This document shows, piece by piece, positions 1-64,000 of a DNA stretch of 64,000 nucleotides. The notes under the pieces were generated by a model, which was not told the DNA's origin, did no database searches, and saw only the letters and a list, made by a program, of their open reading frames with translations. The stretch's first letter is position 1; the number at the start of each line of letters is the position of its first letter. Source of the stretch: Aliiroseovarius sp. PrR006 (GTDB taxonomy: Bacteria; Pseudomonadota; Alphaproteobacteria; Rhodobacterales; Rhodobacteraceae); assembly GCF_010500215.1 (NCBI RefSeq), contig NZ_JAAGOY010000007.1, forward strand, positions 838,501 through 902,500, written 5' to 3'. Position numbers and translations under genes: made by a program.

Positions 1-103
1 CCAGCCAAAGTCTGCAAACCCGCGCATTTTGAGAGAATCCCCCGTTTGTGGTATCCTCCGCCCCTTCAGGGCCTTTGGCCCGCTCACATATTTGGAGGGA
101 GTT

Positions 104-391
104 ATGTTTGCACGTGTTACTGAATATAAAATGAAATCGGGTTCCCGCGACGCCGCAACCGAGAAACTAAACGCGATGAAGTCTCAGATCATGGCGATGC
201 CCGGTATGCTGCAATTCGTCAATGTGATGAACGAGGACGGAACAGGCTATGTCGTCGCACTTGTCGAAAGCGAAGAGGTATCCAACGCCAATGCAGAAGC
301 CGTCGCCGCCGCATGGGCGCAGTTTTCGGATCTCCTTGAGGCTACCCCGTCGCCCAACGGATATGACGTGATCGCCAACTGGACAAATTGA
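104..391 (+). CDS. Small hypothetical protein, possible ABM-like fold
   Basis: A 95-residue soluble protein with no signal peptide or membrane segment. The ATG at 104 is chosen because a strong ribosome binding site (GGAGGGA) sits just before it. An in-frame start at 29 has no such site. The pattern (an ARVTEYK opening strand, a helix rich in Ala and Lys, then a strand with VNVMNEDGTGYVVALVES) resembles the dimeric alpha/beta barrel of small antibiotic-biosynthesis-monooxygenase-like proteins, but no catalytic residue can be assigned. It appears to be a single-gene unit, since a terminator follows. The function is not known. Confidence 0.7.
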   Translation: MFARVTEYKMKSGSRDAATEKLNAMKSQIMAMPGMLQFVNVMNEDGTGYVVALVESEEVSNANAEAVAAAWAQFSDLLEATPSPNGYDVIANWTN

Positions 392-443
392 GTTAAGCGC
401 ATGAGGGCATGGGGATATTCCTCTCTTTGCCTCGATACAAGAA

Positions 444-467
444 GGGCGCCCACGGGTGCCCTTTTTT
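444..467 (+). terminator. Rho-independent terminator
   Basis: A 7-bp stem (GGGCGCC paired with GGTGCCC, one G-T wobble) with a CACG loop is followed by six T residues. It lies about 50 bases after the stop of the small gene at 104-391 and should end its transcript. Confidence 0.8.
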
Positions 468-690
468 GTGTCATCACACCCCATGCCAAGACAGGTACGC
501 CTTCACAACGCGGCACACGCCCGCGCGCTCTGCGATTAGGTGGTTCTGGTGGCGGATGGGCTGGCTCAGGCCCCCGCACGATGGAGGGATGTTTGCGAAC
601 CCGCCAGAGGTATTTGGGGGGATGAAGGAAAGGTCGCTAAGAGCCCTTTTCGGCGTTCAGCAATGCTGGAATCGATAACGTCTGCGAAGA
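468..690. other. Intergenic, nothing recognised
   Basis: Short reading frames here overlap each other on both strands and lack ribosome binding sites or family resemblance. No RNA gene or repeat was seen. Confidence 0.5.
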
Positions 691-1245
691 CTATGGGCGG
701 GCACACTCATTCGTTACGAGGCTCATTGCTTGAGCAAATCCATCGACTCGAATCTTGACACGAATTTGGCCTTTCCGACCTGCAAAAACAATTCGTTCAC
801 TCGGTTGCTTTGCTTGCGAAACTTTCAACAGTTCCGAGATTATCCTCTTGTCGGCATTTGGTGGTGGCCAAGCACTCACCCCGTCAGAGCGCATACGATA
901 ATTTCGGCCAGCAACTTCTATGTAAATCGCGGAAGACTTCCGCATTCGCTTGTCCGAGTAAATCGATACTTGAGGGTCCCTTATTCCACGAAACCTCGTC
1001 ACTGCTAGGAAGTAGTTTTGATCGGTCTCTGGATCATGCAATATCCTTGTTGCAGCCCAGCAGGTCTTTGGTTTGGGTTTGACTTCAACGAAAACCGACC
1101 ATTTTTTGAATGTTTTAATAGCCTCGGCTGCTGTGGCGGGGGCTGCTGCAAATGCTACCAGAAAAGCGAGCAGAACTTTGATGCGGCAGAGCTTTGCTGA
1201 AGATACTGGGTTATTCTTGCGGGATGCATTGGCTTGAGGCGTCAT
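691..1245 (-). CDS. Exported IalB-like hypothetical protein
   Basis: A 184-residue protein with a Sec signal peptide: a basic start, then a hydrophobic stretch (LLAFLVAFAAA) and an Ala-rich cleavage region near residue 40. The mature part begins with a Trp-containing strand (KKWSVFVE). It has two cysteines far apart, CWAAT near residue 62 and NECARP at the end, that could form a disulfide. This layout resembles the invasion-associated locus B (IalB) family of small alphaproteobacterial periplasmic proteins, whose role is poorly defined. Assignment is by pattern only. It lies downstream of petC on the same strand, but a terminator separates them. Confidence 0.6.
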   Translation of the reverse strand: MTPQANASRKNNPVSSAKLCRIKVLLAFLVAFAAAPATAAEAIKTFKKWSVFVEVKPKPKTCWAATRILHDPETDQNYFLAVTRFRGIRDPQVSIYSDKRMRKSSAIYIEVAGRNYRMRSDGVSAWPPPNADKRIISELLKVSQAKQPSERIVFAGRKGQIRVKIRVDGFAQAMSLVTNECARP

Positions 1246-1350
1246 GCTCTCATTCTACGCCCAGATACTGGGTTAGCGCAAATTCAGGCAAATGGGTACC
1301 GGATCGTCCCGCAGAGCGGATATTTCTCGGCCCTAAACTGACCACAAAAA

Positions 1351-1370
1351 AGGGCGCCCTGCGGCGCCCT
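1351..1370 (-). terminator. Terminator of the petABC operon
   Basis: A perfect 8-bp stem (AGGGCGCC with GGCGCCCT) with a 4-base loop. Read on the minus strand, a run of T residues follows it (the A tract at 1346-1350 on the plus strand). It lies 25 bases beyond the petC stop codon. Confidence 0.85.
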
Positions 1371-1394
1371 TCTCTATTCCATCAAACCCAACGC

Positions 1395-2192
1395 TTACGC
1401 GTCGAATTTCTTGCCCTTGTGCGGCGCCCAAAGCTTCTTGTTGGTCAGGTACAGAAGCGAGGTCAGCAGGACCAGCATCAAGACCGAGATAAAGCCAGCT
1501 TGTTTGCGGGCCATCATCTTGGGTTCAGCAGTCCACATCAGGAAGGCAGACACATCTTCGGCCAGGTGATGAGCCGAGTTGTTGTGGCCGTCGTCATACT
1601 CGACCGAGCCATCTTCCAACTGCGGAGGCATCGAAGTCCAGCCACCCGGGAACACGTCGTTGCCGTTCAGGTACTGGCCAGCAACTTCCTGCTCTTTGCC
1701 GTTAAAGCTGGTCAGGAAGGCTGCGATGTATTCAGCGCCACCCATACCTTTAACCAGCTGGTTGATGCCGGTGCCAGCAGGACCGTGGAAGCCAGCGCGG
1801 GCTTTGGCCATCAGCGACAGGTCGGGACCCATGCCTTCACCCGATACGGTCGGGAAGAAGTCAGCCGGCACGCGGGCGCGGTCGTCATCCAGTTCCGGAT
1901 CGTAGATGGTGAAGTTTTCGGCTGCATAAGCGCGTACTTCGTCCTCGGTGTACTCGGGGCCACCTTTGTCCGACAGGGTACGCAGCGGGACGTAGCGCAG
2001 ACCGTGACAGGCCGAGCAGACCTCGGTGTACACTTTCAGGCCACGACGCAGCTGTTCTTTGTCGTACTTGCCGAACGGACCTTCGAACGAGAAGGCAACG
2101 TCATGGACTTCACCGCCGGCGCCTGCGGCCTGAGCCGCGCCAGTGGCGAGACCCAGAGCGACGATCGCGGATGCTGTGAGTTGTTTGATCAT
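1395..2192 (-). CDS. petC: Cytochrome c1 of the bc1 complex
   Basis: A 265-residue haem subunit of ubiquinol:cytochrome c oxidoreductase (complex III). It passes electrons from the Rieske centre to a soluble or membrane cytochrome c. The ATG at 2192 gives a clean signal peptide (about residues 1-21, ending AQA). The haem-binding motif is CSACH at 59-63. A C-terminal hydrophobic helix before a basic tail ([13 protein letters not shown]) anchors it in the membrane. It is the last gene of petABC, 14 bases after petB. An upstream in-frame start would overlap petB by more than 100 bases and lacks support. Confidence 0.97.
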
Positions 2193-2206
2193 TGTTCTCA
2201 ATCCTC

Positions 2207-3520
2207 TCACTCGGCTGCGCCGGGATAGTGGGCGTTGAAGTCTTCCTCGATCGTTGCCGGAGGCGTGCTCGGTTTCTCGAACAGACCCAGCAGCGGCAGG
2301 ATGACCAGGAAGTAGGCGAACCAATAGGTGGAGCCGATCAGCGAAATCCAGTCATGCGGGAAGTTCGTGTCACGAGCGCCAACCCACATCAGAACGACGA
2401 AGTCGATCAGCAGCAGGCGGTACCACCATTTGAAGGCCGGGCGATACTGACCCGAACGTACCGACGAGGTGTCCAGCCACGGTGCCAGAGCCATCACGAT
2501 GATGGCGCCGAACATGGCCAGCACGCCGAAGAACTTGGCGTCAATGATGCCACCGGTCACGAAGCTGACCAGCTGCACAACCCAAACGTCCGCGGTGAAA
2601 GCACGCAGGATCGCGTAGAACGGCAGGAAGTACCATTCCGGAACGATGTGTGCGGGCGTCGCCAGAGCGTTTGCCTCGATGTAGTTGTCGGGGTGACCCA
2701 GATAGTTGGGCATGAAACCGACGATTGCGAAGAAACCGATCAGGATCAGACCCAGCGCGAACAGATCTTTGATCACGAAGTAAGGCCAGAACGGCAGGGT
2801 GTCTTTCTTGGCTTCTTCTTTCGAACCACGGCGAACCTCAACACCGGTCGGGTTGTTGTTGCCCGTGGTGTGGAAGGCCCAGATGTGAACGGCGACAAGC
2901 GCGGCGATCACGAAGGGCAGCAGGTAGTGCAGCGAGAAGAAGCGGTTCAGCGTGGCGTTGTCCACAGCAGGTCCGCCCAGAAGGAAGGTCTGCAGCGGCT
3001 CGCCGATGAACGGGATCGCACCGAACAGGCCAGTGATAACCGTAGCGCCCCAGAACGACATCTGGCCCCAAGGCAGAACGTAACCCATGAAGCCGGTGGC
3101 CATCATCAGAAGATAGATGATCATGCCGACGATCCATGTGATCTCGCGGGGGGCCTTGTACGAACCGTAGAACAGGCCACGGAAGATGTGGATGTACACA
3201 GCCAGGAAGAACAGCGATGCGCCGTTCATGTGAATGTAGCGGATCATGTGACCGCCGTTCACGTTACGCATGATGTGTTCGACCGAGGCAAACGCCAGAT
3301 CAACATGCGGGGTGTAGTGCATCACCAGAATGATACCGGTGACAATCTGCATCACCAGGCAGAACGCCAGTACGATGCCCCAGATCCACCACCAGTTCAG
3401 GTTTTTCGGGGTGGGGATCATCAGCGTGCCATAGGCAAGGCCAACGATGGGCAGACGCTCGTCCAGCCACTTTTCAAAGCCCGACTTGGGCTCGTAGTGA
3501 TCGTGAGGAATTCCAGACAT
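2207..3520 (-). CDS. petB: Cytochrome b of the bc1 complex
   Basis: A 437-residue integral membrane subunit that carries the quinol oxidation and quinone reduction sites and two b haems. Eight or so membrane helices are visible, with the paired His of helices II and IV (RYIHMNGAS and [10 protein letters not shown] regions). The quinol-site loop is intact in PEWYFLPFY. Length is normal for the alphaproteobacterial fused form. The ATG at 3520 has a good ribosome binding site (AGGGAGG). It follows petA by 11 bases in the same operon. Confidence 0.98.
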
Positions 3521-3531
3521 GTAAGCCTCCC

Positions 3532-4098
3532 TTATCCCAGTTTGATCGTCGTTTCGTCGACGAACACGGCGACGGGAACGGGCAGGTTTTCAGGTGCCGG
3601 ACCTTTGCGGATACGGCCCGAAGTGTCGTAGTGCGAACCGTGGCAGGGGCAGTACCAGCCGCCGAATTCGCCAGCGCCGTCGCCCAGAGGCACACAGCCA
3701 AGGTGGGTACACACACCCATCATCACCAGCCATTCGCCAGCTTCGTCCATCGCACGGTTCTGGTCGTCAGCCGACAGGGCCGCATCGCGGTTGTCGTTAC
3801 GCGCAAACGCGTCGATCAGGTTGTCGGCGGTGTTGTCTGCACGAGCAACATCGATTTCTTCCTGAGTACGGCGGCGAATGAATACCGGCTTGCCCAGCCA
3901 TTTCACGGTGATCTGGCTGCCGACGGCAACGTCAGCAATATCAACGCGGATCGAGCTGAGCGCCCGAACATCGGCAGAGGGGTTCATTTGATTGACGAGC
4001 GGCCAAACAGCAGCACCAGCCGTTACGGCTGCGGCGCCACCGGTCGCATAGTAAAGGAAATCCCGGCGGGTTCCTTCGTGGTCGTCGGCGTGTGACAC
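3532..4098 (-). CDS. petA: Rieske iron-sulfur subunit of bc1
   Basis: A 188-residue 2Fe-2S protein. A twin-arginine motif (RRDFLYY, residues 11-17) precedes the N-terminal membrane helix, as usual for Tat-inserted Rieske proteins. The cluster ligands are seen in CTHLGC (130-135) and CPCHGSH (150-156), and the disulfide cysteines are present. Translation starts at GTG 4098, preceded by GGGAGA. It is the first gene of the petABC operon, so the promoter should lie in 4099-4250. Confidence 0.98.
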
Positions 4099-4419
4099 GA
4101 GCGCATCTCCCTAGCTAGGTTGCAATATGGCAACCGACACGACTGAAGACCGCCTTTGCAAGCGGTCCGTTTCGCGGCTGTTTATCTAAGGAAACGCGCT
4201 CAGTCCAGAAGTCATTAGGGCACAGAGGGCGGTTTTCAAGGATATGGTACCCGGAAAACATGCTGCAGCTGCACTGTTGGCGCGAACATCTAAAATGTCC
4301 CGGATAATTTTGCGCAAACCTGGCCCCACGCCCATGACTTAAGTCAAACGGCGCGCGACAATTTGGCGCGTGAGTCGTTTGTGGATAAATCCGGGCACGT
4401 GACGCCCGGCGCTAGCCGG
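4099..4419. promoter_or_regulatory. petA upstream region with inverted repeat
   Basis: No gene is seen here. A perfect inverted repeat, GGTTGC-AATATG-GCAACC, lies at 4118-4135, 20 bases upstream of the petA start, where a regulator could act on the operon. The rest shows nothing clear. The operator role is inferred from position and symmetry. Confidence 0.4.
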
Positions 4420-5022
4420 TTAAACCGGCTTCGTCGCCTTCATGCTTTCGCGCTCGCAGAACACCGCGAACCAGTCGTCCAGCGCGTCGCGGCCTTTGCG
4501 CCAGCCGCGGGCGTCGTGGCGGAAGTCCAGATAGCCCAGCGCGCAGCCGACGGCGATCTGGCCCATGTCCAGCGGACCGGACAGGTGGCTCATCCAGCGA
4601 GTGTTGAGCGCGTCCAGCGCGCCTTCGATCTTGCCCCATTGGGCGTCCAGCCAGCCACCAAACTGCATATCCTCGGGGCGGCAGCGGTTTTCGTAGACCA
4701 TCAACACACCCGCATCCATGATCGCATCTGCTGTCGCTTCCAAGGTCAGAACCTCCCAGATGCGGGCCTCGGGATAGAGCGTCCCATGCGCGCGCGCGTC
4801 CAAAAAGCGGGTGATCACTCGGCTATCATAAAGCGTCGGACCATCCGGGCGGATCAGCGCGGGGATCTTTGATAGGGGATTGGCCGCCGTAATCGTCGGA
4901 TGTGGCGCGGTGGGCGAAGACATCACGTCGATCCGTTCGATGTCATCCACCTGCCCGGTTTCATGGATCAAAACTCGCACTTTGCGGGCAAAGGGCGATG
5001 GCCCGGCCGAGATCAGTTGCAT
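4420..5022 (-). CDS. Glutathione S-transferase family protein
   Basis: A 200-residue cytosolic protein. The N-terminal thioredoxin-like domain opens with the GST pattern (LISAGPSPFARKVRV, then the cis-proline region NPLSKIPAL near 50-58 and the DSR glutathione-binding turn near 67). An all-helical C-terminal domain follows. The usual catalytic Ser/Cys position near SPFA is plausible. The substrate cannot be read from sequence; detoxification or thiol-transfer is the general family role. It is probably co-transcribed with the small protein just upstream on the same strand, with a gap of 3 bases. Confidence 0.9.
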   Translation of the reverse strand: MQLISAGPSPFARKVRVLIHETGQVDDIERIDVMSSPTAPHPTITAANPLSKIPALIRPDGPTLYDSRVITRFLDARAHGTLYPEARIWEVLTLEATADAIMDAGVLMVYENRCRPEDMQFGGWLDAQWGKIEGALDALNTRWMSHLSGPLDMGQIAVGCALGYLDFRHDARGWRKGRDALDDWFAVFCERESMKATKPV

Positions 5023-5025
5023 ATC

Positions 5026-5316
5026 TTATACCTTCCGAAAGCGAATGCGGGTCAGTCCGACGGCGTCAATCTCGACCCCCGGCCCGTTTTCCCCAAGACG
5101 GATCACCCGGCGCATCCGCGCGGTGGCGTTCACCTGTTCGCTGTCTGCCGTCTTCTCGCGCCGCGCGGTCAGCCCCTCGGGCATCTCGTCGAACGCGTCT
5201 TCCATACGCTGATCCCGCCGCCCTCGTTCAACCGAACGGGCGATGGCATAGGTGGTCAGGGCGACAGCGCCATAGCGCAACGCAACGGCGGCAATTGGGG
5301 CAAGCGGTAAGGCCAT
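5026..5316 (-). CDS. Small hypothetical protein with N-terminal membrane helix
   Basis: A 96-residue protein. Residues 4-27 form one hydrophobic segment (Pro/Ala/Val/Leu-rich), followed by a charged cytoplasmic-type region rich in Arg and Glu. The tail (EIDAVGLTRIRFRKV) looks like beta strands. The ATG at 5316 is preceded by GGAGGAT. It sits directly upstream of the GST gene and likely shares its transcript. No family was recognised. Confidence 0.65.
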   Translation of the reverse strand: MALPLAPIAAVALRYGAVALTTYAIARSVERGRRDQRMEDAFDEMPEGLTARREKTADSEQVNATARMRRVIRLGENGPGVEIDAVGLTRIRFRKV

Positions 5317-5365
5317 AGGATCCTCCTTGTATAGAAATGTAGGTGGGCCGGGGGCTTATGTCCAC

Positions 5366-5974
5366 TTACGCAGGTGGATCACCCATCAGTTTGGCGATTT
5401 CGGCAAGCTCTTGCCCAATGCCCGTATGCATCTGCGCGGCGGCAGCTTCGCGCGCTGCATCGTCCTTGTTCTGACCCAGCTTCCATGTGCCGTCGATCTC
5501 CTCAACCTCAAGCCGCATGGGGACGATCATGCGTTCCATCTTGGTCACGACCTCGGGTGTCATCTTATCAAAGGTCCAGGGGGCTTTGCCGTCGATCCGT
5601 GCTTCATAGGCGGCGGATTGACGGACCAGAATGTCGTGCAGCGCGTCGTGTTCCAGCGGCACCAAGCGCCCGCGCAGATGCACGGCGACATAGTTCCATG
5701 TGGGCACTTGTTGCTCCGACTCATACCAATCAGGCGAGACATAGCCGTCGGGCCCGGTCACCGCGATCACTGCATTGGTCTCGCCCACCCGCGCGATGGG
5801 GTTCGAGCGGACCAGATGGAACTCGGCCAGCGACCCGTCATCGGACAGCAGAAACGGGATATGGGACAAAAGCGGCGTGTCGCCCGCCACGCAGAGCGTT
5901 CCAAAGGCGCGGGTCTGGGCGAAAGCGATGTTCTGGTCGCGTTGGCTGCGTCGAAAAACAGGGTTCGGGTGCAT
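5366..5974 (-). CDS. FMN-binding negative transcriptional regulator (PaiB family)
   Basis: A 202-residue protein with the features of the PaiB family: the opening MHPNPVFR, the conserved HIPFLL strand near residue 38, and the central PDWYES and NYVAVHLRG segments that build a split-barrel flavin-binding fold. In Bacillus the family member represses protease and sporulation genes. In Proteobacteria the target is usually unknown, and many members may simply bind flavin. No DNA-binding domain is obvious. It stands between mtaB and the small gene at 5026-5316, on the same strand. Confidence 0.85.
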   Translation of the reverse strand: MHPNPVFRRSQRDQNIAFAQTRAFGTLCVAGDTPLLSHIPFLLSDDGSLAEFHLVRSNPIARVGETNAVIAVTGPDGYVSPDWYESEQQVPTWNYVAVHLRGRLVPLEHDALHDILVRQSAAYEARIDGKAPWTFDKMTPEVVTKMERMIVPMRLEVEEIDGTWKLGQNKDDAAREAAAAQMHTGIGQELAEIAKLMGDPPA

Positions 5975-6007
5975 GGCGGATCCTCTGGCTGTACTGCCAA
6001 CAGGTGA

Positions 6008-7270
6008 TCAGACAACCAGCTGTTTGTCTACAATGCGCGTGGGCGTGGCGGTGATTAGAGCGCCCTCTTCTTGCGGCGTGGTGAAGATCACCTCGGCGAA
6101 ATGGGCGGTGCGGCCCATCGTGGGGTTCTCCATCAGAATCTGATGTTCCTGCCCCACTTGCGCTTCCAGATGCCGCTGGACCTGAGCGTCTCCGGCCGCT
6201 CGCAAACGCGCCGCACGTGCCTTGATCACGTTGCCATCCACGGTGTTGGGGATTTTCGCCGCTGGCGTGCCTTCACGTTTCGAGTACGGGAAAACGTGCA
6301 GCCACGTTAGGTCGCAATCTTCCACCAGCTTCACGCTGTTCTCAAAATGCGCGTCGGTTTCGGTCGGGAAGCCCGCGATGATGTCGGCGCCGAAGGTGAT
6401 GCCAGGGCGCAGTTTGCGGGCCTCTTCGCAGAAAGCAATTGCATCATCACGCAAATGGCGACGCTTCATCCGCTTCAGAATCAGGTCGTCCCCGTGCTGA
6501 AGGCTGAGGTGAAGATGCGGCATCAGGCGCGGCTCGGACGCAATCGCCAGCATCAGGTTCTCATCCGCTTCAATCGAATCGATCGAACTGATGCGCAGGC
6601 GCGGCAGGTCCGGCACCAGACGCAGGATACGCATGACCAGATCGCCCAAGCGCGGCTCTCCGGGCAGGTCCGCGCCCCAGCTGGTCAGGTCTACGCCGGT
6701 CAAGACGACCTCGTTAAAGCCGCGATCCACAAGGCGCTTGATCTGATCGACCACGACACCTGCTGGGACGGACCGGGAATTTCCGCGGCCGTATGGAATA
6801 ATGCAGAAGGTGCAGCGATGATCGCAGCCGTTCTGGACTTGCACGTAAGCGCGCGACCGCGTGCCGAACCCGTCGATCAGGTGGCTGGCGGTTTCGGTCA
6901 CGGACATGATGTCATTGACCTGCACACGCTCGGTGTCGCCGATCAGGTCGGGGGCAAGGCCCGCCCATGTCTCGGGCGACATCTTTTCGTGATTGCCGAT
7001 GACCGCGTCGACCTCGTCCATGTTGGCGAAGGTCTCGGGCTCTGTCTGTGCCGCGCAGCCGGTGACGATCACCTTGGCGTCGGGATTTTCCCGCCGCAAC
7101 TTGCGGATTTCCTGACGCGCTTTGCGCACGGCCTCGGCGGTGACGGCGCAGGTGTTCACCACCACAGCGCCTTCGACGCCAGCCTCGTCGGCCAGACGTT
7201 TCATCGCCTCGGTCTCATAGGCGTTCAGGCGACAGCCAAGCGTCGCGAAAATCGGGGGTGTCGCGCCCAT
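6008..7270 (-). CDS. mtaB: tRNA t6A37 methylthiotransferase
   Basis: A 420-residue radical-SAM enzyme that methylthiolates N6-threonylcarbamoyladenosine at position 37 of tRNA to ms2t6A. Three N-terminal cysteines (LGCRLN, VNTCAVT, VTGCAAQ) bind one 4Fe-4S cluster. The radical-SAM CxxxCxxC motif is CDHRCTFC near residue 150. A TRAM-type C-terminal region follows. The length is normal. It starts at ATG 7270, one base from the dapF stop, so dapF-mtaB form a two-gene operon. Confidence 0.93.
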   Translation of the reverse strand: MGATPPIFATLGCRLNAYETEAMKRLADEAGVEGAVVVNTCAVTAEAVRKARQEIRKLRRENPDAKVIVTGCAAQTEPETFANMDEVDAVIGNHEKMSPETWAGLAPDLIGDTERVQVNDIMSVTETASHLIDGFGTRSRAYVQVQNGCDHRCTFCIIPYGRGNSRSVPAGVVVDQIKRLVDRGFNEVVLTGVDLTSWGADLPGEPRLGDLVMRILRLVPDLPRLRISSIDSIEADENLMLAIASEPRLMPHLHLSLQHGDDLILKRMKRRHLRDDAIAFCEEARKLRPGITFGADIIAGFPTETDAHFENSVKLVEDCDLTWLHVFPYSKREGTPAAKIPNTVDGNVIKARAARLRAAGDAQVQRHLEAQVGQEHQILMENPTMGRTAHFAEVIFTTPQEEGALITATPTRIVDKQLVV

Positions 7271-7271
7271 C

Positions 7272-8087
7272 TTACAGACCCTTCAGAAAGGCTTGCGTCA
7301 GCTGGCCACTATAAACAAAGGCGGTGGGGCCGGTCATCCAGACGCCATCCTCGCGCCAATCCAAGGTCAGCCAGCCGCCATCCAACTCCATCCGCACACG
7401 CTTGTCGGTCAAGCCGCGCTGATGGGCGGCAACGGCCGTCGCGCACGCACCCGAGCCACAGGCCAGCGTGATCCCCGTGCCGCGCTCCCAAACGCGCATA
7501 CGAATCTCGTCACGCGACCGGATTTCAGCGAATTCTACGTTGGTGGCTTCGGGGAACAGCGGGTCGGTTTCAAAGCCCGGACCAATCCCGGCCACATCTA
7601 CAGCTTCGGCATCCTCCACAAAGAACACACAATGCGGGTTGCCCATGCCGACAGCGACGGGATCCCCGTCCAGCGGAAGGTGCTGTAGATCCACGTCCTG
7701 AGACAAGGGCACCTCTTGCCACGTCAGCTGAGGCTGCCCCATGTTCACCGCGACCAGATCGCCATCGGCGCGCGCCTCAAGCACCCCGCGCGAGGTGCGG
7801 ATGGTCAAAACATCCTTGCCGGTCTGATCCATCATATAGCGCGCCACGCAGCGGGTCGCGTTTCCACACGCCCCGGCCCGACTGCCATCCGAATTCCAAA
7901 AATCCAGATCAATATCCGCCACGTCCGAACTGCGAATCTCGGCCAGCTGATCAAAGCCAACGCCGCGATTGCGATCGCCCAGCCCAGCGGCAAGTTCACG
8001 AGTCACCACAGCATCGCGCCCCCGTGAATCAATCATCACGAAGTCATTGCCCGCCCCATGCCATTTCATGAACTCAAGGCCATTCAT
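7272..8087 (-). CDS. dapF: Diaminopimelate epimerase
   Basis: Converts LL- to meso-diaminopimelate for lysine and peptidoglycan synthesis. Both catalytic cysteines are seen in the paired motifs ACGNATRC and ACGSGACAT. The N-terminal [13 protein letters not shown] strand is typical. The start is uncertain. ATG 8087 ([13 protein letters not shown]) matches the usual family N-terminus; ATG 8108 adds seven residues; a longer reading to 8213 adds an untypical extension that runs up to the tRNA gene. No strong ribosome binding site decides between them. Confidence 0.93.
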
Positions 8088-8218
8088 ATGTATCTGCGCA
8101 TTCGCCATAAGCCGCGATATAAGCCCTTGGCAAAACTTTTGCCAGAGATCGTGCAGATTCATTCGAAAATGGGGTTGACCCCACCCGCCACTCCCTTTAG
8201 TCACCGCGCTCACAGAGT

Positions 8219-8294
8219 GGGCCGTTAGCTCAGTTGGTAGAGCAACTGACTTTTAATCAGTGGGTCGAAGGTTCGAATCCTTCACGGCTCACCA
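8219..8294 (+). tRNA. tRNA-Lys (anticodon UUU)
   Basis: A 76-base gene including an encoded CCA. The acceptor stem GGGCCGT pairs with ACGGCTC (one G-T pair). The D-loop TTAGCTCAGTTGGTAGAGC and T-loop GGTTCGAATCC are canonical, and the anticodon loop CTTTTAA reads TTT, for lysine. Its 3' part from 8250 onward is the integration target of the adjacent element and is repeated at 16359-16405. Confidence 0.97.
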
Positions 8295-8296
8295 CT
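8250..8296 (+). repeat. Left attachment site (attL) in tRNA-Lys
   Basis: The 47 bases from the anticodon loop to two bases past the CCA are identical, in the same orientation, to 16359-16405. The bases flanking both copies differ. This is the signature of site-specific integration into a tRNA 3' end, with the gene function restored by the copy on the element. Confidence 0.93.
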
Positions 8297-8360
8297 TTCA
8301 TCTTAAATATCAAGATGTTGCGAGCCGCGTCGAAAGACGCGGCTTTCGTGTTTCTGATTA

Positions 8361-8380
8361 CCGGAAGCTATACGGAAGCA
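8361..8380 (+). repeat. Left subterminal 20-bp repeat, candidate integrase arm site
   Basis: CCGGAAGCTATACGGAAGCA is found here and at 16209-16228 in the same orientation. It lies about 65 bases inside the left attachment site, and contains two CGGAAGC units. Phage-type integrases and excisionases use such subterminal sites; the role here is inferred. Confidence 0.7.
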
Positions 8381-8532
8381 GTGTGACTGGGATTCGCATG
8401 TGGCTCGATAGCAACAAAACTCCAATTGGCAACCAACCGGAACGGGCACTGACCCAGCCTTGTCGCTGTCTGGATCACAACAACGTCGTGAAACATACAA
8501 TCAAACCACAAGAGACAGGTATACACTCAGCT

Positions 8533-9159
8533 TTAACTACGCCCCTTTTGCTTCCCTTGACCATTTCGCGGCCTATCTTTCTGGCCTTTACTTTTCTGAG
8601 CGGGCATCTCTTTGGCGTTCTTACCAACTTGTTTGCCTCTTCCCGCACCCGATGCTACTTTCTGACAATCACCTGCACTGCATCGCTCGAAGGTAGGCAG
8701 GTGCTTGGTTTCAGATGCCGTCATCAACGCCGTGAAGACACGCGTGATGTCTTTATAGTCCGCGACGGCGGGCAACAGATCGTCTTCATACATGGCGATG
8801 TTATCGATTTCGCCCTGAACGCCAGTCTCGTACGCCTCGACAATGGTCGAGGGGATCGGAGCGATCGGCAAACTTCCATCAAGATAGCCGTTCTCGGGAA
8901 CTTCAACACCGTACTTCTCCAGAAGATCGATCAGTTTTTCGGCATGCCGTTCTTCTGCAAGCATGATGTTGGCGAAGGGCGTATTCGTACCGTATTCGTC
9001 TACCAGCTCCGCATAGAAGGCCTGCGCATGATACTCGTCATTTAGTGCCTCAAGAAGTGCTGCCTCGGCCTCGGGCGACAAAGTCTTTGTTGCGGCCTGA
9101 AGCGGCATCGCCATACAAGCGGCGACAGCAAGAGCACTTAGGATACCTGTTTTCGTCAT
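8533..9159 (-). CDS. Exported ferritin-like DUF2202 protein
   Basis: A 208-residue protein with a Sec signal peptide (residues 1-22, ending LQA). The ferritin-like helices carry likely di-metal ligands: E and H in NDEYHAQAFY, EERH in the second helix, and later E/H in SETKHLPTFE. A low-complexity tail from about residue 165, rich in Lys, Gly, Gln and Arg, ends the protein and is strongly basic. Members of the family are small periplasmic four-helix proteins of unknown role, perhaps in metal or oxidative stress. It is cargo of the integrated element. Confidence 0.85.
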   Translation of the reverse strand: MTKTGILSALAVAACMAMPLQAATKTLSPEAEAALLEALNDEYHAQAFYAELVDEYGTNTPFANIMLAEERHAEKLIDLLEKYGVEVPENGYLDGSLPIAPIPSTIVEAYETGVQGEIDNIAMYEDDLLPAVADYKDITRVFTALMTASETKHLPTFERCSAGDCQKVASGAGRGKQVGKNAKEMPAQKSKGQKDRPRNGQGKQKGRS

Positions 9160-9321
9160 TCTCTTTTCCTCAATTAGGCGCGTTTCTCATATCTTTTGCT
9201 GACAATACTCAACCACCATTTGTCAGCCGTGTCTGCGTGGCACATGGACGCAAATCCCTTAAGTATAAGGATAATGCGCGAAATTTTGCCTAAATTGACA
9301 ACATAGCCAACAAACAAAAAA

Positions 9322-9339
9322 CGGCCCCTTTCGGGGCCG
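9322..9339 (-). terminator. Terminator of the autotransporter gene
   Basis: A perfect 7-bp stem (CGGCCCC with GGGGCCG) and a TTTC loop. On the minus strand it is followed by a run of six T residues. It lies 28 bases after the autotransporter stop codon. Confidence 0.85.
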
Positions 9340-9366
9340 CTCTTGTCTCATCCAAATTGCAGGCGT

Positions 9367-11613
9367 TTAGAACGATGCGTTGAGGCCAAGTTGGATCTTG
9401 TGACTTTCATAATCACTACCGAATGACCCAAAATATCCCCCGGTAAACGTGGTGCGTGTTGTACCTTGATCGACGAGAACGCTCTCGAAGCCGACTTGAA
9501 CATCCACCCAGCTTCCATCTACCCCAGAAACGGGGTGAAGGGCACCGGGCAAGCCAGCAAAGCCACTTTCGACCATCATGTCGCCGCCATCTGCCAAGGT
9601 GAAGGCAAGGCTACCGGTCAACATGGTGTTCCCTGCCCCCTGTGGCAGCATGTATTCACCGCGCACCCCCATCGAACCAAGCAACATGCTTCCCGACTGC
9701 TCGCCAACGTCCAAGTTCCAGATACCGGCACCCGTTTCCGTGAAGGCATCCACGGACAGGTTGTAGTATTCAACCGATGCCATCGGACCGAACCGGAGAT
9801 TTCCACGCGATTGCATATACTCACCTTTAAGGGCAGCAAAAATCTGCGACCCGTCGGTGCTTCCTGTTGCGGTTTGCCCCATCACACTTCGGATAGAGTC
9901 GAAGGACAGGTTTTGATAACCAATGACACCTTGGATCATACCTTGATCGCCAACCTTGGCGCGACCGAAAGCTGCGATTGAAAGAGCATCGGCATCAATG
10001 CTGCCCCGCGCGTCATAGGCGTCGGCTGTGCCTTGTGCACTGCCGATCAGCACCCCAAACGAACGTCCGTTGTCCAGCTGTTTTTCCGCACCGACAGAGA
10101 ATACGGTGAACTCGGTGTCATATCCAATGTTGTACAGCGTGGTGTCAAAGGACGACTGACCGCCCCCGACATTGAGAAGCCAATTGGTGTCCTCGCCCAG
10201 CCCCCAACTGCTGGCAGCGCCAGCGCTTGACATGACAACCCAGGTATCTCCCGTTTGCGGAAGAACACCCGTGATGGTGTTGATCTGGTTGCGCGAGAAA
10301 TCGAAAGTAAGGCTCGAGTATGCGGGCAGGAAGCTGAAACCCATTTCTTCTAAGCTGGCCGCACGATCATCCTCGCTCATCGCCAAAAGATCCGAGATTG
10401 CAGTTTGATAGGCCGCGGCATTTCCAAGATCCATGTACGGGACGTTGGCGGCAGCATCCAAATGCCCGGCGACCTTGAATTGATAAGGCGTCGTGGTCTG
10501 TTCAACGATCGGTGCAAAGGACGGAGTAACCAGCAGCGTAAATTCGCCACCATCCAAGCTGCCCACCGTCATTGTGAAGTTCAGGTTGGCGTTGCGGATG
10601 TCTTCAATCTCGGCTGTTTCGAACAGGCCATTGGCTTCGACAGCCGCCACAATGTCATCCGGAACAAGCGCCCCGGGTGCATAGTCCAGATCGGCCACAT
10701 CGACGCCCAAAGCATCCGCAAGTTCAGCCAGTCGTGCGCTTTCATTTGCAGGCAACGCCAAGGTGCCATAGGTCCAGCCGCCACCGGCCAGATTGTTCCA
10801 AGCAACTAGCGCGGATTCATCGCTGGGATCGCCGTTGTCATCCCAGAACAGCCCGTCGGGCGTCATGGTGTTGTCCAGCAACGCTTCACCGAAGCGCGTG
10901 GTGAAATCCGGATTGGTAAGTGCGCCGAAAATCAAAGCGTCTTCCGTTAGGGAAACCTTCGTCAAGCCCGCACTTGTATCTGAGAAGAACCCGATTTCGC
11001 CTTCGTGCCCGCCTTCACCAAACAGGCCTTCGGGCATCTTCGAGCCCAGACCGATTGCCGTTGCATCCAGATTGAACAGCACCGCGTTTTCTGGTGTCAG
11101 CTCACCCATCGAGGTGCCATTCTCATCAATCAGTTCGACCGAGAAGCCGGTCATACGGGCACCTGTGTAATTCGAGGTCTTGGCGAAGGTGAAATAATCG
11201 ACCGATGGATACTCATCGCTCGCCGTGGTTCGCATGGTAATCCCAAAGGGGTCGCGGCCAGTTATTTGCGTTTTGATCCGCTTGCCAGATCCTTCTGCAG
11301 AATCGCAGTAAACACCGGGGGTACTGGCCATCAAGCAGTTGGTCACCTCGCCACGTGAGGTGAGGCCAGTGAAGTCTGTTATAATCACTTCGTACGGATC
11401 GACGAAGGTACCATCATCCTCGCGCGTGCGCGTGAAAGTAATAGCCTTCATGCCCGGTTCTTCCACACCCTCATCAGGGTCAGCAAAGATCAGTCCGTTA
11501 CCATAAGTGCCGACGAAAAAATCGTCGCCCAACGTGTCTGCCAACAGCGGTGCACAAGTTAGCAGCAAGGCTGTCGGCGCAACCGTGCTAAAATAAAATT
11601 TTCCAGATTTCAT
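9367..11613 (-). CDS. Autotransporter-type outer membrane protein
   Basis: A 748-residue secreted protein. ATG 11613 gives a clear signal peptide (residues 1-23, ending LLA); the longer frame adds an unlikely leader. Residues 24 to about 480 are an acidic passenger-like region rich in Asp, Gly and Thr. From about residue 480 the sequence has alternating beta-strand patterns (GVLIGSAQG, YDARGSIDADALSIAAFGRAKVG) and ends in Phe (LGLNASF), as in autotransporter beta barrels. Two cysteines near residues 100-108 may pair. The passenger function is not recognised; adhesion or surface display is the family theme. It is element cargo and appears to be monocistronic, with its own terminator. Confidence 0.8.
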   Translation of the reverse strand: MKSGKFYFSTVAPTALLLTCAPLLADTLGDDFFVGTYGNGLIFADPDEGVEEPGMKAITFTRTREDDGTFVDPYEVIITDFTGLTSRGEVTNCLMASTPGVYCDSAEGSGKRIKTQITGRDPFGITMRTTASDEYPSVDYFTFAKTSNYTGARMTGFSVELIDENGTSMGELTPENAVLFNLDATAIGLGSKMPEGLFGEGGHEGEIGFFSDTSAGLTKVSLTEDALIFGALTNPDFTTRFGEALLDNTMTPDGLFWDDNGDPSDESALVAWNNLAGGGWTYGTLALPANESARLAELADALGVDVADLDYAPGALVPDDIVAAVEANGLFETAEIEDIRNANLNFTMTVGSLDGGEFTLLVTPSFAPIVEQTTTPYQFKVAGHLDAAANVPYMDLGNAAAYQTAISDLLAMSEDDRAASLEEMGFSFLPAYSSLTFDFSRNQINTITGVLPQTGDTWVVMSSAGAASSWGLGEDTNWLLNVGGGQSSFDTTLYNIGYDTEFTVFSVGAEKQLDNGRSFGVLIGSAQGTADAYDARGSIDADALSIAAFGRAKVGDQGMIQGVIGYQNLSFDSIRSVMGQTATGSTDGSQIFAALKGEYMQSRGNLRFGPMASVEYYNLSVDAFTETGAGIWNLDVGEQSGSMLLGSMGVRGEYMLPQGAGNTMLTGSLAFTLADGGDMMVESGFAGLPGALHPVSGVDGSWVDVQVGFESVLVDQGTTRTTFTGGYFGSFGSDYESHKIQLGLNASF

Positions 11614-12155
11614 TGTCTTCTCTTCACCCTCTCTAAACGATCCCACACGTAACCCTTTAATCAACACTCACTCTTGATAACCTGTTATGGTTGCTACGAG
11701 TTTGACACATATCAAAATTTGAATGTTATTTGCGAAAGTGACGCTTGGTCAAGAAAGCCTGATGAGGATTCCTGTGGTTTTCCCGTCATATCGGGCAAAC
11801 CGAAGGGGCATACGTATTTGAATGTCGCCAGCAAACTTGTCCGTCACAGGGGAGATATTGCGAGCGCACTCCGCGTTGCCGGGTTGGCTTAGCTTGTTAT
11901 GCCATTACAGCCTCCATGTAGACCCTAACCAAGTGGGTGATGGTCGGAGGTCGTCTGATCCACTCTTGTTTACCTTATCGAAGCAATGCTTGATGGACGG
12001 TGATTAAACTTGCAGGGTTAAAACCAGTGGCTAGTGCATCAATGGACTTCTGCGCGACCAGAATTCCGTACGGATGCGATATGTAAATGTGCTTCGTTAC
12101 TCCGCATCTTCCCTACGTAGCGTACGATACGTATACGCTACGTAGGATACGTACC
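11614..12155. other. Non-coding region of the element with TACGTA palindromes
   Basis: No convincing gene is found in these 540 bases between the autotransporter start and the Rep stop. The left part should hold the autotransporter promoter. The right end contains dense symmetric sequence (see 12113-12145), and GATGCG at 12074 is mirrored by CGCATC at 12104. A replication or transfer origin is the natural guess beside an initiator gene. Confidence 0.5.
12113..12145. repeat. TACGTA-rich inverted repeat next to rep, candidate origin
   Basis: Arms CTACGTAGCGTA (12113-12124) and TACGCTACGTAG (12134-12145) are perfectly inverted around a 9-base spacer. Further TACGTA copies occur in the spacer and at 12148-12153. 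It lies 11 bases from the Rep stop codon. It could be the nick site or iteron set for Rep, or a rep terminator, although no T tract follows it on either strand. Confidence 0.55.
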
Positions 12156-13523
12156 TTACGTTCGTAAGAACACATACCGGTCCTTGGCATCCTGTAACTG
12201 CTTGGCGGACCGCTCTGGGTCGGCCTCGACCGCTTCCGTCATACGGTCGGCAAAACCTTGGAACGCGGTTGGCAATTCCTCATGCTCCCAGCCCTCAAGC
12301 GCGGCCATGGTGATGCAGGTCCCCGTGACTTGTTTCAGCAGGCTCGCAATGTGTTCCTCGCGGTGAACTTCCTTCATGGGGTTCGGGTCAGCCCCGCTGC
12401 GCATTTCGATCAAGCCGTCATTCATTTCAGCACAGACCACATCCCAAAGCGGATGGTTGGGCCAGCGGGCGCGGTTGGTGTCGTTGGGGTCGGGTTCGGT
12501 ATAGCGGATACGCTCACCAGAGGACCGGCAGAGGTCTCCGAACTGGTCAAAAAACTGTTCCCATGTGCGGATGCCCCAAGTGTCTTTCAGGAGGTTCTTT
12601 CCTGCCCGGAACTCGACCCGCCAGATTTGGTTCTGGGCGGCTTGGATCTTGTCTGGCGTCAGTGGGCCGGGAACGCGGCCCCTACGTACCGTATAGGGCG
12701 CGTTGGTGTTCCCAACCCCACGACGTAACGTATGGTTCCAGATGTCCCACCAGTGGTGCTTGCCGTGGGCGATCACCTCGGACCGTTTGTTGTAGATGAT
12801 CACTTGCCGGTTGGCGATGCTGCCAGACGTGACAGACGACACCCATCCGGATTTTCCATGCACGGCCACATCCTCATAGGTGATCTGGTCACGACGACCA
12901 GCGGCGCTATGCGCGATCAGGTTGTTCGGATCCAGCGCCAGATCATTCACCAGCACATCGACGCAGAAGTCCGCACGAGAGATGCTGACATCCTCCGGGC
13001 CATAGCGCACCCCAAAGGCGTCCAGGACGCGCTCACAATGGGCCTTGGCGGCTCCTAGGCCATAGATGGACATGAAGAACGATCCAAACGACAGGCGGAT
13101 GCCCCATTTGTCCCGTGAGTTCGGTTTCTTGATCGACCAGCTTGCGCCTTCCGGCCCGCCGTCCAGCAAGAAGCGATAGCCTTTGCCGCCGTAGGGCTTC
13201 AGCAGGAACTCTGCGCCACCATAGGAGATCAGAACATCTTTCTGTTCTTCCTCGGCAATCGCTTTCTGCGCTTCCAGATATTCAAACAGTTCCGGGCCGA
13301 TATTGGCCTGAATAGACAGGGCCAGAGTGTCAAAGCCCCGATGCAATACGGTGTAGTCTTCCGGGGTTCCTGTATTTCCAGAGGGGGGTGCTACTATCAC
13401 CCCCCTCTTGGGGCGCGGCCCATTTGAACAGCTGCTTTCGCTGGACGCGCGGGAGCCTCCGGCGGGGTAGCTTTTGTTTTGGGGCCGAGGGTTGAATTCG
13501 GTGTTCAGATCAGGCTTGTTCAT
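12156..13523 (-). CDS. Replication initiation protein (Rep_trans-like)
   Basis: A 455-residue protein starting at ATG 13523. After a disordered N-terminal 50 residues (Pro, Ser, Asn-rich) comes a domain with the marks of the Rep_trans/replication initiation factor family: a hydrophobic GFDTLALS strand, SRADFCVDV, RQVIIYNKRSEV with the tyrosine typical of these HUH-like initiators, and IWRVEFRAGK. Related proteins start rolling-circle replication of small plasmids and act as relaxases for elements such as ICEBs1 (NicK). The catalytic Tyr cannot be assigned with certainty. It overlaps the small upstream gene by 14 bases. Confidence 0.75.
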   Translation of the reverse strand: MNKPDLNTEFNPRPQNKSYPAGGSRASSESSCSNGPRPKRGVIVAPPSGNTGTPEDYTVLHRGFDTLALSIQANIGPELFEYLEAQKAIAEEEQKDVLISYGGAEFLLKPYGGKGYRFLLDGGPEGASWSIKKPNSRDKWGIRLSFGSFFMSIYGLGAAKAHCERVLDAFGVRYGPEDVSISRADFCVDVLVNDLALDPNNLIAHSAAGRRDQITYEDVAVHGKSGWVSSVTSGSIANRQVIIYNKRSEVIAHGKHHWWDIWNHTLRRGVGNTNAPYTVRRGRVPGPLTPDKIQAAQNQIWRVEFRAGKNLLKDTWGIRTWEQFFDQFGDLCRSSGERIRYTEPDPNDTNRARWPNHPLWDVVCAEMNDGLIEMRSGADPNPMKEVHREEHIASLLKQVTGTCITMAALEGWEHEELPTAFQGFADRMTEAVEADPERSAKQLQDAKDRYVFLRT

Positions 13524-13731
13524 GGGTCTTTTTCGCAATCCAGTTTTCGGCGCGCTCAGCGCATTTTGAGAGATTCAGAAGGTCGGCATGGGCAAAGCTC
13601 TGTGTGCTGTGCCAATCGCCTTGTGCGTCCTTGTAAGAACGCGTGAAGTCGACAGAGTAGAAGCTGTCATTCTTCCAAATCGTGGCTGTGATCAGCCCAA
13701 CCCGGAACTTGAATGCTGGTTGGTTAGACAT
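13510..13731 (-). CDS. Small protein upstream of rep
   Basis: A 73-residue protein with an N-terminal beta-rich half (FRVGLITATIWKN, FYSVDFTRSYKD) and a C-terminal helix (DLLNLSKCAERAENWI). It has no signal or membrane segment. The end overlaps the rep start, so the two are translationally coupled. Its fold pattern resembles small single-strand DNA-binding or PC4-like proteins, but this is only an impression. A role with Rep in replication or transfer is inferred from position. Confidence 0.7.
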   Translation of the reverse strand: MSNQPAFKFRVGLITATIWKNDSFYSVDFTRSYKDAQGDWHSTQSFAHADLLNLSKCAERAENWIAKKTHEQA

Positions 13732-13870
13732 GGTTTTCCCTTCGAGGATTTGTGTTGGCGGCAGACATAGAAAGGGCGCAGGGTGGCGACACCCCGCGCC
13801 CCGTTTGAAAGCCTATCGGCCCCAAAATCCCCACAACCGCTACCAACTGTTGCGGGGCAAAACTCTGATT

Positions 13871-14095
13871 TTAGGAAGGTGCGACGCTAGTATTGGCCAC
13901 GCGCTTTTCAGCGATCCACTTTTGCAAATCGCGGCGCGTGTAACGAACCGAACGACCAGAAACTTTGATGAATAGAGGGCCACCGCCACGAACTCGCCAA
14001 TTCTGCAAGGCGCGTACGGAATAACAGAGATAGCTAGCGGCTTCTTTTTCGTCGATCAGCTGATCAAGGTAGTCTGGGTGCGGTTGAGTTAGCAT
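13871..14095 (-). CDS. AlpA/excisionase-like helix-turn-helix protein
   Basis: A 74-residue DNA-binding protein. The start at ATG 14095 has a good ribosome binding site (GAGGTG). The winged-HTH pattern of the MerR-like/AlpA superfamily is clear: LIDEKEAASYLCYSVRALQNWRVRGGGP followed by KVSGRSVRYTRRDLQKWI. In P4-type and related elements such proteins activate int or act as excisionase. It is encoded between the integrase and rep, so control of excision is likely. Confidence 0.88.
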   Translation of the reverse strand: MLTQPHPDYLDQLIDEKEAASYLCYSVRALQNWRVRGGGPLFIKVSGRSVRYTRRDLQKWIAEKRVANTSVAPS

Positions 14096-14202
14096 GTTCA
14101 CCTCGCTGCATTTGGTTGCGTTGAGGGGACCATGCAGCGTACTCAAACTACGATGTAACACCACATAAGGTTTTTTTCGTACCCTAAGTGGTGTGCAACA
14201 AT

Positions 14203-14880
14203 TCAGTGCCCTTGAAGCACTCGATCGATGCGCCTTCCCAGAGCAACTGGTGTACTAAAACTATCTGGCGCGAACTCTTCCAAGAACGCTTTTGACATTT
14301 GAAAGAACTTACCATTGAACTCGTCCTCGACAGTTTCATCCCGATAGCAATGGGATTTTGCCGAGTGTCCTGTTTCCGTTTCGTATAGCGCTGCTAAGTC
14401 AATGAGCATCTGATCCAAGGATGGGTTCAGGCTTCCTTTTTTCACACCTTTGGTTGTGTCTAGGTGATCTATTTCATCCTGACAAACTTCGAGAATCCTC
14501 TCGCAAGTAAGCCTAACTTGCTCCAGAGTTTCGTCATCTGGAGGCAAACCCTGATCACTGTCAAAAAAATCGAAACCTTCCCATCTTTCTTCGTGGGTAA
14601 GCTCGTTCAGTTGGAACTTGATATCGCTTTCTACGTCATCATGAAGATCAGCCAGCGCATTTAAAAACCCTGAGGTTTTATCTCGCAGCCGAGAAACCTG
14701 CGCGCGTCGCTCTTTGCGGGTGACTTTAGGGGTGTTTGCCAAATAGCGCTCATATCGGATCAGAAAATGCACCAACCTGTCTTTGAAAAGATAGGTTTCT
14801 CTCTGCCCTTCAATCAGTTGGTGGAGCCTTTCAACAAGCTCATCCGGAACCGTCGCAGCGATTTCTTCTCGAGTGTTCAT
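14203..14880 (-). CDS. Hypothetical protein of the integrated element
   Basis: A 225-residue, acidic, helical, soluble protein with no signal peptide or membrane segment. Residues 50-75 are basic and coiled-coil-like (TRKERRAQVSRLRDK). It lies between integrase and the AlpA-like gene. No family was recognised. A regulatory, partition-like or defence role cannot be separated by sequence reading. Confidence 0.65.
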   Translation of the reverse strand: MNTREEIAATVPDELVERLHQLIEGQRETYLFKDRLVHFLIRYERYLANTPKVTRKERRAQVSRLRDKTSGFLNALADLHDDVESDIKFQLNELTHEERWEGFDFFDSDQGLPPDDETLEQVRLTCERILEVCQDEIDHLDTTKGVKKGSLNPSLDQMLIDLAALYETETGHSAKSHCYRDETVEDEFNGKFFQMSKAFLEEFAPDSFSTPVALGRRIDRVLQGH

Positions 14881-14995
14881 TGCTGGCTAGAATCTCTCTT
14901 CTCACGGTACTCTTTGCGCTTAATAACTAACTGGAGGCAGAAGCGCCTTAACTAACTAATAGACGTAAAGTCTTCTGAACGGCCCCTCCACCTAA

Positions 14996-16177
14996 CTACT
15001 TAACTAAGCGCAAGGGCGCGCGCGTATCCTTTTTGACCGCTCTAGCTAGACGCGCCGCCACCGACCCAGCCGCGCGCTGCACCGCATCATCTGCCAGGTG
15101 AGCATAGCGCAGGGTGGTGGTCAGGTTTTTGTGCCCCATAATTTCTTTCAGGGTAAACGGATCGATCCCATCCTTCATCGCTACCGACGCATAGGTGTGC
15201 CGCAGGTCGTGAATGCGCACATCCTCCAATCCAGCCTTCGTGCGAATTCGTCGCCAGGGCTTTTGCAGGTTCACAAGCGGCTGGCCGTCAACATCTCCCA
15301 GTATCACAAATGGATTATTCTCTTCCCTGGGAAGCTCCATGAGAATGTCATAGGCCTCTCTAGGTAGCGGGATACGCCGCCTCCCCGTCTTACTGTCAGG
15401 CAATTCTAAATGGTGGCTTGTCACATAGTCCCAACGGAGCGTCAGAATCTCGCTGAGGCGGCATCCGGTGTAAATCAGCAGGAGGATGGCCGAAACCACG
15501 TAGATGGACTCTGTGCCCTCTTCCAGCGCCTCTGCAAGCACTTCGCCAAGTCGCACCTGTTCGTCATCCGAGAGGTAGCGTTTCTTTTCTTCCTCACGAA
15601 ACTTCTTGATCCGCCGCGCCGGGTTCGATCCGGCCTGACGCAAGCCCCAGTCCTCTGCCAAGTTGAACAGCTTCGACAACATGCTGGCGGCACGGTTGGC
15701 CTGATAGGGTGTCTCCCGCAAAGCGTGGTGGAAGGCGACCACATCGGCCCGCGTGACCTCAGCAATTGGGATGGGACCAAGTCGGGGCCGGATAAATCGG
15801 CGGATGATGCTATGATAGTCGCGCGCTGTTGTCGGTTTGCAGTGCTGCTCCACGTATTCTTCCAGGAAGCGATCACAGAGGCCCGCAACGGTCGGCGCAC
15901 GACGCTTGGCCTGTTTTGTGGCGGACGGGTCTTCCCCACGAGCCACGTCGCCTAGGAGCTGCGTTGCCAGAATCCGCGCCGCCTCGGCAGTCAGAACCCC
16001 ATGCTGGCCTATGGTGATCCGCCGGGTCCGTCGCCCAATCCGGTACTGAACCAGGTAGGCCTTCTTTCCGGATGGATAAACCCGGACCCCGAACCCGCGC
16101 ATGTCACGATCCCAAACGAGATAGTCTTTTGCCTCAACGGCCAATCCCTCGACACTGCGCTTGGTCAGTTTGAACAT
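14996..16177 (-). CDS. int: Tyrosine recombinase (P4-type integrase)
   Basis: A 393-residue integrase. Residues 1-90 form the DUF4102-type arm-binding domain (MRGFGVRVYPSGKKAYLVQYRIG). A SAM-like core-binding domain follows (about 95-180). The catalytic residues are all seen: R240 in TGCRLSE, K263, H323 and R326 in HDLRH, H349 in GHK, and nucleophile Y358 in LRYAHL. It is therefore probably active. It starts 180 bases from the right attachment site, with repeats that may be its arm sites in between, so Int binding may also repress its own promoter. Confidence 0.95.
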   Translation of the reverse strand: MFKLTKRSVEGLAVEAKDYLVWDRDMRGFGVRVYPSGKKAYLVQYRIGRRTRRITIGQHGVLTAEAARILATQLLGDVARGEDPSATKQAKRRAPTVAGLCDRFLEEYVEQHCKPTTARDYHSIIRRFIRPRLGPIPIAEVTRADVVAFHHALRETPYQANRAASMLSKLFNLAEDWGLRQAGSNPARRIKKFREEEKKRYLSDDEQVRLGEVLAEALEEGTESIYVVSAILLLIYTGCRLSEILTLRWDYVTSHHLELPDSKTGRRRIPLPREAYDILMELPREENNPFVILGDVDGQPLVNLQKPWRRIRTKAGLEDVRIHDLRHTYASVAMKDGIDPFTLKEIMGHKNLTTTLRYAHLADDAVQRAAGSVAARLARAVKKDTRAPLRLVK

Positions 16178-16208
16178 TGCCAGAACACTCCCTGCTTCCG
16201 GTTTGCTT

Positions 16209-16228
16209 CCGGAAGCTATACGGAAGCA
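16209..16228 (+). repeat. Right subterminal 20-bp repeat, candidate integrase arm site
   Basis: Identical to 8361-8380. Extra copies of the core unit in inverted form (GCTTCCGG near 16194 and 16205) lie beside it, giving a cluster of GCTTCCG/CGGAAGC units just upstream of int. Confidence 0.7.
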
Positions 16229-16358
16229 AATGACGGCGAATTCTGGCGTTAGTCATGAGTCCTCGGCGCATAGAGGGTCAACATAAATCATTGTTTTTAA
16301 TGCGCTTTTGTCAGTGTGGCGAACTTTGGAGAAATACAGAGAAACCGCTCTGGGCGTT

Positions 16359-16405
16359 CTTTTAATCAGTGGGTCGAAGGTTCGAATCCTTCACGGCTCA
16401 CCACT
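16359..16405 (+). repeat. Right attachment site (attR), partial tRNA-Lys copy
   Basis: A perfect 47-base copy of 8250-8296. It contains only the 3' part of the tRNA (from the anticodon loop), so it is not a functional tRNA gene. It marks the chromosome-element boundary. Confidence 0.93.
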
Positions 16406-16640
16406 GAACCTCCTTAAAATCGATAGGTTACAAGCTTCAGCAATCCGCTGAGGCTTTTGTTGATCCTGTTTTGATGGACTATTCACGGACAAATCCGCAC
16501 TCTACGCCTGTGTCCTTTAAACAATCCCAGATCGACAAGCCCATGCCGTGGGATTATCAACCAATCCTGTGATCGGGGCAGCGCTTACCAATAAGCCGTG
16601 GAGTCCTGAAAACACTTGCTGACTTGTAGATCGAGCATCC

Positions 16641-16660
16641 GAGCAAGCTCCAGCTTGCTC
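16641..16660 (-). terminator. Hairpin after torT
   Basis: GAGCAAGCT and AGCTTGCTC form a perfect palindromic stem, 6 bases beyond the torT stop. There is no T tract, so termination would be weak or need Rho. The rest of 16406-16640 holds nothing recognised. Confidence 0.4.
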
Positions 16661-16665
16661 AGCAC

Positions 16666-17706
16666 TTACTGAATTTCCGGAAAATAGCCCGATGGAGAAA
16701 GTTGGACTGAACGGTCACTGCTTTCCTGGTGGCTATAAAGTGCAATCTTCGGCCCATCGAGACCACCTTTGTGACCAGTTCGCAGGAACCTTAGGGCCTG
16801 CTTAAGAGCAAGCTCTCCCTGTTGTACAGGGTCGTCAAATGGAACCGCCAATACACTTCCATTCATTATGCTACGTTTGATTGTGTGGCTGATATAAGTC
16901 GAGACCAAGTCCACACCGTCGCCCAGATCCGTGACGTCGCTTAATCCTATTGTTGCCTCTACCGCTGGAGCGCTGCCAATCAACAGGCCAATGTCAGGAA
17001 TGGTTGCGAAGGCGTCCTCTACCGCTTTGAGCTGCTGACGCAGGCCTGTATCTGCACTGAACACACCGACAATCTCGATGCTGCTGTCCGACAGTCCTGC
17101 GCGCAGTCCCAGCTCAAGCGGAGGGGCCCATCCCGATTCCACTGGACCCGAGATCAAGACGGCGCGTTTCGGCGCCGAGCCAGTGGGGTGCTTGGAAGCC
17201 AGGTAATCACCCAGAACCTGACCCATTTGCCGCCAATCTACACCAATCCGTCCCGAGAGATCTTTACTATGCAATTCGTTCACCAATCCGAAGACAGGTA
17301 ACTTCTCAGAAACATCATGGATTGCAGACAGCAAATCTGGATGGTCAGAGGAAACAGCGCCGATGAGAATGGCATCGACCTGCCGCGCGGCACATTCGTT
17401 CAGCTGCGAGATCTGGCTGTCCAGAGATTGATACCCACCCGCTTCGTAGAACAGCAAATCCAGCGTGTGACCTTGCGCTTCATGCTCAAGCCCATAGCCC
17501 ACACTAAGCCAGTATTCGTCCTTGAAATGCGGGACCAGCACGCAAATTGAAAGACCCGTATCACCGGCCTGAGCTTGAGCATCCTCAACATACAGGTTGG
17601 CCGCAAAGAAGAGGCCGACGATTGCAGTTGCAATCCGCCGCGCGTAGGGTCGCGCTATGCGACGCCAGTCTTTTGACAAGAAATTAATGCTCGTTTTCTC
17701 GCTCAT
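16666..17706 (-). CDS. torT: TMAO-binding periplasmic sensor protein TorT
   Basis: A 346-residue periplasmic binding protein of the sugar-binding-like type 1 fold. It binds TMAO and presents it to the sensor TorS. The signal segment is about residues 20-40 (RRIATAIVGLFFAANLYVEDAQAQA). The mature part opens with ICVLVPHFKDEYWLSVGYGLE, typical for TorT, with the Tyr and Trp that form the ligand pocket in the family. Starts at 17706 or 17751 are possible. Either makes its 5' end overlap the 5' end of torS head to head, by 50 bases or more. Confidence 0.9.
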   Translation of the reverse strand: MSEKTSINFLSKDWRRIARPYARRIATAIVGLFFAANLYVEDAQAQAGDTGLSICVLVPHFKDEYWLSVGYGLEHEAQGHTLDLLFYEAGGYQSLDSQISQLNECAARQVDAILIGAVSSDHPDLLSAIHDVSEKLPVFGLVNELHSKDLSGRIGVDWRQMGQVLGDYLASKHPTGSAPKRAVLISGPVESGWAPPLELGLRAGLSDSSIEIVGVFSADTGLRQQLKAVEDAFATIPDIGLLIGSAPAVEATIGLSDVTDLGDGVDLVSTYISHTIKRSIMNGSVLAVPFDDPVQQGELALKQALRFLRTGHKGGLDGPKIALYSHQESSDRSVQLSPSGYFPEIQ

Positions 17707-20452
17707 GGGCTTTCTGGCCGTCATGGTGGGCATCGCGGCTGTAGGCGTCAACCGCTATCTTATTCAATCCAACACCCGTCTCATTGAAGAGAATGGACCG
17801 GTGATGGAGCTTTCCGGCAGGGTCGCAGCCGAGGCTGGCCTTGTACGCTCGCTTGCGTCGTCATTCGTGCAGGCAGACACACAAGCGACACAGGAAGAGC
17901 TTGCCGATGCGCTGCGACAAACGGTCGTGCGCATCCAAGATGGGATGCGCTCGTTAGAAACCATCGTCACAAAACCGTCGCCAGCTGGGGAACGGCCCGA
18001 TATCGTCGCAATCGTTGACAGTATGGCGCGAAATGCACGCGAAGCGCTTGAGTTGAGCACTTTGGTTCAAGAGATCACGGCGACGTCTGGCCAAACGGGG
18101 CAGGAACTTGCCGCTTTGCTGGAGACCGAGCTTGATCTTGCACGGCTAAAAATCACCGCCACAATCACCGATCTGTATTCCGCAGATCAAGTGGATGGGC
18201 GCGCCGAACTTGATCGATTGGCAGATCGGGAATTCTTCGCGTTTGACAGAATGACCGAGCTCTTGCGAGCATCGGAAGCAACACGCCTTACATTGCAGGA
18301 AGTTCCGCTTCTGAACACTCCTGTGGATGTTATCGAAGCTGGCAATCTCGTCAGACAAAACCAAGCGCTTTTCTTGCGCCGCATTCCCTTCCTTCCAACG
18401 AAAGGGGGCCGCGAAGAAGCGCGCCGGCTATTGCAGATGCAAAGTGACGTGCTTGAAGCCGGTGGGTTGCTTGATCTTTCGACACGTCGGCTAAACCTGC
18501 GTGCGACGGTCGAAACCGAGAGCACACGTTTGCTCGATGCAGTCGATGACCTCTCGCGGCACGCGCAAATCGTCCGAAGTGATGTGCAAGCCGCAAGCCA
18601 TCAAAGGATCAAACACAGCAATACGCTTACGGCACGTCTGGCCAATGGGCTTTTGGTTCTGGTGCTGCTGTCCGGGTTGGTGGCTGCGCTAGGCTGGGGT
18701 TATGCACGGCGCGAGCTGGTCACGCGCCTGCGCTTGGTCGCCAATCGCGTGATCGATCTTGCGCGCGAGCGTTTCGACGCGCCGATTGAAATCACCCGGC
18801 ATGACGAGATTGGGCGCATGGAAAAAGCCATCAACGTGTTGCGCCGTCGCACGATGCAGGCCGCTGAACTGCGCAGTTCGCTGGAAGAGGCCGTACTGGC
18901 CCGCACCGGGGAAGTGGTTCAAGAGATGAAGGCCTCGGACGCGGCCCGCACCGAGGCCGAGTCAGCAAACCGTGGAAAGTCCGAGTTCCTGGCACGGATG
19001 AGCCATGAAATTCGCACACCGCTTAACGGCGTGATCGGGATGCTGGATTTGCTCTTGGGCGAGGTGGATGACGAAGCGCAGAAAGCGCGTATCAACACCG
19101 CGCTTGTGTCGGCACGCGAGCTTTTGGAACTTAGCAATGACATTCTGGTCTATTCCGGAAGCGAACCGTTGGCTGCCCGCACAAGCCCGGTTCACTTCAA
19201 CCTACGTGACTTCGCGGGGCAGCTTAGCCACCACTTGACCGGGGATGCGAAAGCCAAAGGCCTTGCTGCCTCGGTTGATCTTTCAGCCGATGGTCCGCCG
19301 GTTCTGTTCGGTGACGTTGTTAAGATCAGGCAGGTCCTGACCAATCTGATCTCCAACGCGGTTAAGTACACAAACGAAGGGGCAATCTCGCTGTCGATCG
19401 AATGTGTGCCGACGGGGGATGATGGTCAGATGCTTCTGTCCTTTGTATTGCAGGATACAGGCGTCGGCATGTCCAAGGATTTCCTGATGCGGGCTTTTGA
19501 TCCCTATGCGCGCACCGACGAAGCCAAAAGCAGCTGGACCGAAGGTGCCGGACTGGGACTGCCGATTTCGCGCAACCTGACGGAAGCGATGGGGGGCGCC
19601 CTGCGGGTGGAAAGCGAACCCGGTGTCGGAAGCCGCTTCACTCTTAGCCTGCCCGTCGAGGTGGGGGATCCCGACAAGATCGAGAAACATGCGCATCTGC
19701 CCGCGAGTGATATCGGAAAGTCAGTTCTGGTGATCGAGGATCACCCGGTCAATCGGATCGTTGCGCGCGGCTATCTAGAGCGTTTGGGATGTCATGTAAC
19801 CGAGGCCGAAACCGGACGGGCCGCTCTTGCTGCTGTAAAGGAAAATCAGTTTGACCTGATCCTCGTGGACTTGGGTTTGCCCGACATCAGCGGCGAAGAG
19901 GTTATCAAGCGGTTTGGTCCGCTTCCTGAGGCAACAGTGGTGGCTGCGTTGACGGCCCATGTCATTGACGACAGCCCCACTGAACGCAACCGGCTGGGCG
20001 TGCGCCGCATTCTGGCAAAACCAATCTCTCCACGACGACTGGTGGATTTGATCGAGTTACTGCCGCGGGAACCAGAAGCTGAAAACGCCGGGGGCGCCAT
20101 GTTCGACGCGGTATTGAAAAGCATTCTGGACGATATCTCCGACCTTGGAATTGAAACGACAACGCAGGTGTTGTCGGAACTTCAGGCCGACATCCCGCGC
20201 GCCATCGACCAGATTGCAGCGGCGGAGACAGACGAGAAGAAAAGGTTGGCGCACCGTCTGAAGGGCGCCGTGTCCAACTATCGGCTAGAGGCACTTCGCG
20301 ATGCGCTTGCTGACCTCGAAAACACCGAAGGCGACATCTCGTCCGAACAGTGGGAGCGCCTGTGTCAAACCGCGAAGGATGCGGAAGATGTACTGAGCGC
20401 CGCGATGGAACAGGCTGGCGTTCAGACAGCTTCGGGGTCGACGAAGCGATAA
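17657..20452 (+). CDS. torS: Hybrid sensor histidine kinase TorS
   Basis: A 931-residue inner membrane kinase that reads TorT-TMAO and drives TorR by phosphorelay. Visible parts in order: a membrane helix at about 10-30, a periplasmic helical sensor domain to about 325, a second membrane helix (LLVLVLLSGLVAALGWGY), HAMP, HisKA with H450 in MSHEIRTPLNG, an ATPase domain with N (SNAVKYTNEG) and G boxes (DTGVGMS, GAGLGLP), a receiver with D738 in LVDLGLPD, and an Hpt domain with H866 in AHRLKG. This is the full unorthodox TorS plan. The 3' end overlaps the convergent torR by 31 bases. Confidence 0.95.
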   Translation: MRRQSFDKKLMLVFSLMGFLAVMVGIAAVGVNRYLIQSNTRLIEENGPVMELSGRVAAEAGLVRSLASSFVQADTQATQEELADALRQTVVRIQDGMRSLETIVTKPSPAGERPDIVAIVDSMARNAREALELSTLVQEITATSGQTGQELAALLETELDLARLKITATITDLYSADQVDGRAELDRLADREFFAFDRMTELLRASEATRLTLQEVPLLNTPVDVIEAGNLVRQNQALFLRRIPFLPTKGGREEARRLLQMQSDVLEAGGLLDLSTRRLNLRATVETESTRLLDAVDDLSRHAQIVRSDVQAASHQRIKHSNTLTARLANGLLVLVLLSGLVAALGWGYARRELVTRLRLVANRVIDLARERFDAPIEITRHDEIGRMEKAINVLRRRTMQAAELRSSLEEAVLARTGEVVQEMKASDAARTEAESANRGKSEFLARMSHEIRTPLNGVIGMLDLLLGEVDDEAQKARINTALVSARELLELSNDILVYSGSEPLAARTSPVHFNLRDFAGQLSHHLTGDAKAKGLAASVDLSADGPPVLFGDVVKIRQVLTNLISNAVKYTNEGAISLSIECVPTGDDGQMLLSFVLQDTGVGMSKDFLMRAFDPYARTDEAKSSWTEGAGLGLPISRNLTEAMGGALRVESEPGVGSRFTLSLPVEVGDPDKIEKHAHLPASDIGKSVLVIEDHPVNRIVARGYLERLGCHVTEAETGRAALAAVKENQFDLILVDLGLPDISGEEVIKRFGPLPEATVVAALTAHVIDDSPTERNRLGVRRILAKPISPRRLVDLIELLPREPEAENAGGAMFDAVLKSILDDISDLGIETTTQVLSELQADIPRAIDQIAAAETDEKKRLAHRLKGAVSNYRLEALRDALADLENTEGDISSEQWERLCQTAKDAEDVLSAAMEQAGVQTASGSTKR

Positions 20453-21126
20453 CCTTTCCCGTGGACGGTTAGAAGCCAATCGGGATTGGTCGGGTCTTCT
20501 TCTATCTTCTTACGCAGTCGACCAACCACCACATCAATGGTCCGGTCGCTGGCGCGTGTATGCTGACGACCGAGCAGTTCGTCGATGCGAACCCGGCTGA
20601 GGGTGACACCTGGGTTGTCGGTGAGCGCCTTCAAGACGCCGAACTCGATCCCGGTCAACGTCTCGGTGCGGGACTGACTGATCAGGCGGCGGCGAATGCG
20701 ATCAAACCGCCAAGGCCCGAACGTGTCGATCGGCGGCGCACCCTCGGGCGCCTGTCCGATATCACCGATCCGGATCAGCAGATTTTTAACGCGCGCCGCA
20801 AGCTCGCGCTTATCGAAAGGCTTGGTAACATAGTCATCCGCGCCCATCTCTAGGCCAACGATCTTGTCGACCTGATCGTCGCGCGCGGTCAAAAGGATGA
20901 TGCCAACCTTGGACAAGGCGCGTTGCTCGCGGGTGATCGTCAACCCATCTTTGCCATCCAGATTGATATCCACCAGCAGCAGCTCGGCCGGATCGTATTC
21001 CAGCAGGTGCTCCATCTGCTCTGCGTCTTCGGTTTCGGATACGCGATAGCCCAGCTGGCGCAGATATCCTGCCAACCTCATTCGCGACACCCGGTCGTCT
21101 TCGACAATGACGATGTGCTGAGTCAT
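20422..21126 (-). CDS. torR: TMAO response regulator TorR
   Basis: A 234-residue OmpR-family regulator. The receiver (residues 1-120) shows the acidic pair VEDD, the phosphoacceptor Asp in LLLVDINLDG, and the conserved Lys in VTKPFDKREL. The C-terminal winged helix (about 135-230) ends with GKGYRFVDPEAV. By homology it activates torA when TMAO is present. It is divergent from torA, with 113 bases between them, so it can control both promoters from one site. Confidence 0.93.
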   Translation of the reverse strand: MTQHIVIVEDDRVSRMRLAGYLRQLGYRVSETEDAEQMEHLLEYDPAELLLVDINLDGKDGLTITREQRALSKVGIILLTARDDQVDKIVGLEMGADDYVTKPFDKRELAARVKNLLIRIGDIGQAPEGAPPIDTFGPWRFDRIRRRLISQSRTETLTGIEFGVLKALTDNPGVTLSRVRIDELLGRQHTRASDRTIDVVVGRLRKKIEEDPTNPDWLLTVHGKGYRFVDPEAV

Positions 21127-21239
21127 GCACCCAAGTTACATTCATTTACAAATTTGCACAAAGCAAATTGCGTGGAGTCAACGTGACGGAACCTTCTTGA
21201 GCGCAATGTCATCCCGAGATTGTCCAAGGAGGAAACCCA
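21127..21239. promoter_or_regulatory. torR-torA intergenic promoter region
   Basis: Contains an inverted repeat AATTTGC-ACAAA-GCAAATT at 21151-21169 and an AT-rich TTACATTCATTTAC stretch at 21136-21149. The latter partly resembles the TTCAT core of E. coli TorR boxes. A strong ribosome binding site (AAGGAGGAAA) precedes torA. TorR binding here is inferred from the arrangement. Confidence 0.5.
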
Positions 21240-23909
21240 ATGACACTCCAGAACCCAACCCGCCGTGCGTTCCTTCAAGGGGGCGCTGCTGCATTCGGCG
21301 CGACATCCCTGTTCGGAACCACCGCGCTTGCATCGATTGACCCGAACTCGTTCTCGGGTCGTACATTCCACGCCAGCCACTATGGCCCGTTCGAGGCCGT
21401 CGTGCGTGACGGAAAACTTGTTGGCATCAACACCATGATGGAGTTGGATGCCCGTCCGACCGAGATGCTGACCTATGGCGTCATGGACCGGACCTATGAC
21501 AAGACCCGCGTCAACTATCCCATGGTGCGTAAATCCTATCTGGAAGGCTGGGAAACCGGCGATATCAAGCCTGAGCTTCGCGGCAAAGAAGAATGGGTCC
21601 GCGTCGACTGGGATACCGCATGGTCGCTTGCGGCCAAGGCACTTCTGGACACCGCGACCAACCACGGCAACGAAGCCATCTTCAGCTCGTCCTATGGCGG
21701 CTGGTCGAATGCGGGCGTGTTCCGCCCCAACGTGCTTCAGGGTCGCCTGATCAACTTGATGGGCGGCTGTACCAACACCGCTGGTGACTGGTCGGCCGGT
21801 GCCGGTCAGGTTGTCATGCCGCACATTATCGGTGACATGGAGGTCTACTCTGCACAGTCCGCATGGGAAACCATCCGCGACAACACCGAAGTCTTCGTGC
21901 TGGTCGGCTGTGACCCGATCAAGAACAACCGGATCGAATACCGCGTTGCGGATCACGGCATGTATGCCCACTGGGAAGAAATCCGCGACAACGGCGTGAA
22001 ATTCATCTCGATCAACCCGCAGCGCACCGCGTCGGACGAATATCTGGGCGCCGAGCTGACCCGGATTATCCCGAACACCGACACTGCACTGTTCCTGGCT
22101 ATGGCCTATCACGCGCTGGAAAACGGCTGGGATGATAAAGAGTACATGGCCAAATACACCGTCGGTGCCGACAAGTGGATTGCCTATGTGAAAGGTGAAA
22201 CCGACGGCACGCCGAAGACACCTGCTTGGGCCTCGAAGATCACTGGCATTGAAGAACAGCAGATCAAGGATCTGTGCGAACTCATCGCCACATCGAAAAC
22301 CGCTATTGCGGGTTCGTGGGCCATCCAACGTGCACAGCACGGTGAAATGGCATACTGGTCGATCGTCAACTTCCAGGCACTGCTAGGTAAAATCGGTAAG
22401 CCGGGTCAAGGCGTTGGCTTCAGCTGGCACTATGGTAACGGCGGTATGCCCCAAGGTGGCAACTCGACTCCGGTTGGCATGAGCCAGGGCCGCAACTTCG
22501 TGAAGAAGATTGTTCCGGCATCGCGTATCACCGAAGCGCTTGAAAACCCGGGAATGGAGTTCTTCTATAACGGACAGAACAACGTCTACCCCGACATCAA
22601 GATGATCTTCAACGCCGGCAACAACTTCATGTCGCACCAGCAGGATACCAACCGGCTGATCCGTGCACTGCAAAAGGTTGAAACCATCGTCTGCGTGGAC
22701 GTCTGGTGGACCGCCGCAACCCGTTGGGCCGACATCGTGTTCCCGGCATCTTCGACGCTGGAACAGGACGACATCACCTCGGGTGGGACGTATTCGAACG
22801 ACCGCGTCTATGCGATGAAGAAGGTGATCGAACCGGTCGCAGACAGTAAACCGGACTACGAGATCTTCGAAGGTCTGGCCGACAAGCTGGGACTTTGGGC
22901 ACAGTTCACCGACGGCGAAGACAAGATGTACCACATCAAGCTTGCCTACGAAGCATCCGGTGCCGCGAAAGAAGTCCCCTTCGAAGAGTTCTGGGAAAAA
23001 GGCTATGCCCGCATGCCGGTGCCTACTGAGGCCCGCAAGTGGACCCGCCACGGCGCCTTCTTCGAAGACCCGGAGGCAAACCCGCTGCACACCTCGTCCG
23101 GCAAGATCGAGATGTTCTGCAACACCATCGCAGACTTCGAGCTGGAAGACTGTCCCGGCATGCCGATGTGGATGGAAAAACATGAGTTCCTGGGCAACGC
23201 CAAGGAAGGCCAACTGCACGTCGTGTCGCCCCACCCGTGGTTCCGTCTGCACAGCCAGATGGCGAACTCGGAACGGCTGCGTGACCTCTACATGGTCCAG
23301 GGTCGTGAACCGGTGCGGATCAACGCGGAAGACGCCGCCAAACGTGGCATCGCAGATGGCGATCTGGTCGAGCTTTACAACAAGCGCGGCACGGTCATCG
23401 CAGGCGCGGTTGTGTCGGAAGACATTATGCCGGGCGTGGTCTCGATCTATGAAGGTGGCTGGCCGCAACTGGACAGCAAAGGTCGCGACAACTCGGGTCT
23501 GGCAAACTTCCTGACTTCGACCCAGCGTGCCTCGGGCCTGTCGGAAGCAACCACGGCGAACACCACGCTGATCGAGATGCGCAAATGTGAAGACCCCGAA
23601 GGTCCGAACATGGCGTATCACCCGCCAGCAACCATCGATGACATGGAAATCGCCGCGATTGATGACGACAAGCTTGGCCTTGAACGTCTCGAAGACCTGA
23701 CGGCTGCGCTTTATGCCGACATGACACCGGGTGAGAAGATGTTCTTCGAACGCTGCACGGTCTGCCACGCTCCGCGTGAAGTCACCCACTACACCCAGCA
23801 GCAGTGGAAAGGCATCGTGCCCTCGATGTTCGAACGCGCCGGTCTGGAAGACAGCGAACGCGAGCTTGTCATGGAATACCTGATGCTGAACGCGTCGGAT
23901 GCCAAGTAA
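21240..23909 (+). CDS. torA: TMAO reductase with C-terminal cytochrome c domain
   Basis: An 889-residue periplasmic molybdoenzyme that reduces TMAO (possibly also DMSO) to trimethylamine as a respiratory step. A Tat signal (TRRAFLQGG, residues 5-13) fits export with cofactor bound. The bis-MGD fold of the DMSO reductase family runs to about residue 810; S156 in YGGWS is the likely Mo ligand. The odd part is the last 60 residues: CTVCH at 839-843 followed by a short cytochrome-like helix (TQQQWKGIVPSMFERAGL), resembling the C-terminal domain of TorC. E. coli TorA lacks this. The enzyme may therefore carry its own electron-entry haem. No torC or torD lies nearby. Confidence 0.93.
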   Translation: MTLQNPTRRAFLQGGAAAFGATSLFGTTALASIDPNSFSGRTFHASHYGPFEAVVRDGKLVGINTMMELDARPTEMLTYGVMDRTYDKTRVNYPMVRKSYLEGWETGDIKPELRGKEEWVRVDWDTAWSLAAKALLDTATNHGNEAIFSSSYGGWSNAGVFRPNVLQGRLINLMGGCTNTAGDWSAGAGQVVMPHIIGDMEVYSAQSAWETIRDNTEVFVLVGCDPIKNNRIEYRVADHGMYAHWEEIRDNGVKFISINPQRTASDEYLGAELTRIIPNTDTALFLAMAYHALENGWDDKEYMAKYTVGADKWIAYVKGETDGTPKTPAWASKITGIEEQQIKDLCELIATSKTAIAGSWAIQRAQHGEMAYWSIVNFQALLGKIGKPGQGVGFSWHYGNGGMPQGGNSTPVGMSQGRNFVKKIVPASRITEALENPGMEFFYNGQNNVYPDIKMIFNAGNNFMSHQQDTNRLIRALQKVETIVCVDVWWTAATRWADIVFPASSTLEQDDITSGGTYSNDRVYAMKKVIEPVADSKPDYEIFEGLADKLGLWAQFTDGEDKMYHIKLAYEASGAAKEVPFEEFWEKGYARMPVPTEARKWTRHGAFFEDPEANPLHTSSGKIEMFCNTIADFELEDCPGMPMWMEKHEFLGNAKEGQLHVVSPHPWFRLHSQMANSERLRDLYMVQGREPVRINAEDAAKRGIADGDLVELYNKRGTVIAGAVVSEDIMPGVVSIYEGGWPQLDSKGRDNSGLANFLTSTQRASGLSEATTANTTLIEMRKCEDPEGPNMAYHPPATIDDMEIAAIDDDKLGLERLEDLTAALYADMTPGEKMFFERCTVCHAPREVTHYTQQQWKGIVPSMFERAGLEDSERELVMEYLMLNASDAK

Positions 23910-23917
23910 CGAACCCC

Positions 23918-23942
23918 GAGAGGGCGGCCCTGCCGCCCTCTC
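23918..23942 (+). terminator. Strong hairpin between torA and moeA
   Basis: A perfect 11-bp GC-rich stem (GAGAGGGCGGC with GCCGCCCTCTC) and a 3-base loop, 8 bases after torA stop. No T tract follows. It may lower read-through into the cofactor genes or protect the torA message. Confidence 0.55.
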
Positions 23943-23993
23943 ATTCCTACACCTGCCAAGAGCAGAATGAGATTGAAAGCGCCGGAGGAAGCG

Positions 23994-25259
23994 ATGCTGG
24001 ACAAGATGCAAGATACGGGGTGTGGATGCGACAGCATCAAGCAACGCCTCATGCCGCTTTATACCGCGATTTCGCTGGCCGTCGAAGGGATTACATCTGT
24101 TGCCGAAACCGAGGACGTGACCATCTTCCATTGCGCCGGGCGCGTTGCCGCTGACACAGTGGTGGCAGCCGAGGCGATGCCCTTCTTCGACAACTCCGCC
24201 ATGGATGGCTTTGCCGTCAATACAGCGGATCTTTTGATTTCAAGCCGCCTGCCGATCTCGTCCGAGATTGCAGCAGGCGATGCACCCTCCGATCTGACAC
24301 CCGGCACCGCCGCACGTATCTACACCGGCGCGCCGATCCCATCCGGGGCGAATGCCGTAGTCATGTTCGAAATGTCCACCGTGACTGGTGAAGCCGTAGA
24401 ATTTTCCATCGCCCCACGCGATGGCGACAACATTCGCCGCGCCGGAAGCGACCAGCCTGTAGGGGCCGTTCTGTTGCACCCGGGTCAGCGCATCGCCGCG
24501 CGTCATGTTGGATTGCTTGCCGCCAATGGCATCGACACCTGTACGGTGCGCAGGCGCATCCGGGTTGGCGTCTTCTCAACAGGTGACGAACTGGCAACGC
24601 GCAAGCGCCGTCCGGGTCAGATCCACGACGCGAACCGGCCGATGCTGATGTCTCTTTGTGCGCAGATGGGCGCCGAGGTGACAGATCTTGGAACCTTGCC
24701 CGATGATCTGGAAAAAACCACCGACGCTTTCGAGAGCATCCGAGACAAGTTCGACCTTGTACTGACTTCGGGTGCAGTTTCGATCGGCGGACGTGACCAC
24801 ATCCGCGAGGCGCTTATCGCAGCTGGCGGTACGCTGGACGGCTGGCGTGTGGCGATCAAACCGGGCAAACCCATTGCTTTCGGGCGACTGGGGCACACCA
24901 TTGTCACCGGCCTGCCCGGCAACCCCTTCGCGAGCTTTGTGGGCTTCCATCTGTTTGCGGCACCTCAGATTGCCCGGCTTTCAGGTGTAACACCCGCAAA
25001 ATTCGCAACCAATCGCGCCAGCTCGGGCTTTGGGTGGGCGCGCAAAGCAGGGCGTGCAGAAGTCTTTCCTGTGAAACTCACGAAACACAGTCCCGAAGGA
25101 CTGCCGATCCTAAAGCGCCTTGGCGCCAGCGTATCGGCCACGCTCTTTCCCCTGGCCGACGCTGACGGTTTGGCAATCGTCCCTGCTGAAACCGACAGCG
25201 TCGCGCCGGGGGATTGCCTGTACTGGCAACCAATCTGTTCTGCAGGAGATGTCCAATGA
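23994..25259 (+). CDS. moeA: Molybdopterin molybdenumtransferase MoeA
   Basis: A 421-residue enzyme that inserts molybdate into adenylated molybdopterin. ATG 23994 has an ideal ribosome binding site (GGAGGAAG); an ATG at 23967 is possible. Family landmarks are present: DNSAMDGFAV near 60, RIYTGAPIPSGANAVVM near 105, the VFSTGDEL strand and LTSGAVSIGGRDHIR in the molybdopterin-binding domain, and PGKPIAFG followed by GLPGNPFASFV. It is the first of seven cofactor genes downstream of torA and overlaps the next gene by 4 bases. Confidence 0.95.
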   Translation: MLDKMQDTGCGCDSIKQRLMPLYTAISLAVEGITSVAETEDVTIFHCAGRVAADTVVAAEAMPFFDNSAMDGFAVNTADLLISSRLPISSEIAAGDAPSDLTPGTAARIYTGAPIPSGANAVVMFEMSTVTGEAVEFSIAPRDGDNIRRAGSDQPVGAVLLHPGQRIAARHVGLLAANGIDTCTVRRRIRVGVFSTGDELATRKRRPGQIHDANRPMLMSLCAQMGAEVTDLGTLPDDLEKTTDAFESIRDKFDLVLTSGAVSIGGRDHIREALIAAGGTLDGWRVAIKPGKPIAFGRLGHTIVTGLPGNPFASFVGFHLFAAPQIARLSGVTPAKFATNRASSGFGWARKAGRAEVFPVKLTKHSPEGLPILKRLGASVSATLFPLADADGLAIVPAETDSVAPGDCLYWQPICSAGDVQ

Positions 25260-25783
25260 CCTATCCCATGCTTGCCGCAATCCGTTTTGAAACGGGCGAT
25301 ATTGACGGCCTTCTGTCTGACATCGCAGCGGCCCTGTTAAATGATGGCTACCGCGTGCGAGGCGTGCTGCAATCGCGCGGCGAGATGCGTGGTGAATGCC
25401 ACTGTGCAGATATGGATCTGCATGCCATCGGACAGTTACGGACGTTCCGAATCTCGCAACCTCTTGGCAACGGTTCGCACGGATGCCGACTACACCCCGG
25501 CGCGCTTGCCGAATGCGCCGCCTATTTGGAAACGGAAATGGATTTCGGTACGGATCTTCTGATCCTCAACCGGTTCGGGCGCGGTGAAAGCGAAGGCCGT
25601 GGGTTTCGTGATCTGATCGGTCAGGCCATGATGCGGGGTGTGCCCGTGTTGACCGCAGTGCGCCCGACATATGAAGACGAATGGCGTGCGTTCGGCGAAG
25701 GTCTGTCCTGTGACCTTCCGATGGATCAAAGCACCGTTTTGACGTGGTTCGACCACGTGATTGGGGCCCGCCATGCCGCTTGA
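25256..25783 (+). CDS. DUF2478 protein of a molybdenum cofactor operon
   Basis: A 175-residue soluble protein. Its start ATG overlaps the moeA stop (ATGA) and follows an AGGAG site. Features are a strand-loop start (AAIRFETGDIDGLLSDIAAAL), two Cys-His clusters (GECHC, GSHGCRLHPG) and LLILNRFGRGESEGRGFRDLIG, the most conserved DUF2478 segment. The family is found beside molybdate transport or cofactor genes and looks like an NTPase-derived fold, but its job is not established. Tight coupling to moeA and moaA argues for a role in cofactor handling. Confidence 0.85.
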   Translation: MTYPMLAAIRFETGDIDGLLSDIAAALLNDGYRVRGVLQSRGEMRGECHCADMDLHAIGQLRTFRISQPLGNGSHGCRLHPGALAECAAYLETEMDFGTDLLILNRFGRGESEGRGFRDLIGQAMMRGVPVLTAVRPTYEDEWRAFGEGLSCDLPMDQSTVLTWFDHVIGARHAA

Positions 25784-26795
25784 TGCCCGCCCCCCTCAAA
25801 CCCTGTCCGATAGCTTCGGACGCAAGGTAAACTACCTACGTCTTTCGGTGACGGATCGCTGCGATCTGCGGTGCACCTATTGCATGGCGGAACGCATGAC
25901 GTTCCTTCCCAAACGCGAGCTTCTTTCGATTGAAGAGCTTGAAAAACTGGTGGGCGCATTCATCGATCTTGGCGTGCGCAAAGTGCGGCTAACCGGTGGC
26001 GAACCGCTTGTCCGTCACGGGATCATGTCGCTGATCGAAACGCTGGGCCAAGAGGTGGCAACGGGTCGGTTGGGGGAACTGACACTGACGACCAATGGAA
26101 CGCAGCTATCACGGTTTGCGCCGGCGCTTGCGGCCAACGGCGTGCGCCGGATCAATGTCTCGCTTGATACGCTCGACCCTGAAAAGTTTGCTCAGGTCAC
26201 GCGCCGTGGCCGTCTGCATCAAGTTCTGCAAGGGATCGAGGCCGCCCGCGCATCAGGGCTTCACGTCAAGCTCAACACGATGGCGCTGCGTGGCTTCAAC
26301 GACACCGAGATCCCGGATCTTGTTGACTGGGCATTGGAACGTGGCTGCGACGTGTCCTTCATCGAAGTGATGCCAATGGGCGATGTCGACACCGAAGGCC
26401 GGCTGGGACAATACTGGCCCCTTGGCGAGCTGCGCTCGGTGCTTGAGGAACGTTTCACCCTGCGCGACACCCCCTTCAGCACCGGCGGACCCTCGCGTTA
26501 TTGCGATGTGCTTGGCACCCAGCAACGCATCGGTTTCATCACACCAATGAGCCACAATTTCTGTGCAAGCTGCAACCGGATTCGGGTGAACTGCCGCGGA
26601 GAGCTGTTCACCTGCCTCGGCCGCGAAGGATCCTGCGATCTGCGGCCTGCGCTACGCGAGTCTAATGATGTGTCGGACGTCCACCGGGCGATCCGCGGTG
26701 CCCTGTCGTGCAAACCAAAGGGCCACAATTTTTCTTATGGCGCGGATGAAGTCTCGGGCGGTGTCTCGCGCGGCATGAACCACACAGGAGGCTAA
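25773..26795 (+). CDS. moaA: GTP 3',8-cyclase MoaA
   Basis: A 340-residue radical-SAM enzyme that starts molybdopterin synthesis from GTP. The N-terminal cluster is C30, C34, C37 (CDLRCTYC). The C-terminal cluster cysteines are in FCASCNRIRVNCRGELFTC. The protein ends in Gly-Gly, which is needed for activity in the family. ATG 25773 is chosen; it overlaps the DUF2478 gene by 11 bases. A TTG at 25761 in the same frame is less likely. Confidence 0.95.
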   Translation: MPLDARPPQTLSDSFGRKVNYLRLSVTDRCDLRCTYCMAERMTFLPKRELLSIEELEKLVGAFIDLGVRKVRLTGGEPLVRHGIMSLIETLGQEVATGRLGELTLTTNGTQLSRFAPALAANGVRRINVSLDTLDPEKFAQVTRRGRLHQVLQGIEAARASGLHVKLNTMALRGFNDTEIPDLVDWALERGCDVSFIEVMPMGDVDTEGRLGQYWPLGELRSVLEERFTLRDTPFSTGGPSRYCDVLGTQQRIGFITPMSHNFCASCNRIRVNCRGELFTCLGREGSCDLRPALRESNDVSDVHRAIRGALSCKPKGHNFSYGADEVSGGVSRGMNHTGG

Positions 26796-26796
26796 G

Positions 26797-27051
26797 ATGG
26801 CCGTTTATGATGTTGTATACTTTGCGTGGGTTCGCGAACGGATCGGCCTGCCAAGCGAAAAAGTTGAGAGCACAGCGCAGAACGTATCAGACCTGATCAC
26901 CGAGCTTTCTGCGCGCGAACCCCGCTATGCCGCGGCCTTCTCAGATCTTTCGGCCATTCGTGTCGCGCTAGACCAGGATCTTGCACAATTTGATGCCCCG
27001 CTCGAAGGCGTGCGCGAGGTGGCGCTTTTCCCCCCGATGACGGGAGGTTGA
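26797..27051 (+). CDS. moaD: Molybdopterin synthase small subunit MoaD
   Basis: An 84-residue ubiquitin-fold sulfur carrier. It ends FPPMTGG; the terminal Gly-Gly is adenylated and thiocarboxylated before sulfur transfer to precursor Z. A good ribosome binding site (AGGAGG) overlaps the end of moaA, one base upstream. Its usual partner moaE is not in this operon or the window, so it must be elsewhere. Confidence 0.93.
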   Translation: MAVYDVVYFAWVRERIGLPSEKVESTAQNVSDLITELSAREPRYAAAFSDLSAIRVALDQDLAQFDAPLEGVREVALFPPMTGG

Positions 27052-27052
27052 G

Positions 27053-27814
27053 ATGCTGGACGCCCCCGTTTCCGAAGACCGCTACGCGCGCCATCACATC
27101 CTCCCCGAGATCGGGCACGAGGGACAGGACCGCCTTGGCGCAGCCCGCGTTCTAGTCGTCGGCGCGGGCGGGCTGGGCGCGCCTGTTCTGCTGTACCTTG
27201 CTGCCGCGGGGATTGGCCATATCAGCATCGCCGATGACGATGTCGTTTCGCTGTCTAATCTGCAACGACAGGTGTTGCATTCGACAAGCTGGCTGGACCA
27301 ACCCAAGACGCAATCCGCGCTGGCGCGATTGCGCGACCTTAATCCTGAAATCGAGATCGAGGCCTATCCCATTCGGATTGGGGATGACGAAGCCGTGTCG
27401 CTTGTTGGTCAGCATGACCTTGTCATTGACTGCACCGACAATCTGGACGGCCGTTATGTTCTGAACCACGCCTGCGTAAAGGCCCGCGTCCCTCTGCTAT
27501 CCGGTGCGATTTCCGGATGGGAGGGCCATGTCGGGCTGTATAGCCCCGCGCAAGGGGGACCATGTTTTGCATGCGTATTCCCCGAAGCAGCTGAAGAACG
27601 ACCGCTTCAGAACAAGGGTGTGGTCGGTGCGCTACCCGGCGTGGTCGGCGCAACAATGGCGTTGAACGCGATCAAGCACATCACCGGCGCAGGTGCCTCT
27701 CTGCAGGGGAAGCTGCTGTTGATTGATACATTGTGGAACGAACAGCGGCTGCTGAACGTTGCAAAAGATCCCGCCTGCCCCGTGTGTGGCGGCATCCATC
27801 AGGAGGGCTGCTGA
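27053..27814 (+). CDS. moeB: MoaD adenylyltransferase MoeB (ThiF/HesA family)
   Basis: A 253-residue E1-like enzyme that adenylates the MoaD C-terminus. The nucleotide-binding GAGGLGAP loop is near residue 38. The conserved NLQRQ and DCTDN motifs follow, and zinc-binding pairs CFAC (near 170) and CPVC (near 244) are present. It starts one base after moaD, which supports MoaD as its partner rather than ThiS. Confidence 0.94.
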   Translation: MLDAPVSEDRYARHHILPEIGHEGQDRLGAARVLVVGAGGLGAPVLLYLAAAGIGHISIADDDVVSLSNLQRQVLHSTSWLDQPKTQSALARLRDLNPEIEIEAYPIRIGDDEAVSLVGQHDLVIDCTDNLDGRYVLNHACVKARVPLLSGAISGWEGHVGLYSPAQGGPCFACVFPEAAEERPLQNKGVVGALPGVVGATMALNAIKHITGAGASLQGKLLLIDTLWNEQRLLNVAKDPACPVCGGIHQEGC

Positions 27815-28312
27815 ATGCTGACCCATTTCGACGCTTCAGGACATGCGCATATGGTGGATGTATCGGGCAAGCCTGACAGCCATCGAGTGGCCTCGGCTGA
27901 AGCCTATGTGAATATGTGCCCTGAAACACTGGACCTCGTGCTGGCCGGAAGTGCAGCAAAGGGTGACGTTCTGGGGGTGGCGCGGATCGCGGGGATCATG
28001 GCGGCAAAGCGCACCTCTGATCTTATACCCCTCTGTCATCCGCTGGCGCTGACACGCGTCGCTGTGGAACTGACACCTGACCCGAAAAACGCCCGCATTC
28101 ATATCTGCGCCACCGTCGGCACCTCGGGACAGACTGGGGTCGAAATGGAGGCCCTGACCGCAGCCTCAGTCACAGCACTTACAATTTATGACATGCTCAA
28201 GGCGGCCGAGAAGGGTATGTCTATTACCGGGCTGCGTCTTCTCAGCAAAGAGGGCGGCAAATCAGGCCGATATGACGCCCCTGACAAACAGGAGAAACAC
28301 GATGTCGATTGA
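27815..28312 (+). CDS. moaC: Cyclic pyranopterin monophosphate synthase MoaC
   Basis: A 165-residue hexameric enzyme that completes cyclic pyranopterin monophosphate from the MoaA product. The signature elements are visible: [43 protein letters not shown], and [23 protein letters not shown], then the conserved K-GG-KSG end. It overlaps moeB stop by no bases (TGA then ATG) and overlaps the next gene by 11 bases. Confidence 0.96.
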
Positions 28313-28850
28313 CGCGCCTTTGATTGCAATCCTTGTGGCCTCGGATCGGGCCTCGCGCGGGGAATATGAAGATCTGGGTGGTCCCGCAGCCGAGGACTGG
28401 CTGCGTAAAGTCGTGACCACAAAGCTTGCCTATAAGCGTCAGATCGTTTCAGACGGGCGCGAAACCGTTGCAACGGCCCTGCGCGAACTTTCAGATGTGG
28501 ACAAGGCTGACCTGATCCTAGTGACAGGTGGCACAGGACCGGCGCCACGCGACCAAACGCCGGAAGCCTTGGATGACGTGATCGACAAGCGCTTACCCGG
28601 CTTTGGCGAGGCTATGCGGCTGGCCAGCCTGAAGGAGGTCCCGACGGCAATCCTGTCACGACAGGATGCAGGTGTTCGCGGCCAGACATTGATAATCACC
28701 TTGCCGGGCAAACCTTCGGCAATCGCGACGTGTCTGACCTCTGTCTTCGCGGCGGTTCCCTACTGTCTTGACCTTATTGGCGCCGCTCGGATCGAAACCG
28801 ACCCTGCACTATGCGATGCGTTTAGACCGAAAGCAGCTAAACTAGGCTAA
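28302..28850 (+). CDS. mog: Molybdopterin adenylyltransferase (Mog/MoaB family)
   Basis: A 182-residue enzyme that adenylates molybdopterin, the step before MoeA. ATG 28302 is preceded by AGGAG. Landmarks: [19 protein letters not shown] near 10-28, [17 protein letters not shown] near 72-88, and [14 protein letters not shown] near 130. These fit the Mog branch. It is the last gene of the run, so the operon supplies every late step except MoaE and the nucleotide attachment by MobA. Confidence 0.92.
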
Positions 28851-29293
28851 GGCAAAAACCCATGTATTGAAGTCCTCACACAACCTCCTTGGGTTGCAGC
28901 GACTGACGGATTTCCGCCCTGATGAAATTCTGCACCCTCACGCTCTTGACGCTCAGAATCGCGTGCAACATGCCCTGTTTCACTGAGCGGGTATTGTTTT
29001 CTTCTCCTCATCGGAGATGTTTAAAACGTCATGATGTTCGCAATTCGACGAAAGGAACGTCGGGGAATGAGTGGTGGAAAGAGGTAGTGCCTGCGATTGC
29101 GACACGCGACTTGGATCAAGCGCTTCGCGCCGTTTCTGATCACTTGGAAAGAACACCAGAAACCTGATGTGGTGAGACTGGAGATCACAGAGCCATGCGG
29201 ACAAAGCGTGCAGATCTACTGGCCAGAAGACCTACTGATCGGGATTGAGACTTCAGTCCGAAAGCAAGAAGAAGTCGTTTTCCTGGCTAGTGG
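28851..29293. pseudogene. Intergenic; possible frameshifted small gene on the plus strand
   Basis: No intact gene is convincing. Two overlapping plus-strand frames look protein-like in turn: one to 29167 ends with a helical stretch (IATRDLDQALRAVSDHLER), and another from about 29150 to 29297 reads PDVVRLEITEPCGQSVQIYWPEDLL. Joined by one frameshift near 29155 they would make one small protein, so a decayed gene is possible. No family was recognised. Confidence 0.2.
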
Positions 29294-30451
29294 CTAAAAT
29301 GCGATATGCGCTCCTTCCCTGACGATCCCGATGCAGTTCAGATCATTGTCAAAGAATGACAGTGCGGCCTCTTTGCCTTCGTCCAATGTCCCAAGTTGTT
29401 CGCCCAATCCGACCGCGTTGGCCGGGTTTTTGCTCGCCATTCTGATTGCTTCGCCGATGGACACATGCGTCAGACCGCTCATGTTTTGTATCGCCTCGTC
29501 CATGGACAGGTGAGCGCCCCCAAGAGTGCCGTCTTCGCCGGTCAGCATACCGTCCCGAAGCGAAATCCGTTTGCCATAGAGGTCGAAGGATGTGGTATTG
29601 CCATTCATGGTTTGCATAGCATCTGTGACCAGACAAAGCCGATCTGGAATTGCGCGAGCTGCGGCAGAAAGGTTCGTCGGGTGAACATGGTAGCCGTCAG
29701 CGATGATGCCTGCATAGAAATCGCCGTCCCCCAAAACTGCACCAACGACACCCGGTTGCCTGCCGGTTGTTTGGCTCATCGCATTAAACAGATGTGTGAC
29801 CCCCCTCACTCCGCTACGGGCTGCGGTTTTCATGTCACCAATATCTGCATTGCTATGACCTGCAAAAAGAATGACACCGCTGGCATTTAAGCGCCGCAGA
29901 CAGTCCTGATCTTGCTTCTCTGGCGCAATGGTCAGAATGATCGTGATATCCTTCGCCGCGTTGCAAAGATACTGAACGTCATCTTCGTTCAACGGTCGAA
30001 TAAACTCGGGCCGATGAATTCCCGGCCGCTCGTCCGAGATGAACGGCCCCTCCAAATGAATACCGGCAATGCCCTTCACGCCATTCGCAACTGCGGACCG
30101 TACAACTTCGACAGCCTCGCGATAGTCGCTTCCGGGCGCTGTGGTGAACGTGGGGAAGATGTAGGCGGCTCCACCTCGTGCAGACGCATCAACCATCGTC
30201 TGAAGACCCGATTGAGAGAGGTCGAAGTTGAACTGAACGTCACCTGCTCCGTTGATCTGAAGATCAATAAGGCCCGGCGTAGCGACAGGCACACGGATCG
30301 TTCCTGTCGGAAGATCCTTGGGATCAATCCCGTCGGCAATAGAGGCTATGGTCCCAGCCTCTACGGAAATCAGAGCATTGTATCTCGGGTAAGTCGCCTC
30401 GCCGTCATAGAGCACATCTGCATAGATCTGTGACACAACCACTTCAGACAT
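29294..30451 (-). CDS. nagA: N-acetylglucosamine-6-phosphate deacetylase
   Basis: A 385-residue amidohydrolase that removes acetate from GlcNAc-6-P. Metal and substrate motifs are present: HLEGPF near 133, FAGHSNA near 195, THLFNAM near 217, and the catalytic Asp in LVTDAM near 275. ATG 30451 is used; it overlaps nagB by 8 bases. It is the last gene of the sialic acid operon and makes GlcN-6-P for NagB. Confidence 0.95.
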   Translation of the reverse strand: MSEVVVSQIYADVLYDGEATYPRYNALISVEAGTIASIADGIDPKDLPTGTIRVPVATPGLIDLQINGAGDVQFNFDLSQSGLQTMVDASARGGAAYIFPTFTTAPGSDYREAVEVVRSAVANGVKGIAGIHLEGPFISDERPGIHRPEFIRPLNEDDVQYLCNAAKDITIILTIAPEKQDQDCLRRLNASGVILFAGHSNADIGDMKTAARSGVRGVTHLFNAMSQTTGRQPGVVGAVLGDGDFYAGIIADGYHVHPTNLSAAARAIPDRLCLVTDAMQTMNGNTTSFDLYGKRISLRDGMLTGEDGTLGGAHLSMDEAIQNMSGLTHVSIGEAIRMASKNPANAVGLGEQLGTLDEGKEAALSFFDNDLNCIGIVREGAHIAF

Positions 30452-31232
30452 CAAAAAGGTCCGCTTCTTGGCCCGCAGGATGTACGTGCTGGTAATAGTC
30501 GATGAGTTCGAGGTCGCGCGCGGCCTGCTCGTCGATCACAACAGTCACATTCCGGTGCATTTGCAGAGCGCTGGCAGGACAAACCGCAGATACCGGCCCT
30601 TCGATCATCGCTTTGACTGCTGCAGCCTTGTCTTGACCCGTCCCGACAATCAGACATTCCTTTGAAGCCAGAATGGTTCCAATACCGACGGTCAATGCAT
30701 ATTTCGGAACATCTTCCAGCCGATCGAAGTATCGCCGATTGGCGCGACGCGTATCGTCTGTCAGGGTCTTGATCCTGGTGGTCGACGACAGGCTGGATGT
30801 CGGTTCGTTAAAGCCGATATGCCCGTTTTTGCCGATCCCGAGCAACTGCAGATCGATGCCCCCAGCGGCCGAAATGGCATCTTCATAAAGCTGCGCCGCA
30901 TCACGCGGATCGCGCCCATCAGAAGCAGGCACGTGCGTCGCGCTGCGAACGATATCAATATGATCGAACAGATGCGCATTCATATAGGTGCGGTAGGATG
31001 CGGGGCTGTCGGCTGGCACCCCCCAGTATTCATCAAGGTTGAACGTCGCCACGCCAGACCACGATACGGACTGGTCCAACGACATCTGGATGAGATGGGC
31101 ATAAACCGCCTCCATCGTTCCGCCGGTCGCAAGGCCCAGAACGCTTGATGGAGAAAGCTGGACTTGTCTCAGCAGGCGGCTCGCGGCATTCCGTTTTGCT
31201 TCTTCTTCGGTTTCAAAGATCAGCACTTTCAT
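30444..31232 (-). CDS. nagB: Glucosamine-6-phosphate deaminase
   Basis: A 262-residue enzyme giving fructose-6-P and ammonia from GlcN-6-P. Typical motifs are seen: LGLATGGTMEAVYAHL near 34-48, FNLDEYWG with the catalytic Asp, LLGIGKNGHIGFNEP with the ring-opening His, and the allosteric-type C-terminus is present in short form. Stop and start codons overlap the neighbouring genes on both sides (ATGA with the ROK kinase), which shows tight translational coupling. Confidence 0.96.
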   Translation of the reverse strand: MKVLIFETEEEAKRNAASRLLRQVQLSPSSVLGLATGGTMEAVYAHLIQMSLDQSVSWSGVATFNLDEYWGVPADSPASYRTYMNAHLFDHIDIVRSATHVPASDGRDPRDAAQLYEDAISAAGGIDLQLLGIGKNGHIGFNEPTSSLSSTTRIKTLTDDTRRANRRYFDRLEDVPKYALTVGIGTILASKECLIVGTGQDKAAAVKAMIEGPVSAVCPASALQMHRNVTVVIDEQAARDLELIDYYQHVHPAGQEADLFDV

Positions 31233-32143
31233 TGTTTCGCTTTCCTTTCGACAGCCACCGAGAGCGCGCCAAAAAGCGCGCTATGTTTTCCGAGGCTTGA
31301 TCCAACGATCTCGGGGCGGAACAGTTCCGGCTCGTCAAGAAGGTGTGTCTTGACCCGGTCGAGGTAGCCGGGGGCAAGCCCAACACCGCCTCCAATAACG
31401 ACACGCTCAATGCCCAAACTGGCTGCAAGATTTGCGCAAAGCTCGGCGATCGCCGCGCTTGAGTCCTGAATGAGCTGTTGGGCCCATTTCTCTCCTGAAG
31501 CGGCGTGATCGAACACCTGCTCACAGGTTGTACCCCCGAACCCCAGTTCAGTTGCTTTCGCCTCGATCGCACGACCCGACGCGATGCTTTCGAAAGTCCC
31601 CGTGCGACCCGACCCGCAGCTGCGGGTGCCGTGTCTGCTTGTCATGAAACCAACATGACCGAGCAGCCCATTAGGTGACTGCAGCGGGACACCGTTCAGG
31701 ACGATACCCGCAGATACGCCTGTCGACACGGTCAGATACGCGGCTGCACCCGTGTTCTGTGCTGCCCCAAACCTGTACTCACCAATCACAGCGGCCCGCG
31801 TATCGTTAAGAGCGACAACTCCGGATCCCAAGTATTTGCCAAGCTCACTTGCAAGCGGTTGTTCATTCAGATCGGCAAGAATGCTCGTGTTGACGGCAGA
31901 CCATAAGCCCTCTGAATCCAATCTTCCTGCAACAGCAACACCGATCGGGTCACCATCCTTGAAACCGATCTGCCGTGCAATATCCGCAAGTTCAGCGACC
32001 AGTTTCAGGGGCCCGGCATTTCCATCCGTGCGACGGACAAGGACGTCCGCCACTTTGCCATTTTCAATCGCCGCAGCCGCAATTTTTGTACCGCCAAGAT
32101 CAACGGCAAATCCGGTCAGTTCATCAATCGTATGTGTCGACAT
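31229..32143 (-). CDS. nanK: ROK-family kinase, probably N-acetylmannosamine kinase
   Basis: A 304-residue cytosolic sugar kinase. The phosphate loop is DLGGTKIAAA near 16-25. The sugar-binding Asp is in ALNDTRAAVIGE, and GH in NGLLGHVGF. The ROK zinc site (normally CxCGxxGCxE) is mostly lost: the matching stretch reads SCGSGRTGTFE, with only one of the usual cysteines. Some ManNAc kinases are known to lack this zinc. Context between nanE and nagB makes ManNAc to ManNAc-6-P the likely reaction; GlcNAc kinase activity is possible too. Confidence 0.85.
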   Translation of the reverse strand: MSTHTIDELTGFAVDLGGTKIAAAAIENGKVADVLVRRTDGNAGPLKLVAELADIARQIGFKDGDPIGVAVAGRLDSEGLWSAVNTSILADLNEQPLASELGKYLGSGVVALNDTRAAVIGEYRFGAAQNTGAAAYLTVSTGVSAGIVLNGVPLQSPNGLLGHVGFMTSRHGTRSCGSGRTGTFESIASGRAIEAKATELGFGGTTCEQVFDHAASGEKWAQQLIQDSSAAIAELCANLAASLGIERVVIGGGVGLAPGYLDRVKTHLLDEPELFRPEIVGSSLGKHSALFGALSVAVERKAKQ

Positions 32144-32147
32144 GTTC

Positions 32148-32816
32148 TTAAGTCACTTGTGAAATGGCATTCCGAAAGGCAGCAGTGTTCACCTCTAGTC
32201 GGGTCAGAGGTGTGCCAACCGTTACGCAATCTGCGCCTGCTTTGATCGCGGCTTTGGCAAGGCTTGGACTTGCATATCTTCCCTCGGCCATCACGAACGC
32301 CCCTAGGCCGGAAAGCTCTTTGACGAATTCAAGGTCCGGTTCCGGACCCAGATGCACGGTCTCATCCGTATATCCGGACAGTGTTGAACCAACGATCTGC
32401 GCGCCATCTTGTACAGCGCTTTTTGCGTCATCCATATTAGAACAGTCAGCCATAGCGAGGCACCCATGCTTCGCAATTTCCTCAACGATCGCGGCGTAAG
32501 GGACCGGCCTTGCGCGTGAAGTGGCATCGTAAGCAATGATGTCGGCACCGGCTTGGGCCAGTGCGGCCACGTCATCCAAAAAAGGAGTGATCCGAACCGG
32601 GCTATCTGGAAGGTCGCGCTTTACGATGCCGACAATCGGAACGGTTATGGATTTTCGCGCATGCCGCAGGTTGTCGGCTCCCTGAATGCGAACCCCATCC
32701 GCACCCCCCGCGATCGCGGCTTGTGCCATCGCGGTGATTATGTCGGGGCGGTCCATCGGACCATCGTCAACAGGCTGGCAGGACACCACCAAACCATTGC
32801 GTAACACTTCAAGCAT
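32148..32816 (-). CDS. nanE: N-acetylmannosamine-6-phosphate 2-epimerase
   Basis: A 222-residue TIM-barrel enzyme converting ManNAc-6-P to GlcNAc-6-P. Starting at ATG 32816 (with GAGGAAAG before it) gives the family start VVSCQPVDDGPMDRPD. Substrate-binding motifs GVRIQG, VGIVKRDLPDSPVRITPF and DATSRARP follow, with the later ADCSN and EGRYASP. A longer reading frame to 32915 overlaps dctM and is not needed. Confidence 0.95.
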   Translation of the reverse strand: MLEVLRNGLVVSCQPVDDGPMDRPDIITAMAQAAIAGGADGVRIQGADNLRHARKSITVPIVGIVKRDLPDSPVRITPFLDDVAALAQAGADIIAYDATSRARPVPYAAIVEEIAKHGCLAMADCSNMDDAKSAVQDGAQIVGSTLSGYTDETVHLGPEPDLEFVKELSGLGAFVMAEGRYASPSLAKAAIKAGADCVTVGTPLTRLEVNTAAFRNAISQVT

Positions 32817-32830
32817 GTGGATGCTTTCCT

Positions 32831-34105
32831 CTATCTCATTAGGCTGGGCAGCCCTGTTGCCAGGATCGGGAAGGTGCAAACTAGAACGAGGACAACAAGA
32901 GGCGGCACAAGCCAAGGAAGAATGGCTTTCGCCAGACGCTGGAACGGAATATCGCCGACTTGCGCAACCACGAACAACGCCATGCCCATTGGAGGCGTTA
33001 GGATCGAGATCATCAGGTTGAGCACCACGATAATACCAAAGTGCACTGGATCGACCCCGAACCCTAATGCGACGGGAACCAAGATCGGCACCACAACCAG
33101 CAGAATGACGAGGGACTCGATAAAGGCCCCAAGCACAAAGATCATCAGATTGACCGCGATCAAGAACGTCAGCTTGTCATCTGCGATCGCAAGGAAGAGG
33201 TTGGCGATCTGTTGCGGAGCCTGCTCGCGCGCCAAGACCCAGCCAAGAAGACCGACACCGGCAATGATCGTGGCGATTGCAGATGAGGTTACGACCGTTT
33301 CATAGATCGCGTCCCAAAGGCGCCGGAAGGTGAGCTCGCGATAGAACACAAGGTCGATAATGATCGCATAGAGGACCGTAATCGCTGCAGCTTCGGTCGG
33401 AGAGAAGAAACCCGAAAAAATACCGCCGACGATAACCACGGGCGTCAGCAAAGCTGGGAGGGACTTCACAAACAACCCAGCGATTTCGCCAGCGGGAGTT
33501 AGTTCGTCTTTCGGATACTCGCGTTTCCGCGCAATGAAATAGACCATGCACATAAGCGCGACAGCGCAAAGAACACCTGGAATAATTCCTCCAAGGAACA
33601 ATTGCCCAATCGACGTGTTCGAGATGACGCCATAAAGCACCATGGTGATGGAGGGCGGAACCAAGGGGCCGATCATCGACGATGCAGCCGTTACGGAACC
33701 GGCAAATTCATCATCATAGCCAGCCTCGCGCATGGCCTCGATCTCCATCTTTCCAAGACCACCAGCGTCAGCCATGGCTGAACCAGACATTCCTGAAAAG
33801 AACAGTGATGCAAGGACGTTAACGTGTCCAAGGCCACCAGTGATATGACCGACCAACGCGCGCGCAAATCCAAACAGATGGTGTGTGATTCCGGCTGAAT
33901 TCAAGATTGCAGCGGCAAGAATGAACAGGGGAACCGCCAACATGGGAAAGCTGTTAAGCCCATCTACCATGCGCTGGGTCGCGAAGGACAAACCCAAACC
34001 CGAATAGTAAAAATATCCCATCGACACCAAGATCATGCCGATACCAATGGGAACGTTCATGAGGACCAGAAGGAGCCATCCGACGACGACAAACAGGAGT
34101 TCCAT
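32831..34105 (-). CDS. siaM: TRAP transporter large membrane subunit (sialic acid)
   Basis: A 424-residue DctM-type permease with about 12 hydrophobic helices, and the family repeats (LTPPMGMALFVVAQVGDIPF near the end, and GGIFSGFFSPTEAAAITVLYA in the middle). It moves the solute with sodium using the SiaP-type binding protein. The assigned substrate, sialic acid, rests on the surrounding nan and nag genes. It starts 2 bases after dctQ. Confidence 0.9.
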   Translation of the reverse strand: MELLFVVVGWLLLVLMNVPIGIGMILVSMGYFYYSGLGLSFATQRMVDGLNSFPMLAVPLFILAAAILNSAGITHHLFGFARALVGHITGGLGHVNVLASLFFSGMSGSAMADAGGLGKMEIEAMREAGYDDEFAGSVTAASSMIGPLVPPSITMVLYGVISNTSIGQLFLGGIIPGVLCAVALMCMVYFIARKREYPKDELTPAGEIAGLFVKSLPALLTPVVIVGGIFSGFFSPTEAAAITVLYAIIIDLVFYRELTFRRLWDAIYETVVTSSAIATIIAGVGLLGWVLAREQAPQQIANLFLAIADDKLTFLIAVNLMIFVLGAFIESLVILLVVVPILVPVALGFGVDPVHFGIIVVLNLMISILTPPMGMALFVVAQVGDIPFQRLAKAILPWLVPPLVVLVLVCTFPILATGLPSLMR

Positions 34106-34107
34106 GA

Positions 34108-34575
34108 TTACGCCCTCGTTCCGGTAAGATTAGAGATGTTTTCGACAAGACGTCTTGCAACGCGGTGGACGATCAAAATCATCGCTACAAATGCTGACGC
34201 ATACAGAACGGCGTCGGTCGTCGGCAGCGTGACGGTCTCGTTGTTCCACGTTCTAAGGATGGACTTGTAGGCAATCCAAACGAGGTGGCATGCAATCGCG
34301 ATGTAAACTAGGTCCACAATCACGGCCCAGATCTTCTGAACACTGCTAGGAAGGTACTCGACAAGAAATCCCATGCTCAGATGGGCCCTGTCGCGTTCGA
34401 CCGTGCCAATCCCGATCAGCGCCATCCAGACCCAAATCCAGCGCGCAAGCTCTTCCGTCCAAATAGGTCCCGAAATTAGGGGAGTGCGCCCGAAAATCTG
34501 CAAAACCATCACGAAGAAAAGTATGATGAATAGAACTGAAGCGATTGAGGCTTCAAAGCCGTATTTCTTGTTCAT
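34108..34575 (-). CDS. siaQ: TRAP transporter small membrane subunit
   Basis: A 155-residue DctQ-type protein with four membrane helices. The family signature WTEELARWIWVWMALIGIG is near residues 38-56. It forms the membrane complex with the large subunit encoded directly after it. A stable hairpin separates it from dctP upstream. Confidence 0.9.
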   Translation of the reverse strand: MNKKYGFEASIASVLFIILFFVMVLQIFGRTPLISGPIWTEELARWIWVWMALIGIGTVERDRAHLSMGFLVEYLPSSVQKIWAVIVDLVYIAIACHLVWIAYKSILRTWNNETVTLPTTDAVLYASAFVAMILIVHRVARRLVENISNLTGTRA

Positions 34576-34600
34576 TGCAGATCCCTCCCAAGACGCAATA

Positions 34601-34627
34601 CTCGGAGGGGTGCGATACCCCTCCGAG
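34601..34627 (-). terminator. Intercistronic hairpin between dctP and dctQ
   Basis: A perfect 11-bp stem (CTCGGAGGGGT with ACCCCTCCGAG) and 5-base loop lie in the 60-base gap. No T tract follows on the minus strand. Such hairpins often keep the binding-protein message more abundant than the membrane subunits. Confidence 0.6.
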
Positions 34628-34635
34628 TTGTTTCA

Positions 34636-35595
34636 TCAGCGGCCGCGGACCTTTGCGATCGCGCCTTCGCCAAACTCTGCTTCGAGTTCGTCATAGTAAG
34701 GCTTCATCGCCTCACGGAACGGTCCAGTGTCCGGCTCGGTGATGGTCAGGCCACGTCCTTTGAAAGTGTCCACCAGTGCGGCTTCTGCGTCAAAGGTCAG
34801 GCCATCCGAAACATCACCACCATGGGCGATTGCTTCCTGAATCCAGCCTTTTTCCTCGTCAGACAACGAGCCCCAGGTCGATGTACCAATCTGCATCGCG
34901 CCAGACGCGATGAAGTGGTTCGTCATCGCGATGTGGCTTTGAACTTCGTAGAACTTCATCGCTTCGATCGTCGGAAGCGGGTTCTCTTCGGCGTCAACCT
35001 GGTTGGTTTGCAGGGCCAGATACACTTCTGCAAAAGCCACCGGGGCAGGAGTCGCACCTGTGTTTTCAGCGAAGGCAATCAGGAAGGGAACGTTCGGAGT
35101 GCGCAGGCGAAGCCCTGCCATGTCATCCAAGGAATTGATGGCGCGGTTCGACGTGGTCTGGCGTGTGCCGTAGTACCAGACGTCCAGCAGATGGACATTC
35201 TGCTCGTTCATCTTGGCGGCCATTTCCTGCCCCCACGGACCTGCAACGATTTCTTGCAGATGCGCGAAATCGTCCACAACATAGGGGGCACCGACCAGCT
35301 TCAGCTCGGGGATGATGTAAGACATGTCCGGGTAACCGGTCATGACCATGTCAAGTTCACCAGCTTGAACTTGAGCCACCATTGCCTTGAAGTCGCCCAG
35401 CGAGGACGAGGGGAACAGCTCAACACTCATCTCTCCGCCGGAAATCTCGTTCAGTTTTTCGGCGAATGCTTGTGCACCCTTGTAGATATTGGAGACTTCG
35501 TTGTCCTGCATGCCAAACGTAAGTGTTCTTTCAGCGTAGGCCGCACTCGACAACATCAGGGAAACCACTGTCCCGGTTACAAGTTTCTTCAGCAT
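34636..35595 (-). CDS. siaP: TRAP transporter solute-binding protein (sialic acid type)
   Basis: A 319-residue periplasmic DctP-type protein. The signal peptide is about residues 1-22 (ending AYA). The mature protein has the fold marks LTFGMQDNEVSNIYKGAQAFAEKLNE, and LRLRTPNVPFLIAFAENTGATPAPVAFAEVYLALQTNQVDAEENP, which includes the arginine that grips the carboxylate. ATG 35595 has a GGAGG site. The substrate is inferred from context. Confidence 0.9.
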   Translation of the reverse strand: MLKKLVTGTVVSLMLSSAAYAERTLTFGMQDNEVSNIYKGAQAFAEKLNEISGGEMSVELFPSSSLGDFKAMVAQVQAGELDMVMTGYPDMSYIIPELKLVGAPYVVDDFAHLQEIVAGPWGQEMAAKMNEQNVHLLDVWYYGTRQTTSNRAINSLDDMAGLRLRTPNVPFLIAFAENTGATPAPVAFAEVYLALQTNQVDAEENPLPTIEAMKFYEVQSHIAMTNHFIASGAMQIGTSTWGSLSDEEKGWIQEAIAHGGDVSDGLTFDAEAALVDTFKGRGLTITEPDTGPFREAMKPYYDELEAEFGEGAIAKVRGR

Positions 35596-35642
35596 CAATT
35601 TTCCTCCGTGCTGTTATGGTGCGGTCCCAAATCCGCGTTGTG

Positions 35643-36392
35643 TCAGGTTTCCCCAACTGGGATTGAACTCGCGTTGAGCGACTTAGGTGCCGCAAGTCGA
35701 GATCGGTATGACCGCTCAAGATGGCCGTCGATAAGGTTTGTCGCTGCCACAACGTCTCCGCCCAGAACCGCCTCGTAGATGGCCCTATGTTCTTCGTAGA
35801 CCAGCTCGTCGTGGGGCTTCCGGTTGCTAACGTCAGGCCGTTGAGCAAGCATTGTGCTTACAAACATGTCGTGAAGCTTAAGGATGATCGGGTTGCCAAC
35901 GACCGCTACGATCGAACGGTGAAAGGCAATGTCCGTTGCTGGGAAATCCTCGGTGCCGATGGCAGCCAGATTTGCTTCAAGCGCCGTTTGCATTTTCGCA
36001 ACTTGAATGTTGCTTGAATGCTCGGCCGCAACACGAACTGCACCGGCCTCGATGAACTGGCGCATCTGCTCAAGATGCGCGGCACTTTCTGCGTTCCCAA
36101 GGATTTCGCGGATGTGATCTGCCGCAGATAACAGAACATTCTCAATGGACGGCGCCGTCACCCTTGGGCGCTTTCCGCCACCCGTCGCGACGTATCCACG
36201 CAACTGGAGTTGAGAGAGCGCCTCGCGCACCGTTGGCCGCGACGTTGAAAACTGCTCACAAAGCTCACGTTCGGTCGGCATGGCATCGCCGGCGCTCAAA
36301 GCTCCGCTTTTGATTTGGCCAACCAAAGCATCCGCAATCTTGTCAGAGACGCGCTTGGGCTCTTCGTTGGTCGTTACATTTTCGGGCGTCAT
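35643..36392 (-). CDS. FadR/GntR-family regulator, NanR-like
   Basis: A 249-residue transcription factor. The N-terminal winged helix (about 15-85) reads LVGQIKSGALSAGDAMPTERELCEQFSTSRPTVREALSQLQLRGYV. The C-terminal FCD domain binds metal and effector through Asp/His residues (DIAFHRSIV, EEHRAIYEAV, HLERSYRSRL). ATG 36392 is preceded by GGAGGAGGG. It is first in the sialic acid operon and divergent from nanA; the region between holds a TTTGGTATATCCAAA palindrome that it probably binds. Confidence 0.88.
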   Translation of the reverse strand: MTPENVTTNEEPKRVSDKIADALVGQIKSGALSAGDAMPTERELCEQFSTSRPTVREALSQLQLRGYVATGGGKRPRVTAPSIENVLLSAADHIREILGNAESAAHLEQMRQFIEAGAVRVAAEHSSNIQVAKMQTALEANLAAIGTEDFPATDIAFHRSIVAVVGNPIILKLHDMFVSTMLAQRPDVSNRKPHDELVYEEHRAIYEAVLGGDVVAATNLIDGHLERSYRSRLAAPKSLNASSIPVGET

Positions 36393-36612
36393 GTGTGCCC
36401 TCCTCCTGCTGATGATCTTCTGAAAAACCTTACCAAACGGCATCGTGAGGTCCAGATGATCTATCATCTCCTCAGTTTTGGTATATCCAAATTAAAAAGT
36501 TGTCAAACCATACTTTACCAAACCGAAGATTTGACTTAGCATTATGGGGAATGGCTGACGTGCATACCTACCTGCAACATCGCGCCAACCCCCAAAAGAA
36601 CATGAGGAATCA
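36393..36612. promoter_or_regulatory. Divergent promoter with GGTATA operator candidate
   Basis: TTTGG-TATAT-CCAAA (36477-36491) is a perfect palindrome between the regulator gene and nanA. It contains GGTATA, the repeat unit bound by NanR in E. coli. Two more TACCAAA-like words lie nearby (36431-36437, 36526-36532). Control of both transcription units is inferred. Confidence 0.6.
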
Positions 36613-37515
36613 ATGGCAAAATCACTTTCAGGAATGTACGCAGCGTTATTGACTGGGTTCTCAGATGATGGAGCATTTGACCCGAGTCGCCAGATCGCGA
36701 TCACAGACTATGTCCTTCGCCAAGGGCTGGACGGCATCTATATCGGAGGGAGCAGTGGCGAATCTGGGCTGATGTCTACTGATGAACTGCTTGAGCAGCA
36801 GCGTGTCATCGCAGAACTGCCGTCGGCCCAACAATCCCGCGTCATTGCGCATGTTGGACAGCCGAACCTGCGCGATTCGATTGCGTTAGCAAAGCAAGCA
36901 AAAGCTCTCGGGTTCGAAGCTCTTTCTGCCCTGCCGCCCCATTCCTATCCATTCTCGGACGAGGAGATCTACCAATACTATGTTGGATTGGCCGCTGCGA
37001 CGGATCTGCCGCTTATTGTCTACGAGGTTCCCATTCGGACGGGGCGCCCATTGCCCGTTGAGCTGCTTGTACGCATTCTTGACATCCCGAACGTGGCCGG
37101 CCTGAAATTCACGTCCACCGACCTGTTCAAACTGTCGATGCTACAAAGAAGCCGTCCCGACAAGATCTTCTTCTTTGGGTTTGATGAAGTGTTCACGGGT
37201 GCAGCCGCGATGGGATGTGATGGCGGCATTGGCACCACATACAACGTATTGGGGCGCCTCTATACACAGCTGAACAAGAGCGTTCAGGCATCTGATCTGG
37301 AAACCGCGCAACAACTCCAACAAACATCTCAAAAGTTTGTTGAAGTCCTGCTTGAGACCGGTGTCATGCCCGGAGTGAAAGCTGCGCTTAGATCGTTGGG
37401 AGTAGATGCAGGTTACGCCCGAGCCCCGCTGGTTGAGAAAGTAAGTGACGCTGAAGAACGGCTAAGCGCTTTCTTGTCCGGGCCAGAGGTGCGCCCGTGG
37501 CTAGTCGACGCGTAG
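36613..37515 (+). CDS. nanA: N-acetylneuraminate lyase
   Basis: A 300-residue class I aldolase of the DapA/NAL family that splits sialic acid into ManNAc and pyruvate. The carboxylate-binding GGSSGESG is near 46, the catalytic Tyr in VYEVPIRTG near 138, and the Schiff-base Lys in AGLKFTSTD near 165. Context with TRAP, nanK and nanE fixes the call over dihydrodipicolinate synthase. It is transcribed away from the rest of the operon. Confidence 0.92.
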   Translation: MAKSLSGMYAALLTGFSDDGAFDPSRQIAITDYVLRQGLDGIYIGGSSGESGLMSTDELLEQQRVIAELPSAQQSRVIAHVGQPNLRDSIALAKQAKALGFEALSALPPHSYPFSDEEIYQYYVGLAAATDLPLIVYEVPIRTGRPLPVELLVRILDIPNVAGLKFTSTDLFKLSMLQRSRPDKIFFFGFDEVFTGAAAMGCDGGIGTTYNVLGRLYTQLNKSVQASDLETAQQLQQTSQKFVEVLLETGVMPGVKAALRSLGVDAGYARAPLVEKVSDAEERLSAFLSGPEVRPWLVDA

Positions 37516-37560
37516 AGCCGTCTACGTTTCTCAATATAGGTGTCATCTTGAGCTAGCGTC

Positions 37561-38502
37561 TTAGAGTGTGCTCGGAAGTTCGTCCGCCCAAGGGGGATTG
37601 GCACCAGCACGCGACACAGTCACAGCAGCGACAGCGGCTCCATGGGCTAAACTGTCTGTCGCTGCCTCTACGGTCATATCCCTGATCGCCGACTTGGTCA
37701 GCAGCCCCAATTCCGACAGTTTTGCCATGACGCCCGCATTGAATGTATCACCTGCGCCAACGGTATCGACGACCTCGACCCTGCGCGCCGGGACATTGAC
37801 CGATCTACCATCCGCGAAAAAGCCCGTGGCGCCCTGCCCGCCGCGCGTCAAAATGACGAATGATGGGCCTTTTGTAAGAATAAGGTCGACTTTCTCGTGT
37901 AGCGACAGGGGCTTCGGGATCATCCAGTTCAGATCCTCGTCCGAGACTTTAAGAATGTCCGATCGCGCGATCATCTTGTCCAGTCGCGCCCGGTAACGAG
38001 CTTCGTCCTGGATGAAGCCGGTCCGGATGTTTGGATCAAGCATGACCGCACGCGTCTGGCCTTCTTGCTCCAAGAAGTCGGCATAGGCATCAGCGCCCGG
38101 TTCGCACGCCAGACTGATCCCTCCGAAATATAGCGCTGTCACTTCAGGCGAAAGCTTTGGCATTTCCTTAAGCGTCAGCATTCGTCCCGCAGAATTCTCG
38201 TCAAAGAACGAATACGACGCGTGTCCATCCGTTAGCTGCACGAAAGCAAGCGTCGATGGGCGCGATGATGTGATGATCTTGGAGGTGTCAACATGGCTGG
38301 CCTCGAGGCTGGCTTTCAGTTGTTGACCGAACATGTCAGTTGAAAGACCCGTAAGCAGCCCTGCCCCGGCTCCTAGCCTGCCCAGCGCAACGGCGGTGTT
38401 GAATACCGCGCCACCTGAATGTGGGACAAAGCCATCTCGACCCTCGACCGACGGCGTAGGGATCATGTCGATAAGTGCCTCTCCACAACATAGGATCGTC
38501 AT
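37561..38502 (-). CDS. PfkB-family sugar kinase, probable fructokinase
   Basis: A 313-residue kinase with the N-terminal CCGEALIDMIP strand, the GGAVFNTAVALGRLGA motif near 30-45 and the catalytic VDTVGAGDTFNAG near 247-259 (Asp base). The FFDENSAGRML part fits fructokinases. It starts 14 bases after the AGE-family gene upstream, so it likely phosphorylates that enzyme's ketose product. Its 3' end faces nanA. Confidence 0.87.
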   Translation of the reverse strand: MTILCCGEALIDMIPTPSVEGRDGFVPHSGGAVFNTAVALGRLGAGAGLLTGLSTDMFGQQLKASLEASHVDTSKIITSSRPSTLAFVQLTDGHASYSFFDENSAGRMLTLKEMPKLSPEVTALYFGGISLACEPGADAYADFLEQEGQTRAVMLDPNIRTGFIQDEARYRARLDKMIARSDILKVSDEDLNWMIPKPLSLHEKVDLILTKGPSFVILTRGGQGATGFFADGRSVNVPARRVEVVDTVGAGDTFNAGVMAKLSELGLLTKSAIRDMTVEAATDSLAHGAAVAAVTVSRAGANPPWADELPSTL

Positions 38503-38516
38503 CTAGCAGTCACCTT

Positions 38517-39707
38517 CTAATCAGCGTCGGATACAGACAGAATATCCCAGCACACGCCAAGCGTATGGTAGTCGGTCTTGCCGGGCGGGGATTTCTGGTT
38601 GTCGATCTTCTTGCCATCGGGCGTCAGGACCCGGAACCATGCACCATGCTCGTGGTCAATCAGATGATCCCAAGCATAGCGCCAACAGTCCAAGTAATCC
38701 TCAAGGTAGGTGTTATCACCTGTGCGCTTGTAAAGACGCCAAGCGGTCGCTGCGGTTTCACTGTGCACCCAGTAGTATTTTTCGCGCGCGCACACGGCCC
38801 CATCTGGCGCAAAGCCATAGACCAACCCGCCATGCTCTTGGTCTCGTCCAAACTTTACCGCGGCACCGTAGAGATCCACGGCGCGCTGCAAGTACCAAGA
38901 TTGCGGTCGGATCGCATCAAGCGTCAGCAAGAGACGCGCCCATTCGACCAGATGGCCCGGCTGAATACCCCATGGCTTGAAAAGGTCATTGGGCTTGTCG
39001 CGGTGATAGTCGTAGTCCGGGTTCCAGTCCGTATCGTAGTGTTCCCAGATTAGGCCATGTGTCTTATCGGCGAGCTCGCGCGCGAATTTTCGAGCCAGAA
39101 GCTCTGCCCGCTCCAAAAAGCGGGCTTCACCTGTGGCGCGGTACGCAGCGATGCATCCTTCGCAACTGTGCATGTTGGCGTTCTGGCCGCGATAGGGACT
39201 TAGAATGCTCATGTCGGCGTTAAACTCGTCGGCATAAGCGTTGTGTTTGGGGTCCCAGAAATGAGTCTCCATGAACGCCCACACGTGTTCGAGCGTTGCT
39301 CTGGCCTCTTCGATCCCAGCCTCCAAGGCGAAGCTTGAAGCAATCAATACGAAGGCATGACCATAGGCCATCACCTGACCGTCGATCACTGTGCCCTTGT
39401 GCAATTGCCAAGCATACGCGCCATTGGACTGCCGATGGGCCTGCTCTAGAAAGGCAAGTCCGTGTTTGGCTTTCTGGCGATGCTGGGGCGCGCCACGTTC
39501 TCGATATGCAAGCGCATAGTCGAACACAAATCGGCATGAACTGACCAGATGGCGCAAGTCTCGATCGTAAATTCGCCCGTCATCTTCAAAGCAGTGGAAA
39601 AAGCCACCCGCGGGATCCACAGCGCGATCTTCGTAGAACGCAAGTGTCTGCGAGATGTGATCGTTGAGGAAGCCCGGCGATGTGAAGTCGGGATATAATG
39701 CGTTCAT
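38517..39707 (-). CDS. AGE-family sugar epimerase/isomerase
   Basis: A 396-residue alpha/alpha-barrel enzyme. ATG 39707 is chosen; an upstream extension to 39812 would run into the promoter. Family marks: SCRFVFDYALAY (Arg), the VMAYGHAFVLIASSFAL helix with its His, NANMHSCEGCIAAYRATGE, IQPGHLVEWARLLL, and YYWVHSETAATAW with catalytic-type His pairs. The family includes mannose isomerase and N-acylglucosamine 2-epimerase. Pairing with a fructokinase favours mannose-to-fructose; the sialic acid context allows ManNAc/GlcNAc epimerisation. Confidence 0.88.
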   Translation of the reverse strand: MNALYPDFTSPGFLNDHISQTLAFYEDRAVDPAGGFFHCFEDDGRIYDRDLRHLVSSCRFVFDYALAYRERGAPQHRQKAKHGLAFLEQAHRQSNGAYAWQLHKGTVIDGQVMAYGHAFVLIASSFALEAGIEEARATLEHVWAFMETHFWDPKHNAYADEFNADMSILSPYRGQNANMHSCEGCIAAYRATGEARFLERAELLARKFARELADKTHGLIWEHYDTDWNPDYDYHRDKPNDLFKPWGIQPGHLVEWARLLLTLDAIRPQSWYLQRAVDLYGAAVKFGRDQEHGGLVYGFAPDGAVCAREKYYWVHSETAATAWRLYKRTGDNTYLEDYLDCWRYAWDHLIDHEHGAWFRVLTPDGKKIDNQKSPPGKTDYHTLGVCWDILSVSDAD

Positions 39708-39962
39708 GAGAGTTTCCAAAAGATGCGAGTGTGGGAACCAGAGTTTGCTTGCAAGGCCAGGACCGCAACATGAACGGCTTTCCGATGCCTCCAGACTGGA
39801 CAGAGCTTGCAATACTGGTATTCTTTTTTAGTTATTATACCAATTTGTCAACAGAAAGGTTTTCCCGGCCCTAGACATTTGGGGTAAAGCTCCGTCAACC
39901 GACATGGGATACTGGGAAAATCCAGAGCTTTGAATGGCAAGACATGCTGAAGGGGTGATGCG
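39708..39962. promoter_or_regulatory. Divergent promoter with TGGTAT...ATACCA operator candidate
   Basis: TGGTAT (39816-39821) and ATACCA (39837-39842) are inverted with a 15-base AT-rich spacer, between the AGE gene and the second FadR-type regulator. The arm matches the GGTATA word in the nanA region, so the two loci may share regulators. Confidence 0.5.
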
Positions 39963-40673
39963 TTGAAGACACTTGCAAGAAAACGGCTCTCGGAACTTGT
40001 GGAAGATGAACTGGTCCGCATGATCACAAGCGGAGAATACGCGCCTGGTGATCGGCTTCCTTCAGAGCGTGATCTTATGGACTTGTTTGACGTGGGGCGC
40101 CCCTCGATCCGCGAGGCGCTTTTTTCTCTCGAACGTATGGGGTTGGTCCAACTGGGGCGCGGCGACCGACCACGCGTCATCGAACAGGATCCAGTCGTTC
40201 TTTTCAAAAGCCTAAGCCAAGTCGCACAAAGCCTACTGAACAAACCTCAGGGCGTCCGGCACTTTAACGAAGCGCGGCTGCTCTTCGAGTGTGCACTTGC
40301 GCGAACAGCGGCAGAAACTGCCAGCAACGATGATATCGAAGCTATGCAAGGCATTCTTGACCTCAGCGCTCAAGCTTCGGCAAACGTCGCGAAGTTCCGC
40401 AAGCTTGACATAGCGTTCCATCGTCATCTCGCCGAGATTCCCAATAATCCGATTTACCTTGCGGTTCACGAAGCACTTGTCGAATGGGTCGTAGTGCGTC
40501 GCATCGTAGAGGGTGACCGAGAAGAGTTTAACAAGCGCAGTCTAGAAGGGCATAAGGCAGTGTTGGACGCCATTCGCCATCGTTCGCCTGACGACGCCGA
40601 AGCCGCGATGAGGCTTCACTTAGAACGGGCCGAGATCCAGTGGTCACCCTATGTTGAAGGCGCGGACGACTAG
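39963..40673 (+). CDS. nanR: Second FadR/GntR-family regulator
   Basis: A 236-residue regulator. The winged helix at about 8-75 reads DELVRMITSGEYAPGDRLPSERDLMDLFDVGRPSIREALFSLERMGLV, closer to E. coli NanR than the first regulator, and the FCD domain follows (LDIAFHRHLAEI, EGHKAVLDAI, HLERAEIQW). Translation uses TTG 39963 with AAGGGG upstream; no in-frame ATG fits. It is divergent from the AGE/fructokinase operon and probably controls it or the whole amino sugar regulon. Confidence 0.85.
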   Translation: MKTLARKRLSELVEDELVRMITSGEYAPGDRLPSERDLMDLFDVGRPSIREALFSLERMGLVQLGRGDRPRVIEQDPVVLFKSLSQVAQSLLNKPQGVRHFNEARLLFECALARTAAETASNDDIEAMQGILDLSAQASANVAKFRKLDIAFHRHLAEIPNNPIYLAVHEALVEWVVVRRIVEGDREEFNKRSLEGHKAVLDAIRHRSPDDAEAAMRLHLERAEIQWSPYVEGADD

Positions 40674-40709
40674 CATACGCGCCTTTTCTGTTCATAAGAC
40701 TTCCATTCC

Positions 40710-41969
40710 CTACAAGAATGCCAGCGACAGCCACGGGACAAAGCTGACAATCATCAACACGGCAATCATCAGGGCGATAAACGGCAGCACCGATTTTGCG
40801 ACGGCGCCGAATGACTCTTTGAATGCGCCCGAAGCAACCAGAAGATTGAGCCCCATCGGTGGGGTCAGCAGACCGATCTCAAGGTTGAGAACCATGATGA
40901 TACCCAGATGAACTGGATCGATCCCGAACGAGTTCGCAATCGGCAACAAAAGCGGACCAAGGATCAGCAAAGCCGAAATTGTGTCCATGATTGTGCCCAC
41001 AAACAACAGCAAGATGTTGAGGCAGAGGATGAACAAAATCACGTTGTTCATGTTTGCCTGCATCCAGTCAGAGATCGCTGTTGGCACGCCTTCGGCGGCA
41101 AGGAAGATATTCACGCTGACGGCAATCGCGATGATCGGGATCAGGCTTCCGAGAAGGGCAAGGGTTTCCTGAACAATGTTGTACAGATCACGAAACCCGA
41201 TCTCGCGATGAACGAAGGCCTCGATAACGAGCGCGTAAGCCAGTGCAACGGCGGCGGATTCCGTAGGGGTGAAGAAGCCCGAATAAATACCGCCCAACAG
41301 CAGGATCGGCATGAACAGCGCGGGTCCGCCGACCTTAATCGCTTGTCCAAGGGATTTACCCTGTTGCGGTTGCAGCTCGATGTTCCGGTTCCTCCACAAG
41401 GAATAGACCACCATCACACCTGTTAGCAGCAGACCCGGCAACAGACCCGCCAGAAACAGATCCACAATTGATGTCTCGGTCGCAATGCCGAAGATAATTA
41501 GGGGAATGGACGGAGGAATAATGATGCCCAACGTGCCGCCGCTGGTCAGGGCGCCCAGAGCGTATGATTTTGGGTAGTTCTGCTGCAGTAGAGCAGGATA
41601 AAGAACAGCCCCAACGGCGAGCAGCGTTACAGGCGATGATCCAGAGATCGCTGCAAACACGGCGCAGGACAAGATCGACGCTGCCCCAAGGCCCCCTCTT
41701 AGATTACGGGTTAGGGCAATGGCGATGTCGATTAGCTTCTCGGCGATAGAGCCGCGGGTCATGACAGCGCCGACCAAAATGAACATCGGGATGGACAGCA
41801 GCGCCTCTTTGTCGATCGCAATCCATGCGTCCTCAAGCAGATAGAGAATATCTCCATCACCCCAAACAAGGTGCATATAGCTTACGGCCACAGCAAGAAT
41901 AATCATGATGTTCTGACGCAGCGCCAGCAGCAAAATGATGATCGCCAGAAGTATAACGGAAGCAGACAT
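40710..41969 (-). CDS. dctM: TRAP transporter large membrane subunit, second system
   Basis: A 419-residue DctM-type permease with about 12 helices. Marks: GGTLGIIIPPSIPLIIFGIATETSI, LLGGIYSGFFTPTESAAVALAYALVIE, and GLLTPPMGLNLLVASG. It overlaps the small subunit gene by one base. Substrate unknown. It is convergent with the second FadR-type regulator and is in line with a LysR gene upstream. Confidence 0.93.
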   Translation of the reverse strand: MSASVILLAIIILLLALRQNIMIILAVAVSYMHLVWGDGDILYLLEDAWIAIDKEALLSIPMFILVGAVMTRGSIAEKLIDIAIALTRNLRGGLGAASILSCAVFAAISGSSPVTLLAVGAVLYPALLQQNYPKSYALGALTSGGTLGIIIPPSIPLIIFGIATETSIVDLFLAGLLPGLLLTGVMVVYSLWRNRNIELQPQQGKSLGQAIKVGGPALFMPILLLGGIYSGFFTPTESAAVALAYALVIEAFVHREIGFRDLYNIVQETLALLGSLIPIIAIAVSVNIFLAAEGVPTAISDWMQANMNNVILFILCLNILLLFVGTIMDTISALLILGPLLLPIANSFGIDPVHLGIIMVLNLEIGLLTPPMGLNLLVASGAFKESFGAVAKSVLPFIALMIAVLMIVSFVPWLSLAFL

Positions 41970-42457
41970 TACATGACCTCCTGCTCTTGGGGTTGCAGGT
42001 CGGGTTTGGCAGCAAAGATCAGGTATCTCAGTCCTGCCGATGCCAAGCCATAGGGAAGCGCCAATTGCGGGATCCAGATCTCAAGATCCAAAGGAGGCGT
42101 CGTGAATCCCATCATTTTATTGTCGAGCACCAGAAGTGCGCCAAAATACGCACCCGCGAACATCACAGCAGCACTGACCAGATTGCCGATCCGAAGGACT
42201 GACGGCAGGAACCGCTCTGGCACCACATTGTCCAAAATCGACGGTCGGATATGTCTGTGCAATGCGACAGCCACAGCAATGCCGATCAGTGCAGCAGCGT
42301 TGGCAAGCAGGACGGCGATCCGCTGACCTCCCCAAATGGATTGCGAGAAGATTTCGCGCGATATGACGTCCGCAAAGAGAATTGCCGCGGCGATCGTATA
42401 GAACGCCCCGGCAACTATCGTTTCAAAGCGCAGCAGGTTCTTCAGAAACTGCTCCAT
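41969..42457 (-). CDS. dctQ: TRAP transporter small membrane subunit, second system
   Basis: A 162-residue four-helix DctQ-type protein. ATG 42457, 4 bases after the solute-binding gene stop, is preferred to a longer frame that would run into that gene. Its central signature is weaker than usual (SQSIWGGQRIAVLLANAAALIGIAVA in place of the WxEE motif). Confidence 0.88.
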   Translation of the reverse strand: MEQFLKNLLRFETIVAGAFYTIAAAILFADVISREIFSQSIWGGQRIAVLLANAAALIGIAVAVALHRHIRPSILDNVVPERFLPSVLRIGNLVSAAVMFAGAYFGALLVLDNKMMGFTTPPLDLEIWIPQLALPYGLASAGLRYLIFAAKPDLQPQEQEVM

Positions 42458-42461
42458 CGTT

Positions 42462-43460
42462 TCAACCCGAGCAAGCTGCGCGCGCGGCGACAACTTCGTC
42501 AAAGACACGTTGGGAATCGCCACCGACCGAGTCGATCAGCTCTTGCTGCATGTCATGGGTGAATTTAGCCGCCCAAGCCGTGCGCGCTTCATCGCTCAGG
42601 TCATGAATGGTGCCGCCTTCCTCTTGCATCTTGCCTTCGAAGAATGAGATTGCCCCACGAACCGACGTGCGAAGCGCAGCCGAGGATTCGATTGAGCTCA
42701 TGAAGGTTTCTTGCTCTTCCGCCGACATCTTCTTCCACGTCTTCAGGCTCATCAGGGTTACCGATGGCTGGTAGATATGGTTGGTACGCGTCATGTGAGG
42801 TGCAACTTTGTGCAGACCGGTCGCGATATACGAAATGGTTGGCAGTTCGCCACCATCCACGATGCCAGTTTGAAGCGATGAAGCCACTTCTGCGAACGGC
42901 AAAGGCACACCTGCCGCGCCGACACCGCGCCAAAGAAGGTCTGCGTTCTTTGCCGGAGCAACACGCATTTTGAAGCCATCGGCCTGCTCGACCGAGGTCA
43001 CTGGCTCTTTCGAAAACAGGATTTGCCAGCCCAGCTCGGTCCACTGAATGATCTTCAATCCACGCGCCTCGAACAACTCGTCGAAAACCGGAAGCAAGTG
43101 ATTGTCGAGCGCGCAATCAGCCTGTTCGAAGCTGTCCCAGAAGAACGGTGATACCAGCATGTTAACTTCGGGCACGACAACCGCCGCTGCTGTGACCGAG
43201 AAGTTTCCGGCGTCCAGACGGCCCCGCGCAGTTTGCTTGATGGTTTCAACTTCTGCACCAAGCTGTCCGCCACCGAACACTTCCATGGTCAGCGCACCAT
43301 CAGAATTCGCGGCCAAGTTCTCAGCTGACTTTTCGTAATGTGTCACCCAAGGCGTGCCATTTGGGGCCGCAGTTGCAAACTTCATCGCGTCTGCATGAGC
43401 AATGGAACCGACCATTGTTGCTGCGACTGCCGCTGAAATAATCCAAGTCGTCGATTTCAT
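42462..43460 (-). CDS. dctP: TRAP transporter solute-binding protein, second system
   Basis: A 332-residue periplasmic protein. Signal peptide residues 1-23 (ending AHA). DctP fold marks: MKFATAAPNGTPWVTHYEKSAENL, and FKMRVAPAKNADLLWRGVGAAGVPLPFAEVASSLQTGIVDG with the conserved Arg. It differs clearly from the sialic acid binding protein in this window, so a different organic acid is expected. The nearby amidohydrolase suggests an acylated or cyclic amide compound. Confidence 0.9.
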   Translation of the reverse strand: MKSTTWIISAAVAATMVGSIAHADAMKFATAAPNGTPWVTHYEKSAENLAANSDGALTMEVFGGGQLGAEVETIKQTARGRLDAGNFSVTAAAVVVPEVNMLVSPFFWDSFEQADCALDNHLLPVFDELFEARGLKIIQWTELGWQILFSKEPVTSVEQADGFKMRVAPAKNADLLWRGVGAAGVPLPFAEVASSLQTGIVDGGELPTISYIATGLHKVAPHMTRTNHIYQPSVTLMSLKTWKKMSAEEQETFMSSIESSAALRTSVRGAISFFEGKMQEEGGTIHDLSDEARTAWAAKFTHDMQQELIDSVGGDSQRVFDEVVAARAACSG

Positions 43461-43582
43461 TCTTTCCTCCCAAGAGTTCCTCGAGTTCCTTGGTCAGAAA
43501 CTATCTTCCACCCCTACCATTAGAAAACAGTCTTTTATGCGCAGGTAAGCGCTAAAAAATAGTGGATACGAGAAATCGCTTC

Positions 43583-44515
43583 TTAATCGGGTGAACTGGA
43601 AACGAGAAGATGATCGAATTCGCCAAGCGAAGAAATCTCTTCACAGGTCTTCAGAACTGCCTTCACCAATGCGGATCTATGAGAGGCCTGCGTATACGCC
43701 ACGCCGTATTGCGGCGCATCCAAATCACCCCGAATGGGCCGGGGTATATATCCGTTCCCTTCACTTCGATCATTCGGGCCGCAGATATTCATAATGGCGT
43801 AGCCGAAATTTGCCGCGACGAGACCGCGCAAGACAGACGAGCTTTTTGTTCTGTGGACAATGTTGGGACGCAGGCCATGCGCTTGAAAAAGGCCGCTGAA
43901 GTAGGCTTGGGTTCCTGGCAAATCCAACAAGACCATCGGATGCTCTGCCAAGTCCTCCAAAGAAACGCTCTCTTGTTGCGCAAGAGGGGAAGCGTCCGGA
44001 ATCAACGCAACTGGGGTTGCTCTGAACATTGGTGCGAATGGTTGCGTGTCGGGCGTTTCTCTTCGGTAGGTCAAAGCCAGATCCACCATGCCGTTGTTCA
44101 GCTGCTCGGAAATGGACTGCATGTCCCCTTCGCGTAGATCGATACTGATCTCTGGGTAATCTTGCGCAATACGTTTCAATATCGGCGGCAGAATGTACGG
44201 CGCGGTTGGCGCATAGCAGCCAAGCTTCAGTGTGCCCGCGGGATCGCCTGTGATGGACAACACATCGGATTCGAATATCCGAACTTGCTCGAGAAACTGC
44301 TGCACACGCGCGCCCACCTCCACACCCAACTCCGTCGGAACGATCCCCTTGGCTGGCATTCTGCGCAGAAGTTCAGAGTCGGTGGTTTTTTCAATCAAGT
44401 CGATGGCCGCCGTAATCGATGACTGCGAGATATTCTGCTCGACCGCAGCTTTCGCGATGGACCCGGTTCTAAGGGCTGCGTCGAAATATCTAAGCTGTTT
44501 GAACGTAAAGCGCAT
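43583..44515 (-). CDS. LysR-family transcriptional regulator
   Basis: A 310-residue LysR protein. ATG 44515 gives the classic start MRFTFKQLRYFDAALRTGSIAKAAVEQNISQSSITAAIDLIEK, the HTH. The effector-binding domain follows (GTLKLGCYAPTAPYILPPILKRIAQDYPEISI). It lies between a divergent amidohydrolase gene and the downstream TRAP genes on its own strand, so it may control both. Confidence 0.92.
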   Translation of the reverse strand: MRFTFKQLRYFDAALRTGSIAKAAVEQNISQSSITAAIDLIEKTTDSELLRRMPAKGIVPTELGVEVGARVQQFLEQVRIFESDVLSITGDPAGTLKLGCYAPTAPYILPPILKRIAQDYPEISIDLREGDMQSISEQLNNGMVDLALTYRRETPDTQPFAPMFRATPVALIPDASPLAQQESVSLEDLAEHPMVLLDLPGTQAYFSGLFQAHGLRPNIVHRTKSSSVLRGLVAANFGYAIMNICGPNDRSEGNGYIPRPIRGDLDAPQYGVAYTQASHRSALVKAVLKTCEEISSLGEFDHLLVSSSPD

Positions 44516-44609
44516 GAAGAACCCACATGAAATGTATCTTCTTTTGATATTAAATCTAATTTTCCCATGTTCAAGGATAAGGTAACGATGTGAAAAAATG
44601 AGGGCGGCA

Positions 44610-46238
44610 ATGTCGAAGATCACTGTTTTCAAGGCAAAAAAGATTGTCACAATGGACCCAAGCAGGTCCGAGGCAACCCATGTTGCCGTTCAAAACGGCA
44701 AGATCATTGCTGTTGGCGGTGCGGATTGCGCCAGTGACCTCGGCGAATGCACCTTGAATGACAGCTTAGCTGATGCAGTCCTGATGCCGGGGTTTGTCGA
44801 AGGACATGCGCATTTGATGGCTGGCGCCATGTGGAAATACGCTTACACAGGATTTCATGATCGGGTTGACCCACACGGCATTCTGCACAAGGGCCGCACC
44901 GACATAGAAACGGTCATATCCGAACTGACCAAGCATGAACGTGCACTGAGCCCGGACACACCTCTGGTGGGGTGGGGCTTCGATCCAATCTTCTTGCCGG
45001 GTGAACGTCTGAACAAGGGTCATCTGGACGCAATCAGCACCGAGCGACCAATCGCTATCCTCTATTCGAACTTCCACGTCATGTGCGTGAATTCTCCGGC
45101 GCTGGCGCTCGCCGGGTTTGACGAGTTCACCGAGGTCGAAGGCGTTGTGATGGGCGATAACGGTCACCCCACTGGCGAATTGCAGGAAATGGCGGCTATG
45201 TTTCCGATCCTGCATCGGCTCGGCATTGATTTCCGCTCGTTGGCCCAGAGCGAGCAGTCCCTTCGTGACTACGGGCTGGTTTCCAGAAACGCGGGGGTCA
45301 CGACGATCACCGATCTCTATTCAACCATGACCGAAGACGATCTGGACGAAATGATTCGGATCACCTCGGAGCCAAATTTCCCTGTTCGCATTGTTCCCGC
45401 AATCGGAGCAGCAGGTGCAGATCCCGAACAAACTGCCGCCAAAGCGAAAGCCTGGAGCGCAAAATCTACGGATCGCTTGCGTCTTGGGTCAGTGAAACTG
45501 ATGACGGACGGGTCGATTCAGGGCTGGACCGCACGGGTCAAAGCGCCGGGATATGTCGGCGGTCAACCAAACGGCATATGGAACACCGCCCCTGCCGAAA
45601 TTTTTGCCATGTGCGAGGTGTTCCAACGCGAAGGCTTGCAGATGCATATCCATGTGAACGGCGACGAAGCGTCTGAAGTTGCTCTGGATGCGTTGGAAGC
45701 CGCGAAAGAAAAACACCCCGAGAATAATCGGCGTCACATCCTCCAGCATTGCCAGATGATGGATTATGATCAGTTAAAGCGATGTGCAGAGCATGGTGCC
45801 AGCGTGAACATGTTCTCGAACCATCTTTGGTACTTTGGGGATCAACATGTCGCGCTGACAATCGGGGAAGAGCGCGCGGAACGGATGAATGCTGCAAGAA
45901 CGGCATTAGACCTTGGGATAAATCTGGCAATCCACTCGGACGCGCCTGTGACGCCTCTGGCCCCGCTAGTTACTGCGTGGTGCGCAGTAAACCGCGAGAC
46001 CATGAGCGGCCGGATTCTCGGCGAGGATTTGCAGATTTCCGTCGACGAGGCGCTCTACGCCATCACGCTTGGCGCGGCGCATAGCTTGCATCTGGAAGAC
46101 GAAGTTGGAAGCATTGAAGTCGGCAAGGCCGCGGACTTCGCAATCCTCGATCAAAACCCCTATGAGGTTGCTCCGACGGAATTGAACAAGATTGCTGTTT
46201 TGGGCACCGTTCTGGGTGGAGGGGTCCATCGGATATGA
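44610..46238 (+). CDS. YtcJ-type amidohydrolase
   Basis: A 542-residue metal-dependent hydrolase of the amidohydrolase-3 group. ATG 44610 has a GAGGG site; ATG 44598 is also possible. The metal motif is MPGFVEGHAHLM near 58 (HxH), with VNGDEASEVALDALE and HILQHCQMMDYDQ supplying later His, and the SDAPVTPLAPL Asp near 446. The family hydrolyses amide or ester-like C-N bonds in varied small molecules; the substrate is unknown. No signal peptide: it is cytosolic. It is coupled by ATGA to a GTPase gene. Confidence 0.9.
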   Translation: MSKITVFKAKKIVTMDPSRSEATHVAVQNGKIIAVGGADCASDLGECTLNDSLADAVLMPGFVEGHAHLMAGAMWKYAYTGFHDRVDPHGILHKGRTDIETVISELTKHERALSPDTPLVGWGFDPIFLPGERLNKGHLDAISTERPIAILYSNFHVMCVNSPALALAGFDEFTEVEGVVMGDNGHPTGELQEMAAMFPILHRLGIDFRSLAQSEQSLRDYGLVSRNAGVTTITDLYSTMTEDDLDEMIRITSEPNFPVRIVPAIGAAGADPEQTAAKAKAWSAKSTDRLRLGSVKLMTDGSIQGWTARVKAPGYVGGQPNGIWNTAPAEIFAMCEVFQREGLQMHIHVNGDEASEVALDALEAAKEKHPENNRRHILQHCQMMDYDQLKRCAEHGASVNMFSNHLWYFGDQHVALTIGEERAERMNAARTALDLGINLAIHSDAPVTPLAPLVTAWCAVNRETMSGRILGEDLQISVDEALYAITLGAAHSLHLEDEVGSIEVGKAADFAILDQNPYEVAPTELNKIAVLGTVLGGGVHRI

Positions 46239-47113
46239 GTGAAAGCAGCCTGCCCGTAACAGTAATTGGTGGATACCTGGGAGCGGGCAAGACCACCCTG
46301 ATCAACCGCCTTCTCGCTGCCGAACATGGCAAGCGCGTAATGGTATTGGTCAATGATTTCGGTGCGATCAATATTGACGCACAGTTGCTGGAAAGCGCAG
46401 ACGAGGACACAATCGCCCTGACCAATGGGTGCGTGTGCTGCACAATGGGCAATGATTTGTACATGGCCATCTCGGACGCGATGAAGCGAACCCCTCGGCC
46501 CGACCATTTGATCATCGAGGCCAGCGGAATCGCAAATCCACAGAAGATAGCGAACACTGCGATCTCCGACCCCGATTTAACCTACAACGGCATCGTCACA
46601 GTGGTTGATGCCGAGAATATCGACGACCTGCTCGCCGATCCGATGATTTGTGCTCAGGTTGGCGACCAGATCGCATGTGCGGATTTGCTTGTTGTCAGTA
46701 AATCGTCTGACTTGCCAATCGACTTACGAGACACTTTGGAAAGGTTGTCGGACAGCGAAGTAATTCTCGCAGACGATATGCAAAGCCTACTCGGCCTGAC
46801 ATTCAGCGATCTTTCATCCCCCCCGAAGAATGTGCTCGGCACCCACCACCCGACCTACACTCAATGGCAGTATCAGGGTGATGTCTGTCTGGATCGCAAT
46901 GATTTGAAAGAGCTGATGCTGAAACGTCCTCGAGGAATCTACCGAGCCAAAGGTTTTGTACGTTCCCCAGATGGTTCGGGGTGGCGCGTTCAGGTTGTCG
47001 GTTCGACAATTTCGATTATGCCGGAAGTAAGCTGTGAGCAGACGATCATGGTCTGTATCGGGTCCACCATGCGCTTTGACAAGTCCGCCTGTGAGGCCTG
47101 GTGGGCAACATGA
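46235..47113 (+). CDS. COG0523 (CobW/ZigA-type) GTPase, putative metallochaperone
   Basis: A 292-residue P-loop GTPase. Walker A is GYLGAGKTTLIN near 13-24. The family metal-binding GCVCC is near 65-69, Walker B is LIIEASGIANP, and the base-recognition region is LLVVSK. The C-terminal CobW_C domain is present from about 205. These proteins deliver metals (Zn, Co, Fe) to client enzymes. Overlap with the amidohydrolase stop codon points to that metal enzyme as the client, as in other hydrolase-COG0523 pairs. Confidence 0.9.
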   Translation: MSESSLPVTVIGGYLGAGKTTLINRLLAAEHGKRVMVLVNDFGAINIDAQLLESADEDTIALTNGCVCCTMGNDLYMAISDAMKRTPRPDHLIIEASGIANPQKIANTAISDPDLTYNGIVTVVDAENIDDLLADPMICAQVGDQIACADLLVVSKSSDLPIDLRDTLERLSDSEVILADDMQSLLGLTFSDLSSPPKNVLGTHHPTYTQWQYQGDVCLDRNDLKELMLKRPRGIYRAKGFVRSPDGSGWRVQVVGSTISIMPEVSCEQTIMVCIGSTMRFDKSACEAWWAT

Positions 47114-47705
47114 TGTGGTGCGAAGGTAAAATACGTGTTGGCTGGCTGTGCTCTAAATAGGCTTGAAGTACACATTGTGACAATGCAGAGGGTTTCCAAC
47201 ACTCCTGAGCTCGAGCAAGCAATAAGACACCGCGAAATTGGTACCTACCTCTTTTGTTAACGTGATGAATGTATACGCGACACTTTTCTCAAAATTGACC
47301 CGGCTAGTTCACACAGTTCGCCCAAGGGTTGGATGATCAAAGCATTCGGGTAACTGGGCTATCTCCCCCTTGGCGCATGACTGAAGCCTCCTGCACCTTC
47401 CTCTCAGCGTATTCCAAGGCCTCGCTTACCTTGTGCACAACCTTCTTATTGGAGTGCCAAACGACGAGCGGCCAAGTCCGGATGGTACGCGCGGAAATCA
47501 GGAAGTGGCGCGGGTAATGATCGCAGGCAGAGTTGCGAAACCCGGTCGTCCCCGTTGAGCGCTTTTTTGAACATCTGCAGTTTTTACCGGACCGACCTTT
47601 CATCGATTTGTGACCGCATTAAGTGTTGACCTTCCCCCGGGGGAAGCCGGCTATTGTATCGAAAGGAGCAGAGGTTCCTGAGACGAGGCAGCTTGATGAG
47701 GAGCC
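47114..47705. other. Intergenic gap of about 590 bases, nothing recognised
   Basis: Short frames on both strands show no family pattern or ribosome binding site. The right end (47650-47705) should hold the promoter of the downstream redox gene cluster. The composition is more AT-rich than the neighbours by eye, which could reflect a past junction. Confidence 0.5.
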
Positions 47706-48275
47706 ATGCACTTGAACACATCCAGAAGGCGTTTTCTCTCGGGATTGGCAGCAGGTTGCGCCCTTCCTGCGCCAATGCTCCTTGCCCAGTCTGAGCAGGT
47801 CGAAGTCAAAACACAACGCAACATTTCCTCGTTCCGCATGCACCGCTGGCAAGACCATTTCGACAATCTGGAAAACGGGGTGATCCTGTCGGACACCACG
47901 TCGCGCATGCTGCAATACTGGTCCGAGGATGGGACGGTTGCCAAGATCTATCCAACCAGCGTGCCGTTAAGCGATGACCTGACACGCCTTGGATACACAC
48001 GCGTGGTGCGTAAGGTGGACGGGCCGTCATGGCGGCCCACGCCTTCGATGAAGAAACGCAATCCGGAATGGCCAGACTATGTCGGCCCCGGGCCGCAAAA
48101 CCCCTTGGGGACACACGCGCTTTATCTTAGCTGGCAATACTATCGGATCCACGGCACCAACGACACGCGCAAGATCGGGCGACGGTCCTCGAACGGCTGC
48201 ATCGGACTTTATAACGAGAAGATCGCCGAGTTGTTCGCGCTTGCGAAGGTTGGCACGCAGGTCAAGCTGATCTGA
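47706..48275 (+). CDS. L,D-transpeptidase (YkuD) family protein
   Basis: A 189-residue exported protein. The signal is Tat-like (SRRRFLSGLAAG at 6-17, hydrophobic to about 27). The YkuD domain shows TPSMKKRNPEWPDYVGPGPQNPLG and the catalytic HGTNDTRKIGRRSSNGCIGLYN. The family motif normally reads SxGCIR; here Gly follows the Ile. It should make or edit peptidoglycan cross-links, or attach proteins. It opens a run of redox genes; a 23-base gap to the next gene suggests an operon. Confidence 0.88.
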   Translation: MHLNTSRRRFLSGLAAGCALPAPMLLAQSEQVEVKTQRNISSFRMHRWQDHFDNLENGVILSDTTSRMLQYWSEDGTVAKIYPTSVPLSDDLTRLGYTRVVRKVDGPSWRPTPSMKKRNPEWPDYVGPGPQNPLGTHALYLSWQYYRIHGTNDTRKIGRRSSNGCIGLYNEKIAELFALAKVGTQVKLI

Positions 48276-48298
48276 CCCGCACGGAAAGAGTATAGGAA

Positions 48299-48733
48299 AT
48301 GACCATCAAGACGTGGAGCCTGATCGGGATCGCAGCCCTCATCGTCATCTTTCTTCTGACGCGGGGCGGGTCGAATGACAGGGCAAACCCCGCAGCGGAA
48401 ATTGCCGCAGGTGCGCCGATGGTGACCGTGCAACTGCCTGCCGAGTTGAGCGTAAAGGCGGTGATGGGAAAGCGTGCCTTCGACGCGGTTTGCGCAGACT
48501 GCCACGGGCCCGATGCAGCGGGGCAGCAGGGCATCGCACCGCCGCTTGTGCACAAGATCTATGAGCCCAGCCATCATGCGGATATGGCCTTCGTGCTGGC
48601 TGTACAAAGGGGTGTACCCGCGCATCATTGGGGCTTCGGCAACATGCCGCCGGTCGACGGCTTGACCCGGGCCGATGTTGCGAACATCATTGCTTACGTC
48701 AGAGAATTGCAACGCGAGAACGGGATCAACTGA
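48299..48733 (+). CDS. Monohaem cytochrome c with N-terminal anchor
   Basis: A 144-residue class I cytochrome. Residues 6-21 form a hydrophobic segment followed at once by charged RGG, so it may stay as a membrane anchor rather than be cleaved. Haem motif CADCH at 65-69, axial Met probably in GNMPPVDGL. It likely carries electrons to or from its operon neighbours (multicopper oxidase, dihaem cytochrome). Confidence 0.9.
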   Translation: MTIKTWSLIGIAALIVIFLLTRGGSNDRANPAAEIAAGAPMVTVQLPAELSVKAVMGKRAFDAVCADCHGPDAAGQQGIAPPLVHKIYEPSHHADMAFVLAVQRGVPAHHWGFGNMPPVDGLTRADVANIIAYVRELQRENGIN

Positions 48734-48736
48734 ACG

Positions 48737-49075
48737 GTGCTTGATGAAATGCGCAGATGGGTCGGGCCGATGTTCGTAATGGTCAGCGTATTTGTCGCCA
48801 GCCTGCTTTTGTCAGGTGGCGTTGCTGAAGCGCATGGCACACATGCGCCTTCCGAAACAGCGATCACCAAGCAGTCGGACACCGTTTATTTCGCCGCTGA
48901 CAATCAGGGACACTGCTTTGGAGGTGCCTTCTGTACCGGCCCTGCCATTGTCCAGCACAACTCTTTGCCTGCAGGTGCAATCGCGCATCGCGAGCGCTAT
49001 GCGTTGCCTGGCGAGACTCTGGGCCTTCCCGTCATATCCGGGTTCGATCCACCGCCTCCCCGCCTTCTGAATTGA
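48737..49075 (+). CDS. Small exported hypothetical protein
   Basis: A 112-residue protein. The GTG at 48737 is the longest in-frame start; ATG 48749 is an alternative. A hydrophobic signal (VMVSVFVASLLLSGGVAEA) precedes a His/Thr-rich mature N-terminus (HGTHAPSE). Two Cys (HCFGGAFC) near residue 63-68 could bind a metal or a disulfide. The tail is Pro-rich. No family recognised. Position in the redox operon suggests a periplasmic metal-related role. Confidence 0.65.
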   Translation: MLDEMRRWVGPMFVMVSVFVASLLLSGGVAEAHGTHAPSETAITKQSDTVYFAADNQGHCFGGAFCTGPAIVQHNSLPAGAIAHRERYALPGETLGLPVISGFDPPPPRLLN

Positions 49076-49126
49076 TATCTTCCGCGCGCCGATGGCGTTG
49101 AGAAACAATCCAATCAGGAAAATCCG

Positions 49127-49717
49127 ATGAAAACCAAAAAACTACTCGTGGGCGCAACGGTTGCGTCCGTACTTGCCGTGGCAGGCCAGTCCGTTCTTGC
49201 GCATGGGGGTGCCACGGGCATCGTCAAGGAACGCATGGATGGCATGGGCGTCATGAAAGAGGCCATGAAGGTTCTGACGCCGATGATGCAGGGCAAAGTC
49301 GACTATGACGCCGACGTGGTGCGTGATCGTGCAGGCGACATCAGCCAACATGCCGGAACGACCATGACGAAGCTGTTCCCCGAAGGCAGCACGGATGCCC
49401 CATCCGAGGCGAAGCTGGAAATCTGGCAGGACTGGGAGAGTTTTGCGACGCTGGCCGAGCAATTGCGTGTGATGGCCGACGGGCTGGCCGCGGCGTCCGA
49501 TAACGGGTTGATGATGGCCGGGAACGCGCCTGCTGACGGCAGCATGATGGCTGGCCAAGGGGGCACCATGATGGGCAGTGGCATGATGGGAAGCGGTATG
49601 ATGGGCGGCCAAGGCGTAGGCATGATGGACTTCGCCGATATGCCAGCCGATGGCGTCTTTACCATGATGAGTCAGGTTTGTTCTGCGTGCCACACCCGTT
49701 TCCGGGCTGAGAAATAG
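49127..49717 (+). CDS. Cytochrome c' with methionine-rich insert
   Basis: A 196-residue exported cytochrome of the c'/c556 four-helix type. Signal peptide about 1-25 (ending VLA). The haem motif is at the C-terminus, CSACH at 185-189, as in the family. Helices read VKERMDGMGVMKEAMKVL and WESFATLAEQLRVMADGLA. An extra Met/Gly-rich stretch is inserted at about 127-168, with repeated MM pairs (GTMMGSGMMGSGMMGG). Such stretches bind Cu(I) in copper resistance proteins, so this may be a copper-binding cytochrome. NO or CO binding is usual for the family. Confidence 0.88.
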   Translation: MKTKKLLVGATVASVLAVAGQSVLAHGGATGIVKERMDGMGVMKEAMKVLTPMMQGKVDYDADVVRDRAGDISQHAGTTMTKLFPEGSTDAPSEAKLEIWQDWESFATLAEQLRVMADGLAAASDNGLMMAGNAPADGSMMAGQGGTMMGSGMMGSGMMGGQGVGMMDFADMPADGVFTMMSQVCSACHTRFRAEK

Positions 49718-49726
49718 GCCAAGAAG

Positions 49727-50626
49727 ATGCGCAAACTCTATCGTCTGGGATTGGCTGGGGTGGTGGCTGCCTCGGCCAGCCTGTCGGCACTGATAGCATG
49801 GCCAATAGGCCTCCCCCCCACGCCGATAACGCTGCAGGGCAATGTGGAACGCGGCGCGTATCTTGCGCGCGCATCCGGGTGCATCGCTTGCCACACCGAC
49901 ATCGCTGGCGGAGGCGCGCCCCTTGCCGGGGGGCTAGCCCTTGAGACACCGTTCGGGGCGCTGTATTCCCCAAACCTGACCACTGACCCCGACCATGGGA
50001 TCGGTGGCTGGACTCAAGCTCAGTTTGCCCGCGCTGTGCGCGAAGGGGTCTCGCCCGAAGGGTACGCCTATTACCCGGCCTTTACCTACCCGTTCTATGC
50101 GAACTTCACGGATCAAGAGATCGCCGACCTTTGGGCTGCGTTCCAGACAGTACCCCCCGTCGCCGCGCCGTCGCGTGCGCCCGAAATGCAGTTTCCTTTC
50201 AACCAGCGTTGGGGCTTGAAGCTGTGGCGTGCGGCCTATCTTGAACCACCCCGGACCGAACCCGTGGCAGGCAAAGGCGAGATCTGGAACCGTGGCCGCG
50301 AACTGGTCGAAGGCGCCACCCATTGCGCCGCCTGCCATACGGGGCGGAATTTCGCAGGGGCCCGCAACTCGGATACCGAGCATTTTCAAGGAAGCGACAG
50401 CTTGCCCGGCGGCGAGAAAGCTCCCGCGATTGACCACGATACCCTGATTAGAAGGGGATGGGATGTGGCAAGCCTTGCTTACGCGCTGCGCACCGGCATC
50501 ACGCCCGAGGGCGACGCCTTTGGCGGGACCATGGGCGAGGTTGTACTGTATGGCACAAGCTTTTTGACCGAAGCAGACCGTACCGCCATCGCGACATATC
50601 TGATGGATGAACACGAGGGTGGATAA
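49727..50626 (+). CDS. Dihaem cytochrome c
   Basis: A 299-residue protein with an N-terminal hydrophobic signal or anchor (LAGVVAASASLSALIAW). Two class I domains are seen, with haem motifs CIACH at 52-56 and CAACH at 200-204. The pattern GAPLAGGLALETPFGALYSPNLTTDPDHGIGGWT is typical of the cytochrome subunits of alcohol and sorbose dehydrogenases. Here no dehydrogenase gene is adjacent; a multicopper oxidase follows by 4 bases. It probably transfers electrons in the periplasm between them. Confidence 0.92.
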   Translation: MRKLYRLGLAGVVAASASLSALIAWPIGLPPTPITLQGNVERGAYLARASGCIACHTDIAGGGAPLAGGLALETPFGALYSPNLTTDPDHGIGGWTQAQFARAVREGVSPEGYAYYPAFTYPFYANFTDQEIADLWAAFQTVPPVAAPSRAPEMQFPFNQRWGLKLWRAAYLEPPRTEPVAGKGEIWNRGRELVEGATHCAACHTGRNFAGARNSDTEHFQGSDSLPGGEKAPAIDHDTLIRRGWDVASLAYALRTGITPEGDAFGGTMGEVVLYGTSFLTEADRTAIATYLMDEHEGG

Positions 50627-50630
50627 GCGA

Positions 50631-52031
50631 ATGAACCCAATACAAAAGCCTCAGGGACCAAAACTGAACCGCCGCACATTTCTGGCCGGAGCCGCCGCAC
50701 TCGCTGCGACGCCGGGATTTGTACATGCCGAAACCATGCCTCGGTTGGTGGCCCGCCCTGCGAGTGCGCGCATTCTGCCTGCCGAATACCCCGAGACGCC
50801 GATCTGGGGATATGACGGTGGGGTACCTGGCCCCCTGTTGCGTCTGAAACAGGGCGAACGCTTGACACGCACGCTGGTGAATGAACTGCCACAGCCCACC
50901 TCTGTTCACTGGCACGGGGTGCGGGTGCCGAATGCGATGGACGGGGTGCCGGGTATGACACAGGACGCCGTCGCGCCCGGCGACCAGTTTGACTACGCCT
51001 TTACGCCGCCCGATGCGGGCACATTCTGGTATCACTCACACAACCAATCCACCGAGCAGATCGCAAGGGGGCTTTATGGATTGTTGATTGTCGATGAGGC
51101 CGAACCCCCAGAGGTCGACCACGATATCGCTGTGGTGCTGGATGATTGGCGGCTGCGTGAAAACGGAGAGATCATCGACGATTTCGACCGGATGCATGAC
51201 TGGACCCATGCGGGACGGATCGGAAACTTCGTGCAGGCATCCCTGTTGCCACAGATATCGCAACTGCGCCGCCATGATCGCGTGCGGCTACGGCTGGTCA
51301 ACGTCGCGGTGGACCGCATCATGAAGATCGGCCTTCATGGCCTAAGCGGCGCCATCGTGGCGTTGGACGGAATGCCCCTGCGAACGCCCGAACACACCGA
51401 CCACGTTGTCCTTGGTCCGGCTCAAAGGGCGGATTTCATCGTGGATGTCACTGCTGACGAAGGTGACGAGGCGCTGATTGCAATCCATGAACGTGACGAG
51501 GCCTTCGTACTTGCAGATATCCAGATTTCGGGCACGAGCAGTTCCTCTGCACGTGGGGCAATCAACCCTCTGCCATCCAATCCGCTTGTCCCCCTTGAGA
51601 CAGCACAGGCCACGACCGAGGCACGCTTGATCATGGAAGGCGGCGCGATGGGAGGGCTGCGTCAGGGGATTTGGAAGGGTGAACGCCTGTCGATCCAGCA
51701 ACTGGTCGAACAAGGGCAGGTTTGGACCTTCAACGGCGTCGCAGGTCTGCCCGAAGCTCCATTGGTTGAAGTTGCCGTTGGCGACATCGTCGAAATTCCA
51801 ATGCAGAACGACACGGCGTTTCCACACGCCATGCACCTGCACGGGCACCATTTTCAGGAACGTCTGGCCGATGGCTCGCTTGGTCCTTTGCGCGACACAC
51901 TTCTGATGGATCGCGGGGAAACGCGTAGCATCGTGTTTCGGGCGGACAACCCCGGAGACTGGCTTTTGCATTGCCACATGCTGTCCCACCAAAAGGCAGG
52001 TATGAAAACCTGGATACGGGTGGCCGGATGA
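50631..52031 (+). CDS. Multicopper oxidase
   Basis: A 466-residue periplasmic oxidase. A Tat signal (NRRTFLAGAAALAA) supports export of a folded copper protein. All copper motifs are present: HWH at 93-95, HSH at 135-137, HPMHLH-type set H399, H402, H404, and H447-C448-H449 with H453 and M458, giving type 1, 2 and 3 sites. The type 1 site has the Met ligand. It fits the CueO/CopA (laccase-like) group that oxidises Cu(I) or organics with oxygen. The start is ATG 50631; 50607 is possible. It overlaps the next cytochrome gene by 4 bases. Confidence 0.93.
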   Translation: MNPIQKPQGPKLNRRTFLAGAAALAATPGFVHAETMPRLVARPASARILPAEYPETPIWGYDGGVPGPLLRLKQGERLTRTLVNELPQPTSVHWHGVRVPNAMDGVPGMTQDAVAPGDQFDYAFTPPDAGTFWYHSHNQSTEQIARGLYGLLIVDEAEPPEVDHDIAVVLDDWRLRENGEIIDDFDRMHDWTHAGRIGNFVQASLLPQISQLRRHDRVRLRLVNVAVDRIMKIGLHGLSGAIVALDGMPLRTPEHTDHVVLGPAQRADFIVDVTADEGDEALIAIHERDEAFVLADIQISGTSSSSARGAINPLPSNPLVPLETAQATTEARLIMEGGAMGGLRQGIWKGERLSIQQLVEQGQVWTFNGVAGLPEAPLVEVAVGDIVEIPMQNDTAFPHAMHLHGHHFQERLADGSLGPLRDTLLMDRGETRSIVFRADNPGDWLLHCHMLSHQKAGMKTWIRVAG

Positions 52032-52519
52032 AACGCGGAAAGCTTGTTGCGCTATGCGCTGCCGGGTTGGCGGCCTTCGGCATCGCGATCACGGCCTTCA
52101 GCCCCATGGATGCGCAAGCCCAGCCAGCACAGCAGCCCGTGGACTCGGATCCTGTTGCGGGAAAAGTGCTGTATGCAGAAAGTTGTGCCGCGTGTCATGG
52201 CGCGAAGCTTGAGGGCCAACCCGACTGGCGCACCCCAGACGACGACGGCATCCTTCCTGCCCCGCCCCATGATCAAACCGGTCACACTTGGCACCACGGC
52301 GATGCGTTGCTGTTTGACTATACCAAACGCGGTGGCCAAGCTGCGCTTGAAACGCGTGGTGTATCTGGATTTGTCAGCGGCATGCCGGGGTTCGAAGACA
52401 GTCTAAGCGATCAACAAATCTGGGACATACTGGCCTTCATAAAATCCACCTGGCCTGAGCGCATCCGCCAGATGCAGGCCACACGCACCACAGGTGAACA
52501 AATGCAGGGCGGTTCATGA
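52028..52519 (+). CDS. Monohaem cytochrome c
   Basis: A 163-residue exported cytochrome. Signal residues 1-30 (ending AQA). Haem motif CAACH at 53-57, followed by GAKLEGQPDWRTPDDDGILPAPPHDQTGHTWHHGD. Axial Met in VSGMPGF. This form is common next to copper oxidases and copper resistance genes. ATGA overlap with the multicopper oxidase makes co-production clear. Confidence 0.92.
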   Translation: MKRGKLVALCAAGLAAFGIAITAFSPMDAQAQPAQQPVDSDPVAGKVLYAESCAACHGAKLEGQPDWRTPDDDGILPAPPHDQTGHTWHHGDALLFDYTKRGGQAALETRGVSGFVSGMPGFEDSLSDQQIWDILAFIKSTWPERIRQMQATRTTGEQMQGGS

Positions 52520-52612
52520 TTGCCCGGCCCGACCAATGCCATGACATGGCGCGGCGGCCTCGGCCTTGAAAGCCAAGATCATGCCGTCTGCGCGAACAAC
52601 AAAGGAAAAGAC

Positions 52613-53089
52613 ATGACCAACCCGACACTTGACCGGCGCCTGTTTCTTGCGGGGCTTGGCGCCTCTTGCATCGGACTTGCCACACCGGCGATTGCCTCGT
52701 CTCGCCCGCTGATACAGGTTCTGAAGGACCCGGATTGCGGCTGCTGTGGCGCATGGATGGCAATCATGCAGCAAGAAGGTTTCGACTTGGAAGTCCAGAA
52801 TGCCTCGTGGGACGCCCTGTCGCACTATAAGGAAACGAACGGCATCCCGCAGGACATGGTGTCGTGTCATACCGGCGTGGTGAACGGGTACTTCATCGAA
52901 GGGCATGTACCCGCCGCTGACATCCGTCGCTTGCTGGCCGAGCGCCCTGACGCGGTGGGGCTGTCCGTTCCCGGAATGCCCTTTGGTTCACCCGGCATGG
53001 GGCCTGAGAACGAGCGAGAAGCCTATGCCGTCTACCTGATCCGCAAGGATGGCAGCACCGAGGTGTTCAACAACTACGACGCCGCCTGA
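52613..53089 (+). CDS. DUF411 exported metal-binding protein
   Basis: A 158-residue protein. The twin-arginine-like signal (RRLFLAGLGASCIGLATPAIA) starts at ATG 52613 (AAAGGAAAAG before it). The DUF411 motif KDPDCGCCGAW near 37-46 has a Cys-x-Cys-Cys site, and SCHTG lies near 83. Family members occur in copper and metal resistance clusters, as thioredoxin-like proteins. It is convergent with the Crp/Fnr gene and overlaps it by 16 bases. Confidence 0.88.
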   Translation: MTNPTLDRRLFLAGLGASCIGLATPAIASSRPLIQVLKDPDCGCCGAWMAIMQQEGFDLEVQNASWDALSHYKETNGIPQDMVSCHTGVVNGYFIEGHVPAADIRRLLAERPDAVGLSVPGMPFGSPGMGPENEREAYAVYLIRKDGSTEVFNNYDAA

Positions 53090-53676
53090 TTGGTGCGTTT
53101 TAGACGATAGACGCCGCGGGCGGGGCGTTCGACCTGCCCGTCGCGTACCAGATCCGACAGCACACGAAAGACGACCTCGTGGCTCAGCCCAAGGTCGCTG
53201 GCGAAAGCCACCACCGTTCCGGTCATCCACCCATCCGCAAGGCCCGCAAGAACCCGGTCCCGCGCAGACCGGATCGCCAGCAGCTCCTGCTTGCGGCGAT
53301 AAGACTGGACTTGCGCCGAAAGCCGTTGAACCAGACCGATTGCAAAAGTAGTGTTCTCAGTCATGGCGCCCAGCACGATGGCCTTGTCGAGAACACGAAC
53401 CGTGCTGTCCCGGTCAGCGATGGCGTCACAGTGATAATGGTCGCTGAATAGCGATGGCTCGGCCAGCGTGTCGCCTGACCCTGCCCTGAACATCGTGACC
53501 AGCTGCCCCGCTTCCGTGTGGCGCACCAGACGCACCTCTCCTTGTTCAACAAAGAACATGCCGCGCGCCCTATCGCCCTGATGAAACAGATGCTCTCCGC
53601 ACGTCAAACTGCGGCGCGGCAGATCGGACAGGGGTAGGCCATCAAATGGCGCAGGGAGTGGGATCAAATCGCTCAT
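53074..53676 (-). CDS. Crp/Fnr-family regulator
   Basis: A 200-residue protein with an N-terminal cyclic-nucleotide-binding-like beta roll (GEHLFHQGDRARGMFFVEQGEVRLVRH) and a C-terminal HTH (VVAFASDLGLSHEVVFRVLSDLVRDGQVERP). The Fnr cysteines for an Fe-S cluster are absent; only Cys26 and Cys83-type residues are seen. The signal is unknown. It probably controls the redox/copper genes around it, and itself through the palindrome next to its start codon. Confidence 0.9.
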   Translation of the reverse strand: MSDLIPLPAPFDGLPLSDLPRRSLTCGEHLFHQGDRARGMFFVEQGEVRLVRHTEAGQLVTMFRAGSGDTLAEPSLFSDHYHCDAIADRDSTVRVLDKAIVLGAMTENTTFAIGLVQRLSAQVQSYRRKQELLAIRSARDRVLAGLADGWMTGTVVAFASDLGLSHEVVFRVLSDLVRDGQVERPARGVYRLKRTNQAAS

Positions 53677-53678
53677 TG

Positions 53679-53690
53679 TGATTCAAATCA
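53679..53690. promoter_or_regulatory. Palindrome TGATT-CA-AATCA, candidate Crp/Fnr site
   Basis: A 12-base palindrome two bases before the regulator's start codon. It resembles an FNR/CRP half-site pair with shortened spacing. It could block translation or transcription of the regulator, and lies upstream of the divergent His-rich gene. The role is inferred. Confidence 0.4.
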
Positions 53691-53752
53691 TATTCAATTG
53701 GCCAAATAGGTACCACCATTTTGGGGCTACACATTCGATCAAGAGGTCAATC

Positions 53753-54292
53753 ATGGTCCGACACACGATATTCGCGGTCGTCACATTGTTTTCGGCCGCG
53801 CCGATTTACGCACAGCACAGTCACGACCATTCGGGTGATATGCCGCAGACCGTCTTGCCTGCCGAGCCCGGTCAGGGCGCGTTTGCCGCGATTGCCGAGA
53901 TCGTTGCCTTGCTGCGCGCCGACCCAGAAACAGATTGGTCGGCGGTCGATATTGCGGCCCTGCGCCAGCATCTGATCGACATGGATGACTTGGTGACGCA
54001 TGCCGAAGTGACAACAGAAGACGTGCCAAAAGGCGCACGGTTCCACGTGCAAACCACCGGTGCTGGAGGAGGCGCGGTATCCCGCATGGTCCCTGCGCAT
54101 GCGCCGGTGTTAAGTGCTGACACGGGCTGGACAAGTCAGGTGCTTTTGAACGGGGATGAAATTGTTTGGACCGTTACCTCATCGAAAGACGCTGAGATAA
54201 TCCGGGCGCTGGGCTTCTTCGGCCTTATGGCCATTGGAAATCACCACCAACCCCATCACTTGGGGATGGCGACAGGTTCCATGGCGCATTGA
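53753..54292 (+). CDS. Exported histidine-rich hypothetical protein
   Basis: A 179-residue protein. ATG 53753 opens a signal peptide (FAVVTLFSAAPIYA), and the mature protein begins HSHDHSGDM, a metal-binding style His cluster. The C-terminus has NHHQPHHLGMATGSMAH. In between is an acidic helical part with no known motif. It is next to the Crp/Fnr gene (divergent) and the copper genes (convergent with copZ, one base apart). Copper or other metal binding in the periplasm is likely. Confidence 0.75.
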   Translation: MVRHTIFAVVTLFSAAPIYAQHSHDHSGDMPQTVLPAEPGQGAFAAIAEIVALLRADPETDWSAVDIAALRQHLIDMDDLVTHAEVTTEDVPKGARFHVQTTGAGGGAVSRMVPAHAPVLSADTGWTSQVLLNGDEIVWTVTSSKDAEIIRALGFFGLMAIGNHHQPHHLGMATGSMAH

Positions 54293-54293
54293 T

Positions 54294-54494
54294 CTAAACC
54301 AAAATTGTCGCTGGATAGCCTTCCTTGGCAAGTATGGCGAGCAGTTCGTGATCCGTTATTTCACTGGTGATTCTGACCTCGTGGGCGTCGAGGTCAAACG
54401 CCAGTTGCGCCTGCCCATCTGCGGTTAGAACAGCTTTCTCGATCACGGCTTTACAGTGTCCGCAGCTCATGTCGGGGACGTGGAATCTACGCAT
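54294..54494 (-). CDS. copZ: Copper chaperone (HMA domain)
   Basis: A 66-residue single heavy-metal-associated domain. The metal site is C11 and C14 in MSCGHC. The remaining strand-helix pattern (AVIEKAVL, AFDLDAHEVRI) is normal. It carries Cu(I) in the cytosol to CopA or to CueR. It is divergent from copA; a CueR-type operator lies 40 bases upstream. Confidence 0.93.
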   Translation of the reverse strand: MRRFHVPDMSCGHCKAVIEKAVLTADGQAQLAFDLDAHEVRITSEITDHELLAILAKEGYPATILV

Positions 54495-54533
54495 TCAAGG
54501 GCTCCTCTTGTGGCTTCACGGTTGCAGGTGGGG

Positions 54534-54554
54534 CTTCCCATGGGGGAAGGTCAA
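54534..54554 (-). promoter_or_regulatory. CueR-type operator of copZ
   Basis: On the minus strand, TTGACC (54549-54554, a -35 element) leads into the palindrome CTTCCC-CCAT-GGGAAG at 54534-54549. This matches the MerR/CueR layout, where the regulator sits in a long 19-base spacer. The -10 element is not clear. Confidence 0.75.
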
Positions 54555-54581
54555 TGCTCAAGAAAACGTGATGTTCGGCCC

Positions 54582-54612
54582 TTGACCCTCCCCTTACTGG
54601 AACCCCCATGTT
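54582..54612 (+). promoter_or_regulatory. CueR-type promoter of copA
   Basis: TTGACC (54582-54587), then 19 bases with a partial dyad (CCTCCCC and GGAACC), then CATGTT (54607-54612) as -10. The 19-base spacing is the hallmark of MerR-family promoters. It supports starting copA at 54644, since the ATG at 54608 would lie within the -10. Confidence 0.7.
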
Positions 54613-54643
54613 CGACTCGAATACCCGGTTAGTGGAGGGTCCC

Positions 54644-57154
54644 ATGTCCGAGAAATCCCAAATCCGGCTGTCCGTGGACGGCATGTCCTGCGCATCTTGT
54701 GTCAGCCGCGTCGAAAAGGCTTTGACGACCGTTCCAGGCGTCGATAGCGCTGCGGTCAATCTGGCCTCCGAAAGCGCTGACATCGTGTTTTCCGAACCCG
54801 CAACCCTGACGGCCTTGGCTGACGCGCTAGAGCAATCCGGATACCCGGCCCAGATGGCCGAGGTCACACTGCAAATCGAAGCAATGACCTGTGCAAGCTG
54901 TGTCAGCCGTGTCGAGCGTGCCTTGACCGCGGTGCCCGGAGTTCTGACCGCATCGGTCAATCTGGCCACCGAAACTGCGCATGTAAGATACGCCGAAGGG
55001 GTCGTCGCTCCAGCGGACTTGGCCCGTGTGGCAAGTGACTTGGGCTATCCGGCACAGGTCAAGCAAGGAAGCGATCCCGATAAGGCGAGCCGAAAACTGG
55101 CCGAGATCACCCGGCTGGGGCAACTTACATTTGTGGCTGCCATACTGGCTCTGCCCGTCTTTGTGATTGAAATGGGCAGCCATCTGTTTCCGGCCATGCA
55201 CATGTGGATCGAACGCAGCATTGGCATGCAGACCAGCCGCCTTCTGCAGTTCGTATTGACGACGATCGTGCTATTCGGGCCCGGGTTGCGCTTCTACACC
55301 AAGGGGTTTCCGCTGCTGTTTCGGGGCGCTCCAGACATGAACTCTCTGGTCGCTTTGGGGACCTCGGCGGCCTACGGCTTTTCAGTCGTTGCAACCTTTG
55401 CACCCAGCCTGCTGCCCGAGGGCACAGCAAATGTCTATTTCGAGGCTGCGGCAGTGATTGTCGTTTTGATCCTTCTGGGCCGTTGGCTTGAGGCACGCGC
55501 TAAGGGCCGCACCGGCGAAGCGATCCGCAAACTGATCGGGCTACAGGCCAAAACGGCCCGGGTCGAACGGGGTGACGACATCGTTGAAGTTCCGATTGAT
55601 GACATAGCAGTGGGCGACGTGATCCATGTACGCCCCGGTGAAAAAATCGCCGTCGACGGAAAAGTCCTGTCTGGAAGCTCTTATGTTGACGAAAGCATGA
55701 TCACCGGCGAGCCGGTTCCAGTAGAAAAAACTGCTGGGGCCGAAGTGGTCGGGGCCACCGTGAACGGCACTGGCGCGCTGCGCTTCCGGGCGACCAAGGT
55801 GGGTGCCGACACGATGCTGGCCCAGATTATTCAGATGGTGGAACAGGCGCAGAGCGCGAAGCTGCCGATTCAGGGTCTGGTGGATAGAATTACCGCTTGG
55901 TTCGTTCCTGCCGTTATGGGCGTGGCTGCAGTGACCATCGTGGCCTGGCTGATCTTCGGCCCCGATCCCGCGCTGAGCTTCGCTCTGGTCGCAGGGGTTG
56001 CGGTCCTGATCATTGCCTGCCCCTGCGCAATGGGTCTGGCGACCCCCACCTCGATCATGGTGGGCACGGGACGCGCCGCCGAGCTTGGGGTGTTGTTTCG
56101 CAAAGGTGACGCGTTGCAAATGCTGGGCGAAACACAGGTGGTTGCTCTGGACAAGACCGGCACGCTGACCGCCGGGAGGCCGGAACTGACCGACCTGATT
56201 GTGGCAGATGGCTATGATCGTGATGAAGTCTTGCGGGTTGTTGCGGCCGTTGAAGCCGGATCCGAGCATCCGATTGCCGAGGCCATCCTGCGGGCGGCCG
56301 ACGGGCGTGGTCTGTCCCTTCCAACCGTCGAGAAATTCGCGTCAATCACAGGATACGGAGTCACCGCGACTGTGGAAGGGCGGCACATTCTGATCGGCGC
56401 GGACCGACTGATGGCGCGTGACGGCATTGACCTGGGCAAGCTCGGCAACACCGGAACCGAGCTGGGGCAGCAAGGACGCACCCCACTTTATGCCGCGATC
56501 GACGGCAAGATTGCCGCCGCCATCGCCGTATCGGACCCGATCAAACCCACGACACCCGCAGCGATTAACGCTCTGCACGATTTGGGTTTGAAAGTCGCCA
56601 TGATCACAGGCGACAATCAGGGCACAGCTGATGCCATCGCGCGCAGTTTGGGCATCGATCAAGTCGTGGCCGAGGTGCTGCCCGAGGGTAAGGTTACGGC
56701 CCTTGGCAACCTGCGGGAACGTGGCAAACTGGCCTTTGTCGGGGACGGGATCAACGATGCCCCTGCCTTGGCCTCGGCCGATGTGGGGATCGCCATTGGT
56801 ACCGGCACCGACGTGGCCATCGAAGCCGCAGATGTGGTGCTGATGTCCGGCGATCTGACCGGCGTGGTCAACGCGTTCGACATTTCGGCCCGGACCATGC
56901 GCAACATTCGCCAGAACCTGTTCTGGGCTTTCGGCTACAATACACTCCTGATCCCGGTGGCCGCCGGGGTGCTATATCCTACGTTTGGCCTGCTTCTGTC
57001 ACCGGTTCTGGCCGCCGGTGCAATGGCGCTGTCCAGCGTGTTCGTCCTGTCAAACGCCTTGCGACTGCGCTGGGTCAGGCCTGCAATTGGTGCAGACGCA
57101 TTGCCATCAGCCACGCGCCCAGCGACTTTGAAACCTGCCACCGCCGCCAACTGA
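54644..57154 (+). CDS. copA: Copper-exporting P-type ATPase
   Basis: An 836-residue P1B ATPase that pumps Cu(I) out of the cytosol. Two N-terminal HMA domains have C16/C19 (MSCASC) and C83/C86 (MTCASC). About eight membrane helices follow. The ion site is C459-P-C461, the phosphorylated Asp is D503 in DKTG, and the SEHP motif and GDGINDAP lie further on. ATG 54644 has a GGAGGG site. cueR follows by 13 bases. Confidence 0.97.
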
Positions 57155-57167
57155 AGGGGAGGCTACC

Positions 57168-57569
57168 ATGAACTTGAACATCGGAGATGTGTCCAAACGC
57201 ACCGGTCTTCGCGCAAAGACCATTCGTTACTACGAGGATATCGGTCTGGTTAAACCGCTTAGGGATACAAACGACTACCGTGTCTTTCGCGAAATCGACC
57301 TGCACAAGCTGACCTTTCTCAGCCGCGCGCGCGCCTTGGGCTTTACCATTGATGATTGCCGAAACCTTCTTGCCCTCTACGAGGATGAAACACGCGCCAG
57401 TGCAGATGTGAAAGAGATCACAAGCAAGCACTTGAAAGAGATCGAGGCGAAAATCAATGATCTTCAAGCCATGCACGCCACGCTGAGCCATCTGTCTAAA
57501 GAGTGTGCAGGCGACCACCGCCCTGATTGCCCCATTCTTGAAGGTCTCAGCGGTGAGGACCGCCGCTAG
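57168..57569 (+). CDS. cueR: Copper-responsive MerR-family regulator
   Basis: A 133-residue activator. HTH residues 4-40 (IGDVSKRTGLRAKTIRYYEDIGLVKP). The metal loop has C113 and C121 (CAGDHRPDC), spaced by seven, matching the Cu(I) site of E. coli CueR. It should act on the two operators between copZ and copA when copper rises. It is downstream of copA, so regulated in the same transcript. Confidence 0.95.
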   Translation: MNLNIGDVSKRTGLRAKTIRYYEDIGLVKPLRDTNDYRVFREIDLHKLTFLSRARALGFTIDDCRNLLALYEDETRASADVKEITSKHLKEIEAKINDLQAMHATLSHLSKECAGDHRPDCPILEGLSGEDRR

Positions 57570-57571
57570 GC

Positions 57572-57724
57572 TCGCCTGATGGGCTGGTCGGCGGCGTCTT
57601 CACAAACGGCGTCAGCAAGGAAGAAATCCGCGCGATCATCCATGTCATCGGGATTTATTGTGGCGTGCCACAGGCACTGGAGTGTTTCCGCGCGGCCCGC
57701 AAGGTGCTGGAAGAAAGCGAATAA
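57572..57724 (+). pseudogene. Fragment of a carboxymuconolactone decarboxylase-type gene
   Basis: Only the 3' end is left, about 48 codons ending at TAA 57722-57724. It reads GLVGGVFTNGVSKEEI, then AIIHVIGIYCGVPQALECF, a typical end of the AhpD/carboxymuconolactone decarboxylase family. No start codon or upstream part is present; it begins just after cueR. This is a truncated remnant that marks a past rearrangement at the end of the copper genes. Confidence 0.75.
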
Positions 57725-57754
57725 ACGGTGTTGGCTTCCGAAACTAAGCGCGGC

Positions 57755-58390
57755 CTAGTTCCGGGAAGCTTCTTGGTCCGGCTTTGGGGGATTCATCCAC
57801 AGCACGACGAGGCGCGCAAGAAGGATGAGGCCGAACGTTACAAGTGTCGCCGTCGATTCCCCCATAAACTGGGAGAACGCCAAATAGGCGGCACCTCCTG
57901 CCAACGAGATCGTAGCATACAGGTCTTCACGCAAGACGCTTGGGGTAATGTTGCACAAGAGATCTCGGATCATGCCACCGGCCGTGCCAGTCACGCAACC
58001 GATCACAATCGTCAGAACCGGCGCCACACCGGCCTCTAGCGCGACTTGAACACCGGTCAGGGTGAACAGCGCCAATCCGACCGCATCCAGATACATCAGA
58101 AGTGCAAGCCGCCGCCCGTTGCCTGTCGGCATGCGTGCGGCGATAAGGAAACTCAATAGCGAAGACGGGACCGCCACCAGAAGAAAGCGCAAGTCCGAGA
58201 TCCAGAACACAGGGGTCAGCCCCAGAAGCACATCACGTAACGTGCCACCGCCAACAGCAGTGACAACACCCAGAACAGTCGCGCCGAACAGATCAAGGTT
58301 GAAGCGGCGCGCCTGGATTGCAGCCGAGGCCGCCATCACTGCAGTTGCGATCAGCGAGAGCGGCACGAAGAGGAGTGTAAGCGATTCCAT
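57755..58390 (-). CDS. TRIC-type cation channel family protein (UPF0126)
   Basis: A 211-residue membrane protein with seven hydrophobic helices in two related halves; each half has the glycine-rich signature (VTAVGGGTLRDVLLG near 47 and VTGTAGGMIRDLLCN near 130). Bacterial members form trimeric potassium or other cation channels. ATG 58390 is used; TTG 58399 is possible. It lies alone, convergent with the copper region. Confidence 0.9.
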   Translation of the reverse strand: MESLTLLFVPLSLIATAVMAASAAIQARRFNLDLFGATVLGVVTAVGGGTLRDVLLGLTPVFWISDLRFLLVAVPSSLLSFLIAARMPTGNGRRLALLMYLDAVGLALFTLTGVQVALEAGVAPVLTIVIGCVTGTAGGMIRDLLCNITPSVLREDLYATISLAGGAAYLAFSQFMGESTATLVTFGLILLARLVVLWMNPPKPDQEASRN

Positions 58391-58599
58391 CACTTGCAAC
58401 TTAGCCGTCGCAGGCAGCGGTGACGATTGATTTTACCTTCAGCTCATCGCTGGCCGTTTTCGATACGGATGATGGTCCGGGATCGCAATCTGACAAAACG
58501 CTGACACTCTCATTCAGGAATTTGACGCGTCCGAACTGCTATCAGGGGTTGAGGCGTCCGAATCAATGGCGCCGGAACGAAAAGTAAAGGACAGAGCAC

Positions 58600-58929
58600 A
58601 TGACCAAAGAAGACGACAAGGTATTTTCCCGGCGCAAGGCGCTGACCCGCATTGGTGGGCTGGCATTGGCCGCCTATTCGGTACCGGCGCTGACCACGCT
58701 GTCGGCTGCACACGCATCGTCCGCTCCGTCGGCGGCAAGTGCTGCGTCGGAAGCCAGTGATCCATCGCCTGCAAGTGACCCGTCCGAGGCAAGCGAGCCG
58801 TCCGAAGCAAGCGTACCGTCCGAGTCCAGCGGCCCCAGCGGTCCCCGTGTGGTAACGGCTGAAGAATGCGAAGCCGGCGGCGGCACCGTTGTTGAACGCG
58901 AAGACGGTGTTAAAGTTTGTGAAAGCTAA
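58600..58929 (+). CDS. Small Tat-exported serine-rich protein
   Basis: A 109-residue protein. The Tat signal is SRRKALTRIG (10-19) with a hydrophobic part and an AHA-type cleavage near 39. Residues 40-83 are low-complexity Ser, Ala, Pro and Glu (SEASDPSPASDPSEASEPSEAS). The last 25 residues hold two Cys, in EECEAGGGTVVEREDGVKVCES. The N-terminal 40 residues match those of the serine-rich protein at 60290-60829, and both flank a kinase-like/PqqD gene. It may be a substrate modified by that protein. No known family. Confidence 0.7.
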   Translation: MTKEDDKVFSRRKALTRIGGLALAAYSVPALTTLSAAHASSAPSAASAASEASDPSPASDPSEASEPSEASVPSESSGPSGPRVVTAEECEAGGGTVVEREDGVKVCES

Positions 58930-58958
58930 ATTGATCCAGGATATCCCCACCTGATCAA

Positions 58959-58991
58959 TGGCCTGCCCGCATATCGGTTGTGGGCAGGCCA
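58959..58991 (+). terminator. Hairpin after the first serine-rich gene
   Basis: A perfect 10-bp stem (TGGCCTGCCC with GGGCAGGCCA) and 13-base loop, 29 bases after the stop codon. No T tract. It may stabilise the small gene's message, giving more of it than the genes downstream. Confidence 0.5.
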
Positions 58992-59051
58992 GATTGCGTT
59001 GACGCGCACGGGGAAATCGCTGGTATGATCAGCGACAAGTAGGAGCGGAGC

Positions 59052-60293
59052 GTGGTGGAACCGCAATATGTGCACTTTGAAGGACTGAAGCCTCCCGTCG
59101 CGTTGGAAAACGCAGACGAGGTTGCAGCGATGTTGCCTACGGTCCTGTCTGCTTGGCCGCACCACACCCTGAACACTCCACCAAGCAATCCACCCTTCGT
59201 GACCATCCGTCCCGCCGGACCAGACCGCTGGCACGTGATCCGCGCAGACCAGCCCGACACGCCCCGCACCTGGGATGGGGTCAACACGGTCTGCGACATC
59301 ATCGCCGAAATGGCGTGGGAGCGGTTGCGCTCGGACCCGGACCTTCTGTGTCTGCACGCCGCAGCAATTGAGTTTAATGGGCGTCTTGTGGTGATGCCAA
59401 ATGCCAGACGCGCTGGCAAAAGCACCTTGGCTATTGCCTTGGCGCGTCTGGGTAGACCCCTGTATTCCGACGATTTTCTGCCTGTCCGCGTGGATGCCAA
59501 GACCCAAAGCTGCGCAGGCATCGCGAACGGCATTCAACCGCGCCTGCGGTTGCCTGTGCCCGAAGGCTTCAGCGACGCGTTTCATACCGACGTTGCCCAG
59601 GATCCGGGCCCGTCCAACCGGCAATACAAATACCTTTCCAATGCACCGGTTGCCCCATGGGGCGAGACCATGCCCTTAGGCGCGATGGTGATGCTCGAGC
59701 GTAGCGACGCGCCGCAGCCGCCGCAGCTCAGCCCGATGGAGCGCGAAGACGCGCTGGCCAGCCTGATCACGCAAAACTTCGCCCGCACGCGCCATGCCGG
59801 GGCGATCCTGCGGTCGGTCGACCTTTTATCGCGCCACTTGCCGATCTATCGGCTGAGCTATCATTGCGCCGAAGAGGCCGCCGAATACCTGTCAACCCAT
59901 CCCGACCTGGCAAACCTTCCGGCCGCGCAACTGACCGATTTTGCACAGGATGACCGTCAGGCCCCGCTTGATCAGCCGATCCACCCTGCCCTCGCCTTCG
60001 TCAAAGAGCTTTGTTATGCACAGGCCGATGGCGTAACCGAAAGCGTGGTGGGGGACGAAGCGTTTTTGGCCGACGGATCCGGGATTGGCATTTTCCGACT
60101 GAACCCAGTGTCGGCAGCGATCTGGAACCTGCTGGAAGAACCGACCGACCTGAACGAGATCGTCGAGATTTTATCCGAGGCCTTTCCCGACGTGCCGGTC
60201 GACCAGATTTCCACAGACAGCGAGAACCTGATGCGCAGCTTGGCCCGCGCGCGTCTGATTACTCCTGCACCCCAAAGCGTGGCGGCACAATGA
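59052..60293 (+). CDS. HPr-kinase-like/PqqD fusion protein
   Basis: A 413-residue protein starting at GTG 59052 (with GGAGCGGAG before). Residues 60-250 are like the nucleotide-binding domain of HPr kinase: a degenerate Walker A NARRAGKST with K123, and SDD at 139-141 (RPLYSDDFLPV), but not the sugar system partners. Residues 334-405 are a PqqD-like peptide-binding (RRE) domain: GIFRLNPVSAAIWNLLEEPTDLNEIVEIL. PqqD domains hold precursor peptides for modifying enzymes. It is flanked by two Tat-exported serine-rich proteins, the nearest one overlapping by four bases. Serine phosphorylation of these is an attractive but unproved idea. Confidence 0.82.
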   Translation: MVEPQYVHFEGLKPPVALENADEVAAMLPTVLSAWPHHTLNTPPSNPPFVTIRPAGPDRWHVIRADQPDTPRTWDGVNTVCDIIAEMAWERLRSDPDLLCLHAAAIEFNGRLVVMPNARRAGKSTLAIALARLGRPLYSDDFLPVRVDAKTQSCAGIANGIQPRLRLPVPEGFSDAFHTDVAQDPGPSNRQYKYLSNAPVAPWGETMPLGAMVMLERSDAPQPPQLSPMEREDALASLITQNFARTRHAGAILRSVDLLSRHLPIYRLSYHCAEEAAEYLSTHPDLANLPAAQLTDFAQDDRQAPLDQPIHPALAFVKELCYAQADGVTESVVGDEAFLADGSGIGIFRLNPVSAAIWNLLEEPTDLNEIVEILSEAFPDVPVDQISTDSENLMRSLARARLITPAPQSVAAQ

Positions 60294-60829
60294 GTGACGG
60301 CAAGCGCATATCACGCCGCGCCGCGTTGATCCGGCTAGGATTGGGGGCCGCCAGTGCTTATATGGCCCCCAGCATTGTCGGACTAAGTCAGGCGCGCGCA
60401 TCGTCTTCTAGCGCATCCTCTTCGTCCAGCCCCGCCTCTTCTTCGTCCTCGGTCAGCCCGGTGTCACCGCCTACTCCAGCCAGCGCATCCAGTGAACCGA
60501 GCGGTCCGGACGGTGGAGCTCCGACCAGCGCAAGCGGACCCAGCGGACCGGGAACCTGCCGAAGTTCTCCTATCACTGGGAACGCCCAGATTTCGCGCCA
60601 GGACTATCAACGCGCCCAACGCGCGATTACGCGCGGCAAGGCGCGGCCGCTACAAGAGATCTTGAAAAACGTACAATCCAAACAGCCGGGCAAGTTGCTG
60701 CAAGTCGGGTTTTCTGACACAGGAAAGCAAACGAAGTTTAGAGTGCTGATCGTTGATCAGTCCGGCGCGGTCGTCTCGGTCTCGGTTGATGCGGGCTCGG
60801 GGCGGATCACAAGCATACGGAAGTGCTGA
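60290..60829 (+). CDS. Tat-exported serine-rich protein with PepSY-like domain
   Basis: A 179-residue protein whose ATG overlaps the stop of the kinase-like gene. Tat signal SRRAALIRLG (8-17), cleavage region near 37 (AYMAPSIVGLSQARA). Residues 38-88 are Ser, Pro and Gly-rich tracts (SSSASSSSSPASSSSS, SGPSGPG). From about 100 a PepSY-like fold is seen: ISRQDYQRAQRAITRGKARPLQEIL, then KFRVLIVDQSGAVVSVSVDAGSGRI. Two Cys, at the linker (GTC) and the last residue, could pair. PepSY domains often regulate two-component sensors, and the next genes encode one. Confidence 0.78.
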   Translation: MSDGKRISRRAALIRLGLGAASAYMAPSIVGLSQARASSSSASSSSSPASSSSSVSPVSPPTPASASSEPSGPDGGAPTSASGPSGPGTCRSSPITGNAQISRQDYQRAQRAITRGKARPLQEILKNVQSKQPGKLLQVGFSDTGKQTKFRVLIVDQSGAVVSVSVDAGSGRITSIRKC

Positions 60830-61495
60830 ATGCGTATCCTCATCGTGGAAGACGAACAGAAGATCGCCGAGCTGATCGCAGATGTTCTGGAAGGTGAGGG
60901 GCTGATCCCCGAAATCGCAAATGATGGCGAGCAAGGCTGGTTTCTGGGCAGCACCGAAAGCTATGCCGCGGCCATCCTCGATATTGGCCTGCCCACGCGC
61001 GACGGCCTGTCTGTGTTGCGCGCCTGGCGGGACGAAGGGCTGGACCTGCCCGTGATCCTGCTGACCGCTCGCGCGAACTGGAACGAGCGGGTCGAAGGGA
61101 TCGACGCGGGTGCGGATGATTATCTGGGCAAGCCCTTCCAGATGGAGGAGCTGATCGCGCGTCTGCGCGCCCTGTTGCGCCGGTCGACCGGCCAGAAGGC
61201 CACGATCCTTGAAGCCGGATCGCTGCGGGTGGATCTGCGGCAGATGCGTGTCTCGGTTGACGGACGTCCGTTGAAAGTCACGCCCTTGGAATATCGGCTG
61301 TTGAACTATCTGCTGCATCATCGCGGCGAGGTGGTGACCCAGGAAGAGCTGGTCGAGAATATCTATTACCGGGATCAGGAACCTGACAGCAACGCGGTCG
61401 AGGTTCTGGTCGGGCGCCTGCGTCGCAAGATCGGCGGCGGGGTAATCGAAACACGTCGCGGGTTCGGATACATAATCGCCGGGGAAGACGCATGA
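60830..61495 (+). CDS. OmpR-family response regulator
   Basis: A 221-residue regulator. Receiver with phosphoacceptor D51 (AILDIGLP), VEDE acidic pair and conserved Lys in LGKPFQMEEL. Winged helix from about 125, with RRKIGGGVIETRRGFGYII. Starts right after the stop of the PepSY-type gene (TGA-ATG) and overlaps the kinase gene by 4 bases. It belongs to the PhoP/FeuP-like branch by general look. Confidence 0.95.
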   Translation: MRILIVEDEQKIAELIADVLEGEGLIPEIANDGEQGWFLGSTESYAAAILDIGLPTRDGLSVLRAWRDEGLDLPVILLTARANWNERVEGIDAGADDYLGKPFQMEELIARLRALLRRSTGQKATILEAGSLRVDLRQMRVSVDGRPLKVTPLEYRLLNYLLHHRGEVVTQEELVENIYYRDQEPDSNAVEVLVGRLRRKIGGGVIETRRGFGYIIAGEDA

Positions 61496-62847
61496 AGCTA
61501 TCCCTGAGCCTTCGCCTGTTGCTGGCCGCCGCCATGACAACAGCGATTGCCTTGGTGGCCACCGCCATCGTCTTTAACTTCCTGTTTCGTCTCTATTTCG
61601 AAGACCGCGCACGGGACGAGCTTGAGACCTATCTGATCCAGCTCAGCGGGAATGTCTCGGCCACCGCTGAGGGCACGATCGAGGTCACTCCGATCCCCGA
61701 CCCGCGCTTCAATCAGGTGCTGTCCGGCTATTACTGGCAAGTGCAGATTGATGACGCCGAACCGCTTCTATCGCCATCCTTCTGGGCCGCACCGCTGGAA
61801 CTGGCCCGTCCGCAAACCGCAGGATTAATCACTTTCATCGACGTGACAACAGGCAGCGGAGATGCCGTCGCCGTGGCCAGCTGGATCATCACGATGGGTG
61901 ACGGCGACACGCGGAAAGAGGTCTTTCTAGCCGTGGCAATCGACCGGGCGGATCTGGATATGTCTGTCTCTCGGTTCACGACGAATTCGGTTTTCTGGCT
62001 GGGCATCTTGGGGCTGTTCCTAATGATCGCCAGCTGGTTTCAAGTGCGCCTTGGCCTCAAGCCGCTACAGAAAATCCAGTCCGAGATCGCCCATGTGTCC
62101 CACACCCCAAACGGGCGGCTGTCGTCGGACTATCCGTCCGAGGTTCTGCCGCTGGTCGAAGAGGTAAATCAGCTTCTGAACGTCAATGCCGAGGCGCTGG
62201 AACGCGCCCGCTCGCGTGCTGGCGATCTGGCCCACGGACTGAAGACCCCGCTGACGATCATGCATGGGATCGAGCGCAAGGTGCGGCGGTCTGGCCAAGA
62301 TAAACTTGCCGACGACCTAATGACGGAAGTCACCAGCATTCAACACATCGTCGAACGGGAACTGGCCTCGACCCGCGACAGTCAGCAGGCGCTGCTGAAA
62401 TGCGATGCAGGCCCGATTATCGACCGCCTGCGCAAAGCACTTGGCCGCCAACCCGGCACCGAGCACATCCAGTGGCAAATCGACCTCCCCCGTCCTCTGT
62501 ATCTGCCCTTTGACGAATACGACCTGACCGAGCTTCTGGGCAATCTTCTGGACAACGCAGTGAAGTGGTCGGGCAGCCGGATTGCCGTGCGTGGCGGGCA
62601 AGATCAAATGCAGGTGTATCTAAGCGTCGAAGACGACGGCCCCGGCATCCCGAAAGAAGAACGCGATGCGGTGCTGGCGCGCGGGACTCGGCTGGACCCG
62701 GACCAGCCGGGTACGGGTTTGGGGCTGAGTATCGCACAGCGCATGGCCGAGGCACATGGCTGCGCCCTGTCGCTGGATCAGTCCGATTTGGGCGGCGTGA
62801 AGGTGTGCTTGATACGCCCCAGCGATGCGCCATCAGACGGGATATGA
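61492..62847 (+). CDS. Sensor histidine kinase
   Basis: A 451-residue inner membrane kinase. Helices at about 7-32 and 165-185 flank a periplasmic domain of roughly 130 residues. The phosphorylated His is H248 in LAHGLKTPLT (a FeuQ/PhoQ-like box). ATPase motifs are DNAVKWSGSR, EDDGPGIP and GTGLGLSIA. It is the partner of the regulator just upstream. The periplasmic domain could be where the PepSY-type protein or a metal signal acts. Confidence 0.93.
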   Translation: MKLSLSLRLLLAAAMTTAIALVATAIVFNFLFRLYFEDRARDELETYLIQLSGNVSATAEGTIEVTPIPDPRFNQVLSGYYWQVQIDDAEPLLSPSFWAAPLELARPQTAGLITFIDVTTGSGDAVAVASWIITMGDGDTRKEVFLAVAIDRADLDMSVSRFTTNSVFWLGILGLFLMIASWFQVRLGLKPLQKIQSEIAHVSHTPNGRLSSDYPSEVLPLVEEVNQLLNVNAEALERARSRAGDLAHGLKTPLTIMHGIERKVRRSGQDKLADDLMTEVTSIQHIVERELASTRDSQQALLKCDAGPIIDRLRKALGRQPGTEHIQWQIDLPRPLYLPFDEYDLTELLGNLLDNAVKWSGSRIAVRGGQDQMQVYLSVEDDGPGIPKEERDAVLARGTRLDPDQPGTGLGLSIAQRMAEAHGCALSLDQSDLGGVKVCLIRPSDAPSDGI

Positions 62848-62969
62848 TGCAGCTGGCAACGGAAACACTGCGCGCCAGTTCTTTTAGGTCGACATCCGCC
62901 GCGATAATGTGGAACGTGATGACGACCTCGCTGATGTGCCACTCTAACGACCAGAAAAGGCGAAACGAT

Positions 62970-63356
62970 ATGGTTCTGCCCAAGATCACGAAACTCTTCG
63001 CAGCACTTGCGGTTGCGCTCGCCACGACTGGGACCGCCATCGCCCATGAAAGCCCCGATCACCAAGGGCGTCACGGCGGAAAGGTGAACATTACGCAGCA
63101 CAACCATATCGAGCTGGTACGTTCAGAAAACGAGATTGCGATCTATCTGTATGATCTGGAGCTGCAACCGCGTGATGCCCAGAACATCACCGTCGACGCA
63201 CTGTTGGTGGACGGCACCGCTCAGACCGATCTGGACCTGCAATTCACCCCCCCAAACAAATTCGCCGCCGAGGGGGTTTCAGCCCCCAAATCGGCTGCGA
63301 TTGTATTGCGCCTGTTTCGCGACGGGGCGTTCTGGGATCTGACGCGCATCAAATAA
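62970..63356 (+). CDS. Small exported HGG-type protein
   Basis: A 128-residue protein from ATG 62970 (AAAAGG before it). Signal peptide about 1-25 (ending AIA). The mature start HESPDHQGRHGGKVNITQHNHIELVRSENEIAIYLYD is rich in His and matches the HGG...H-x-E-L-V...Y-L-D pattern seen in many metal-efflux-linked periplasmic proteins. The rest is beta-rich. A heavy-metal link is plausible, so the two-component system may sense metal. A 120-base gap from the kinase leaves room for its own promoter. Confidence 0.75.
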   Translation: MVLPKITKLFAALAVALATTGTAIAHESPDHQGRHGGKVNITQHNHIELVRSENEIAIYLYDLELQPRDAQNITVDALLVDGTAQTDLDLQFTPPNKFAAEGVSAPKSAAIVLRLFRDGAFWDLTRIK

Positions 63357-63706
63357 GGCGTGCCTCCCAGTCCGATTAGTCTTTTAGGCGGAGCCAGCGA
63401 TCCACCGCTGGTTCCATTGTATTTCGCAAGCTCTACCACAGATGAACATTTTTGTAGCATAATTATCCCGTCCGGGATTTTTCGCCTTTTGAGTAGAAAT
63501 CGCCCACCCCGTCCCCTTCAAAGGTTAATAGAAATTAACCCTAGGGTAACAATTTTATCTTGACGGTATTTCTCGGGCAAAGAAGCACACAGATTGCGCC
63601 AATAGAAGCGCATGGAAACAAATGCTCACCCTGGACCTCTCGTCATGACTGATGCCTGCCAATTACGCCAAAAGGCATAAATATTTGAGCCATAAGGAGC
63701 TAGGGG
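63357..63706. promoter_or_regulatory. Intergenic region with GGTTAAT inverted repeat
   Basis: GGTTAAT-AGAA-ATTAACC (63523-63540) is a perfect inverted repeat, 166 bases before the last gene. TTAA pairs resemble CtrA sites, but the spacing is 6 and not the canonical 7. No gene is seen in the gap; a good ribosome binding site (AAGGAG) sits before the next start. Confidence 0.45.
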
Positions 63707-64000
63707 ATGGCCACTAAACAAGGGATGAACACGCAGGGCTGGAAGGGTGTGCCCGGCATGTTCAAAGGAATGCGCGCACTTGTCGCTGTGCTGGCCGTTG
63801 GCCTGTTCAGCGCCACGCAAGCCCAGGCGCACAGCAACTACGGTAACTCGAACATTTCGGCGTCCACAGCCACCGCACAGCCGGGTGACTCGATCGACGT
63901 CAGTTTCGACTACACCATCTGGCACGCTGGACACGGTCCCGTGACCGCCGTGTGGGAAATCTATCTTGATGGCGTGACGCTTCTGGCGTCGGGCACCAAT
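63707..64000 (+). CDS. Exported protein, 5' part only
   Basis: An open frame from ATG 63707 to the window end, 98 codons. After a basic start (MNTQGWKGVPGMFKGMR) comes a hydrophobic core (LVAVLAVGLFSA) and an AQA cleavage site near residue 42. The mature part (HSNYGNSNISASTATAQPGDSIDVSFDYTIWH) looks like an Ig-like beta-sandwich domain. The full length and role cannot be seen. Confidence 0.75.
   Translation, partial: MATKQGMNTQGWKGVPGMFKGMRALVAVLAVGLFSATQAQAHSNYGNSNISASTATAQPGDSIDVSFDYTIWHAGHGPVTAVWEIYLDGVTLLASGTN

Follow-up and report, generated by a model that had tools for sequence, protein, structure and literature searches.

Among the systems already described, the linear polyphosphorylated peptides (LPP) of Bacillota, in which phosphorylation of serine has been demonstrated (PMC13381572), resemble the locus analysed here in that an HprK-like kinase and a PqqD-like RRE occur without a macrolactam cyclase, and in that the precursors have a conserved YxxPx-hydrophobic leader and variable C-termini. 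However, the LPP clusters have a separate RRE, a dedicated signal-peptidase-like protein (LppS), an NTP transferase and an MsbA-like exporter, whereas the kinase and the RRE are fused in the present locus. Moreover, LPP carry one phosphoserine, LppK modifying a single serine rather than an array (PMC13381572), while the system described here has a Tat-signal leader and repeat tracts.

In the paeninodin-type lasso peptides, a serine of the precursor is phosphorylated by a kinase (PadeK or ThcoK, PMC9266682) of the class named HprK-type in PMC13381572, as is proposed here. PadeK modifies the C-terminal serine, whereas the tract considered here follows the leader. A lasso peptide cluster was rejected because the macrolactam cyclase and the B2 protease were absent from the genes scanned at the locus. 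Cleavable export signals, comparable to the Tat signal here, are known on the precursors of the bufferins and other MNIO-modified RiPPs, where the signal is of the Sec type (PMC12452194), and of the DAG-RiPPs (PMC12636315). These involve an MNIO oxidase and the Sec or lipoprotein route, in contrast to the kinase, the Tat route and the serine and threonine residues of the present system. Masking of the signal until modification has been suggested for signal-peptide RiPPs (PMC12452194).

In the literature searched, no paper treated a Tat signal as a RiPP leader or described an RRE-HprK fusion. In the portions of text covered, the word "kinase" occurs 0 times in the RRE-Finder paper (PMC7470986), as do "HPr", "Tat" and "phospho" in PMC12710340, and the RRE-containing cluster of a marine alphaproteobacterium in PMC10584327 has no bearing on the system.

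The reading that we favor, and consider probable, is that an RRE-guided kinase of the HprK type phosphorylates serine and threonine residues of Tat-exported proteins before their export. The role of the kinase has parallels in LppK and PadeK, which phosphorylate serines of precursors.

Organization of the locus

The window is a 64,000-nucleotide stretch of DNA from Aliiroseovarius sp. PrR006, and the genes of the unit are on the forward strand. S1 (58600-58929) encodes a predicted Tat-exported substrate of 109 residues (...SRRKALTRIGGLALAAYSVPALTTLSAAHAS, a serine tract and a C...C end). Its leader, residues 1-39 (58600-58716; HMM match E = 7.7e-17), extends to an A-x-A site that was judged by eye. 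The gene for the fusion of an HprK-type kinase and a PqqD-like RRE (59052-60293) has a GTG start and encodes 413 residues, with AGKS at 121-124, DD at 140-141 and the RRE at about 320-405. The ATG of S2 (60290-60829) overlaps the stop codon of the fusion gene; the 179-residue product, likewise a predicted Tat-exported substrate, has a leader, a serine tract, a PepSY-like domain and two cysteines. Thus, the common leader plan, serine tracts and cysteines that a first-pass annotation had ascribed to the two small proteins were borne out. S1, the fusion gene and S2 are a conserved cassette. A scan of the genome contigs found one close relative.

The response regulator (60830-61495) and the sensor histidine kinase (61492-62847) adjoin S2, as had been noted, and gave their best NCBIfam scores with PmrA and PhoQ, respectively, both below the cut-off. 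The separate PepSY-type gene of the first-pass annotation was not found; instead, a PepSY-like domain makes up the C-terminal portion of S2 (Pfam E = 0.029, 15.1 bits against a cut-off of 24). The structural model of S2 was confident from about residue 100, and its top Foldseek match was YpmB (2gu3, E = 5e-3, rmsd 1.8). The unit ends at 62847, because the next gene (62967-63356), formerly counted as a member, had no Pfam match, no NCBIfam match better than 0.15 and no homologue in any of the 29 loci compared. No SipW-like leader peptidase, NTP transferase or MsbA-like exporter was present among the genes scanned at 57755-63356.

The gap between S1 and the fusion gene (58930-59051) contains a strong predicted hairpin (-53.7 kcal/mol) that may allow S1 to be produced in surplus. 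An attenuator hairpin was rejected as a common feature, as stems beat every shuffle in only some of the relatives' loci; the script used for the relatives excluded G-T pairs and loops longer than 12, and consequently missed the long stem of the window. In the promoter and terminator scan, no promoter was found on the forward strand, and terminators occurred at the shuffled rate.

The kinase and RRE parts of the fusion protein

Profile searches, structure searches and alignment showed that the kinase part has the HprK/PEPCK fold with the His, GKS and DD elements. His102, Gly122-Lys123-Ser124, Asp140, Asp141, Arg164, Arg166 and Arg217 were present in all 25 homologues. At the head of the Walker A motif, [GA]xxxxGK[ST], the window has Asn, with AGKS and DD intact; among the 25 homologues, this position is Asn in 11, Gly in 10, Ala in 3 and Ser in 1. 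The HprK-related kinase A family (HprK_rel_A, TIGR04352), which is associated with PqqD_rel_X (TIGR04353), belongs to the same kinase superfamily as the window fusion and was matched at E <= 0.01 by all 23 fusions scanned. Unlike the members of that family, the window fusion falls short of the curated cut-off (41.1 bits, E = 1.1e-10, against 200 bits) and was therefore not assigned to it. The C-terminal part matched PqqD of Pfam (PF05402, 2.9e-13), in agreement with the earlier description of one protein with HprK-like and PqqD-like parts.

The PqqD label itself needed refinement. The part is a PqqD-like winged helix, but it resembles the leader-binding RREs of lasso peptide and LPP systems more than it resembles PqqD. 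In the profile search of the PDB, the leader-binding RREs TbiB1 (1.5e-7), LppB (7.3e-6), PbaB1 (5.8e-5) and TfuB1 (4.2e-4) ranked above the PqqD entries (0.021 and 0.041), and a role as a PQQ chaperone was rejected on this basis. Foldseek matched the RRE to the TbiB1-leader complex (5v1v) with a TM score of 0.84, normalized to the target, and an rmsd of 1.5. The RREs of lasso peptide and LPP systems bind [Y/W]xxPx[hydrophobic] leaders; in LppB, Asp70 forms a hydrogen bond with the leader tyrosine and Asn33 fixes the proline kink (PMC13381572). When mapped by profile alignment, these residues correspond to Asp389 (Asp in 24 of 25 homologues) and Asn351 (Asn in 23 of 25) of the fusion protein. 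The pocket Asp and Asn are perhaps common among PqqD domains at large.

One alternative is that the phosphate is only a first step, which other enzymes extend, for example to a glycosyl- or nucleotidyl-phosphate, as with the nucleotidyltransferases of the pseudomycoidin and LPP clusters, or that the fusion protein installs another ATP-dependent mark. A kinase and an NTP transferase together make a phospho-hexose on a lasso peptide, and the pair is typical of LPP clusters. Moreover, L128 and L129 have a cytidylyltransferase gene directly upstream of the leader gene, and in a third locus, L034, S1 is preceded by an NTP transferase gene. However, the latter sits among what look like nucleotide-sugar genes, and no nucleotidyltransferase is among the genes of the unit in the window. 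We consider this alternative unlikely.

Leader motif and serine/threonine tracts

Both S1 and S2 have a twin-arginine signal, a hydrophobic stretch and an A-x-A site, judged from sequence, and Tat export is predicted for both. The leader alignment placed YSVPAL (58675-58692) and YMAPSI (60359-60376) within the predicted signals, so that precursors with a YxxPx[V/L]-type leader, with Leu and Ile at the sixth position in the window, adjoin a kinase and an RRE as they do in LPP. Among 44 aligned leaders, the only invariant columns were R, R, Y and P. The sixth motif residue was Leu in 23, Met in 9, Phe in 6, Val in 4 and Ile in 2, Met being outside the published consensus. For three leaders, the RR-to-Y spacing of 10 is due to the presence of two RR pairs, the nearer of which was counted. 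The spacing deviated in L113, and one extra leader protein (L175) has Thr in place of the motif proline. The leader model was built without L113, L125 and L129, without the second L116 copy and without a spurious match in L120. None of the 21 Tat-model matches of the genome that contains the window, about 19 of which are credible (L196 and L202 look false), had [Y/W]xxP within 32 residues.

In the mature parts, serine or threonine recurs at every third residue. With L113 dropped, the frequency at lag 3 was 0.664 against 0.347 in shuffled sequences, a difference (z = 21) that overstates independence, because the tracts share ancestry and repeat expansion may lengthen them. Serine codons of both the TCN and the AGY type were used in 45 of 49. 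In L231, the first 13 mature residues lack serine and threonine. PepSY proteins and S8-protease proteins are among those that carry the leader, and the homologous PepSY proteins of fusion-free genomes had neither leader nor tract in the seven examined.

The location of the motif within the signal peptide would also suit a protein that acts chiefly as a Tat-proofreading chaperone, its RRE releasing the signal peptide only when the substrate is ready and its kinase fold serving as a nucleotide switch without transfer. A Walker A first residue other than Gly, found in 15 of the 25 homologues, is consistent with this view. The invariance of the His, GKS, DD and three Arg residues argues against it, as does the retention of the serine/threonine periodicity while the adjacent residues shift from acidic to basic, and the chaperone is in our judgment quite improbable.

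Co-occurrence across genomes and proposed role

A leader protein was encoded upstream of the fusion gene in all 24 loci with a fusion score of at least 70 bits (the window, L001 and L032-L053), while among the six loci below that score (L054-L059) an S1-like neighbor was present in L055 alone. The grouping is accordingly beyond chance. Within the family, strong leader matches (E <= 1.2e-8) were present in 20 of 20 genomes with the fusion and in 0 of 179 without it. In the class (E <= 0.001), leaders occurred in 33 of the 42 genomes that matched the kinase profile, versus 0 of 42 without the kinase; of these 33, 23 had not contributed to the leader model. The leader and kinase genes were non-adjacent in 16 class genomes: eight pairs were loosely linked, lying 24-42 kb apart on one contig, six were on different draft contigs and two were more than 100 kb apart. 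When only the leader was used to search the phylum, kinase-RRE fusions were found next to it in four previously unseen genomes.

Fusion homologues without the small genes were named in the first-pass annotation as evidence against its proposal, and kinase relatives in genomes devoid of a leader gene do exist, in the remaining nine class genomes. Six of these matched only the P-loop core (one, G671, being a contig-edge fragment) and one only the RRE, whereas two (G382 and G448) have an N-terminal kinase part with no RRE seen nearby. In many other lineages, the kinase and the RRE are separate genes. A link of the system in general to copper was rejected, as the neighboring genes of the relatives look unrelated.

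The two-component system accompanied S2 in all eight S2-bearing loci and was missing from the other 16 of the 24, indicating that it is an accessory that travels with S2 and not a core member, as had been supposed. As suggested, the exported products may plausibly tune the sensor kinase.

The motif by itself is no proof of an RRE partner, since three genomes that lack the kinase, all from a single genus (G723, G727 and G792), have YFAPLL at equal spacing in a Tat signal, which in G727 belongs to a molybdopterin-type enzyme. This, and the fact that tracts can grow by slippage, would be expected if S1 and S2 were ordinary Tat proteins with low-complexity linkers, the kinase had another target such as the sensor kinase and adjacency were merely inherited, but the lack of strong leader matches in the kinase-free genomes of family and class, the 16 non-adjacent pairs and the frequent absence of the two-component system make this highly improbable.

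For the idea that the fusion protein docks on the Tat leaders and, ahead of export, phosphorylates the serine tracts, strong indirect support comes from the lasso/LPP-type RRE and its matching leader motif, from the invariant HprK catalytic residues and period-3 serine/threonine pattern and from the co-occurrence of leader and kinase even when non-adjacent; for binding to the tails, the other option offered, no support was found. The computations establish the set of genes, the folds, the motif, the catalytic residues, the co-occurrence and the periodicity, and from these we infer binding, phosphorylation, Tat export, action on the sensor and the order of the steps. The 413-residue protein would be a serine/threonine kinase guided by its C-terminal RRE, which would dock on Y-x-x-P-x-[L/I] within the Tat signals of S1 and S2. 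The signal peptide would thereby double as a leader of the RiPP type. The kinase, of the PEPCK/HprK fold, would phosphorylate serine and threonine in the tract directly behind the leader, in the ATP-containing cytoplasm, and the bound RRE may mask the signal until modification is complete. The modified proteins would be exported via Tat and the leader cut at the A-x-A site, giving phosphoserine-array proteins in the periplasm. In the window, S2 would serve the adjoining two-component system as its PepSY partner, and modification of S2 may tune the output of that system.

The gene set thus appears to phosphorylate serine-repeat proteins ahead of their export, and the leader stretch appears to be both an export ticket and a docking site for the modifying enzyme. 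More tentatively, we suggest a widespread proteobacterial system that writes phosphoserine/phosphothreonine arrays on proteins destined for the cell exterior, with Tat signals as kinase leaders, in which leader and serine tract form a tag that unrelated proteins have acquired (a PepSY regulator, S8 proteases and tiny Cys peptides) and the phosphorylated PepSY protein sets the two-component output. Export and modification would then be read from one stretch. If correct, this would be a case, undescribed in the literature searched, of a Tat signal peptide that also serves as a RiPP leader, and Tat would be used because the ATP-dependent modification must come before export. The prevention of premature export, a question raised for signal-peptide RiPPs (PMC12452194), becomes testable. 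The range of RRE-guided phosphorylation, so far small peptides of Bacillota, would come to include exported proteins of Proteobacteria, and a function is proposed for genes annotated merely as hypothetical or, as in six plasmid records, as "PqqD family protein".

The kinase-RRE fusion and its locus

The fusion protein (413 residues; 59052-60293) was modelled by AlphaFold2 with a pLDDT of 90.4 and a pTM of 0.86. In Foldseek, its front part matched PEPCK and HPr kinase, while the back part matched the lasso-peptide RRE TbiB1 with its bound leader (rmsd 1.5; target TM 0.84). When a profile built from 23 homologues was compared with PDB sequences, it also matched HPr kinases in the P-loop region and ranked four RREs of lasso peptides and of linear polyphosphorylated peptides (LPP) above PqqD entries. 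His102, Gly122-Lys123-Ser124, Asp140-Asp141, Arg164, Arg166 and Arg217 were kept in 25 of 25 fusion homologues. The one flaw in the kinase picture was the first Walker A residue: of the 25 sequences, 11, the window's among them, had Asn at this position, 10 had Gly, 3 Ala and 1 Ser. In the LPP RRE, LppB, D70 bonds the leader tyrosine and N33 fixes the proline kink (PMC13381572); the corresponding fusion residues, D389 and N351, were Asp in 24/25 and Asn in 23/25 homologues. In other families, the kinase and the RRE were separate neighbouring genes.

In the 3.2 Mb genome of the window (G000), S1 (58600-58929), the fusion gene, S2 (60290-60829), the response regulator (60830-61495) and the sensor kinase (61492-62847) all lie on the + strand. 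The fusion starts with GTG at 59052 and its stop overlaps the S2 ATG. A scan of genome contigs found one named relative of the fusion, in an uncultured Aliiroseovarius, with 87% identity and the five genes in the same order. A long inverted repeat (58960-58990), possibly limiting read-through, lies between S1 and the fusion gene. The separate PepSY gene claimed in the first-pass annotation turned out to be the second part of S2. This part scored below the Pfam cut-off; from about residue 100 the predicted structure was confident (pLDDT >90), and the top Foldseek match was YpmB, a PepSY-fold protein. The gene after the sensor kinase (62967-63356), encoding a small protein of no known family with a signal-like start and a His-rich stretch, was not kept with the set in the fetched loci. 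Upstream of the system, the region 48000-57600 has a G+C content above that of the preceding 10 kb and carries a multicopper oxidase, a heavy-metal P-type ATPase and a MerR regulator (Pfam).

The leader motif and its co-occurrence with the kinase

PMC13381572 gives [Y/W]xxPx[L/V/I/A/F/Y] as the motif read by lasso RREs and describes the Tyr and Pro of LppA as required for efficient complex formation. S1 and S2 carry YSVPAL and YMAPSI, respectively, in each case inside the hydrophobic segment of what looks like a Tat signal, here called the leader. Two Arg, the Tyr and the Pro were the sole invariant columns in 44 leaders from 34 loci, a set chosen by similarity with a few leaders omitted. None of the 21 Tat-model matches in G000, about 19 of them credible, had [Y/W]xxP within 32 residues of the twin Arg.

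In 22 of 296 Rhodobacteraceae genomes, a single match ran through the kinase and covered the RRE wholly or for the most part; in one more, G111, it was in two pieces. When the leader model was run on 199 of these (taken to be G000-G198), matches at E ≤1.2e-8 were found in 20 genomes, exactly the 20 with the fusion. The 179 fusion-free genomes had no match better than 6.2e-5, with weak matches up to 0.01 in 15. Since the family leaders themselves built the model, what is informative is that such matches are absent elsewhere and that two further leader proteins are encoded far from the fusion. One, in G023 (locus L174), is an S8 protease; the other, in G183 (L175), is a Ser-repeat protein with T in place of the motif P. 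Among 15 loci with weak matches in fusion-free genomes, 13 were readable and 10 of these lacked the motif. The other three, all from one genus (G723, G727 and G792; L168, L170 and L171), had YFAPLL at the same spacing in a Tat signal, on a molybdopterin-type enzyme in G727, and their genomes had no fusion-profile match at 1e-5. Among Tat signals, the motif is therefore rare without being exclusive.

Across Alphaproteobacteria, the kinase profile at 1e-15 matched 43 of 387 genomes. Excluding G000, the leader was found in 33 of 42 kinase-positive genomes (best E 3.0e-7 or lower) and in none of 42 kinase-negative controls, of which 13 were smaller than 2 Mb and most were genomes not among the matches listed in the kinase-profile search. 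Ten of the 33 had supplied leaders to the model and 23 had not. The nine without a leader comprised six that matched in the P-loop core only, one in the RRE only, and two (G382, G448) in the N-terminal kinase part, with no RRE seen in the examined regions of these two. In 16 of these 33 genomes, the leader gene and the kinase were not neighbours: they lay on different contigs in 6, more than 100 kb apart in 2, and 24-42 kb apart on one contig in 8, so that the 16 pairs are in part still loosely linked. None of these 16 had contributed to the model.

A leader-only search of 299 genomes of the phylum gave seven at or below 3.3e-8 (G000, G426, G317, G909, G715, G747 and G896). G000 and G426 were already known. 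The kinase lay 40 kb from the leader in G317, and in the last four, three of them outside the class, a kinase-RRE fusion of >300 bits was directly downstream. Five weaker matches (2.6e-6 to 1e-4) were in genomes without a full fusion match. G840, of the same genus as the window, had neither leader nor kinase, so the system is accessory.

Accessory modules and Ser/Thr tracts

S2 was present in 8 of 24 loci, all with the response regulator and sensor kinase at ≥300 bits. None of the 16 loci without S2 had both at that level; L049 and L051 have distant pairs upstream. In one of the eight, a transposase gene (Pfam) splits S2 (L037:10246-12070), with a piece of the S2 C-terminus further downstream. 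The PepSY part was matched in 12 fusion-free genomes, seven with examinable loci. In all seven, the PepSY protein adjoined a related regulator and sensor kinase, had a short N-terminus without a YxxP leader, and lacked both a Ser tract and a Cys in the mature domain. From these tag-free homologues, S2 appears to be a known sensor partner to which the tag was added.

In a second module, the leader was joined to an S8 protease (Pfam; L045, L046, L174, L080, L081). Divergent to it lies a sigma factor gene, identified by Pfam in L045, L046 and L080 and by annotation in L081. On the L081 plasmid, from Paracoccus marcusii, the S1 gene (5380-5960) is unannotated, its frame broken in the record. A sensor-regulator gene pair, presumably RegB/RegA-like, lies near the kinase genes of L124 (Pfam-checked), L126, L128-L131 and L234, from several other alphaproteobacterial families. 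Cytidylyltransferase genes near the leader gene (L128:6385-7149, L129:9603-10331) and an NTP transferase gene (L034:5296-6168) resemble LPP and pseudomycoidin clusters, so that a further step on the phosphate is conceivable.

In the mature part of 49 precursors, read over at most its first 50 residues, Ser/Thr recurred at lag 3 with a frequency of 0.664 versus 0.347 in shuffled sequences (z=21), with a like excess at lags 6 and 9. The residues beside them vary from acidic (SEP) to basic (SRP, SRG), and 45 of the 49 use both Ser codon families. Other lineages have a short mature part, often with a single P-[S/T] ahead of a Cys. Among 25 such segments, copied by eye, 24 had Ser/Thr within their first 13 residues; P[S/T] occurred in 19 and Ser/Thr close to Cys in 18. 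The target of the LPP kinase, LppK, is Ser3 of its core (PMC13381572). Very short leader proteins with ends like PSPCPPP (L213-L232, L164), many far from kinase genes, are possibly minimal phospho-peptides.

Proposed mechanism

The fusion would dock on the Tat signal, its kinase would then phosphorylate the tract, and the protein would be exported by Tat and its leader cut at A-x-A. This scheme fits all observations; we infer the binding, phosphorylation, export and sensor effect. For paeninodin and LPP, phosphorylation of Ser in the precursor by kinases of this type is described in PMC9266682 and PMC13381572. At L055:8223-9593, a Ser-tract exported protein whose leader lacks YxxP lies beside an HprK-like kinase in which no RRE was detected. 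This single case, a possible natural control, splits as the model predicts, the tract going with the kinase and YxxP with the RRE.

RiPP precursors with export signals are already known, of the Sec type in bufferins (PMC12452194) and of the lipoprotein type (PMC12636315). A literature search of open main texts found no Tat-signal RiPP precursor, kinase-RRE fusion, Ser-repeat array or protein-sized substrate of such a kinase. On this computational case, the novelty would lie in the Tat route, the fusion, the repeat arrays and the protein-sized substrates.
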